DNA from: an uncultured Pirellulaceae bacterium
GTDB taxonomy: Bacteria > Planctomycetota > Planctomycetia > Pirellulales > Pirellulaceae
Assembly: GCA_937942355.1 (NCBI GenBank)
Contig: CALDEW010000162.1
Location: forward strand, 1-39,134
Direction: 5' to 3'
DNA: 39,134 nucleotides
The notes beneath the pieces were generated by a model, which worked only from the letters and a program-made list of their open reading frames with translations, was not told where the DNA came from and made no database searches. Of this stretch, positions 1 through 39,134 are shown one piece after another. Both the position numbers and the translations under genes were made by a program. How positions within the stretch are numbered: the first letter of the stretch is position 1; each line of letters begins with the position of its first letter.

Positions 1-393
1 GAATAACAGGTGTATCGTTTGCAACGTTCGCAGCGCTGAAAGAAGTTTCCCACTGTGAAACGATTGTTCACTCGCACGCGCGGGTCGTAACGATTGCGAA
101 AAGTCTGCTTTGAATGCTGGCATCGTGAGGTCGATGCTCGGGGCGGTCAAGGCTCCGCTCGAGACCAATCCACTTACAACATAAGCCCCGGCAGGTTTCA
201 GGCAGAGCTTCAACCTCCCGACAAATTGGCGGTCCCAAGAGGTCCCAGGATGCCAGCAAATATCTGGCTTGACCCTTTTTTGTAATTTTTCCATACTCTG
301 CCTCGCGTGATCAACACCAGCGGCCGTACGCTCGGCTGGGGGTGGGCTGGCCTAAGGAAAGGCCGTATTTTCTGTGGTGAATGGAGTTACCCT

Positions 394-2241
394 ATGTTCG
401 CGAAATCGTCTTCGTTTTTTGCATCCACCGTTTGTGCTGTCTTTTTGGTGACCGTGCTATCTGCGCCCTCAGCATCGGCTCAACAAACGTCTTCAACGCC
501 GCGGCCTGTATCGCAAACCGGTCAGAAGCGAATTTCGACGATGGCCACCGTTAATGGTCGGCCAATCTCGCGTCAGCAATTGGCAAACGAAGCCATGCGT
601 CGTTTCGGAAGCGACGTGCTCGAGAGCATCATCAACAAACTATTGGTGATGAACGAGTTGCAAGCTCAGGGTATCGAGATCACCGAAGGCGACATCAATA
701 AAACCATCCGCGAAAAGGCCGAAAAGTTTGGGCTCTCTGCCGACCGTTACTTAAAGCTTATCGAAAGCAAGCGGAGCATCAAAATCGACCAATACAAAAA
801 TGACATCGTCTGGAATGAACTGGCCTTGCGCCGCATCGCCGAAGCTCAGATACAGGTCACTCCGGAAGAACTTGAGCGCCGAATGGAGTTTGAGTTTGGT
901 GCGAAGATTCAGGTGCGCCAAATTGCTTTGACTGATTTAGAAGCGGCGAAAACGTTGCGTGAAATTCTTCGATCTGAACCTGAGAGCTTTGAGAAACTGG
1001 CCAAACAACACTCCGTTGACACTAACAGTGCTGCCATGGGTGGGCTGTTACCGCCGGTCCGCCGAAACAGTGGATTTCCTGAATTTGAGAAGGTTGCGTT
1101 CGCGCTTCAGCCCGGTGAAATCTCTGAAGTCTTCAAAGTCGATGGCGCATTTTTGGTGCTCCGATGCGAACGTGTGTTCCCCGCTGAGGAACTGACCCAA
1201 GAACAGGTCACGCAGGTCCACGAACGTATTATCGAAGAAATCACGCGTGACAAACTTCGCGATTCCGCACTCGATCTATTCCGCAAACTGCAACAATCGG
1301 CTCAAATCGTCAACGTAATGAACGATCCTGAGCTTTCCAAACAGATGCCAGGTGTTGCCGCGACAGTCAATGGTCAGAAAGTGTTGAAAAACCAAGTTGC
1401 TGAAGAATGTATTACGCGCTACGGCAAAATGATGCTGGAAGTTGAGATCAATCGAACACTATTGGTTCAAGAGCTGGAACGAAGCGGCATGTCGGTGGAG
1501 CAAGAAGAGGTCACCGCCGAAATCGCGCGGGCCGCCGAACAAGTGAAGCAGCGTCTGCCCGGTGGCGAAGTCAACATTGATGAGTATCTGGCCTTTGTGA
1601 CCGGAAATGATAAGAGTAAGGTCGATTTCTACATCGAAGATCAAGTCTGGCCGACGGTTGCGCTTAAGAAACTGGTCGCCGACAAAGTTGAAGTGACCGA
1701 TGAAGATTTGCAAAAAGGCTACGATGCCAATTTCGGGCCGGGGGTCGAGGTGCTGGCGATCGTATTCCAAGACCAACGTTCAGCGACGAAAGTTTGGAAG
1801 ATGGCAGCCGCCAATCCGACGGCTGAGTATTTTGGTCAATTGGCTCACCAGTATTCGATTGAACCTGCGTCTAAAAACAATTTTGGCCAAGTTCCCCCCG
1901 TGAAGAAGTTTGGTGGCCAACCAGAGTTGGAAGCCGAAGCGTTCTCACTGTCAAAAAATGAAATCTCGAAAGTGATTCAATTGGGCGAACATTGGGCGAT
2001 TCTGTTTTGCAAAGGTCGCACCAATCCTCAAGTTGCTGATTTCGATGCGGTGCAGGATGAACTGCACAAGAACATCCACGAGAAAAAGATCCGCTTGGCG
2101 ATGCAAGACGAAATTCAGCGTATCCACCAAGATGCTCAAATCGACAATTATTTGACCGGGACGTCGCAAACTGGCAAAGCGATGGTGCGTTCAGCGCGTT
2201 CGAACGCCAACCGTATGCCCGTCGGTACTCGTCAGCAATAG
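394..2241 (+). CDS. Secreted peptidyl-prolyl isomerase with two SurA-N/parvulin (rotamase) units
   Basis: ORF 307..2241; Met at 394 precedes a signal peptide (MFAKSSSFFASTVCAVFLVTVLSAPSASAQQ). Parvulin-like segment 'FEKLAKQHSVDTNSAAMGGLLPPVRRNSGFPEFEKVAFALQPGEISEVFKVDGAFLVL' recurs as 'FGQLAHQYSIEPASKNNFGQVPPVKKFGGQPELEAEAFSLSKNEISKVIQLGEHWAIL'. Confidence 0.85.
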   Translation: MFAKSSSFFASTVCAVFLVTVLSAPSASAQQTSSTPRPVSQTGQKRISTMATVNGRPISRQQLANEAMRRFGSDVLESIINKLLVMNELQAQGIEITEGDINKTIREKAEKFGLSADRYLKLIESKRSIKIDQYKNDIVWNELALRRIAEAQIQVTPEELERRMEFEFGAKIQVRQIALTDLEAAKTLREILRSEPESFEKLAKQHSVDTNSAAMGGLLPPVRRNSGFPEFEKVAFALQPGEISEVFKVDGAFLVLRCERVFPAEELTQEQVTQVHERIIEEITRDKLRDSALDLFRKLQQSAQIVNVMNDPELSKQMPGVAATVNGQKVLKNQVAEECITRYGKMMLEVEINRTLLVQELERSGMSVEQEEVTAEIARAAEQVKQRLPGGEVNIDEYLAFVTGNDKSKVDFYIEDQVWPTVALKKLVADKVEVTDEDLQKGYDANFGPGVEVLAIVFQDQRSATKVWKMAAANPTAEYFGQLAHQYSIEPASKNNFGQVPPVKKFGGQPELEAEAFSLSKNEISKVIQLGEHWAILFCKGRTNPQVADFDAVQDELHKNIHEKKIRLAMQDEIQRIHQDAQIDNYLTGTSQTGKAMVRSARSNANRMPVGTRQQ

Positions 2242-2274
2242 TCGATCTAGTGCATCATTACGTCTAATCTCTTG

Positions 2275-2365
2275 GGTAGTGGATGAGACCACGAATCCAG
2301 CGGCTGCATTAAACCGTCAATGGAAGGTTAATGGCAAGGCGGGACTCGTTGCCTCGTCCACTACC
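2275..2365. other. Structured intergenic element between convergent genes (possible bidirectional terminator or small RNA)
   Basis: Closing inverted repeat GGTAGTGGATGAG (2275-2287) / CTCGTCCACTACC (2353-2365), 12 of 13 complementary, remaining position a possible G-U; the loop contains further partly complementary sequence. Confidence 0.45.
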
Positions 2366-2396
2366 TCCAACTCTAAATCTCAGTTACGACCCAGCA

Positions 2397-3326
2397 CTAG
2401 TCACCGAATTGGACGACTTTTACTTCGCCGCCAGAGCGAGTGAAGGTCGCCCGATAGGGAATAAATGTAACGGCGTCTGATAAAAAACGCGTGCTCCCAT
2501 CGCACATGGCAACGTTGACTCCCTCGGAGTGATCGCTGCTGGGGGCCCTCCAATGTTTGCCAACTCTGAACGTTGCGATAATGTCGGGTTCATCCGCTTT
2601 GTATCCGTACAGCACTTGGCCATTGTGTTTGAATGACGACCACAAGAATGGATTGACGCGCGTGTTGTTTTTTGGGTTGCGACCGTCATATCGTTTTCGT
2701 TCTAGGAACAAAAAAGTGTTCGAGGTTCCGTCTTTTACCTCTTTGATGCCAATGTGGGAATCAAGAAAACCCATTCCGTTGCCGTCGCGATTGAAGGGAT
2801 ACCAGGGAAGTTGCCCACCCACATTGATCGCGTAGTCTTTGTGTTCGCCCTGTTCAAACCGTTTCGCAACAGAAGGGCATGAAAACAACGGCGGAGCATG
2901 GGTCGAAGCGAACTTGTTCACTTGATCCGAAACGTTAGAAGGGTGTTCGCCACTGAGCGAGTCATGCTGCCCGGTTGCATCGGAAACGTAGGCCGAATAG
3001 TTGAAGTCAATCTTATTGGCCAGTTGCTCCTGATCCAGAAAGGGCAAAAGAAACGTGGGCCACGTGATGTATCCGCCTCGCGCGGGCCCAAAGCCAATCG
3101 ACTTGTCTTCTCCTCCTACGGCAGAAGGCGGAAATCTTCGATTGGAATCGTGAAACAGGTGAGCCGAAAGTGCCAGTTGCCTCATGTTATTCAAGCAACT
3201 CGTTCGCCGCGCGGCTTCTCGAACTTGTTGCACCGCCGGGAGTAACATTGCGATCAAGATTCCAGTGATCGCAATGACGACCAAAAGTTCAACAAGCGTG
3301 AACGCCGTGCGAGATGGAGTTTTCAC
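2397..3326 (-). CDS. DUF1559 family protein with type II secretion/prepilin N-terminal methylation motif
   Basis: N-terminus 'RTAFTLVELLVVIAITGILIAMLLPAVQQVREAARRTSCLNNMRQLALSAHLFHDSNRRFPP' and C-terminal 'VNVAMCDGSTRFLSD' are the planctomycete DUF1559 signature. Confidence 0.93.
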   Translation of the reverse strand: MKTPSRTAFTLVELLVVIAITGILIAMLLPAVQQVREAARRTSCLNNMRQLALSAHLFHDSNRRFPPSAVGGEDKSIGFGPARGGYITWPTFLLPFLDQEQLANKIDFNYSAYVSDATGQHDSLSGEHPSNVSDQVNKFASTHAPPLFSCPSVAKRFEQGEHKDYAINVGGQLPWYPFNRDGNGMGFLDSHIGIKEVKDGTSNTFLFLERKRYDGRNPKNNTRVNPFLWSSFKHNGQVLYGYKADEPDIIATFRVGKHWRAPSSDHSEGVNVAMCDGSTRFLSDAVTFIPYRATFTRSGGEVKVVQFGD

Positions 3327-3409
3327 CGATGTTGCCGTTTCAAAAGAGGAGACGCGAATGGCATGGATGTCGACCGTGTACCGCCGACTCTTTACAACCT
3401 AAATCGGAT

Positions 3410-6400
3410 CTATAGATTTTTCAAACGCAATTTGTTCCGTACCTTTTTGGAGTCTTCCTTCAACCAACCGCCTTTTTGCCGTTTATTCAGTTTCCGAAGC
3501 TCAACAACGGCGCGTTGTCGACTGATACGGCAAGTCACATAGTCGCGGTAAATCAAGTCCGCTTTCTCGCGGCGACGAATCGAATCGTTCACGTCCAAGA
3601 ACTCTTCGGCCCATTGGTATGACCATTGGTGAAGGGTCTGCATGTGTTTCCGCAATTGAGAATTTTTTTCTGTTTCGCTGGGGGCATTGCTGAGTTTGGA
3701 TGACGAAGGTGAGGATTGATAAAGAGCGCTTTGAGCTTCGTCGACGCGCGTTTTTAACCCGTCCAGCTGCGATTGTAAGTCTGATCGTTGCAGCATTTTG
3801 TTGTTTCGACACTGCGCGATCGTTTCGAGCAATTTTTCGACGCAAAGTTGGCCGATCACCGGCATCGCCACCAACGCCGAAATCGCTTTCTCCGCCACCA
3901 CCAGTCGCCGGTCTTGGGTCGCCTCGCAGGCTTCGAAGCAAGTGTCCCAGGCTTGGAAACGATAAACAAAATCGAGCCCAGTCCCTTTAATGTTTTGCAT
4001 GCCCATCGTGCGTGCTAGGAAACCGGGTGGGATTTCTTGAATAATCTGACTGACGACCTCTTCGCCTGTGGCTTCTGAATCAGTAACGACGACCAGTTTG
4101 CGAGAGAACCAATGGCCAAGCATCGTTCGATACTTGTTGTCCAGAGGGTTGGCCATATTTTGGGGTGCGTCTTCGATCGCTTCGCGCAACTCACGGTATT
4201 CAGTGTAAGCACGGTTGAGCCATGATTGATGTTGGAGGATTGCCTCAACGTAGTCGCTGGAGATCGCAGCAGATTCCAACAATTCTTTCAGATTGCTATC
4301 GGGTGAAAGTGCACTGCCATCGATCGTTGGGGCAGGTTTCCCATGATCGCTGATTTCTTGGAGCACGCTGTTGATCATGTGTTCCAGCTGCGCGGTGATC
4401 TGCTTTTCCGCAACGGGTTGGCGGAAATTCCACGCCGTTTCCTTCAGTATCTCCAGCGCGTGCTCGGTGCTCCATGTGCCGTCATTCTGCTTCAGCGTCA
4501 TGGTCGCAGATTTTTCTTGCCATGCCTCGTCGATGAATTTTTTTAGACCGTTGAGGTTAGTGCCGATGAGAAAAAAGCGATCCGCGCTAATATCTTCGAC
4601 GATGATTTTCGCGAAGACGCGCGAACGCGGTACTCGATCGGCGCGATTGTTGATGACACCAACGATCCATGTTGTTGGCTCTGTCCAAGGGTCTTGTGTG
4701 TCGTACTTCAGACGTTTCCAGTTACCCATGCAGCCAAAACGCTCGTTCGCGGACATACCATTGGTAAATTCGATCCGCCGCGTTTTCACCTTCGATACCG
4801 GATGCGTTTTCAAAACCCCCAGATCAGGCACCAAATCGTCCGCCATTGCTTTGAGGGATTGCTCATGGGTCATTCCCAGATTCGCAGCCATCTGAGATAC
4901 CAGCGCGATATTGTCGGGATGCTCTTGATAGGGAAACCGTTCAAGAATGTCGTCGGTGATCAATCCCGACTGCAGCCAACCCACCGACTGCATCGTCGTT
5001 TGGTTTCGTTCACATTGGAGGGTGACGAAAGGCTTCATTTGCTCTTCGGTCGTCACCAGCAGGGATTTCTTTGGCACAAAACCGGAGATTGTTTCGGCGA
5101 CGTTGTAGCCGGCGGGACCTTGAATGTCTTCGTGATCGGGGTAGGTGTTGGTGATTGTGGCGATGTCGTCAAGCATCCATTGATGTTGCAGCACGTTGAC
5201 GTAGTCCGGGTTAAGAGCCATACACTCCCACAGGAAAACTGACGGTTTGAGTTTCGCGGCGATATTGATGAGGTTCCTCTGTTCCCAAATTGTGGCCTTG
5301 TCATAAGGACGAAAAAAAGGAATCTCCATGGGTTCGCCGAAGGCGTAGCTGTGAATGAACATCGCCTCGCATCCGGTGGTTTTGGAAACCAGTCCATGGC
5401 CCATGACACCCAGCAGGGCAGCTTTCAATCGTTCGGTTCCCGATTTTCCACGCGTGCCCCAGCCGCCAATGGAAAATGGAATCTTCTTGCGTGATTGGCG
5501 AAGCGAAAAATTCAACCACAAATGCCTTATCATGACCAACAACAGCGTTACGCACGCAAACAGGACCAATTCACCCAGCGAATTTTCGTAAGGTGAAGAG
5601 AAGTACTCGGTGAATCGTTTCAGGTGACCCACAAGTATTTCGTAGTGCGAGGCTCCCAATACATGCGTTGCTAAAGGTAGCAAGACCGGAGAAAGTTGAG
5701 TTACGTTCCCGAAGAATCTCGAGACGCTGGAATCCGTGATCGGCTGGGATTTCTCCTGCGCTTGCTTTGCGGGTGGTGCTTGTTCGGTTTCTGATTGATC
5801 GTATCGATGGGGTTTGAAAGAGATGTTGAAACCCAGTTCGATAATGGAACCAATGTAGGTATCCGCATCGGTCGTGCCGCCGTCCCAGTTGCGCAGGCTG
5901 GCGTACTTTGCGAAATCCCTGGTAAGTGAATAACAGGCGGCGATTCTTTGACCGATCTTAAGCGGTGGCGTGATGGACGTAACGCCTTGGCTGGAGACAA
6001 TTTTGATGGTGGCCGGTTTGAACCAGCTCATATTGAGCGCTGAAATCAGGTCGTCCACCAAAGGCAAAAATGGTCGCCAGGTACCATCGTTGGCAATCAT
6101 AAGGGGTTCGCCGGGAACTTTGGTTTCACTCAATTCTCCCAAAATTTGCGAGGGAGCTTTGAGTCGGGCCGTGCTGACGCGGCCGATGGTGTGTGGGTGT
6201 CCTTTTCGTTTGTCCGTTGCCGATCTTCGCATTTCGTGCACCAACCGCCACAGCCGTAGTCCAAAGACTGGACCGCGCGTGACGCGCATCCCCAACCATG
6301 TTCTCTGAACTTCGTAACCAAAATCATCTTGTGACAGGACGGCGAAGATGCGCGCCAGCGTTTCTTCGTCGACCCAATCAAACCAACGATTTGGATAGGT

Positions 6401-8062
6401 CCGCGAACGTCCGGGCTTGATTCGCGAAACGTCTTTGGCCAAACGTTCGATCAATCGGCTGGCCTGCTCATTGAGTATGCCCCAAAGGCGTTCGTTGCAT
6501 TGCGCTGCCCAGCGCCGAACAGGCACCGAAGCGTGGTTGTTTTGAAGCGATTGTATCGCAGGTTGAATCTGGCTTCTTATCAGTGTCACAATGGTAAAAC
6601 GCGATTGGTCTGGATCGCCTTGGGTCTGTGCTGCAAGTCTTGCCAGGCTTCTTTTGAGTACGTCGGTCGTCGCCCATAGCGCAGTTCTGAGCACAAATTC
6701 ATCTTGTTCACGTTTGAGCACATGTGGCAAGACTCTGAAAAAGCTAATGCTCTGCTGCGAGTGCAAACCAGGCCGCGCCGCAGTGCTGAGGGCCGATGCG
6801 CGAACCTTGGGGTCATCATCACTGAGAACTATTTGTCGCCACATGCGATGAGTCAATCGGTCATAAGAAAGAAACAACGCGTCCGCCGTTTTTTGTCGAA
6901 CGAAACTGCTGGTGTCCGGCTCCCAAGGTAACTCAATTTTGTGCCCGTCGCCTCGGCTGAGGAATTTCTCGATCAAGCTCCACGCGTGGCGACGCACAAA
7001 GATATCGTCTCCGGTGCCGGGACTACTCAAACGCTGATCAATAACATTCATCGCTGCGTCAGCAGAAAGATTCGAGAGAATCGTCAGTGCTTCGCATTGA
7101 ACCCAAACGTCAGCTGTTTTTTCTCGCGCCGAACGGTCAATGAATCCAAGCATCCGTTGGCTGACGATCGTCCATGCGATTCCGCTGGGCAATGCCTCCA
7201 GCATTATTCTTAGAGACTTTATTGCCGCACATTGAACCCGCACGTCTCCTTGGTATACAAAGGCTGGTAACAGCGATGCTTCGACCTTTAAGCGTTGCCA
7301 AATCCCTTTGATTCGATTGTTCAGATCGTCAGCGGCACCTCCGAAATGAGCCGCGTTAAGTTCTGTGGCGCGGTGAAAAATGTGAACCACGGTCGAAGCC
7401 AGTCGATCCAATGTGAAACACAGTAACAGTTCTTTCTCCCCTTGAAGTTTTAAAAATCGGTCGCTGAGCGCCTCTTCGTCGAACCAACGCGCGAATGCTC
7501 GTTCGTCTCTTACCAACGAGTCAGGATCCTGGTTTAAACATTGGGCGAAATGGAGGATCAGTTCCTTGCGAACCCTCTGTGTTGACGCCGCCGCCAAATT
7601 ACGACGAAACTGCTTATTTAGCGTGCTGAGCTTCGCAAGTTCTCCAAGCTGTGTTTCGATTTGTTGAAACAGGAAGTCGCAGAAAAAACGAGGAGCTTGG
7701 TTACCTTCGCGACCGTTCTGTAGGTTGATTTCATCGAGTAACCAGCGTTGATTGCTAAGCTGTCTGGCGTTGCGAACACTTTTTTCTGCAACCTGTTTTG
7801 TGTTTTTGATCCAATTTTGAAAGCCGGTGTCTAAGGTTGCGATGAGATTCGAGTTGAGTTTGACTTCATAGTCGTTGAGGCCTAACTCGAGTAGTTTGCG
7901 TACCTGTTTAAGCCCAATCGCCGAACCTAAAGATCGGAGCGTGGAACGTTCAGGCGGCTTTTTCGAAGGGTCTGGCTTGGCTAATTCTTCGATAGCGCGG
8001 ATTTGTTCGGTCTGAGACTTCAGGTGGTCTGTCGAAGGGTCAGATTGATCGACAGTCGCCAT
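3410..8062 (-). CDS. CapB/PgsB-like Mur-ligase-type poly-gamma-glutamate synthetase fused to a large N-terminal HEAT-like helical region
   Basis: P-loop 'GGWGTRGKSGTERLK' (about 5422-5466), 'KTTGCEAMFI', 'WECMALNPDYVNVLQHQWMLDDIATITNTYPDHEDIQGP' match PgsB ('GIRGKSTVTRL', 'KTTGTDA', 'SECMAVNPDYQ...NVLEDHMDVMGP'). Hydrophobic segments just upstream (e.g. LGELVLFACVTLLLVMIRHLWLNF). N-terminal ~750 aa is helix rich with HEAT-like blocks ('DVRVQCAAIKSLRIMLEALPSG', 'DPKVRASALSTAARPG'). Confidence 0.85.
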   Translation of the reverse strand: MATVDQSDPSTDHLKSQTEQIRAIEELAKPDPSKKPPERSTLRSLGSAIGLKQVRKLLELGLNDYEVKLNSNLIATLDTGFQNWIKNTKQVAEKSVRNARQLSNQRWLLDEINLQNGREGNQAPRFFCDFLFQQIETQLGELAKLSTLNKQFRRNLAAASTQRVRKELILHFAQCLNQDPDSLVRDERAFARWFDEEALSDRFLKLQGEKELLLCFTLDRLASTVVHIFHRATELNAAHFGGAADDLNNRIKGIWQRLKVEASLLPAFVYQGDVRVQCAAIKSLRIMLEALPSGIAWTIVSQRMLGFIDRSAREKTADVWVQCEALTILSNLSADAAMNVIDQRLSSPGTGDDIFVRRHAWSLIEKFLSRGDGHKIELPWEPDTSSFVRQKTADALFLSYDRLTHRMWRQIVLSDDDPKVRASALSTAARPGLHSQQSISFFRVLPHVLKREQDEFVLRTALWATTDVLKRSLARLAAQTQGDPDQSRFTIVTLIRSQIQPAIQSLQNNHASVPVRRWAAQCNERLWGILNEQASRLIERLAKDVSRIKPGRSRTYPNRWFDWVDEETLARIFAVLSQDDFGYEVQRTWLGMRVTRGPVFGLRLWRLVHEMRRSATDKRKGHPHTIGRVSTARLKAPSQILGELSETKVPGEPLMIANDGTWRPFLPLVDDLISALNMSWFKPATIKIVSSQGVTSITPPLKIGQRIAACYSLTRDFAKYASLRNWDGGTTDADTYIGSIIELGFNISFKPHRYDQSETEQAPPAKQAQEKSQPITDSSVSRFFGNVTQLSPVLLPLATHVLGASHYEILVGHLKRFTEYFSSPYENSLGELVLFACVTLLLVMIRHLWLNFSLRQSRKKIPFSIGGWGTRGKSGTERLKAALLGVMGHGLVSKTTGCEAMFIHSYAFGEPMEIPFFRPYDKATIWEQRNLINIAAKLKPSVFLWECMALNPDYVNVLQHQWMLDDIATITNTYPDHEDIQGPAGYNVAETISGFVPKKSLLVTTEEQMKPFVTLQCERNQTTMQSVGWLQSGLITDDILERFPYQEHPDNIALVSQMAANLGMTHEQSLKAMADDLVPDLGVLKTHPVSKVKTRRIEFTNGMSANERFGCMGNWKRLKYDTQDPWTEPTTWIVGVINNRADRVPRSRVFAKIIVEDISADRFFLIGTNLNGLKKFIDEAWQEKSATMTLKQNDGTWSTEHALEILKETAWNFRQPVAEKQITAQLEHMINSVLQEISDHGKPAPTIDGSALSPDSNLKELLESAAISSDYVEAILQHQSWLNRAYTEYRELREAIEDAPQNMANPLDNKYRTMLGHWFSRKLVVVTDSEATGEEVVSQIIQEIPPGFLARTMGMQNIKGTGLDFVYRFQAWDTCFEACEATQDRRLVVAEKAISALVAMPVIGQLCVEKLLETIAQCRNNKMLQRSDLQSQLDGLKTRVDEAQSALYQSSPSSSKLSNAPSETEKNSQLRKHMQTLHQWSYQWAEEFLDVNDSIRRREKADLIYRDYVTCRISRQRAVVELRKLNKRQKGGWLKEDSKKVRNKLRLKNL

Positions 8063-8079
8063 GAGATTCTATGTGAGGG

Positions 8080-11000
8080 TCAGTCGGGATAGAAGTGATT
8101 GATTTTCGCAGCGCGTTCTTGTTTCAGAGAACGGAACAGAATCGAGTTTGGATTAAAGTCACGATAACCGCGACCGTCGTTGAAATAGTGATGGAAGAAA
8201 AAACCAACGCTCGTGCCGCCATCGAGAGCATGAGCAATAGAGAAATCAATCTCCGATCGGTGTCCGCCCCGATGCCAACGTTCGGCTTTTATGTCAACAC
8301 GGAATACGTTTTGAATCGCTGTTTCTATACGATCGTTATCGGAGAAAAACCCAGTCATTCGATAGTCAACGTGCAACTGAATAGGCCCAAACAGTTGATC
8401 CGATCCAATCTCAAAACCGGCATTGTCGGGAATTAGCTGATCTTCGTTACCGTTTAACCTCGGCTGGAAGTACACCCGCCGATCAAGGCAACACTGGTAG
8501 ACGAATCGATCCGAAAGTCGTAACCCGTAGCGATGGTTTCGTTTGTAGCGGGTGAAGATGTCTTGATCCAATTCACCCGGTGCGAAACCATTTACGTCCT
8601 CGCTGAGGAAGCGCCCGTGAAAACCCAGCCTCGGTTGATGGCTTAAGTTTGGACTGAAATGGTGCTTGCGAGAAATACTGCCCGACAGACCGGCGGTCCA
8701 TGGGAACGAATGAGAGTCAGGCAGCAGCGGAGTTCCGGCGTATTGCCCAAAGGCAAACACGTCCCATTGCGATTGCAACGGCCCCCATGAATCGGCTCCA
8801 CTGTCAGGCGCGTCATCTACTATACGGTTTGAGTTGAAGCGGCTGTGGCGGAATCCAAAGGTTGGACCTGAGCCCAACCGAGGCCGGAGGAGCCATTGGC
8901 TTTTGCGATATTCGTTTTTCCACTGGTCGTAGTAGTGATTGGTCAAACCCACTTCGAAGAATTGCCCCGGCTGCCCGCCATCAAGAAACTCTTCCAACGG
9001 ACGACGTGACCGGTAACCGAAGTGTAGTCCTGTCGTCCCGCTCTCTTGTAGCCCCAATTGCGACGAATCAACAACGTCCACGTCGACTTGGCTCGAATCG
9101 GGTGATCGCAGACCCAACAGATCCAAATCTTCAGCCGTGAAATTTTGTTCGACTTGATCAAAAACCTCCGCGACGGTCGCGTTGATCCAGTGACGATTCT
9201 TTTTGGATGGAGTGGGCGGAGCGCGATAGATCGGAGACGCTTCATTGTTAAGATTCATCTCATAAATTCGATATCGCGCGACTCTCCGGCCATCGCTGGG
9301 CACGAATTCGAACGTGCGAAGCTCCTCGGTGACGGGAATGAGCCTGGTGACGATCTCTTCTTCGATCAGTTCGTCGACGCGAATAACGTTGGGGCCGGAC
9401 ACACGGAAACGCAGCGGTTCTTCTTCGGTGGCAACGTGGTAAGAGCGCATCACCGAACCAAGGTTGGCCGAAACATCACTTTCGGGATCTACTGTGCCGT
9501 TGGCTAAGACTTCTTTAATATTCACATGGACATAGTGGTTGGCGTACGGTTGCGGCATCCACAGGGCGATTTGAGAATTCTCAGGCGAGATCTTTACGCG
9601 AAACGTCTCGACATCGTCATGGCCTTTTAAGGTTACTTGATCGTGTTTTCCGTTAATCTCCCACATCACCGTTGTTTCGGCGATGGGCAAGAATCCAACG
9701 CGCGGACGCCGCAAAGACACTTCTATCTCAGGCGAAAAAATGGAAGTCAGGTCGAGGATCAGAGGGTCGTCACCCAGGAGAGCCCGTTGCGGTATAAAAT
9801 TCCCCTGCAACGACTTGCGAATGCGAATGGGGGGATTGTCCGGACGCCAACGTTGGGCGCGCTCGGTGTAGACGCCGGCGCGCCGATCAAACTGCTCCAT
9901 CCGCTTCCATGTCGCGCCGGTTTTAACTTGGTTGAACAACCGCCGCAGGTCCTGGTGCTGAGGGTGTTCCTGAACAAGTTTCTGTAGCGACGCGATTTGG
10001 TTCATTCGCATCAAGTTGACTTCGGCGCCCTGTTGCTCGGTTGGGGCGATCGAATTGTCATAAGCGATTGCGATCGCCTGCTGGTAGACTTTATCTTGAT
10101 GCCGCAGCGCCAGCGGTGAGTGGACTGGCAAGATGCGGTTTTGCCAAACGGGCAGGTCACCAAGTTGCTCCGTCAGAAGCGGAGTAAGGTGCGACATATT
10201 GAGGTCGTCGCCGTTGAATTGAATGATCCCGTGCGCCAGCGAACGGCCGCCGACTTCTCGGGAGACCAACCGGACAAGATCTGGCGTTGTCTTTTCGACG
10301 CCGACGCGATTTTGGAACCCCGCCGGCAATTGAGGTTGGTGTGTGTTGCCAAGTCTTCCGACGATGACGGCGGCGAGCGTTGTTTCGTTGATCGGAGGTA
10401 GCACAGGCGAAAGGATCTCCGGTCGCATTGTCGAAACACGATGAATCATATCCACTTGGGCACTGCTTAATTGGATCTCGTTGAGGCCCTCGGGAAGATC
10501 AATCTCGGTAATGATTTTGTTCCCGGGAAACAGTTGGTCAGAGCGGCCTTCGATTTGTAGTGTCGTGGAAACGCTATTGTTGATGATCGGCACGCGCTGC
10601 AATTGGGAACCGTTGGTGATCTCCAGCACACCATTGACCGATTCGGGCGACTGCAAATCGTGTAGCGGACGCGATTCGATCGAGATTCGCGCGGGGCCTT
10701 GAATGGCGACCGTTGCAGGGGCAGCCTTCAATGAAGTAAAGAAGTCGTATCTTAGGTCTCTGTCAATTGAATAAATCGTTGCCATGCCGTAGCAGGATTT
10801 AACGACGGTCGGATCATACCGTTTGATTCTTGGTCCTGGTGTTTTATCCAAGTACCTTTGCCAGTCTTCAATCGCGGCCATGCGCGTCAAAAAATCAGGG
10901 CTGGTCAGACGAGAGTAAACATGGTCGCCGTATTTCCAATGCGTAATCCAAGTCTGCCCACGCTCGCCAGCGGCAGATAGCAGTTTGAAAGCTCGTTTGT

Positions 11001-13659
11001 ATTTGCCAAGTTGCAACAGTTTGATTCCGCCCCAAAAATTGCGCTGCTCCACGTCACTTACGCGTTTGAGTGATTGCTTGAAAGATCTCCACCACTGCAT
11101 TTGGAAACAGCAACGTAATCGCAACTCCTCGATGTCGTCGCCGGTAGCTTCCGGGGGAATCGCAAGAAACGCAAACCGGTAGCGGCCATTGGCGGCTAAC
11201 TGTTGGGCTAACTCAATCTCGTTGGCTTCGGTAGGGATTTCCGTAGCTCCGACGGCCAGAAAGTTCTCTCGATAGAAGTCTTCGTTGGGGCGGTCTGTTA
11301 TTTGATCGATCAGGGCCTGCAACAAACGCTTTTTCAGCGTCACATCTTTTGAGTGTAAGAGCCAACCTTGGCGCTCTTTTTGGGCCAAGAAATACTCGCC
11401 GGCGTGTTCCAATAACTCGGCGCGGGTCACAATGGCTTCGCTACGCTGCTTCGATTGGCTATGGTGTACGATAGCGGTCAGATGCTCCATCACCGCCGGC
11501 CAATTACCTGCGTTGGCAGCCGTTAAGGCGGCGTTGCGAGCCTGTTGGAGACGTTGGGTTGGCCATATTTCTTTGGGAGCCACCAGCTGATTGCCTGCCA
11601 CAATACCGCTGGTGAAATTTTCCACGTGGCTCTTGAGCAACCTTTGAACATCGAGCGAATCGTTGTCCAATTGGTCACCTGAGAACTGCTTCATCTCGGG
11701 CATCATACTGGCGTGTTTGGAGTGCTTGAGATACGCAGATTCCGAAAGTTCGGTGAAGGCAGCGACAAGAATCTGACAACCGATGTCAATCGCTTCGTTG
11801 GTACTGGATGTGGCGGTGACTTTCACTTCGCCGACATCACGGGGCAGAATCATCTCGGCGACGCCCGCCTTGATCATCGGCACCGTTTGATCGATTGACG
11901 CAAACGGACCGCCCCAAGGGCCACTGTCATAGCGGCTGTGGACCACCGAAAGACTGGCCAGCGCCGCTTCGGCGCGACCGGGAATAAATGCTTCGGTGGG
12001 TAGTGCCGAATCCGGTTCCAAGCTGAGCGTTACCGGAGGTCGGTTGTCGTACTGAACCTGAATGTTGACTGGCGAAGTAATTTGGTTGCGGTCGACAACC
12101 CATCGGATCAGCGTTCTACCCAGCGATTTTTGCGGTCGGAAACGCAGCCCACCACAGCCACAAGATTCATCACCGCCGGTTGCCAAGCGGTAGAGCGTAG
12201 TGGTCGGCAAGCGCCGGGCTGCTTCGATGATATGCTGTTCGCCGACGATGGTTTCGGTTTCGTTTTGCTTGGGCCGGCGGATGGAGCGCGATGGAAATCC
12301 AACGTGACGCGGGGCGGCGGCGGGGGTGACTTCGATGGGGGGAAAATCGCGAAAGTACGTGAAACGATTTTTGAGCCGGCCAACAAGTTCTGCAGAGGAA
12401 ACCTCATCGCCGAAGTCGCTTTCCCCGCGCCGACGGGAGGCGATTGCCCGCATCCACATGTAAGCGCGCAGGCCACCGTGCAGCACGCTGTTGTCGCGCG
12501 CAACCTCCAGTAGCCGAGGGTAATTAAGGTACGGATCCCACAGCGGATCGGTCGGGGCAGGGTTGATGACCGTGTCGCCTTGGAGGTATTGGTCCAGCGT
12601 TTTGCCGTCGTCTATCCACTCCTGTTCCAGCCATGAATCTTCGTCGGTCAACCGTTTCTCCATAGCGGGAAAATTAAAGCGGCAATTGGTCAACGGGTTG
12701 CAAAGATTCAGTCCGACTGCGTTGGCGCGCACGTATCCCGGGTGAGAGAGTTCGATTTCAACCGACTCGCAATCGTTTTCAATGTCCAGGTACTCGAATT
12801 CGCGGCCGCCGATGAGTCTTTCAACCCCGCCCACAAATTCGCGGTGCATGCGCTGCGGCAGCGTGTCGAAAAGCAGTGTTTTGTGGTACACACCATCAAT
12901 GAAAATCTTGACCCAATAAAACTGGTGTCGGCTCGCGTCGAGATCGTACTTCAGCCGCGTCTCCAAACGCAATCGCGTGCTTCCATCAACCTCCAAGGGG
13001 TAACGGCGACCTGATTTTAAAGGAGTGTAGTACAGTGGCTTCCTGCCTCGGTCGTCGCTGATCTGAACACGTTTATCATCGCACGCGATTTCACATTGAT
13101 AGTAATCCAGCGAGCGGTGCTGATAACGGGCTGAAGTGAATACGGCAACCGTCATCGCGCAGGGCGAATTTGGGGAACAGAGTACACGTCCAATCGAAAT
13201 GCGCGGATCGTCAGGAGCACCGACCATTGAGGTGGCGTCGGTGGAAATTGCCGGTTTGAGTTTGCGGAAGAGCCCCGTTCCGTCGGAGGTCCACAGCTGC
13301 AACATGTCGTCAGCAATGGTTTCAGGTCCGCAACTGAGGACGCGAATGTATTCATTTTCGAGGACTTGAAAGTCCACCGATTCGCCCGGGGAAAGGTCAA
13401 TGGTGCACAGCTTGTAGGCGCGGTTGAACCTCGGGGCCGGACCCGCAATGTGTTGCAGGCCATCGGTCAAGTTCTCCCACTTCAGCGGAGCGCGCTGAGG
13501 AAGTCGAACTTCTTTCTTGCTGTCGAGCGTCGTTTCTGCACGCAGTTGGCCCGCGATCAACAACAAAATAACAAACAGAAATACCCTGATTAGCGATGGC
13601 AGGCGCGCAGAATCCCAACCTTTGATTAAGCATCGATGGCGTGCGTAATTTGGGATCAT
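8080..13659 (-). CDS. Very large secreted protein with TPR-like middle region and candidate C-terminal outer-membrane beta-barrel; candidate polymer exporter
   Basis: 1859 aa; signal peptide (SLIRVFLFVILLLIAGQLRAE); TPR-like 'QQARNAALTAANAGNWPAVMEHLTAIVHHSQSKQRSEAIVTRAELLEHAGEYFLAQ'; last ~300 aa consists of alternating-pattern strands with aromatic residues ('PTFGFRHSRFNS', 'WDVFAFGQYAGTPL', 'RYGLRLSDRFVYQCCLDRRVYFQPRLN', 'IDFSIAHALDGGTSVGFFFHHYF'). Confidence 0.65.
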   Translation of the reverse strand: MIPNYARHRCLIKGWDSARLPSLIRVFLFVILLLIAGQLRAETTLDSKKEVRLPQRAPLKWENLTDGLQHIAGPAPRFNRAYKLCTIDLSPGESVDFQVLENEYIRVLSCGPETIADDMLQLWTSDGTGLFRKLKPAISTDATSMVGAPDDPRISIGRVLCSPNSPCAMTVAVFTSARYQHRSLDYYQCEIACDDKRVQISDDRGRKPLYYTPLKSGRRYPLEVDGSTRLRLETRLKYDLDASRHQFYWVKIFIDGVYHKTLLFDTLPQRMHREFVGGVERLIGGREFEYLDIENDCESVEIELSHPGYVRANAVGLNLCNPLTNCRFNFPAMEKRLTDEDSWLEQEWIDDGKTLDQYLQGDTVINPAPTDPLWDPYLNYPRLLEVARDNSVLHGGLRAYMWMRAIASRRRGESDFGDEVSSAELVGRLKNRFTYFRDFPPIEVTPAAAPRHVGFPSRSIRRPKQNETETIVGEQHIIEAARRLPTTTLYRLATGGDESCGCGGLRFRPQKSLGRTLIRWVVDRNQITSPVNIQVQYDNRPPVTLSLEPDSALPTEAFIPGRAEAALASLSVVHSRYDSGPWGGPFASIDQTVPMIKAGVAEMILPRDVGEVKVTATSSTNEAIDIGCQILVAAFTELSESAYLKHSKHASMMPEMKQFSGDQLDNDSLDVQRLLKSHVENFTSGIVAGNQLVAPKEIWPTQRLQQARNAALTAANAGNWPAVMEHLTAIVHHSQSKQRSEAIVTRAELLEHAGEYFLAQKERQGWLLHSKDVTLKKRLLQALIDQITDRPNEDFYRENFLAVGATEIPTEANEIELAQQLAANGRYRFAFLAIPPEATGDDIEELRLRCCFQMQWWRSFKQSLKRVSDVEQRNFWGGIKLLQLGKYKRAFKLLSAAGERGQTWITHWKYGDHVYSRLTSPDFLTRMAAIEDWQRYLDKTPGPRIKRYDPTVVKSCYGMATIYSIDRDLRYDFFTSLKAAPATVAIQGPARISIESRPLHDLQSPESVNGVLEITNGSQLQRVPIINNSVSTTLQIEGRSDQLFPGNKIITEIDLPEGLNEIQLSSAQVDMIHRVSTMRPEILSPVLPPINETTLAAVIVGRLGNTHQPQLPAGFQNRVGVEKTTPDLVRLVSREVGGRSLAHGIIQFNGDDLNMSHLTPLLTEQLGDLPVWQNRILPVHSPLALRHQDKVYQQAIAIAYDNSIAPTEQQGAEVNLMRMNQIASLQKLVQEHPQHQDLRRLFNQVKTGATWKRMEQFDRRAGVYTERAQRWRPDNPPIRIRKSLQGNFIPQRALLGDDPLILDLTSIFSPEIEVSLRRPRVGFLPIAETTVMWEINGKHDQVTLKGHDDVETFRVKISPENSQIALWMPQPYANHYVHVNIKEVLANGTVDPESDVSANLGSVMRSYHVATEEEPLRFRVSGPNVIRVDELIEEEIVTRLIPVTEELRTFEFVPSDGRRVARYRIYEMNLNNEASPIYRAPPTPSKKNRHWINATVAEVFDQVEQNFTAEDLDLLGLRSPDSSQVDVDVVDSSQLGLQESGTTGLHFGYRSRRPLEEFLDGGQPGQFFEVGLTNHYYDQWKNEYRKSQWLLRPRLGSGPTFGFRHSRFNSNRIVDDAPDSGADSWGPLQSQWDVFAFGQYAGTPLLPDSHSFPWTAGLSGSISRKHHFSPNLSHQPRLGFHGRFLSEDVNGFAPGELDQDIFTRYKRNHRYGLRLSDRFVYQCCLDRRVYFQPRLNGNEDQLIPDNAGFEIGSDQLFGPIQLHVDYRMTGFFSDNDRIETAIQNVFRVDIKAERWHRGGHRSEIDFSIAHALDGGTSVGFFFHHYFNDGRGYRDFNPNSILFRSLKQERAAKINHFYPD

Positions 13660-13998
13660 TAAGAGTCGAACTCGAAAGCAGAACTCGAGTGGGATAAGCT
13701 TCTTTTTTAGGCGTCAGAGGGGCTCGTTTTGGAGGCGCGAAAAGTGTGTCTGCTAGCGAGCCCAATTTAGGCCGGAGAGTAGGGATTTTCCGTGTTTATC
13801 GCAACGGAAGAAGAAAAAGATTAAAGTCTCAAGCCGCATTTGGCCGGGGCCAAAAGTCAGCCTGAAACCCCACCCTTGGGGCTGCGAGGATCGGAGAGGC
13901 GAGCAGGCCCAAACAGGATGCAGATTTCGTCGATAAACCTTAAGTTTTTGAGGTTGGGAGCAACGAAAGCAGCTGTTGTTGCATCTTCTTGGCGCGCA

Positions 13999-14949
13999 CT
14001 ATTTACTAACGCCACGCACCAGACTGGCAAAGAATGATCCTCGAACGCTAGCGTCGGTATCCAGTTTCTCACGGAACTCTCGGTTGAGTTCGAGATGTAG
14101 GAAGTTTGGGCAGCCAAGGCCATGAGCAATTTCAGCCTGACGATTTGTCGTTCCACCAAGTTGCTGAACATCGATCGGGAACAATCGAGTGTGTTCGGCA
14201 CTGAATTTTGTTTTGAGTTCGAGCGCTGACTGTCGCGCCGATCGTCCGGGGAACTTCGTGGAGTCGCTGATGATAATCTTGGCGAATTTTGCCGCGCCCG
14301 TTTTGTCTTTGTTGGTGAACCCATGGATCTGAAAAATCGCTACATCAGGTTGTACTTTGATCACCGCCGATGTGAAAGCGTTGATGAAATGCAACGGGGT
14401 ATGCGATAGATCGATTGCGCTTCGGTGGATGGTGTTGAGCGCGATTGCAGAGACGGCCTGTTCATGAAAAAGTTTGGTGGCTATCGATCCGGTCATCAGA
14501 TCATTGTAACGATGAGGAGCTTGTAGAACGATGCGCGATTTTCTTTCGGTGTGAAATGCGTAAGCGCCTCGTCCGCGCTGGTGATCGGGGTGTTCGCGCA
14601 CAACGAACAGCTTACCCGAAGGTGACTCCAACAACTGCCAGTTGTGCGACGCCCAACGATTTTGCAAATCTTCAATCGCAATTTCTTCTTTCGAATTTCT
14701 TATCGCGCTAAGGGTCGCGATGAGCAGCGTTTCAAATTGATCTACATTTTTCTGTTCGACGGTAATCATTGCGTCGAAGGGTTTTTGTGGTTTAAGTTCT
14801 GATGCAATCCAGTTTTGGTCGGCCGATATTTGCGGCGACGTTTTTACCTGCGGCGGTGTTTCTAATTCTTGTGCGCACAGGTTTGTGGCACTGATTGATA
14901 GAACCAGTCCGATCACCATCATTGGCATAAGATTGTTGAAATGATTCAT
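13999..14949 (-). CDS. Secreted hydrolase-like protein (candidate N-formylglutamate amidohydrolase/PghP-like metal hydrolase)
   Basis: Start at Met 14949 gives signal peptide MNHFNNLMPMMVIGLVLSISATNLCAQE. Conserved-looking polar motifs 'APHRYNDLMTG', 'NTIHRSAIDLSH', 'IFQIHGF', 'LHLELNREFRE'. ORF track start is 14973. Confidence 0.6.
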   Translation of the reverse strand: MNHFNNLMPMMVIGLVLSISATNLCAQELETPPQVKTSPQISADQNWIASELKPQKPFDAMITVEQKNVDQFETLLIATLSAIRNSKEEIAIEDLQNRWASHNWQLLESPSGKLFVVREHPDHQRGRGAYAFHTERKSRIVLQAPHRYNDLMTGSIATKLFHEQAVSAIALNTIHRSAIDLSHTPLHFINAFTSAVIKVQPDVAIFQIHGFTNKDKTGAAKFAKIIISDSTKFPGRSARQSALELKTKFSAEHTRLFPIDVQQLGGTTNRQAEIAHGLGCPNFLHLELNREFREKLDTDASVRGSFFASLVRGVSK

Positions 14950-15027
14950 GGTTAGTCTACTTTCCCAAAGCAATCATGATGTGCCAGTATGTACTACTTC
15001 AACATGTTTCTTCAAGTTTGAAAAGCG

Positions 15028-17610
15028 CTACTGGTTTGCGTGTCGTGATTGAATTTGATTGGTGTGAGCGTTTTGGACTTCATCCATCGGAATCGATTGA
15101 TAGAGCAAAACAAAGCCCCCTTCTTTTTGGTCGACACGTTCCGTTTTGATCGTATAGCGCCCCGGCGGAAGATCCGGGCCGAGTCTGACAAAGCAGCGGT
15201 GTTCTACGTCAAGTTCCGCGTCGGTGCCAATCAAAATGGCGCTCTGTCGTTGTGGGCTGGATTTGAGATCGTAAACTTGGTGCAAGGAAGTCAGGCTTTC
15301 CACGGGGCCCGATTTCTGCATCTGAAGTTGGTCTTCAGATTCGATTTTGACGCTAATTTTGCAACGTTCTTCTCCTGATGATTTACGGTAAATCAGTAGC
15401 GTCAAGACTTCATCCAGCGGCGTGGTTTTTACGTGCTCGAACTCCAGTTTTCCGTTCTCTAATTTTGATGCGGTGCGTTTCAAATAACGTTTCGCGTCTA
15501 CGACCTTTCCGCCACTGAGGAACATTCGAATTTCAGGTGGCCCTAGGAGCGTGATGGTTGAGGTGTCGTCAAACGGATCGAGCTTCAATCGAACGCTTCC
15601 GCGCGATGAACTTAGTTGCTCGCGCTGAACGATCTTTCCATTTTGTTTAACGATCAATTCGCTCTTGGAGGAGTTGGGAGCGACGTAAATCAATCGGTAG
15701 TTGGGAGGGATACCTAAGCCATAGTCTTGGACCGAGTAGGATTGACCATTGTTCATTTCGTAAAACGATGAACCGCGATTGGTTTTGGTGATAACGTTTT
15801 CCAGAACAGCAGGAGCAAGCAATTGTCGTCCAATCCACGGACCGGCAGGTTCATAGCGTCGAAATAGGAATTCACGCGGACCGACCAGCTCTTCGGCTTC
15901 GGTGTCCCGCGGGCGGGTTTGCGTGGCCAAGACGAAGGACCGGTTGTCAGAGATCATCTTCAAATTCTGATCGGGTTGCAGGTTGTACCATTTTCTGTGC
16001 GACTTGAATTGACGCTCAAATGGGTGATGGTCTTCAGGCAGCTTTGTCACGACCGGAAGGTGATTGGGACGCACCGACGCGTTGACCAGAAACGGTACGT
16101 TATCCGATTTAAACAGGATCTTGCTTACTTCTGGAGGTATCGAGAAGTAGAAACGCTTGAACTCAGAAACCAAATGAGCTTCACCACCGCTCCAGAGTTG
16201 GTCGTAGTTTGAGATCTCAGGCTTGATCGGAAGTTTGCCACTTTCGATGACTTGATCTTCGTCGTTAAGCCAAGACCAGTGAAGGAATTTGAGCTCATCC
16301 ATTGCGACATAGGATCCATCACTGCTGCGAGAACTTGCCAGGACTTCATCCGAAGCGAACACGTCTCCAAATGCCAATCGACAGGTAATACGAAACGGAG
16401 TCGGTTGGTCTTGATAATGCGAGACGTGAAAACTGACAGGAACATCGTCAGCTAAAAAGACTCGGAGGTTGCCTGTTTTTGAGGTTATGTCAACGGATTG
16501 CCCATAGGCTACATCTGTATCGTTAATCTCGACCGAAGGGGCGTCGGATTGGTCATGCGCCCACGTTGCCGACCATCTGGCGTCGTGGGTTGATTCGAAT
16601 TCAATGAGCCCACCGCTGACGGGGAAAGTAAATTCTTGGGCCGACTCGTGAAGCGTTCTTTCCCAGACCGTGCTCGGGCCATGGTCGCTGGGAAAGAAGC
16701 GCACGGTGAGATATATCGGGTTGAGATTGGATTCATTTGTACGTTTGATCGACAATCCAAATTTGCCTTGTCTCTCTGGTAAGGGGAGCGTGATTCTCCG
16801 AGCGGCCGACAGTGAATTGGCGTTTGTCGGGGCATTCTCTGTGACTTCTTGGTCGTCAATTTCGCCGATGAAATAGAGGTGTCGAAGTGTGGTTTTGTTC
16901 AACGTGGGGGCCGGCAACCATTGCCATCTCAGCAAACTTGCGCGTTCGGAGGGCGTCAAAAACTTTTGGTCAAAGACGAAGTATTTAGCCAGTTTTCTCC
17001 GGTTGACTACCCGGATTTTTCGCCAGGTCGAAGGCTTGTCGAAGTGAGGTCTTTCGTGTTTGGTGCGCACTCGCGCGACGATTTCTGATATCTGAGGATC
17101 TGAATCTGTCGCGCGAATTCGAAGGATGGCTGGTCTCAAACCAGCCGGATCAATTGGGATTTGAATGAATCGCGTTTGGGTTGCGACGCGATTTGTTTTT
17201 CCAAACATCAATGGGTTGATGAGCGTGCCTTGGTCCATATCAATCAGTTGCCGTATCCGCGTTCGCGATTCGTAGGTGTGTTGACTTATCAACTCTCCAT
17301 CTTCGTCCAGTAACTGATACTCGATGCTGTATCTCCAACCCGTGCGCGGGTCGGACTGATTCTTTTTGGGCATCTCGGTCGTGTTGAGTGCTCCGTTGGT
17401 CATCACTCGGATGCTGTGTGCGTCCGGCGAAAGATGAAACTCTGCCCAATCTCTATGACTTAGTAAAACGGTGCTGACGCGTTTGGTGTCGTCGCGATCA
17501 ATCTCTTCAGAGGTGGGCTTGAAACCAATGCCTTGCAACAGGCCGCTGAAGTAGCCACACATCAAGAGAACAATAGGGAATAAGATCCAAAAGTAGTCGC
17601 GGTATCTCAT
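15028..17610 (-). CDS. Membrane-anchored periplasmic protein of unknown family, within CapB/CapC locus
   Basis: 860 aa; N-terminal single TM (YFWILFPIVLLMCGYFSGLLQGIGF); remainder beta-rich in appearance; ATGA start/stop overlap with the upstream CapC-like gene (17607-17610). Confidence 0.75.
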   Translation of the reverse strand: MRYRDYFWILFPIVLLMCGYFSGLLQGIGFKPTSEEIDRDDTKRVSTVLLSHRDWAEFHLSPDAHSIRVMTNGALNTTEMPKKNQSDPRTGWRYSIEYQLLDEDGELISQHTYESRTRIRQLIDMDQGTLINPLMFGKTNRVATQTRFIQIPIDPAGLRPAILRIRATDSDPQISEIVARVRTKHERPHFDKPSTWRKIRVVNRRKLAKYFVFDQKFLTPSERASLLRWQWLPAPTLNKTTLRHLYFIGEIDDQEVTENAPTNANSLSAARRITLPLPERQGKFGLSIKRTNESNLNPIYLTVRFFPSDHGPSTVWERTLHESAQEFTFPVSGGLIEFESTHDARWSATWAHDQSDAPSVEINDTDVAYGQSVDITSKTGNLRVFLADDVPVSFHVSHYQDQPTPFRITCRLAFGDVFASDEVLASSRSSDGSYVAMDELKFLHWSWLNDEDQVIESGKLPIKPEISNYDQLWSGGEAHLVSEFKRFYFSIPPEVSKILFKSDNVPFLVNASVRPNHLPVVTKLPEDHHPFERQFKSHRKWYNLQPDQNLKMISDNRSFVLATQTRPRDTEAEELVGPREFLFRRYEPAGPWIGRQLLAPAVLENVITKTNRGSSFYEMNNGQSYSVQDYGLGIPPNYRLIYVAPNSSKSELIVKQNGKIVQREQLSSSRGSVRLKLDPFDDTSTITLLGPPEIRMFLSGGKVVDAKRYLKRTASKLENGKLEFEHVKTTPLDEVLTLLIYRKSSGEERCKISVKIESEDQLQMQKSGPVESLTSLHQVYDLKSSPQRQSAILIGTDAELDVEHRCFVRLGPDLPPGRYTIKTERVDQKEGGFVLLYQSIPMDEVQNAHTNQIQSRHANQ

Positions 17611-20600
17611 CGTCCACCCACCTCCAGCCAGAGTTTATGCGAGTTGATGAACTTGCGAACCGTTTCACTCCCAAGGTCTTTCGCATAAAAGGACTCAGTC
17701 CCGATGTAACCAGTGAGGTTTGCAATGGCGGCCAATTGTTGCTTAGGTGTTAAGATGATCAGAAATGTCTGCCCGGAGATTTCGTCTAAAACACATTTGA
17801 ATGTCCATTTTGAAAACGTTTCCTTGACGTTGATGAGTTTGATAACGTCGAAGTTACCGACGTAATTTTTGCATGCGGATCTAAGCTGGGGCGGTAATTG
17901 CCTGCCGGAAGTGGTCCTGACAGAGTCCCAAGGTTGTTTGGTTTGGGCTGCGATCTGTTCGGAGAGACTTCCAATCGTAACGTCAATGCTGGAGGCGTTC
18001 ATCTGGGCGATGAGCGCACTGTGTTCGTTTTGTTGGCGGTATTTTGTTCTCAGGGCAGGGGAGAGCCAAAGACTGATGACTTCTTTATTCTTGGAAACTT
18101 GGATGGCGGCAGCCTTCATCAGAATGCCCAGTTCGTAGCCTGCTGTGTTGGTGGAACCATCAACAAACCCGATTGAAAACTCATCATCGATTAGTTTCTG
18201 TGTAAACCACTTCTTTAAAGGCGACAGTTGTTGGAAACTCGTTTCGCCTTCGTCCGACGCCAATACAATATCGGAATTGACAGGCGCCTGGATCGCGCGA
18301 GCCTGGCAGAGCATGTAAGGGCGGTCGCCAAGTTTTCGAAATAGTACCTGGCGAACCAAATTGAAGAGGTTTCTGCGATTGGCGGCTTTGGAAATGTCAG
18401 CTGAACCATCGCTGTTGGCGCGAGGATGGGCTCCAGCGACTAACAGCGTTGAAGCGCGTGGGCGCTGAAACAGACTTGCTCCGAAATCGAACGAACGGCT
18501 CTCAAACAAAGGCCGTGGAATCTCGATAGCGAGGTCCTCTTGCAGGGAAGGGCGGAAAATGAACGTTCCCCAGCCCTTCTTTTGCCTTGAGGTTTCGCTG
18601 AGCGCGAAATACTGATCACTATTTTCGGTGTCCAAAATCACAGAAACTTCGTAACCAACGATCTGGGCCGCAGTTCGGATCGCATGTATTCTTTCCTTCT
18701 TGTCCTTATTCAGCCAGCGCGGAAGTTTATTGCCGTTGGGCGAGAACGAAGTGTCTGGTTGTGTTTCTCCAACGAGTTCTATCAGCGGGCTGACAACTTC
18801 GTTGTCCATGAACAGCATCTCTTCAAGTTTTGCAGCTACGTACTGATTGGAATTCTGTTTGCAGATGTTTTCTTTGACTGTTTTCAGGAAGTCGGAAAGC
18901 GGCTGACGGACGATCGCGAGTTCGTTTGCACGAACACCATCTAAATGAGTTTCAGTTTGATGAGTTTCAGTTTTGGGCTTTGGAGCAAGTGTCCGGGATT
19001 GTGGCGGAGCCAATGACATCACCAATAACCGGCGACGGGCGTTCTTTGAAAGAAGTAGTTCTGCATATTCGTTCGACTTGTGGATCCTGCTTTTTATCGG
19101 TGACTTAGACCATTTCACTCCAAATTGGCCAATGATCTCTTTAAGTTCTGTCAGTGGCATCGCTTGAGGTAGCCCTGACACCACGTACACTTGCGAAGGA
19201 GGCTCGGATTCTTTTTGGAGCTGGTTTTGATTGGATTTTTGCCATAACGATTGAGTCATCGCGCGAATTTGCACAGCCTGTCGCGCGCCAAAAGTCTTGT
19301 GGAATTCGGAGAACATCGTTGCGTTGTATGCCGTTACGTCGGAGGTGCCATCGATGTTGGTTGTTTGCCCAGCCCCTGCAATGGCAAGACCATAGCAAGG
19401 GAGTTGGTGCATTAAGGCCAATCCAGATTCCAATGTGCCCCATTCATCCAATGGAGTTGGCACTTCAAAGCAAACGCCTTCGGGATGATTGATGTCGATG
19501 GCAAACATTCCCCAGCCATGTGTTGGCTGGCGCTCTGTCAGAAACAGAATGTCGTCTGCGGAGATGATAAGCGAATAGTTTACCGCCGCCAGCCTATCGC
19601 AAATGAGTTGGATTGCATTGGGATCGTTGGTGTCGGGTAAGCGTTTGAGATCCCTCAATGCTGACCGGAATATCGCAAGTTCCGCGTAGGATGGAGGTTG
19701 GTAACTTCCGGCTTCTTTCTTTTCGTATAGCAATGGTTTGCTCTGCCGAATCAGTTGGCTGATTGGTTGGTCGGAGCGCACCGCAACTGAGGGCTGGGGC
19801 AACGTTTGAGAAGTTGCAGCTGCAACCGAGTGGCTTAAGAGGTAGCTTGACCAAGAAAAAAGAGCAAATCCAATCAGGCTTCCGGCGATGCCGCCAACCA
19901 AAGAAACTTGCAACGTCCCTTTGAGCATACGGACCATCAGTTGTTTATCATGTGCTTTGACGGCCATCAGGGTTGACAGTAAGTAGCCCATTCCGAAAGC
20001 GTCGGTAACTTGAGTATTGCTGGAGAAAAATGGAATGGCGTGGGCGTAAAACAGTCTCACTGCGAAACACACGGTGAAGAAGAAAAGCAACTTTCTTCCT
20101 CCTTGCATCCCTATATTACGTAGCCACGGCGTACCCAGTAGGAGGTTGCCGAGGGAAAAAATCAGCATGCATTCTGCGCACGAAGCGACAATTTTCATCG
20201 GCGCATGAAGCATCATGCCAAGTAACGCAGGGATCAGAATTCCATTGAAATCCCAAGCGTATCGCAGGTTGATCCAAGACGCCAAATATGCGGTGCAAAC
20301 CAAGATGATGTAGGATTTTGGGCTGGCCATTAAGGACGAAGAAATGTCCTCGTACATCAAATTGAAATTCGAAAGGTTCAGATTAGTCAGAGAACTGAGA
20401 AAGACGCAAATGATAAAATACGTTACCCCAAGGGTCGTCAAGAATGGCATGAATCCTCGAAGAAGGCCTGGTTTCCAAAAGTAGTTAGCGATCAGAGCAA
20501 CGATAATCAGTCCGAAGCTTTGGAGCTCGTTGCGATAATCGAAATTCCATCCAATTTCGGTGACGATATATTTCCCCAGCCCCGGTAGTAACCAACCATC

Positions 20601-20936
20601 GAAGGTGGATCGCACAATCACACTGACCACCACGATGACAAAGAATCGGTCGCGACCAAAGAAACTGCTCCACCATGAAAATTGCCTTAAACAGTCAGAA
20701 AGCCAGCGGGACAGTAAATACGTCACGACTGCTTCCAAAAGAATTACGCTCGCCGTCGTTGGGCGTGAAAGCAAAAGGGGAACCAAATAACCCGGCACTA
20801 CCAAGGCCGACAGGTTCCAACCCAGTTTGAGGTTGAAGAAAACCGCAACGACGACCCCGATCCAAACCGTCGTGGTGAGCGTTACCGACGCTGAGTCGAT
20901 CGGGAAGATTGGGAGGGGAAAGAAGTCTAACATCAA
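17607..20936 (-). CDS. CapC/PgsC-like membrane protein (two CapC-like units) fused to two hydrolase-like repeats
   Basis: 'LGWNLSALVVPGYLVPLLLSRPTTASVILLEAVVTYLLSRWL...FGLIIVALIANYFWKPGLLRGFMPFLTTLGVTYFI' resembles PgsC 'TGILPAGLVVPGYLALVFNQPVFMLVVLFISILTYVIV...GVIVPGLIANTIQRQGLPLTIGTTILLSGATFAI'; second unit 'YAWDFNGILIPALLGMMLHAPMKIVASCAECMLIFSLGNLLLG...FGMGYLLSTLMAVKAHDKQLMVRMLKGTLQVSLVGGIAG'; C-terminal repeats starting 'HGWGMFAID' and 'KGWGTFIFR'. Confidence 0.83.
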   Translation of the reverse strand: MMLDFFPLPIFPIDSASVTLTTTVWIGVVVAVFFNLKLGWNLSALVVPGYLVPLLLSRPTTASVILLEAVVTYLLSRWLSDCLRQFSWWSSFFGRDRFFVIVVVSVIVRSTFDGWLLPGLGKYIVTEIGWNFDYRNELQSFGLIIVALIANYFWKPGLLRGFMPFLTTLGVTYFIICVFLSSLTNLNLSNFNLMYEDISSSLMASPKSYIILVCTAYLASWINLRYAWDFNGILIPALLGMMLHAPMKIVASCAECMLIFSLGNLLLGTPWLRNIGMQGGRKLLFFFTVCFAVRLFYAHAIPFFSSNTQVTDAFGMGYLLSTLMAVKAHDKQLMVRMLKGTLQVSLVGGIAGSLIGFALFSWSSYLLSHSVAAATSQTLPQPSVAVRSDQPISQLIRQSKPLLYEKKEAGSYQPPSYAELAIFRSALRDLKRLPDTNDPNAIQLICDRLAAVNYSLIISADDILFLTERQPTHGWGMFAIDINHPEGVCFEVPTPLDEWGTLESGLALMHQLPCYGLAIAGAGQTTNIDGTSDVTAYNATMFSEFHKTFGARQAVQIRAMTQSLWQKSNQNQLQKESEPPSQVYVVSGLPQAMPLTELKEIIGQFGVKWSKSPIKSRIHKSNEYAELLLSKNARRRLLVMSLAPPQSRTLAPKPKTETHQTETHLDGVRANELAIVRQPLSDFLKTVKENICKQNSNQYVAAKLEEMLFMDNEVVSPLIELVGETQPDTSFSPNGNKLPRWLNKDKKERIHAIRTAAQIVGYEVSVILDTENSDQYFALSETSRQKKGWGTFIFRPSLQEDLAIEIPRPLFESRSFDFGASLFQRPRASTLLVAGAHPRANSDGSADISKAANRRNLFNLVRQVLFRKLGDRPYMLCQARAIQAPVNSDIVLASDEGETSFQQLSPLKKWFTQKLIDDEFSIGFVDGSTNTAGYELGILMKAAAIQVSKNKEVISLWLSPALRTKYRQQNEHSALIAQMNASSIDVTIGSLSEQIAAQTKQPWDSVRTTSGRQLPPQLRSACKNYVGNFDVIKLINVKETFSKWTFKCVLDEISGQTFLIILTPKQQLAAIANLTGYIGTESFYAKDLGSETVRKFINSHKLWLEVGGR

Positions 20937-20944
20937 CCGGGCCT

Positions 20945-23707
20945 TTACTGCTGGGTTGACGAGGTTGGTGGATCATCGGTGCCGATCACGGTAGGCATCG
21001 CGACGGGCGACGAATTCTCTTGTTCCGCACGGACGTTGGATAGAGTTAGGGAAACGGTGACGCAATGCGGAAGGTTCTCGACGCGGAAGCCACCGTTCCA
21101 GGGTTCGACCCAAGCATCAATTTGCTGAAGTTGATCAATCTGAGCCGTGTCAAGGTTGAGGTATTTTTTGGTCTTTCTTTTGGTGCCTTGGTGCGCTGCC
21201 TGGTCGAGTGACTTTCGAAGTGTGTCCACTGGCGTACCTCCGCCTTGATTGGTAAATCGGAATTCAAATCCGTCTACCTGGGGAAAGATCTCGAACTGAA
21301 TTTCACTTTCGTCAAACGCATTGCCCAGTAGAAACACGAGTATTTTGCTAAATGCACGATCGAGTAAGATCGGATTTGCAAAAGCCATAATTTCTTCACT
21401 GATAGATTCGTCCTCGCGGATCGTAATTGAGCGCTGCGTCAATTCTTCTTCGAAGCTGCCTTTCACAGATCGCCAGACCGAAAGCGTGTTGATCAAAAAA
21501 AAGTTCTCAGGTGATTCGGTTACTTGGCGACTGTGTAGATTCTGGCAGCTTTCGAGCGCTGAGACAATTTCGGACACGGTGTTTCCGACTGATCCAAACA
21601 GGTCGTTGAGCGACTTGTTTTCAATATTGGGATCCTTCAGCAGCGATGTTGTGCGCTCTAGATGATTGGCTTTTTCGAGAATTTCAGGGGCCAGCGCGGT
21701 AGAAAGCTCACGGTTCCATTTTCGAATCTCATCAAAGATGCGTCCATCCACGACTTCTAACAATAGACCATGAGTTTCGATGGAAGTACGGGCTTCGTCT
21801 TCTTGAAGCTTCATCGGTTTGACGTACATCATCATTGGCACATCGGACAATGAGGAGGCAACGAGGTGCTTTCCACTTTTGTGGTGAAGGATCGCTTCGC
21901 GAAACGTTCGGCGTGCGCTATTTACCGACTGACCAGTGATGGCTGCAATGATATCGACGCAGGTAGAACCAGAACCAGAGAGTTCCGTTTTCTGAAGCAG
22001 GCGATTGAGGTTGGAGTTTCGACGAATGATACGCCCGTAAATGTCAAAGGTGGCCATCGCAGATTCCGAGCAATCGAATGCGATGTCGACTCTTTCGATC
22101 AGGTCGTCCTGGAGCTGGCTGTTGGCCTGAATGTCGACAAACGATCGTTCCTCGGGAAGGGTGCTGCAGCGCTCAATGAATTCCAGTCGCCGAGTATTTT
22201 CATACAGGGTTTGTTGACAACCGACGACCAGTTGTGTCATTTCCTCGCAGAACCGTGAGAGAAACGAATCAAAGTCGTTCCATTTCTCAATCGCTGCGGC
22301 TTCAATTGCGATCGCAATGACGCCGTATGTTCTCAAACCGTGAACCAAAGGCAGCATGTACTCGACTTCCTTGATGCCGGGATTAGATGTGAAGAAACCT
22401 CGATTTGGGCTTTGATAGGGGTGCTTGCTTTGAATTGCATCCCAATAAGGCGAACGCTTGTAGTCCAGCCGCTTTTCGTAGATTTGCGAATAGTCGCAAC
22501 CGATCGAATGGACTCGTCTGAGATGCGTCGCACCAGGAAGCAGTTCCATCATCACGACGCGCGTCGGTTGAAACATTTGGTAGGTAACGTCACCGATGGC
22601 TTGCCACGGGTCGCCCTCGAATCGTCGTTTTACGTGGGCTTCGCGGACGCTGGCGCGGATTTTCCAAAACTGAACATAGTCTTCGAGTTTTGAAAAACGT
22701 TGCATTGCCGCTACGAGAGTAGAAACGAGACCAGCCAGTAGCAGCGCCGTGGCTGGAAGCCAAACGCTCGTCAGCCAGTAGCAAGCGGTAATCAGCCCCA
22801 GCCAGAGGATCACGTGCGCGAAAGTTAAAGAAGGCAGCCAATGTTTCCTTGCTTGCCGCGCAATTTGAAACGAGATCAGCGTGACCAGCGCAAGCAAAAT
22901 AAACGTAGGAACCGATGCCAATTTGGTCGCGTAGTTTTCATTGACTAAACTCGCGACCATATTGCCTCTGATCTCCAAGCGACTCATGCGGGAATCACCA
23001 TGAGTCGTCGGTGTCAGCATGTGAAAGCGACGTGAATATCTGGGGCCAATGATGACGATCTTGTCTTTGATCAATTCTCTAATCAAGTTCCCCTTGAGAA
23101 GCGAATTGGCGTCGATGTGAGGAAGCGTATTTGGGCCTCCCGCATAGCGAATGCCATAAGTTGTCGAGGGAAGGTTATCGGAAAGTGGTGAAACACTTTT
23201 GGCGATTTCAAACTCGAACGAATTAAGCTTCGAACCTGCTTGCTCTGTTGAAACGACTCCGTTGCGGTAAATCGGTTGGGAACAATGGTGGAGATCAACG
23301 AAGCCGATTCTAAACGTGTTCCTGGTGGTGGCCGATCCAGAGGCAAGCAGTTTGTCTAACGGAAATCCAAGGGTCAAAACCGATGCGTGCGGGACGTGAT
23401 TGAGTGGGCTAAAATCGCTGACCGAACCTGTCGCTTCGATCGCGATTTTCTTGGGCGATTGCCGCTGGATCGAATCAACCAAAGAAATCAATGCTGGCGA
23501 CGCGGATTCAAGAAGCTTGGGGGACGCATAAACTAAAAGAATCTGGTCTTCTTGCTGAGAATTAGGCAGCAGCCAGAGACAGGCGTCGCTCAACAGATCA
23601 TCTGTCCAGCGAAACCAGGTCAGACTGTAAAAAACAGCCAGAGCCGAAAAAATACACAGTACCGCCGCTAAGCCGAAATCACTGCGTCGAAATTGTGCCA
23701 GCTTCAT
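20945..23707 (-). CDS. CHASE2-domain sensor with GAF/PAS-like region and degenerate histidine-kinase-like C-terminus
   Basis: CHASE2-like extracytoplasmic region ('KDKIVIIGPRYSRRFHMLTPTTHGDSRMSRLEIRGNMVASLVNENY') followed by three hydrophobic segments; PAS-like 'DCSESAMATFDIYGRIIRRNSNLNRLL'; HATPase-like 'NPILLDRAFSKILVFLLGNAFDESEI' and 'FRFTNQGGGTPVDTLRKSL'. No canonical H-box found. Confidence 0.7.
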   Translation of the reverse strand: MKLAQFRRSDFGLAAVLCIFSALAVFYSLTWFRWTDDLLSDACLWLLPNSQQEDQILLVYASPKLLESASPALISLVDSIQRQSPKKIAIEATGSVSDFSPLNHVPHASVLTLGFPLDKLLASGSATTRNTFRIGFVDLHHCSQPIYRNGVVSTEQAGSKLNSFEFEIAKSVSPLSDNLPSTTYGIRYAGGPNTLPHIDANSLLKGNLIRELIKDKIVIIGPRYSRRFHMLTPTTHGDSRMSRLEIRGNMVASLVNENYATKLASVPTFILLALVTLISFQIARQARKHWLPSLTFAHVILWLGLITACYWLTSVWLPATALLLAGLVSTLVAAMQRFSKLEDYVQFWKIRASVREAHVKRRFEGDPWQAIGDVTYQMFQPTRVVMMELLPGATHLRRVHSIGCDYSQIYEKRLDYKRSPYWDAIQSKHPYQSPNRGFFTSNPGIKEVEYMLPLVHGLRTYGVIAIAIEAAAIEKWNDFDSFLSRFCEEMTQLVVGCQQTLYENTRRLEFIERCSTLPEERSFVDIQANSQLQDDLIERVDIAFDCSESAMATFDIYGRIIRRNSNLNRLLQKTELSGSGSTCVDIIAAITGQSVNSARRTFREAILHHKSGKHLVASSLSDVPMMMYVKPMKLQEDEARTSIETHGLLLEVVDGRIFDEIRKWNRELSTALAPEILEKANHLERTTSLLKDPNIENKSLNDLFGSVGNTVSEIVSALESCQNLHSRQVTESPENFFLINTLSVWRSVKGSFEEELTQRSITIREDESISEEIMAFANPILLDRAFSKILVFLLGNAFDESEIQFEIFPQVDGFEFRFTNQGGGTPVDTLRKSLDQAAHQGTKRKTKKYLNLDTAQIDQLQQIDAWVEPWNGGFRVENLPHCVTVSLTLSNVRAEQENSSPVAMPTVIGTDDPPTSSTQQ

Positions 23708-23981
23708 AGCGATTTAGCGCACTGCGATGACAGGGCCGAAGGTGATAAGGAATCAAAAAGTTAGCCGGCGGTCACACGGTTGATCCACCGCCGCAGGATC
23801 GCCATCGGTGATGGCGCAAAACCCTAATGGCGAAAACCCCAATGGGTGACCTTGACGGACGCTACGAAACTGCCGATCGTCGGGATCGTGATGCGCCGAA
23901 GAAGGCGCAAGCACGCCCTACGCATGACAGTTTGTTGATTCAATCCCAGCTATCTACTAGTGGCATCGGGCGATAGCAAAT

Positions 23982-24617
23982 TCAACTTTCGTTTTTTTGG
24001 TCGTAGACCATTTGCAACAAAGATTCGACGTCTTTGAATTTTTTTCCGCTTTCAATCGCTCCCTGAACCATGTCGCGCGCTTCGGCTTCGGGGTGTCCCA
24101 GAGAAATCAGAATTTGGCAAACCTCTTCGGCGAGGCTGCGTTCGGCGGATGTGTCGGCTGCTTCTCCCTCCAACGCGGGGATCATCAACGCGAATTTCGC
24201 CATCTTACGACGCAGTTTCGCTACAATCCGCTCCGCCGTTGCGGCCCCGACACCCGGCAAAGTCTTCAGCGTGTTGACGTCTTGGCCTTCGATCGCGCGA
24301 GCGACGTCGGGAACAGGACGCACCATCGCACGCAACGCTTTCTTTACGCCGACCCCGTCTACCGAGCAGAACATTTCAAAGAACTCGCGTTCGACGAGGC
24401 TGTTGAACCCGATCAAACGGGGTGTCATACGTCCACCTTTTTGCACGTTGCCGTCAATGTAGTCGATCGTGTGAAGTTCGATTTCGTGGTCGAGCTTCAG
24501 TTGTAATTGGCGCCGGGTGAAGTCGGGGATAAGGACTTCGTAGTGGAAGGGGGGGACTTCCAAGATCGCGATGTCTTCACCGAGTTGTTGAAGTTTGCCA
24601 GAGATTTTGGTGATCAT
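23982..24617 (-). CDS. ruvA: Holliday junction branch migration protein RuvA
   Basis: [11 protein letters not shown]...[29 protein letters not shown]...[23 protein letters not shown] (HhH motifs), C-terminal domain III. Start moved to 24617 relative to ORF track (24656); ATGA overlap with ruvC. Confidence 0.92.
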
Positions 24618-25126
24618 GTAAGACTGTTGGGGCGAATGGATAAATAATAATGACACAACGCAATTGATAGCGCGTCTGCTACGTCGGCTGGTTTAGGAAT
24701 TTCGTCAAGGTGAAGTTGTTGCATCACGGCCAGCTGCATCTGGTTTTTCGGAGCACGGCCGTTGCCGGTCAGCACGCGTTTGACTTGCGTCGCCGCATAG
24801 CTTTTGATTTCGATCGAGTTGATTTCCGCGGCCAGACAAATTACGCCACGGGCATGGCCCATGATGATGGATGTTTTCGGACGTTCATAGTGGCTATAGA
24901 GTTCTTCTAATCCCATGCAGTCAGGTTGTAGAGACTTAATGACGTCATCGATACCGTTGTAGATCGATGCCAGTCGCTTGCCAAGTGATTGAGTGCGTTT
25001 GCTGCGAACGACGCCGGCTTCGATGATCTGAGGTCGATCGTCACTAATTTCAATCAGGCCGTAACCGGTGATGTTGAGCCCGGGGTCGATGCCGAGGATA
25101 CGATGGGTCGTTTCAGGCGTTGGCAT
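24614..25126 (-). CDS. ruvC: Crossover junction endodeoxyribonuclease RuvC
   Basis: '[18 protein letters not shown]', '[31 protein letters not shown]', '[24 protein letters not shown]', '[14 protein letters not shown]'. Confidence 0.95.
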
Positions 25127-25196
25127 GAGGGACGCGGGTTGGAGGTCGAATTTGGTTTTTTAATGACAGAAATCAGTCGGTGCATGGTGACAAAGG

Positions 25197-25703
25197 CTAA
25201 CGCACCTGCATCAGCAACGCGATGCACTGAGCTTGCATGATTTCCGAGTTGCCCACGGGGCCTACGCCTTCTCCTGTTTTGGCTTTTACTCCGACTTGTT
25301 CGGGAGCAATTTGCAGGATCTGGGCGATGCGATCGGCGATAGGTCGTTTGTGTGGTGAGAGTTTAGGTGCTTGGGCGAAAACGATACAGTCCAGATTCGC
25401 GATCTGAAAACCGGCGGCAGCGACTTTCTGCATCGCTGTTAATAGCATGTCGGCCGAATCACGGTTCTTGTTCTCCGAATCGGTGTCTGGGAAAAGCTCG
25501 CCAATATCGCCCATCGCAGCCGCGCCCAGAATTGCGTCGGTAACCGCGTGCAGCAAAACGTCAGCGTCACTGTGGCCGTCTAACGACTTATCAAACGGTA
25601 TATCAATTCCGCCGATGCGCAGCGGCCCACCACTTTTCAAGCGATGCGTGTCGTGTCCGATACCAACGCGCAGAAACGGCAGCGCCGGGAGATCATCGTT
25701 CAT
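25197..25703 (-). CDS. ispF: 2-C-methyl-D-erythritol 2,4-cyclodiphosphate synthase
   Basis: 'VGIGHDTHRL', 'GGIDIPFDKSLDGHSDADVLLHAVTDAILGAAAMGDIGELFPDTD', 'VGVKAKTGEGVGPVG'. Confidence 0.96.
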   Translation of the reverse strand: MNDDLPALPFLRVGIGHDTHRLKSGGPLRIGGIDIPFDKSLDGHSDADVLLHAVTDAILGAAAMGDIGELFPDTDSENKNRDSADMLLTAMQKVAAAGFQIANLDCIVFAQAPKLSPHKRPIADRIAQILQIAPEQVGVKAKTGEGVGPVGNSEIMQAQCIALLMQVR

Positions 25704-25769
25704 CGAGGGTGCTTTCTTTTACAGGTTCTTCAGGAAATGTTATGGCAACCGCGTGCGGCGGAAAAGCGT

Positions 25770-25835
25770 GTAGGGCCGGTTCCTACCGGCCAAGCCCTAC
25801 CTTTACCCCCAAAGGCCGGTAGGAACTGGCCCTAC
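25770..25835. repeat. Long inverted repeat (22-nt arms, one mismatch), REP-like or terminator-like
   Basis: GTAGGGCCGGTTCCTACCGGCC (25770-25791) and GGCCGGTAGGAACTGGCCCTAC (25814-25835) are reverse complements except one position; each arm is itself palindromic or nearly so (GGCCGGT..ACCGGCC). Confidence 0.8.
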
Positions 25836-25865
25836 GAACAATGCTCAACTTGAAAGAGGAAGATC

Positions 25866-26996
25866 TTAAGGTTTATGCGTCTGAATTTCCATCGGCATTG
25901 GCAGGCGAGGATAGGCCTCGTCAGAGAGGAAATGGATCAGTTTCAAGGTTTGAAATGCGTCCAGCCACTCGTGAAAACGCTGAAGTAGCATTTTGTCGTC
26001 GCGCGAATTGGCGCGTAGTTTTGGCCATACACTCTCAAATTTTCTGTCAACCAGCCATCGGGCGCAGCTTTCGGGAACGTTTTTCAAAATGTCTGCCGCG
26101 GAATTGGAGACTCCTTTTTCAACTGCTTCCAGCAACAAACCCAGATCCCGATAACAATGATCGTGGTAGGTCAGCCAACGCCTACTTTCAACGATATCAC
26201 CGACCGCTTTGCCTGTTCCAAAGGGAACGCGATCAGAGATGCGGTCGGAGGGGAAAACAAGCGCGTCTTCGATCATTTCGATCGCGTAACCGACCTTACT
26301 CAGCTGTTGCAAAAGATAAAAATCTTCACCCGCCATACGACGACAGTGATAGCCTCCTGATTTTACGTAGGCTCCCTTGGTGCACACAATCGTCGAACCA
26401 ATGGCATACCAAGCGTGGGGAGAGTTTGCTTCGGCAAGCTTCTGACGGTGCCGTTTGAGATGTTTTTCGTAAATCTCAATCGCGCGTCTTTCGTCGTCGG
26501 TGCCGCAATGTCGGTGCTTGAAGTTCACATGACCGGCTTGAAAGTCAGGGTGCCGCCCGATGTACTCAAAGATTGCGGACAAGTAATTTGAATCAACAGG
26601 GCTGTCCGCATCGAGACTGATGATCGGTGCCGCATCATCGACAAACGACATTCCGACTGTACAAGCCTGATGCCGAGCTAAACCGACGCCAAATTTCTCT
26701 GGATAGGCGTTACCATCGGTCACATGGTCCAGCCAAGCCAACGGCAGCGGCGTTTCGAATTGTTCGAGCCACCTGAGCGTCGCCAAGTTATTTCCATCGT
26801 CCATCGAGGCGCGCTGATTCACGTTGACGACAACCAGAACATCATCGCGCAGCGGCCCCGTTGCCTCCAGACTTGTTAACGTCTCTGGTAGCGTTTCAAA
26901 TTCGTTGCAGCATGGAATCGCAATGACTGCTCGGAACTTGTCTTTCAATACGCTGCGCGATTGCAGCGGAGAAGTTTCAGGAGGACTTTGGGCCAT
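25866..26996 (-). CDS. Family 2 glycosyltransferase
   Basis: 'RAVIAIPCCNEFETLPETLTSLEATGPLRDDVLVVVNVNQ', 'ISLDADSPVDSNYLSAIFEYI', 'KSGGYHCRRMAGEDFYLLQQLSKVG'. Confidence 0.8.
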   Translation of the reverse strand: MAQSPPETSPLQSRSVLKDKFRAVIAIPCCNEFETLPETLTSLEATGPLRDDVLVVVNVNQRASMDDGNNLATLRWLEQFETPLPLAWLDHVTDGNAYPEKFGVGLARHQACTVGMSFVDDAAPIISLDADSPVDSNYLSAIFEYIGRHPDFQAGHVNFKHRHCGTDDERRAIEIYEKHLKRHRQKLAEANSPHAWYAIGSTIVCTKGAYVKSGGYHCRRMAGEDFYLLQQLSKVGYAIEMIEDALVFPSDRISDRVPFGTGKAVGDIVESRRWLTYHDHCYRDLGLLLEAVEKGVSNSAADILKNVPESCARWLVDRKFESVWPKLRANSRDDKMLLQRFHEWLDAFQTLKLIHFLSDEAYPRLPMPMEIQTHKP

Positions 26997-27102
26997 TTCG
27001 CAATGCTCAGATCATTCGCAAACGGGCGCGCCCCAACGGTTCACCCATCTTGAAAGCCAATCTTAGCACACCGACGGCCGGCACAATAAGAAACGCGAAA
27101 CG

Positions 27103-28893
27103 TTAATCCGATGAGTTATTGCCCTGATCGACCAGGCCTACCGAATATGCGTTCCCTTGATACTCATTCCTTCTCAGGTAGTTTCCATCGGTACTCGGCG
27201 AAAAGTAGGCGCCGATGCCGCTGTTGAATGAAACCGTATTATCCGCAAGAAAATTGTCATCGGAGTTGTTGAAAACCACTCCGACATCACCGTTGCGCTC
27301 GATCAGGTTGCGAGAGAAAAATGAATCATCAACTCCGTAAGCCAGTAAACCGAAGCTGGAATTTCCGTCAGCCGTATTGTTTGAAAATCCACAGCCCTGA
27401 CTGTTTACTAAGATGTAACCTTTTCCATTGTTGTTTGCACTGCGGTTGTTCTCGAATCCTGAATTGGAACCAATAAAGAACAACCCGGCTCCTGCGCGGT
27501 TATTGGTCGCTTCGCTGTTGCCGACAAACCCGTTGTCAGAGAAGATTTCGAATCCGGCCCCGCCATTGTTCTGTGAACGGCAGTTGAAAATGTAGAACTG
27601 GTCAACCCGATTTAAGAAAACTCCACGACCTTCATTGTTGATGATGTTGGTGTTGACGATGGAAATATCTTGGGCATCCAGCATTCTGATCGCGTCGCCA
27701 AAGTTGTCCCGAAATTCGCAATTATAAATTCTCAATCGACTGGTTCGCGAAAGCGCTTCTACACCGGTGATTCCTCTGGCTATTTCCAAATTTATGATAC
27801 GGACGTTGTCTCCGTTGACTCGGATGACGGGACGATTCCCTATGGCGGCCATCAGTCGCGAGTTGCTGCGACCCCTGATTGTTAGCGGTTTGTCGATGAC
27901 GAGGTTCGCGTACCAATCCGCAGATCCCAGCAAGATCGTATCGCCAGCATTGGCTGCCGCAACAGCCGCGTTGGGCGATGGATATTGCTCGGGGACTAAT
28001 CTTTGGCTCGGAACGTAGACCTTGAAATCGTCAAAGAAAATGACTTCGTCTTTGCTGTTTTGCCAGCTCGAACCACCTCCGAAAAAGGTACTGAAGAACA
28101 GGCGGTCGATTTTCAAATTGGCGGTGTTGCGAAATTGAATATTGTTCTGGTCCAACACGAGTCGGCCATCGAGCCAGATTTGAAGGATACCATCTCGGAC
28201 GCCAGGCGTGTTCATCCGTACGCGCTGTCGAAGCGTGTACCAAACGTCTGATTCTAAACGCGACTCAGATCCGTTCGCTTCTTCCCAAAATACTTCATCT
28301 TCCTGACGACCGTCCTGAGCAAATCCTGAGTGGAGGTGCTTGGCATAGGAAATAGCTTGACTTACTCGTTGTTGGGGCCGGCCCGATTGGCCTTGAAAAC
28401 GGGTACGCCACATGAATCGTCCAGACCAGCCACGGACACCGTCCGCCGGAGCGCTACCGCTGGGGGCTGATCCGCCAGCAAGGCCGGGAAGCTTTCCGCC
28501 GCGCACAAAATCAAAGCCGGGTCCAAATTTAACTCGATAGGTTAAAAAAGCTTCCTCTACCCCATCGAACTCGGCGATCCATTGAGCCCCTCCGAGCCTA
28601 GGCCCAAAACTGCCGGAGGGATACTCGACCCGAAGTGAGGAACCGCGTCCGCCGAAGGCCTGGTTTCCGGAGACCATGCGAGTTCGACCTTCATCGACGC
28701 CGTTAGAGAATCGGAGTTCGCCGAAGTCTGCTTCGATTTGGTCCTCAGAGTAAGCACCTGTGCGGTTGTCGAAGTTCACTTCCAATATGGTCTGGCCGTT
28801 TGCAGAAGCGACGCACAACGAGGCTAAAACAATGGTGGGAACAACAAGAAAACAACGAAGGCTGATGAAGCCCAAAGGTGAGTCAGAGGACAT
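27103..28893 (-). CDS. Secreted polysaccharide-lyase-like domain plus right-handed parallel beta-helix (NosD-like) protein
   Basis: Signal peptide; 'AFLTYRVKFGPGFDFVRGGKLPGLAGG ... GWSGRFMWR' resembles PL14/alginate-lyase-like domains; C-terminal repeats 'GFVGNSEATNNRAGAGLFFIGSNSGFENNRSANNNGKGYILVNSQGCGFSNNTADGN'. Confidence 0.75.
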   Translation of the reverse strand: MSSDSPLGFISLRCFLVVPTIVLASLCVASANGQTILEVNFDNRTGAYSEDQIEADFGELRFSNGVDEGRTRMVSGNQAFGGRGSSLRVEYPSGSFGPRLGGAQWIAEFDGVEEAFLTYRVKFGPGFDFVRGGKLPGLAGGSAPSGSAPADGVRGWSGRFMWRTRFQGQSGRPQQRVSQAISYAKHLHSGFAQDGRQEDEVFWEEANGSESRLESDVWYTLRQRVRMNTPGVRDGILQIWLDGRLVLDQNNIQFRNTANLKIDRLFFSTFFGGGSSWQNSKDEVIFFDDFKVYVPSQRLVPEQYPSPNAAVAAANAGDTILLGSADWYANLVIDKPLTIRGRSNSRLMAAIGNRPVIRVNGDNVRIINLEIARGITGVEALSRTSRLRIYNCEFRDNFGDAIRMLDAQDISIVNTNIINNEGRGVFLNRVDQFYIFNCRSQNNGGAGFEIFSDNGFVGNSEATNNRAGAGLFFIGSNSGFENNRSANNNGKGYILVNSQGCGFSNNTADGNSSFGLLAYGVDDSFFSRNLIERNGDVGVVFNNSDDNFLADNTVSFNSGIGAYFSPSTDGNYLRRNEYQGNAYSVGLVDQGNNSSD

Positions 28894-29228
28894 GATTTCA
28901 ATTCAAAGTTGCAGATAGATGATTCTAAAAACACGCGTTTCGTCAGGCGTGTCTCGCGCGGTCTGGCGCGAAGATGCATGTTAGTTCGACTTTGATGAAA
29001 ACGGCACAACTTTCAAAGAAAAATCCTCAAAACTCGGTTGAGTCGCAAAATCAGAGATCAAGTCGTGTTCAACCTTGCCGTGAAAAAACGGTGACAGACG
29101 CTGTAGCGCTCAACGGCAGTGCTTCAAATGTTCGTTTGCCCAAAGGTTCAGCGACGCTTATGATCCCATGACCGTCGCGGTTGTGGCGGTGCCGGTCGGT
29201 CTCCATTGTCAGAGTAACACGAAAATCC

Positions 29229-31154
29229 ATGAGCAAGCATCCTCCGTCAAGTCGCCAGAGATTTGAAGAATATAAACAGGAATTTCTGAATCGGGATGGA
29301 GCTTCAGAAAAAGATCGGGATTCATCTGATAAAAAACGCCAACGAAAATCTCAGCGCGATCGTTCCAGTTGGACACTGGTTCGTGAGTTCTTGGGCATGC
29401 TGCGCGATCACCGTGGCTCGATTATTTTTTCCATGGCGACACTCACGGTCGCGACGATTCTTGCCCTGATTCCTCCGGCGGCGGTAAAGTTGGTTGTCGA
29501 TTACGTGTTGTCCCGGGAACCGCTTCCGGCCGATTTGCCGACATGGATTCCACGGGAACCTTGGCCTTTGTTGTTGTGGATCGTTGGCGGCATACTCTTC
29601 ATTTCCATGGTGAAATTATGTTTGCACATTTGGGGGCGATGGCACGCGACGCGCGTCACGAAGTTGCTGCAGATGTCGATTCGCAAGCGCGTTTTTGAGC
29701 ATGCGGCTCGATTACCTTTGCACCGCATTCAGGAGTTGAAGTCCGGAGGAGCGGCCAGCATCTTGCGTCAGGACGCAGGCAGCGTTGGAGATCTTGTCTT
29801 CGGCATGCTCTACAACCCTTGGCGAGCCGTCATTCAACTAATTGGCAGTTTTCTTGTGCTGGCTTGGGTCGATTGGCGTTTGCTGATCGGAGCGGTCGCC
29901 ATTGTTCCACTGGTCTACTTTACGCATCGAACTTGGATCCATCGTATTCGTCCCCAATTTCGGCGTGTGCGTGCGCAGCGCGAAGAAGTCGATTCGCTGA
30001 CGACGGAATCTTTCGGCGGTGTGCGAGTGGTGCGCGCCTTTGGCCGCCAACATGCCGAAACCAATCGCATCATGCGGGGCAACCATGTCATGGGACGGCA
30101 GGAATTGTACGCTTGGTGGTGGTCGCGCGCGATTGAGATGGTTTGGGAAACGGTCATCCCGTTGGCAACGACAGGCCTATTGGTTTACGGCGGTTGGCGA
30201 GTGCTTCAGGATGAGCTGACGATGGGCGACTTGATGATGTTTCTTGTGTATGTGCTGATGCTGCTGGGACCGCTGGCGACGTTGGCCCAGAGCGCGGCTG
30301 CGTTCCAAAATAGTCTTTCTGGATTTGACCGCGTTCTGGACCTCTTGGAAGAGCCGCTGGAAATGGAATCTGGCCCTGAAACAAAAAAAATCCAAAGCTC
30401 TGAGTTTATTGGTTCGGTCGAGTTCAAAGATGTTAGCTTTCGTTATCCTGGTGCCGATGGTTGGGCGGTTGAGAACATTGACTTAGCGGTTGAACCGGGA
30501 GAAACGATCGCGCTGGTCGGGCCCAGCGGAGCGGGGAAAACAACGATTTGTAATCTTGTCGCGCGTTTCTACGATCCAACGAACGGTGCTGTTTCGATCG
30601 ATGGAACTGATTTGGTTCAATACGATGTTGAAAGCTATCGGCGGTTGACGGGGATCGTTGAACAGGATGTCTTTCTATTTGATGGAACAGTGGCAGAAAA
30701 CATCGGCTACGCGAATCGGCGAGCCACCGGTGCCGAGATCGCAACTGCGGCCAAGATCGCCAACGCTGCTGAATTCATCGACAAATTGCCTCAAGGTTAT
30801 GACACGACGATTGGAGAACGCGGCGTTCGACTCAGCGGCGGTCAGCGCCAGCGATTGGCGATCGCCCGCGCCGTGTTAGCCAACCCCAAAATCCTAATCC
30901 TGGATGAAGCAACCAGTAATCTGGATACCGAAAGTGAAAGATTGATTCAAACCAGCATGTCGGCACTGATGGAAAACAGAACCTGTTTCGTTATTGCTCA
31001 CCGTCTGAGCACGATTGCCAGCGCAGACCGAATCGTTGTTTTAGAAGATGGGAAAATCACGGAGATCGGTACGCATCAATCGCTGATGGAACTGGGCGGG
31101 AGGTACCACGAAATGGTGATCATGCAAACCAATACCGCCGCGCTGCCGGGATAA
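29229..31154 (+). CDS. ABC transporter, fused permease/ATPase (MsbA-like exporter)
   Basis: Six-TM permease then 'VGPSGAGKTT' (Walker A), 'LSGGQRQRLAIARAVL' (signature), 'ILILDEATSNLD' (Walker B). ORF track start 29181; Met at 29229 (MSKHPPSSRQ) is a plausible start. Confidence 0.93.
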   Translation: MSKHPPSSRQRFEEYKQEFLNRDGASEKDRDSSDKKRQRKSQRDRSSWTLVREFLGMLRDHRGSIIFSMATLTVATILALIPPAAVKLVVDYVLSREPLPADLPTWIPREPWPLLLWIVGGILFISMVKLCLHIWGRWHATRVTKLLQMSIRKRVFEHAARLPLHRIQELKSGGAASILRQDAGSVGDLVFGMLYNPWRAVIQLIGSFLVLAWVDWRLLIGAVAIVPLVYFTHRTWIHRIRPQFRRVRAQREEVDSLTTESFGGVRVVRAFGRQHAETNRIMRGNHVMGRQELYAWWWSRAIEMVWETVIPLATTGLLVYGGWRVLQDELTMGDLMMFLVYVLMLLGPLATLAQSAAAFQNSLSGFDRVLDLLEEPLEMESGPETKKIQSSEFIGSVEFKDVSFRYPGADGWAVENIDLAVEPGETIALVGPSGAGKTTICNLVARFYDPTNGAVSIDGTDLVQYDVESYRRLTGIVEQDVFLFDGTVAENIGYANRRATGAEIATAAKIANAAEFIDKLPQGYDTTIGERGVRLSGGQRQRLAIARAVLANPKILILDEATSNLDTESERLIQTSMSALMENRTCFVIAHRLSTIASADRIVVLEDGKITEIGTHQSLMELGGRYHEMVIMQTNTAALPG

Positions 31155-31212
31155 TCGGTGACAGAGTTTGAACCAGAAATTCGGTCGGTTACTTTGCCTT
31201 CATCGTCAACGA

Positions 31213-32721
31213 TCAATTGTTCGTGAGTGCCATAATGAAGGGGCCGATATCCAAGAAGGTGACGATATCGTCTTGGTTGACATCCGCCTCGATCTGATAG
31301 GTCACCGAAGTTAGCAGCGCGATAAACGGTGCGATATCGAGAAAGTTCACGACTCCATTTTGGTCGACGTCCCCCAGTAAAACGGGGGACACGATTGCGA
31401 AATTAACATCGTCCACATGGACTGCGCCTCCGGCGTCGTTTTGCTGCCCGAAGACAAGCACGCCCCGGGCCTCGACCGCGCCTGGAGGGGCAACCGCGCT
31501 GAGCGTGCGTGTTATCCATACATCGTTGGCACTGCTCCCGTTGACCAGGCTGATTGAATCTGAGCCGAGGTATTGGGGCGAACCGAATTCACCATGCTGC
31601 TCACTGAAGTAATCGAACTTCAGATCGACGAAGTTGCCAGACTCGGCGATAGAGTCATTTGAGGCAATAAGAGCGCTCGCGGTGGCCGTCAGTTCTTGGC
31701 CGGGAGTCACGGTCAGTCCTTGAGTAACGCCCGAGAAATTCGTTTCACCATTAAATTGTCCATACAGCTTGAGGGATTCCGAACCGGTTCTGACTTGTTC
31801 GTTTCCGCTACTGACGTTGTTGATCGCATCGCCAAACTTTGTCCAAGCGCCTAACGAACCTCCGTTGTCCTCGAAGCCTCCGTTCTCAAACGTCAGCGTG
31901 GTGCCGCCGGCCGATTTGGTATAGGCATGAACGTAGTCGATCTCAAATACCTGCGGCCATACGGTTGTGTTATCAGGGTTGTCCAAGAAAAGCCCACCGA
32001 CAGCCGTATTGAGAATCAGCCGCATCGCACCGGCTTCGGTAGAAATAAAGTTCTCAACGTTCTGGTCACGAATAGTCCAGTAGTGAACATCGTCGACGTA
32101 GAATCGCAGCTGATCGGAATCCCACTCGACGGAGTATGTGTGGAAGCCGTCATGGTAGTTTTGAAGGACGCTGTTGTGGACTGAAGTTTGTTCTCTGGCG
32201 ACGAACTCATGTCGAAACACTCCGGCTCCGTTTTCGCCATAGTGAAATGCCGAGCTGGTGGTGTTGGGTTCGTTGCCGCGGTTCTCCATGATGTCAATTT
32301 CACCTGCGCTGGGCCAAGGCATCGTATTGACATCTGACAACAGCCAAATGGCCGGCCACATGCCGGTCGATGCGGGAAGCTTCGCTCGGATGTCCCAGCG
32401 CCCTTCTTTTTGGATCGCGGTGCTCTGCACCAAACCGCTACGATATGGTAAGCCGCGCGAGGGAATGTTCTCAGAAAGAATCCGAAGGCTGCCGCCGGAC
32501 ACACTGACTTGGGATGGTAAATAATCTTGCAAAGATAAATTGGTGGTTTGGTTCGTGTTGGAAACAGTCCACAACGAGGTATCTAAGCTATTGCCATCAA
32601 ACTCGTCATACCAAGCAACGTCATAGCCTGATCGTGCTGGAGGTTGGGCCACTGCAAGGTTGCTGGCCACCAACACTGAGCAGCTCAACACTGCGAAGAA
32701 AACGGATGCAAATCGAGTCAT
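31213..32721 (-). CDS. Secreted glycoside hydrolase family 16 enzyme with C-terminal dockerin-like repeats
   Basis: Signal peptide; GH16 motif 'WPSAGEIDIMENRG'; 'WAIWLLSD'-type region; C-terminal 'LLGDVDQNGVVNFLDIAPFIALL...EADVNQDDIVTFLDIGPFIMAL' paired Ca-binding dockerin-like repeats. Confidence 0.9.
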   Translation of the reverse strand: MTRFASVFFAVLSCSVLVASNLAVAQPPARSGYDVAWYDEFDGNSLDTSLWTVSNTNQTTNLSLQDYLPSQVSVSGGSLRILSENIPSRGLPYRSGLVQSTAIQKEGRWDIRAKLPASTGMWPAIWLLSDVNTMPWPSAGEIDIMENRGNEPNTTSSAFHYGENGAGVFRHEFVAREQTSVHNSVLQNYHDGFHTYSVEWDSDQLRFYVDDVHYWTIRDQNVENFISTEAGAMRLILNTAVGGLFLDNPDNTTVWPQVFEIDYVHAYTKSAGGTTLTFENGGFEDNGGSLGAWTKFGDAINNVSSGNEQVRTGSESLKLYGQFNGETNFSGVTQGLTVTPGQELTATASALIASNDSIAESGNFVDLKFDYFSEQHGEFGSPQYLGSDSISLVNGSSANDVWITRTLSAVAPPGAVEARGVLVFGQQNDAGGAVHVDDVNFAIVSPVLLGDVDQNGVVNFLDIAPFIALLTSVTYQIEADVNQDDIVTFLDIGPFIMALTNN

Positions 32722-33037
32722 AGATATGTAACCGCGAAAAGAAAGGGAGGAGTGGAAGGAGCGAAAATTCCCGTGTTGAAACCGGTCTCGGCAAAGAACT
32801 GCGTTACAGAATAATAGACCGCAATTTGCCCAATGGCAAGTCGATAACGGGGGCCGTCGAGGGCGGTTGTTTCAGCACGAAAACTGCAACTAAAAAGTGT
32901 TATCGACCCGTTATGGCATGGTAATTAGGTGACACTATTACCGTAATAATCGGTACTTTCTTAGTAGGTTACCGCACAATCGATTGGGCATTATTGCCTT
33001 ATCGGGAGATTCTCAAGCTAAAATATTTAAACTCGCC

Positions 33038-33088
33038 AATGACTTAAGCCAACACAATGTGACTTGAGCCAACAATGACTTGAGTCAA
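33038..33088. promoter_or_regulatory. Three tandem GACTTRAGYC-containing direct repeats upstream of the LEPR/cyclophilin gene
   Basis: AATGACTTAAGCCAAC (33038-33053), AATGTGACTTGAGCCAAC (33056-33073), AATGACTTGAGTCAA (33074-33088); 70-120 nt 5' of Met at 33158. Confidence 0.5.
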
Positions 33089-33157
33089 ATTGAAATCGCC
33101 CAACACTTATATGGCGTTTGTTCCGATTGCCGAATACTACAAAGAATCTTATCAGCC

Positions 33158-35602
33158 ATGCCACGTTCGAAAAACCGAAGACCACGTCGTCGAAAACTCA
33201 ACAACGGACTCAGCTTCCGAAAACTCGAGCCGCGGAAAATGCTCGCGGGCGATGTGCCTGATGGAGCGAATCTCATTACCAACGGTGACTTCGAAACTTT
33301 CACCAACGTAGATACTCAGAACTTTACCAACTCGTTTGCCACGGCGCGATTCTATGGAAGTGACTTGGTACCTGGCTGGACGGTTGCCGACGGAGATGGC
33401 GATGGTGAGCAGCGCATCAATTTGTTGACCTTTGGCAACGCGCGCGGGACCGTTTTGGATCTCGATTCCCTGCCAGGCCAGGACGATTCGGTGTTCCAGG
33501 ATGTTAATGTCCGCGTCGGGCAGGAGTATTTGTTTTCCTTTGATTTTCTTGGCCCCGAGGGCGTTGGTGGTGTTACGGATCCCGCCACCAATAATTTTGA
33601 CGTGTTCTACAACGGAGAACTGTTAGGCTCGCTGCAGGGAACGAGTATCTACAATCAAGCATCGTTTGTGGTGACTGGAGCGGCCAACGATTCGACCGGC
33701 TCAACCGCCGACGGCGATATCGTGTCGGCACGTTTTGAGTTTCGCGATGGTAGTTCGGGCAACCGCGGCGGCGACGGACACGGAGCGCTGATCGATGCTG
33801 TGAGTTTAGTCGCGGTTACCCAGAGTTCCGTCATCAACGGAGGTTTTGATAATACGGATTCTGCTTCGGGCCCCGATTTCGCGCCCGAGGATGTCGATGG
33901 TTTTTCGGTATTCGACTTTGCCGGTGACACTCAAGACCGTGTGATTCAAATTCAATCAGATGCCGATGGTGATTTTCTCAATCTCAATTCGTCGCCTGAA
34001 TTAATTGATCAAGTCTTTCAAGATTTAGAAACCGTAGCCGGCGAAACCTATTTGGTGACGTTTGATGCCCGTGTTGATCCAGCAAGCACTTTGTCGCCTG
34101 ACCAGCTGCGTGTTCGATTTGACAACCAATATGCAGCGACCGTGATCGCCAACGATCAATGGCAAACCTACAGCGTGCTGGTGGAAGCCAGTTCTTCCAC
34201 CAGTCGTCTAAACTTTCGTGAAGCGGGCGAAGACCCTGGAGATGGTGCCAGTCCACAAATTGATAACGTGCAGCTTTTCCAGCTCGAGATAGCTCCGGTC
34301 AATGATCTTGTCGTGGATACTAATGGTGCTGATGATGGTGTGAGTTCAGGAGTTGTGTTCCGACTTAATGGGGGCCCGCAAAACATTGCCTCAGACGTGG
34401 TGCTCAGCCACGATTCAGGGGAAACACTCACCAGTGCCACTATCGCGATAGCCGGCGATTCAATTTCGCCAACAGAATCTCTTTCGGTTGACCTCGGGGC
34501 GACGGGAGTCACCGCTGATTATGATTCACAAACAGGCATATTACAGCTTGAAGGGGAAGCAACGCTTGCTGAGTATGAGCAAGTGATTCGATCGCTGCAG
34601 TATGATAATACGGCCGAGGACGCCGCGGATCGCCTCGTTGAAATAACGATTATCGATTCCAATATTGACGACGACACCAATTCCAGTCCGGCTACAACGA
34701 TAAACATTTTTGTTGAATTGAACCAGGCCCCAAACCAGGCCCCGACGCTGGCCGCGATCAGTGATCAAACTTTAGGCTTTGGCCAGTCACTGAATTTTTT
34801 CTTAGATGCAACCGACAGCGATAGCGATGATGCCACGTTGGATTTTGACATCCTTGATGCGGGAGGGTTCGACGGGCAACTGACAATTTCCGAAACGGGA
34901 GTGCTTAGTTTGCCAGCCGCCGCTGAAGCAGGGGCTTTTGACATTGTTGTTGCCGTTACCGATATGGAAGGGGCGACCGCGGAGCAAACGTTTGAACTCA
35001 CTGTCGAAGAGTTTCAGCCGTTTGAAGGTGTTGGGGCCCTTTCTAATGTTCCTGCGGAATTGCGAAATGGAATTTACACAGAGGCACCCCCGCAGAACAT
35101 TGATACCGATTTAACTTATGATGCGGTGTTAGATACCAGCCAAGGCGAGATCAGAATTCGTTTGTTGGATGATGAATCGCCAACCTTTGTGAATAATTTT
35201 ATCAATCTAGCGCGTGACGGTTTTTATGATGGATTAACTTTCCATCGCGTGATCGAAGGGTTTGTGGCTCAAGGTGGTGATCCGCTGGGAGAGGGTTTTG
35301 GTGGTCCCGGATATCAAATTCCTGACGAAGTAGGCAACGATATTGAATTCGATGCACGTGGCCAATTGTCATTCGCCAACTCGGGCCCTGACAGCACAGG
35401 AAGCCAGTTCTTTATTACTTTGGCTCCAACGAACCTCAGCAATAGCGGTTCCGTCTTCAACCCTACTCAATTTTCAGTTTTCGGGAATGTGACCTCAGGT
35501 GATGGGGTGCTTGACCTGCTGACGCGTTTTGAAGCCGGCCCTAACGCCGATCCAGATGTTGAACCTGATGTGATCAACTCGATTCGCATTGAAGAGGTTT
35601 AG
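33158..35602 (+). CDS. Planctomycete LEPR-type extracellular protein with C-terminal cyclophilin-type PPIase domain
   Basis: Start 33158 gives 'MPRSKNRRPRRRKLNNGLSFRKLEPRKMLAGD' (LEPR motif). C-terminal cyclophilin 'LDTSQGEIRIRLLDDESPTFVNNFINLARDGFYDGLTFHRVIEGFVAQGGDPLGEGFGGPGYQIPDE...GSQFFITL'. Earlier ORF track start (33080) overlaps the repeats. Confidence 0.85.
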   Translation: MPRSKNRRPRRRKLNNGLSFRKLEPRKMLAGDVPDGANLITNGDFETFTNVDTQNFTNSFATARFYGSDLVPGWTVADGDGDGEQRINLLTFGNARGTVLDLDSLPGQDDSVFQDVNVRVGQEYLFSFDFLGPEGVGGVTDPATNNFDVFYNGELLGSLQGTSIYNQASFVVTGAANDSTGSTADGDIVSARFEFRDGSSGNRGGDGHGALIDAVSLVAVTQSSVINGGFDNTDSASGPDFAPEDVDGFSVFDFAGDTQDRVIQIQSDADGDFLNLNSSPELIDQVFQDLETVAGETYLVTFDARVDPASTLSPDQLRVRFDNQYAATVIANDQWQTYSVLVEASSSTSRLNFREAGEDPGDGASPQIDNVQLFQLEIAPVNDLVVDTNGADDGVSSGVVFRLNGGPQNIASDVVLSHDSGETLTSATIAIAGDSISPTESLSVDLGATGVTADYDSQTGILQLEGEATLAEYEQVIRSLQYDNTAEDAADRLVEITIIDSNIDDDTNSSPATTINIFVELNQAPNQAPTLAAISDQTLGFGQSLNFFLDATDSDSDDATLDFDILDAGGFDGQLTISETGVLSLPAAAEAGAFDIVVAVTDMEGATAEQTFELTVEEFQPFEGVGALSNVPAELRNGIYTEAPPQNIDTDLTYDAVLDTSQGEIRIRLLDDESPTFVNNFINLARDGFYDGLTFHRVIEGFVAQGGDPLGEGFGGPGYQIPDEVGNDIEFDARGQLSFANSGPDSTGSQFFITLAPTNLSNSGSVFNPTQFSVFGNVTSGDGVLDLLTRFEAGPNADPDVEPDVINSIRIEEV

Positions 35603-35697
35603 TTTTCCAAGAGAAGCAAACCGCATCGGGCACCGGCGCAGGATGAGGTCTTTTTGTCCCTCTATGGAGTATTTGGATCGGGCCTTATACTCTGGCG

Positions 35698-36696
35698 ATG
35701 CCGATCATCGAAATTAAAAACCTGACAAAGTCCTATCGTGTCTACCAGAAAAAAGAAGGTCTGCAGGCATCGATAAAGGGGCTGTTCAAGCGCGAACACA
35801 AAAACGTTCACGCGGTCAAAGATATCAGTCTTGAAGTCGAGGAAGGGGAGTTTGTCGCGTTTCTCGGTCCCAACGGCGCCGGTAAGACGACGACGCTGAA
35901 ATTGCTTTCGGGGGTCATCAATCCCGATTCAGGAACGTGCCAAGTCATGGGGTACACCCCGTGGGAACGCAAGAACGAATACCGGCGGCGATTCTCATTG
36001 GTGATGGGACAAAAAAATCAGCTGTGGTGGGATCTGCCAGCGCTGGAATCGTTCCGGCTGAACCAACACATTTACGGGGTGGCCAAAGAGGATTTCGATA
36101 ACACGCGTAACGAGTTGTGCGACATGCTGGACGTGACGCGCCTGCTGAACCAGCCGGTCCGCGAGCTGTCGTTAGGCGAGCGGATGAAAATGGAGTTGAT
36201 CGCGGCGCTGTTGCACAAACCGGATGTGTTGTTTCTGGACGAACCGACGATCGGGTTGGACGTGATTGCGCAGCATAAGATCCAGGAATTCCTCAAGGCC
36301 TATCAGCAAGAGCAGAACAATACGATTCTGCTGACCAGTCACTACATGAAGGATATCGAAGCCTTATGCAAACGGGTCGTGATAATTGCCAATGGCGAGA
36401 TCTATCATGATGGTTCGCTTGAGCAGATCGTGGACAAGTTCAGCGGCGACAAAATTGTGACACTGCAACTGGCGGATTCGGTCGATCAGGATGCGCTCAA
36501 AGATTTACCCAACGTGATCGAAGTGACGCCGCCCAAAGTCAAGTTCCGCGTGCAGCGCGAAAAGGTTGGGGCGGTGCTCAGTGGTATTTTGAATTCTCAC
36601 TCGGTCGATGACATCGTGGTTGAAGATCCACCGCTGGAGGAAGTGATTTCCAATGCCTTCTCTGCAGCCGAAGCCGAGGGGAATCGCAATGAGTAA
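35698..36696 (+). CDS. ABC transporter ATP-binding protein (ABC-2 type system)
   Basis: 'FLGPNGAGKTTTLKLLSG', 'LSLGERMKMELIAALLHKPDVLFLDEPTIGLD'. Confidence 0.95.
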   Translation: MPIIEIKNLTKSYRVYQKKEGLQASIKGLFKREHKNVHAVKDISLEVEEGEFVAFLGPNGAGKTTTLKLLSGVINPDSGTCQVMGYTPWERKNEYRRRFSLVMGQKNQLWWDLPALESFRLNQHIYGVAKEDFDNTRNELCDMLDVTRLLNQPVRELSLGERMKMELIAALLHKPDVLFLDEPTIGLDVIAQHKIQEFLKAYQQEQNNTILLTSHYMKDIEALCKRVVIIANGEIYHDGSLEQIVDKFSGDKIVTLQLADSVDQDALKDLPNVIEVTPPKVKFRVQREKVGAVLSGILNSHSVDDIVVEDPPLEEVISNAFSAAEAEGNRNE

Positions 36697-37597
36697 CGCG
36701 CCAGCGCAAGAAGTGGCCCCGTCGAGCGATTCTACTTTGACCTCTAGCGTCTTGACGTGGTGGACTTTTTTTAAGATCTCGATCAATGAGCGGTTGGTGT
36801 ATCGCGGCGATTTTATCATCGGCACGTTGATGCGGTTTTTGCCGACGCTGACGCAGATCTTTTTGTGGTGGGCGATTTATGATGTGATCTCGACCGAGGG
36901 ATCAGCAGATTCCAACAGTGGCCCCGACGGGCAGATCGCGGGATACCGATATGGTGACATGGTGGCCTATTACCTCATGGTGACCATCAGCCGCGCTTTT
37001 TCTAGCATGCCAGGGCTGACCAGCGGGATCGCGAATCAAATCCGTTCTGGAGAAGTGAAAAAGTTCCTGATCCAACCGGTCGATATGCAGGGCTGTTTGT
37101 TGATGCAGCGGATTGCTCACAAATTGGTTTACTATTTGATGGCAGCACTGCCGTTTGCGCTTGTGTTTTATCTGTGTGGTGACTTTTTCATCGACGGTTG
37201 GCCTACGGGAGAGCGGTTGGGGGTGTTTTTTGTGTCACTGGTGCTCGCGTTTGCTTTGGGGTTTTATCTGGAGTGTACGATCGGGTTGATTGGGTTCTGG
37301 TTCTTGGAAGTTACGTCGCTGACGTTTATCTACATGTTGATGAACTTCCTGCTGTCGGGTCACATGTTTCCGCTGGAGTTGTTGCCTGAGGGGCCTGTGA
37401 ATATTCGCGCATTTGTTGAATTTTTGCCGTTTAAATTTCTGGCGTATTTTCCTGCGGCGGTGTTCTTGGGGAAGGTGGAAGGGGCGGCAATGTATCAGGG
37501 TTTGGCGGTCGAATTTGCGTGGGTGGTTTTCTTTATTGTGATCTCGCGCGTGCTATGGTTCCGTGGCGTCAAACGTTATAGCGGGTATGGCGGATAA
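36689..37597 (+). CDS. ABC-2 family permease (DUF990/PF06182-like)
   Basis: Six-TM hydrophobic protein directly downstream of the ATPase; Met at 36689 overlaps the ATPase stop by 8 nt; 'SGEVKKFLIQPVDMQGCLLMQRIAHKLVYYL'. Confidence 0.85.
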   Translation: MSNAPAQEVAPSSDSTLTSSVLTWWTFFKISINERLVYRGDFIIGTLMRFLPTLTQIFLWWAIYDVISTEGSADSNSGPDGQIAGYRYGDMVAYYLMVTISRAFSSMPGLTSGIANQIRSGEVKKFLIQPVDMQGCLLMQRIAHKLVYYLMAALPFALVFYLCGDFFIDGWPTGERLGVFFVSLVLAFALGFYLECTIGLIGFWFLEVTSLTFIYMLMNFLLSGHMFPLELLPEGPVNIRAFVEFLPFKFLAYFPAAVFLGKVEGAAMYQGLAVEFAWVVFFIVISRVLWFRGVKRYSGYGG

Positions 37598-37600
37598 AGA

Positions 37601-38446
37601 ATGTCACCCTCTTACATCAACGTATTTTTAACCTTCGCACGCAACTCTTTGGTGCGCGATATGTCATTTCGGATGAACTTCATCCTGCAATGTTTTGCGA
37701 CGATGTCGTGGGCCGCGATGAATTTCGGATTGTTCAAAATTATCTATCGACACACCGAATCCATTGGCAGAGGCACGGGCTGGTTTGAGGACGAGTTCTT
37801 CATTTTCTTGGGCACGATATGGATTATCAATTCGCTGATCCAAACTTTCTTCATGGCCAACGCGGAAGAGTTCAGCGAATTGATTCGGACAGGCAATTTA
37901 GATTTTGCGTTGCTCAAGCCGATCGACACGCAATTTCTGATTTCGTTTCCGCGGGTTAATTGGGCTCAGTTGCCCAATGGAGTCTTGGGCGCTGTGCTGA
38001 TTGTTTTGTCGCTGAGAAATCTGGCGGCGGACCCTAATCGGGAGATTTACATTTCGTTTTGGAACATCTTCCCGTTTTTGTTTTATGTCTTGTGTGGCGT
38101 GTTGGTGATGTACAGCGTCATGATTGTGTTGGCATCAACCAGCATTTGGCTGGGGCGGAATCAGAATCTTTACACCTTTTGGTTTTACATCACGAACTTC
38201 TATCGCTATCCGATGGAGATTTATCAGCGCAACGGCATCGGGATGGCGTTGTGGGCTACGTTTACGTTCGTTGTGCCGATCTTAGTAGTTTCCAATGTGC
38301 CCGCCCGCGTATTGGCTCAACCCATGGGACGGTCCTGGATGAATTGGGAGGCCGGGTATGCCGTCGTGGCGGCGGTGGGAAGTTTGCTGGTGAGTCGCCT
38401 TGTTTTCAAGTTGGCGCTCAAGAGTTATCGAAGCGCGAGTTCATGA
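37601..38446 (+). CDS. ABC-2 family permease (DUF990/PF06182-like)
   Basis: Adjacent to the first permease (3-nt gap); 'ELIRTGNLDFALLKPIDTQFLISFPRVNWAQL' parallels 'QIRSGEVKKFLIQPVDMQGCLL' in 36689-37597. Confidence 0.85.
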   Translation: MSPSYINVFLTFARNSLVRDMSFRMNFILQCFATMSWAAMNFGLFKIIYRHTESIGRGTGWFEDEFFIFLGTIWIINSLIQTFFMANAEEFSELIRTGNLDFALLKPIDTQFLISFPRVNWAQLPNGVLGAVLIVLSLRNLAADPNREIYISFWNIFPFLFYVLCGVLVMYSVMIVLASTSIWLGRNQNLYTFWFYITNFYRYPMEIYQRNGIGMALWATFTFVVPILVVSNVPARVLAQPMGRSWMNWEAGYAVVAAVGSLLVSRLVFKLALKSYRSASS

Positions 38447-38738
38447 AGAAGAAGCCTGGCGCGTCTGGATTCGTCTTTGCAAGGAGTGCATGTGTTTCAA
38501 ACCGTTAATGAAACCCCAGTAGGCAATTGTCGAAAGAAACTCAAGTCCGCAGGCGGTTTCTAACGATAGCTGGCCGGTATCCAGATCGTTGCTGTAGCTG
38601 CGTCAAATTGGTGGCGGACGACGCACAAAGTGGCTAAAATACAACCCATTTTTAATGCGTCACACGAAATGCCGTCTCTGGTGGTGAGACTGTGTTAACG
38701 TAGTTGTTTCTCTTAGTGTAATAAATTTTCTGGACGGT

Positions 38739-39134
38739 ATGTCGAAACCGGAAGACTTCAATCTCGAGGCCTTAGTCAGCACAGCTAAACAGCTGGGGCC
38801 CAATGAGCGCTCGCAGTTTCTGTTGCTGTTGCCGCCGGAGACACGTAGCGCGATCGCGCGTACGCTTGAGGGGCTTAAAGTAGATACGGTTCATCCTTCA
38901 GTCGAAGATCTCAGTATTCGATCGGCCGCGACTCTCATCGTCGACCAGACGGAATCTGGTGATGAGGAATTGTCACAATCCGGTAGCCCTGCCACGATTG
39001 ATGAGCATCTCGAAATCCGGAACTTGGACAACTTCTCTTCCAAGACAGTTGTTGAACACATTGATGGTGCTCCTCTACAAACTGGGGCTTCGGAAGACGG
39101 TCACGGGCGATTGCGGGGCGACGATTTCGCTGCC
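38739..39134 (+). CDS. 5' part of a CDS truncated by the window edge, function unknown
   Basis: ATG at 38739 followed by 132 codons without stop to the window end (MSKPEDFNLEALVSTAKQLGPNERSQFLLLLPPETRSAIARTLEGLK...), my own translation; not in the ORF track because incomplete. Confidence 0.6.
   Translation, partial: MSKPEDFNLEALVSTAKQLGPNERSQFLLLLPPETRSAIARTLEGLKVDTVHPSVEDLSIRSAATLIVDQTESGDEELSQSGSPATIDEHLEIRNLDNFSSKTVVEHIDGAPLQTGASEDGHGRLRGDDFAA

Follow-up and report, generated by a model that had tools for sequence, protein, structure and literature searches.

A PgsB-linked β-barrel protein of Planctomycetota as a candidate outer-membrane exporter of an amino-acid polymer

Introduction

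The machinery that makes polyglutamate is known from the capsules of Bacillus. A genome survey of capsule systems took CapB and CapC to define poly-γ-glutamate (PGA) systems, counted CapA and CapE as accessories, reported such systems as abundant in Planctomycetes, and held that diderms require at least one more protein for PGA to cross the outer membrane (PMC5542703). The role of capBCA in Francisella is still unclear (PMC4688374), and passages of two reports on Cloacimonadota describe CapBC(A) without an outer-membrane exporter (PMC13082233, PMC8542988). The literature searched, with most subscription journals lying outside it, did not describe any outer-membrane protein that exports poly-γ-glutamate.

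The closest described exporters carry polysaccharides. Alginate export relies on two separate proteins, the TPR protein AlgK and AlgE, an arginine-rich barrel of 18 strands for a polyanion. The cellulose exporter BcsC joins TPRs to a C-terminal barrel and is encoded in the synthase operon. The poly-beta-1,6-N-acetylglucosamine exporter PgaA is a large signal-peptide protein in which a periplasmic TPR solenoid precedes a C-terminal outer-membrane barrel, and its gene neighbours that of the synthase. Polymer and a processing enzyme are both bound by the TPR part, which may direct the polymer towards the pore (PMC9384988).

Here we analyse P0001, a protein encoded in a stretch of 39,134 nucleotides (the window) from an uncultured Pirellulaceae bacterium. 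An initial annotation had proposed it as an outer-membrane exporter for a polyamino-acid polymer. The barrel fold and the linkage to PgsB described below support that idea, and we consider it rather likely that P0001 serves a trans-envelope synthase of the poly-gamma-glutamate type as its outer-membrane part, with the polymer leaving through the barrel.

Results

P0001 is a conserved, predicted secreted protein

The P0001 reading frame runs for 1859 codons without interruption on the minus strand (13659→8080), and the plus strand across 8080-13659 contains many stops. The frame is kept as a protein of 1700-2100 aa in other genomes, at identities of 87, 51, 50, 37, 25 and 24%, and homologues are also present in more distant planctomycetes; this conservation excludes a chance ORF. 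Sequence searches of Pfam, NCBIfam and the PDB gave no match to P0001, and no sequence similarity to known exporters was found. From sequence, alignment, AlphaFold2 (AF2) models and Foldseek, we propose an exporter composed of a signal peptide, a β-domain, a TPR-like solenoid and an outer-membrane β-barrel.

The signal peptide anticipated for this protein was borne out by an N-terminal hydrophobic stretch, the only one in P0001, which is followed by the signal-peptide-typical LRA and then E. It spans residues ~1-41 (13537..13659, minus strand; VFLFVILLLIAGQLRA before E, with the cleavage site placed by eye). The Cys-rich ESCGCGG patch that had been pointed out as unusual is present (C500/C502, window 12154-12162), but its CxC is conserved within the genus only. 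It thus lies outside the conserved core of P0001, and we rejected it as a mark of metal binding or of a disulfide.

The C-terminal domain is modelled as a 14-stranded outer-membrane-type barrel

Residues 1500-1859 were modelled with AF2 from an alignment of 13 homologues. Within the last ~320 residues, the model contains 14 antiparallel amphipathic strands of 11-16 residues, with a pLDDT of 75.7 (the disordered first ~38 residues counted in) and a pTM of 0.77. All 50 PDB matches listed by Foldseek were outer-membrane barrels or porin-sized engineered versions of them (E 1e-8 to 3e-6), including OmpG, OmpF, CymA and FadL. The best TM score among the matches listed was that of OmpG, with 14 strands (0.63-0.70 by target length, rmsd ~5 Å). 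As modelled, the C-terminal domain (residues 1542-1826; 8182..9036, minus strand) is a 14-stranded outer-membrane-type barrel, in which the β-strands that had been read from the sequence find their place. A C-terminal fold other than a barrel, which had been named as the outcome that would refute the proposal, did not arise. The hydrophobic/polar alternation of the strands was 1.11 versus 0.52±0.10 in shuffled sequences, a value reached by 0 of 5000 shuffles. No Pfam match to the barrel was obtained in eight homologues at E<=5, nor any PDB match by sequence.

The putative pore face, whose residues were told from outward ones by hydrophobicity and not by coordinates, carries a net charge of +1 to +10 in 13/13 homologues. 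R1592 is invariant on this face across the 13 homologues, and R1683 and R1801 are nearly so. A positive face, so assigned, fits a polyanionic cargo.

The protein ends in HFYPD rather than in the usual terminal aromatic residue, which had made the initial barrel call tentative. This doubt is resolved by the last strand, which terminates at the aromatic F1826 (GTSVGFFFHHYF) and is followed by a conserved tail of ~33 residues (1827-1859; 8080..8181, minus strand). R, D, P and F positions of the tail are conserved across families in the alignment, and it is partly helical in the AF2 model.

A TPR-like solenoid lies between β-domains

The model of residues 330-1499, which is less certain than that of the barrel (mean pLDDT 66.5, pTM 0.62), places a solenoid of about 17 helices in hairpins at residues ~640-938 (10846..11742, minus strand), where the local pLDDT is mostly 75-90. 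Several β-domains of no assigned fold flank it on both sides. Foldseek returned partial matches of the middle region to consensus TPR arrays and to MamA (E 0.01-0.02), and Pfam TPR matches were marginal and confined to single homologues (E 0.001-0.03; TPR_16 at E 0.0014 in one). The region can therefore be called TPR-like from its modelled shape, with weak sequence support. The helices noted in the initial annotation are thus recovered as a modelled helical-hairpin solenoid, but in mid-protein between β-domains and with little TPR signature. Cry proteins headed the Foldseek list for the 1170-residue middle model, a result without meaning at TM 0.06-0.09 and an rmsd of ~30 Å over many domains; BcsB matches in the same list were rejected at TM ~0.1.

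P0001 adjoins a long PgsB in an operon with a PgsC fusion

The gene of a long PgsB/CapB protein (P0002, 1550 aa; 8062→3410, TIGR04012) begins 17 bp downstream of P0001, in accord with the CapB-like neighbour first annotated there. P0002 consists of an N-terminal HEAT-like extension, a membrane segment and a ligase domain (residues 839-1203; 4454-5548, minus strand), the last identified by TIGR04012 and aligned motifs. Its score against TIGR04012 (E 1.5e-63, 214.8 bits) is just under the NCBI equivalog cut-off of 222.7. The ligase motifs GTRGKS, K-TTG/K-TGC, ECMAL-P, DH-D--GP, N--AN and N-R-DR also occur in five canonical PgsB proteins, and with its catalytic motifs intact the domain is, judged by sequence, probably an active ligase. 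The ~800 extra N-terminal residues of the long PgsB contain helices of weakly HEAT-like character, and two separate ORFs correspond to this extension and the ligase part in G493 and G581.

Four genes lie upstream on the same strand. P0006 (20936→17607, 1109 aa) is a PgsC/CapC fusion in which two CapC stretches precede a P0008-like C-terminal region. It matched PF14102 in two stretches (E 1.4e-30, 106.6 bits versus a gathering score of 27), and its TIGR04011 score (E 5e-17, 62.3 bits) is well under the equivalog cut-off of 96.45. Together with the PgsB score and motifs, the PF14102 match upholds the earlier CapB/CapC call on the neighbours. By motif, P0006 appears to hold two copies of the P0008-like domain, and long PgsC proteins of its type were found across the phylum.

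P0008 (14973→13999) is a secreted putative hydrolase with invariant H154, D158, H217-G218 and E295, residues that look like those of a metal hydrolase. It is homologous to the P0006 region C-terminal of the CapC domains (hhalign E 3e-9), and it had no Pfam match, the gamma-PGA hydrolase family PF05908 included. Against phage γ-PGA hydrolases in a purpose-built alignment, two histidine motifs fell in register at a non-significant E of 0.066 (hhalign), and a claim of kinship was dropped for that value despite the aligned motifs. Elsewhere in the genome, a secreted 386-aa homologue with a PEP-CTERM-like tail (L118:3803-4963, G000 contig 502) is related to P0008 at E 1e-26 and to the PgsC-fused region at E 1e-21, and belongs to no Pfam family. 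On these sequence comparisons, the three constitute an undescribed hydrolase-like family in which the 386-aa protein bridges the other two.

P0005 (17610→15028, 860 aa) is an operon-conserved, membrane-anchored protein of no known family, with one N-terminal TM segment and a probably β-rich periplasmic part; profile comparison found no kinship to P0001. P0007 (23707→20945), a CHASE2 membrane protein (PF05226, E 2.7e-10), is the first gene of the operon, a position conserved across loci. Its C-terminal half resembles, by eye, a degenerate histidine kinase ATPase domain, with no kinase match in Pfam, and it is possibly a pseudokinase regulator. The ORF P0004 (13857-14324) overlaps P0008, showed no conservation and was taken as spurious. 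Near the operon, the window also encodes a PL14-type lyase with a right-handed β-helix and a GH16 protein with a dockerin (27103-28893 and 31213-32721), possibly unrelated polysaccharide degradation genes.

Searches of the organism's own genome (83% complete) gave no CapA/PgsA (PF09587) and no TIGR04332 match. The TIGR04332 search had no positive control among 14 named genomes, but it picks up the canonical G002 locus, the only place among the tested relatives where TIGR04332 occurred. CapA was not found in five of six relatives tested.

Distribution of P0001 follows the long PgsB

Homologues of P0001 are spread over at least eight planctomycete families, the sampling for the barrel family having covered Planctomycetota. 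Among 148 related genomes, eight (the own genome included) carry one, and exactly the same eight carry the divergent long PgsB; many of the other relatives among the 148 have a canonical PgsB of ~400 aa and no P0001 homologue. Because five of the eight genomes belong to one genus, the co-occurrence figure of 1/C(148,8) is unusable as a p-value. A profile of seven homologues extended the family to further classes of the phylum (G508, G518, G568, G748 and, weakly, G493). An order-level search with the barrel profile returned only G000 and G082, both already found, and one scan of the genome collection for related loci returned a single close relative. The long PgsC, or a large part of it, was present in 13 further genomes; where the contig sufficed (G481, G581), a giant P0001 homologue lay in the same gene cluster.

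The P0001 homologue adjoins PgsB in 13/13 loci where both were seen (G000, G012, G002, G001, G082, G006, G079, G061, G508, G518, G568, G493 and G581). Such adjacency and the exact co-occurrence tie P0001 to CapB far more firmly than a single genome could. The order CHASE2 protein, PgsC fusion, P0005, P0008, barrel protein, long PgsB is kept in G012, G002, G001, G079 and G568, and in G061 as far as the contig reaches. The gene set is split into two modules in G082 and G493, where the barrel protein and PgsB remain together, and the two modules are divergent in G508. No other conserved outer-membrane candidate was found in the operon across the compared loci. At six canonical pgsBC loci, one of them in G002, no P0001 homologue was found as a neighbour; the third gene was TIGR04332 in 3/3 canonical loci tested.

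G002 (L021/L022 and L086), of the same genus, carries both the long six-gene system and a canonical pgsB-pgsC-TIGR04332 locus, which suggests different products or roles. G481 (L090, contig 79) carries the long system and also a true gamma-PGA hydrolase (PF05908, E 4e-57). It is the sole carrier of PF05908 among the 101 genomes sampled from the phylum, and the pairing hints at polyglutamate as the product in this lineage.

Discussion

P0001 may be said to work like PgaA and BcsC, and it is not a member of either family by sequence or strand number. The parallel first drawn with these exporters holds for a barrel joined to a part that is TPR-like in its modelled shape and encoded with the synthase, and for PgaA also for the signal peptide and the order of domains; it does not extend to kinship. 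P0001 has neither a Pfam barrel-family match at E<=5 nor the BcsC C-terminal domain, 14 strands are predicted against 16 in PgaA and in BcsC, and its solenoid is flanked on both sides by extra β-domains. Its pore face is positive and its partner is an amide ligase, whereas that of PgaA is a glycosyltransferase; the class of polymer likewise differs from that of BcsC. An arginine-rich barrel for a polyanion recalls AlgK/AlgE, although P0001 unites TPR-like part and barrel in one polypeptide with 14 strands. OmpG, the monomeric E. coli porin, is the closest solved structure among the matches listed and has an equal number of strands, but at 7-8% identity, and it is a bare porin of ~280 residues that has neither periplasmic domains nor a synthase as partner.

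The synthase differs from its canonical counterparts as well. PgsB ligase and CapC membrane domains are common to the long system and to canonical pgsBC(A/E) or capBCA loci, the planctomycete pgsB-pgsC-TIGR04332 loci included. In the long system, however, PgsB has 1390-1550 aa instead of ~400, PgsC exceeds 1000 aa (~150 in canonical loci) and holds two CapC stretches, and four extra conserved genes, including that of the barrel protein, are present with no CapA nearby.

The computed results (barrel fold, helical solenoid, operon, co-occurrence, intact ligase motifs and positive pore face) can be assembled into a working model, in which we infer what the polymer is, which way it travels and what each accessory protein does. 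At the inner membrane, the chain would be built by the Mur-ligase-like amide ligase domain of PgsB together with the membrane protein that carries two CapC stretches. P0005 and the PgsC-fused domains would guide the chain, and the hydrolase-like P0008 would trim it or control its quality. In the periplasm, the β-domains and TPR-like solenoid of P0001 would take up the chain and feed it into the arginine-lined barrel and out of the cell. The CHASE2 protein would probably regulate the system.

Other readings of the same locus were weighed. With the long PgsB and the fused PgsC diverged from their Bacillus counterparts, the same export machine might carry a different amide-linked cargo, another amino acid or a peptide on another scaffold. 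The equivalog cut-offs, just missed by PgsB and missed by far by PgsC, mean that the polymer may not be poly-gamma-glutamate, and the large unique extensions of both proteins, the two systems of G002, as if for two products, and the non-significant link of P0008 to PGA hydrolases point the same way. Since the ligase motifs are shared with canonical PgsB and the pore face is positive, as expected of a polyglutamate conduit, we regard a different cargo as unlikely, with an appreciable chance left to it.

It is improbable that the barrel protein anchors or assembles a polymer layer at the outer membrane, or sets its length, without conducting the chain. About 1500 residues of β-rich and helical domains before the barrel and a conserved tail beyond its last strand would suit such a role; yet 14 strands around an arginine-rich lumen exceed what an anchor needs, and the operon conserves no further outer-membrane candidate. 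A very small chance is left for an uptake porin in a system that scavenges or recycles extracellular polyglutamate through a P0008-type hydrolase. The known 14-strand barrels OmpG, CymA and FadL, the closest solved ones among the matches listed, are uptake or diffusion channels, and none of the three is known to export a polymer; the operon encodes a secreted hydrolase-like protein, of which the genome holds another copy at a separate site. Against uptake, the neighbouring gene is always a ligase-type synthase and never a peptidase or transporter, and no TonB-type receptor domain was found.

P0001 is probably the exit gate that such systems have so far lacked, through which bacteria with two membranes can export an amino-acid polymer. 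With somewhat less assurance, we favour placing it as a one-protein outer-membrane exporter of a poly-amino acid within a six-component, envelope-spanning amide-ligase secretion machine that extends across Planctomycetota, a non-sugar counterpart of PgaA and BcsC.

CapB/CapC genes occur in many diderms, Planctomycetes among them, and a conserved barrel protein tied to PgsB would make the question of the polymer's exit directly testable. The set of long PgsB, long PgsC and barrel protein would offer a genetic marker for finding producers. If the proposal is true, the TPR-barrel principle of export would extend from sugars to amino-acid polymers, and it would provide one answer to how CapBC polymers get out of diderm cells.

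Follow-up and report, generated by a model that had tools for sequence, protein, structure and literature searches.

A predicted PghP-like hydrolase in a planctomycete PgsB/CapC-type gene cluster and its degenerate homologues within the CapC subunit

BcsZ and AlgL are hydrolases of synthase-dependent polysaccharide secretion. Few hydrolases of the poly-gamma-glutamate (gamma-PGA) type are known, among them PghP and PghL (PF05908, MEROPS M86), which are mainly phage-borne. The zinc ligands of PghL are H41, E46 and H102, with E165 as the distal glutamate, and PghP mutants in the equivalents of the PghL zinc and glutamate residues are impaired (PMC6506827). The phage enzymes PghP and PghL are degradative, as is PgdS (PMC4497714, PMC6506827), and in some capsule systems an enzyme, CapD, is needed for anchoring (PMC6506827).

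The standalone protein described here resembles PghP and PghL in its fold, in the motif order APH...E/D, LHG and (Q/H)xE...R, and in predicted residues that align with their zinc ligands and glutamate. It differs from them in having only about 13% identity, in escaping the PF05908 model, in carrying an Asp at spacing 4 as the second predicted zinc ligand rather than a Glu at spacing 5, and in possessing an N-terminal extension and a GRG/GWG motif; moreover, it is a secreted cellular protein encoded in a synthase cluster. With N-formylglutamate amidohydrolase (FGase, PF05013) it shares a fold match (PDB entry 2q7s), but the profile match is unconvincing and the genomic context is different. The neighbouring synthase subunit shares the membrane domain of PgsC/CapC (PF14102, TIGR04011), to which it adds a second CapC domain in tandem and two degenerate hydrolase-like repeats. 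By analogy, a polymer-cutting hydrolase at this locus would be comparable to BcsZ and AlgL in polysaccharide secretion, where the genes for a periplasmic hydrolase, a synthase and an exported TPR/beta-rich protein likewise sit together. Unlike in those systems, the polymer here would be of the peptide type, the hydrolase fold is unrelated, and twins that appear catalytically dead are fused to the synthase.

Organization of the locus

The window, meaning the whole stretch of DNA that was analysed, comprises 39,134 nucleotides from an uncultured Pirellulaceae bacterium (GCA_937942355.1, contig CALDEW010000162.1, positions 1–39,134 of the forward strand). The cluster genes are as follows.

20945..23707, minus strand: CHASE2-domain membrane sensor (PF05226, E 2.7e-10), the first gene of the cluster, conserved in position
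17607..20936, minus strand: 1,109-aa CapC fusion, in which a pair of CapC domains is followed by two complete but degenerate repeats and, at the C-terminus, a possible half repeat
15028..17610, minus strand: protein of 860 aa, exported or anchored and with no assigned fold, adjoining the hydrolase gene in conserved clusters
13999..14949, minus strand: exported standalone member of the hydrolase family (316 aa with the ATG at 14949 as start)
8080..13659, minus strand: 1,859-aa exported protein with a signal peptide, a TPR-like middle and a beta-rich C-terminus
3410..8062, minus strand: 1,550-aa PgsB-type Mur ligase fusion, an 830-aa N-terminal region followed by the ligase

The standalone open reading frame that an earlier note on this DNA had placed at 13999–14949 was confirmed, on the minus strand (14949..13999); translation could also begin at a TTG at 14973. 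The N-terminus of the 316-residue protein is signal peptide-like. No sequence match to the protein was found in Pfam, NCBIfam, PHROG or the PDB, and the PF05908 model matched neither it nor any of 19 relatives. The family is nameless in Pfam, NCBIfam and PHROGs, the exception being PEP-CTERM models that match two paralogues, and no description of the family or of the CapC-fusion architecture was found in the open-licence literature searched. A lipocone paper from 2025 was set aside as not relevant, its text matching solely via the unrelated term 'CapCone'. Our best reading is that the protein represents a new, unnamed, PghP-like family, one more beside the gamma-PGA-type hydrolases already described.

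The CapC domain of the fusion exceeds the Pfam cut-off for PF14102 (E 1.4e-30), and tandem CapC stretches at 20457–20861 and 19938–20285 are followed by approximately 720 soluble residues; against the TIGR04011 equivalog model the fusion scores 62.3 bits, below the cut-off of 96.45. The PgsB-type ligase has an intact P-loop (GGWGTRGKSGT) and matches TIGR04012 with an E-value of 1.5e-63 and 214.8 bits, just under the cut-off of 222.7. The approximately 830 residues ahead of the ligase are conserved across relatives and show only a weak HEAT-repeat match. The cluster probably makes a poly-glutamate-type polymer, and since both synthase components fall below the NCBI equivalog cut-offs, this polymer may be related to, but distinct from, gamma-PGA. 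Duplication of CapC within one open reading frame was also seen in other planctomycete fusions and in the PgsC of Chroococcidiopsis, a cyanobacterium.

Homology of the standalone protein and the CapC-fused repeats

The soluble part of the CapC fusion contains the following units.

18951..19775, minus strand: fused repeat 1 (H146>T, D150>E, H209>R)
17913..18911, minus strand: fused repeat 2 (H146>R, D150>E, H209>R, E287>W)
17610..17912, minus strand: possible N-terminal half of a third repeat, with a beta-beta-beta-beta-helix-beta order in the predicted model

The proposal that the standalone protein is homologous to these repeats, previously made from alignment by eye, is borne out by blastp and by profile comparison. 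A single-sequence blastp search connects the standalone protein with repeat 1 (E 5e-5). In hhalign, profiles of independent orthologues, 16 for the standalone protein and 12 for each repeat, matched the standalone family to repeat 1 with a probability of 98.5% (E 1.5e-15) and to repeat 2 with 97.3% (E 2e-11), and the two repeats to each other with 99.6% (E 2.8e-24). With 24 standalones, the E-values against the two repeats were 3.8e-26 and 1.7e-24; reversed-profile decoys gave 0.024 and 0.79. Chance similarity is ruled out by these scores relative to the decoys. The order of helices and strands is identical in the standalone domain and both repeats, as compared in two predicted models.

In a tree, the standalones, first repeats and second repeats form three groups, each with a single origin. 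The CapC fusion therefore appears to be old, predating the split of the sampled planctomycete lineages. Searched alone, the fused region has no significant match in the PDB (best E 0.016; 5onj E 0.03, probability 0.91), so its fold assignment rests on homology and on the matching secondary-structure order. The positive-inside pattern of the CapC loops, a simple hydropathy argument, places the repeats outside the inner membrane, in the periplasm, into which the hydrolase is also exported.

Fold and predicted active site

The predicted model of the standalone protein (pLDDT 87.1, pTM 0.83) has M14-type zinc hydrolases as its best fold matches. These include carboxypeptidase A (PDB entry 1pca, E 6.8e-5), FGase (2q7s, E 7.2e-5), PghL with bound PGA (5onj, E 8.1e-5), PghP (3a9l, E 1.4e-4) and a second phage enzyme (21dc, E 5.4e-4); Csd4 is also among them. 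The structures 5onj, 3a9l and 21dc were each matched with a probability of 1.00, and both proteins that the earlier note had named for structural comparison, PghP and FGase, are thus among the matches. Because the TM-scores are modest, about 0.3–0.56, these matches are evidence of fold class and not of close kinship. A fold search against viral models returned a Bacillus phage gamma-PGA hydrolase among its matches. No phage homologue was found in the phage collection or in viral contigs.

A PF05908 profile of eight sequences, including the YndL/PghL-annotated phage gene L089, aligned to the standalone profile in hhalign local mode with an E-value of 9.7e-5 and a probability of 58%, against 0.85 for a reversed decoy. 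The alignment sets APH-x3-D on APHGGGIE, QLHGF on LHG, and HLELNREFR on VQIEMSRALR, so that H146, D150, H209 and E287 correspond to H41, E46, H102 and E165 of PghL. The spacing of H146 and H209, 63 residues, equals that of H40 and H103 in PghP. For FGase there was no Pfam match to PF05013, and hhalign gave an E-value of 0.0072 and a probability of 2.3%; membership of that family was rejected as unsupported by the profile. The predicted active-site features are encoded at these positions.

14500..14514, minus strand: H146...D150 (APHRYND), the first and second predicted zinc ligands (equivalents of PghL H41 and E46), in 24/24 standalones
14401..14424, minus strand: R176 and D180 (each 24/24) and H183 (21/24), in the region aligned to the PghL 'LHITS' substrate segment
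14320..14331, minus strand: Q207-x-H209-G210, predicted zinc ligand 3 (equivalent of PghL H102)
14071..14097, minus strand: H285-x-E287 ... R293, predicted catalytic glutamate (PghL E165) and a conserved Arg

The motifs that had been singled out from the sequence fared unevenly. The His residues of 'PH' (H146) and 'IHG' (H209) are invariant in the standalones, and the Glu of 'E-x-N' is conserved, but its Asn is not. The His of 'IHR', earlier proposed as a metal-binding or catalytic residue, occurs in 17 of the 24 standalones and is not among the predicted zinc ligands; the invariant residue there is R176.

Loss of active-site residues in the fused repeats

Residues were tabulated for 24 standalones and 29 fused repeats (14 of repeat 1 and 15 of repeat 2). 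H146, present in every standalone, is found in none of the first repeats and in 1 of the 15 second repeats (that of L023). Position 150 is Asp in all standalones and Glu in 13/14 first and 13/15 second repeats. H209 is kept in 23/23 aligned standalones, and the 24th, L027, has the His on direct reading; all 29 fused copies have Arg or Lys at this position. E287 is kept in the 21 standalones aligned there. Each of the 15 second repeats has Trp instead, and the first repeats, for which the local alignment is less certain, mostly carry other hydrophobic residues. In a fuller alignment L027 has Ala at the position of E287, and the L036 sequence ends close to a contig edge. R293 is retained in most fused copies. 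A search of G044, G071 and G102 for a transitional fused copy whose catalytic residues are still in place found none.

The earlier note had seen both fused repeats as degenerate and as lacking histidines that the standalone protein keeps. The degeneracy holds for both, in which the metal-site histidines and catalytic glutamate are gone; the one exception is the L023 second repeat, which keeps a His at the position of H146. Because both metal-site histidines and the base are lost, and a basic residue is fixed in the metal site, the fused repeats are read as pseudoenzymes. Judging from their residues, they probably bind or guide an anionic chain as it leaves the membrane.

Proposed role

We infer, with a probability of roughly 60%, that the standalone protein is a periplasmic zinc amidohydrolase that cuts the gamma-glutamyl-type polymer of the adjacent synthase, and that its pseudoenzyme copies in CapC probably bind the chain or guide it. 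It would belong to an unnamed family within the M14/M86-like fold (carboxypeptidase A, FGase, PghP), with zinc held by H146, D150 and H209 and with E287 as the general base. Acting on the PgsB/PgsC polymer, it might trim chains, release them from the synthase or clear the periplasm. The CapC subunit carries two copies of this ancestral domain, in which both histidines and the glutamate were lost and Arg or Lys was fixed at the second metal-binding His; the dead repeats would then hold the chain while the hydrolase trims or releases polymer at the synthase. The homology suggests that polymer cutting and polymer gripping derive from one ancestral enzyme, and the locus would be a clear example of a polymer-degrading domain that lost its activity and became part of a polymer synthase.

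The same zinc site could instead serve transfer, attaching the polymer to a cell-envelope acceptor as a stand-in for the CapD transpeptidase. The protein is exported, linked to a synthase and present in one copy per cluster, and the need of some capsule systems for an anchoring enzyme also counts for transfer. CapD, a gamma-glutamyltranspeptidase, has a different fold, however, and the nearest solved structures are hydrolases; we regard transfer as very unlikely.

The hydrolytic reading can be extended, tentatively and with more doubt than confidence, to a trans-envelope machine devoted to secreting a poly-gamma-glutamate-type polymer from bacteria with two membranes. Such a machine would dispense with PgsA/CapA and combine pseudo-hydrolase polymer clamps on the membrane synthase, in which Arg/Lys replaces the metal-binding His, a live hydrolase for trimming or release, and a TPR/barrel exporter in the outer membrane. 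PgsA/CapA was not found in the source genome, whose completeness is 83%; 8 of 10 other carriers, one of them 99% complete, likewise yielded none. The 1,859-aa protein may be the outer-membrane exporter, with the barrel suggested by beta periodicity at its C-terminus; TPR_16 is matched in one member, the C-terminus has no Pfam or PDB match, and the protein falls in no database family. Two questions become testable here: how poly-amino acids are exported in double-membraned bacteria, and how PgsC-type subunits handle the chain.

Gene linkage across genomes

Cluster genes flank the standalone gene in all 11 genomes of the family that carry it. Where the contig is long enough, the order is CHASE2 sensor, CapC fusion, 860-aa gene, hydrolase, 1,859-aa gene and PgsB fusion; G400 and G422 depart from this in that their 1,859-aa and PgsB fusion genes do not adjoin each other. 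The order CapC fusion, 860-aa gene, hydrolase is conserved across planctomycete lineages. In a phylum-wide sample, CapC occurs in 5 of 8 genomes carrying a standalone gene and in 15 of 294 overall (p 8.7e-6, uncorrected for relatedness). Family members with no CapC detected in the genome are those of G073, G102 and G185, of which G073 and G102 are incomplete.

The linkage to pgs/cap genes extends from Planctomycetota to Cyanobacteriota and Actinomycetota. On Chroococcidiopsis pCHRO.01 (L039, 3251–8433), pgsB, a 333-aa double-CapC pgsC, a hydrolase homologue and a PilZ-HlyD protein lie in a row. In Streptomyces finlayi a homologue lies beside capA, with pgsB two genes beyond, and in S. clavuligerus a homologue also lies beside capA. 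The earlier description of the protein as gamma-PGA hydrolase-like gains support from its fold, the residue correspondence with PghL, the signal peptide and this synthase-linked context in three phyla.

This linkage bears on whether the protein might be an amidase acting on peptidoglycan or peptides and resembling Csd4 or FGase, with its proximity to the synthase reflecting envelope remodelling and not polymer cutting. Csd4 and FGase do appear in the fold list, and one member is encoded in a tail module of phage type, close to a gene for a peptidoglycan endopeptidase. The recurrence of pgs/cap linkage in three phyla and the direct homology with domains that form part of the CapC subunit argue against an amidase, which we consider unlikely.

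A second member of the family is encoded in the same genome (L003, 1072–2232; G000:C502). It ends in a PEP-CTERM tail, retains every predicted catalytic residue, and matches the standalone protein and both CapC repeats.

A nutritional or dispersal depolymerase, degrading finished polymer outside the cell with no part in secretion, would suit the existence of this PEP-CTERM paralogue and the degradative nature of PgdS, PghP and PghL. Against it, the standalone gene keeps a fixed place behind the CapC fusion gene and the 860-aa gene, and in G081 (L022, 9257–13999) the 860-aa gene and the hydrolase are fused in one 1,580-aa open reading frame, as expected of a machine part; such a depolymerase is rather unlikely, and cutting of polymer at the synthase remains the preferred reading.

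Two further layouts were observed. The PilZ and HlyD-like arrangement in Chroococcidiopsis is reminiscent of alginate Alg44. On a Corynebacterium ureicelerivorans plasmid (L062, 4981–7197), the domain lies inside a 738-aa protein in a phage-like tail module that neighbours the peptidoglycan endopeptidase gene; this layout hints at a role as a surface depolymerase.
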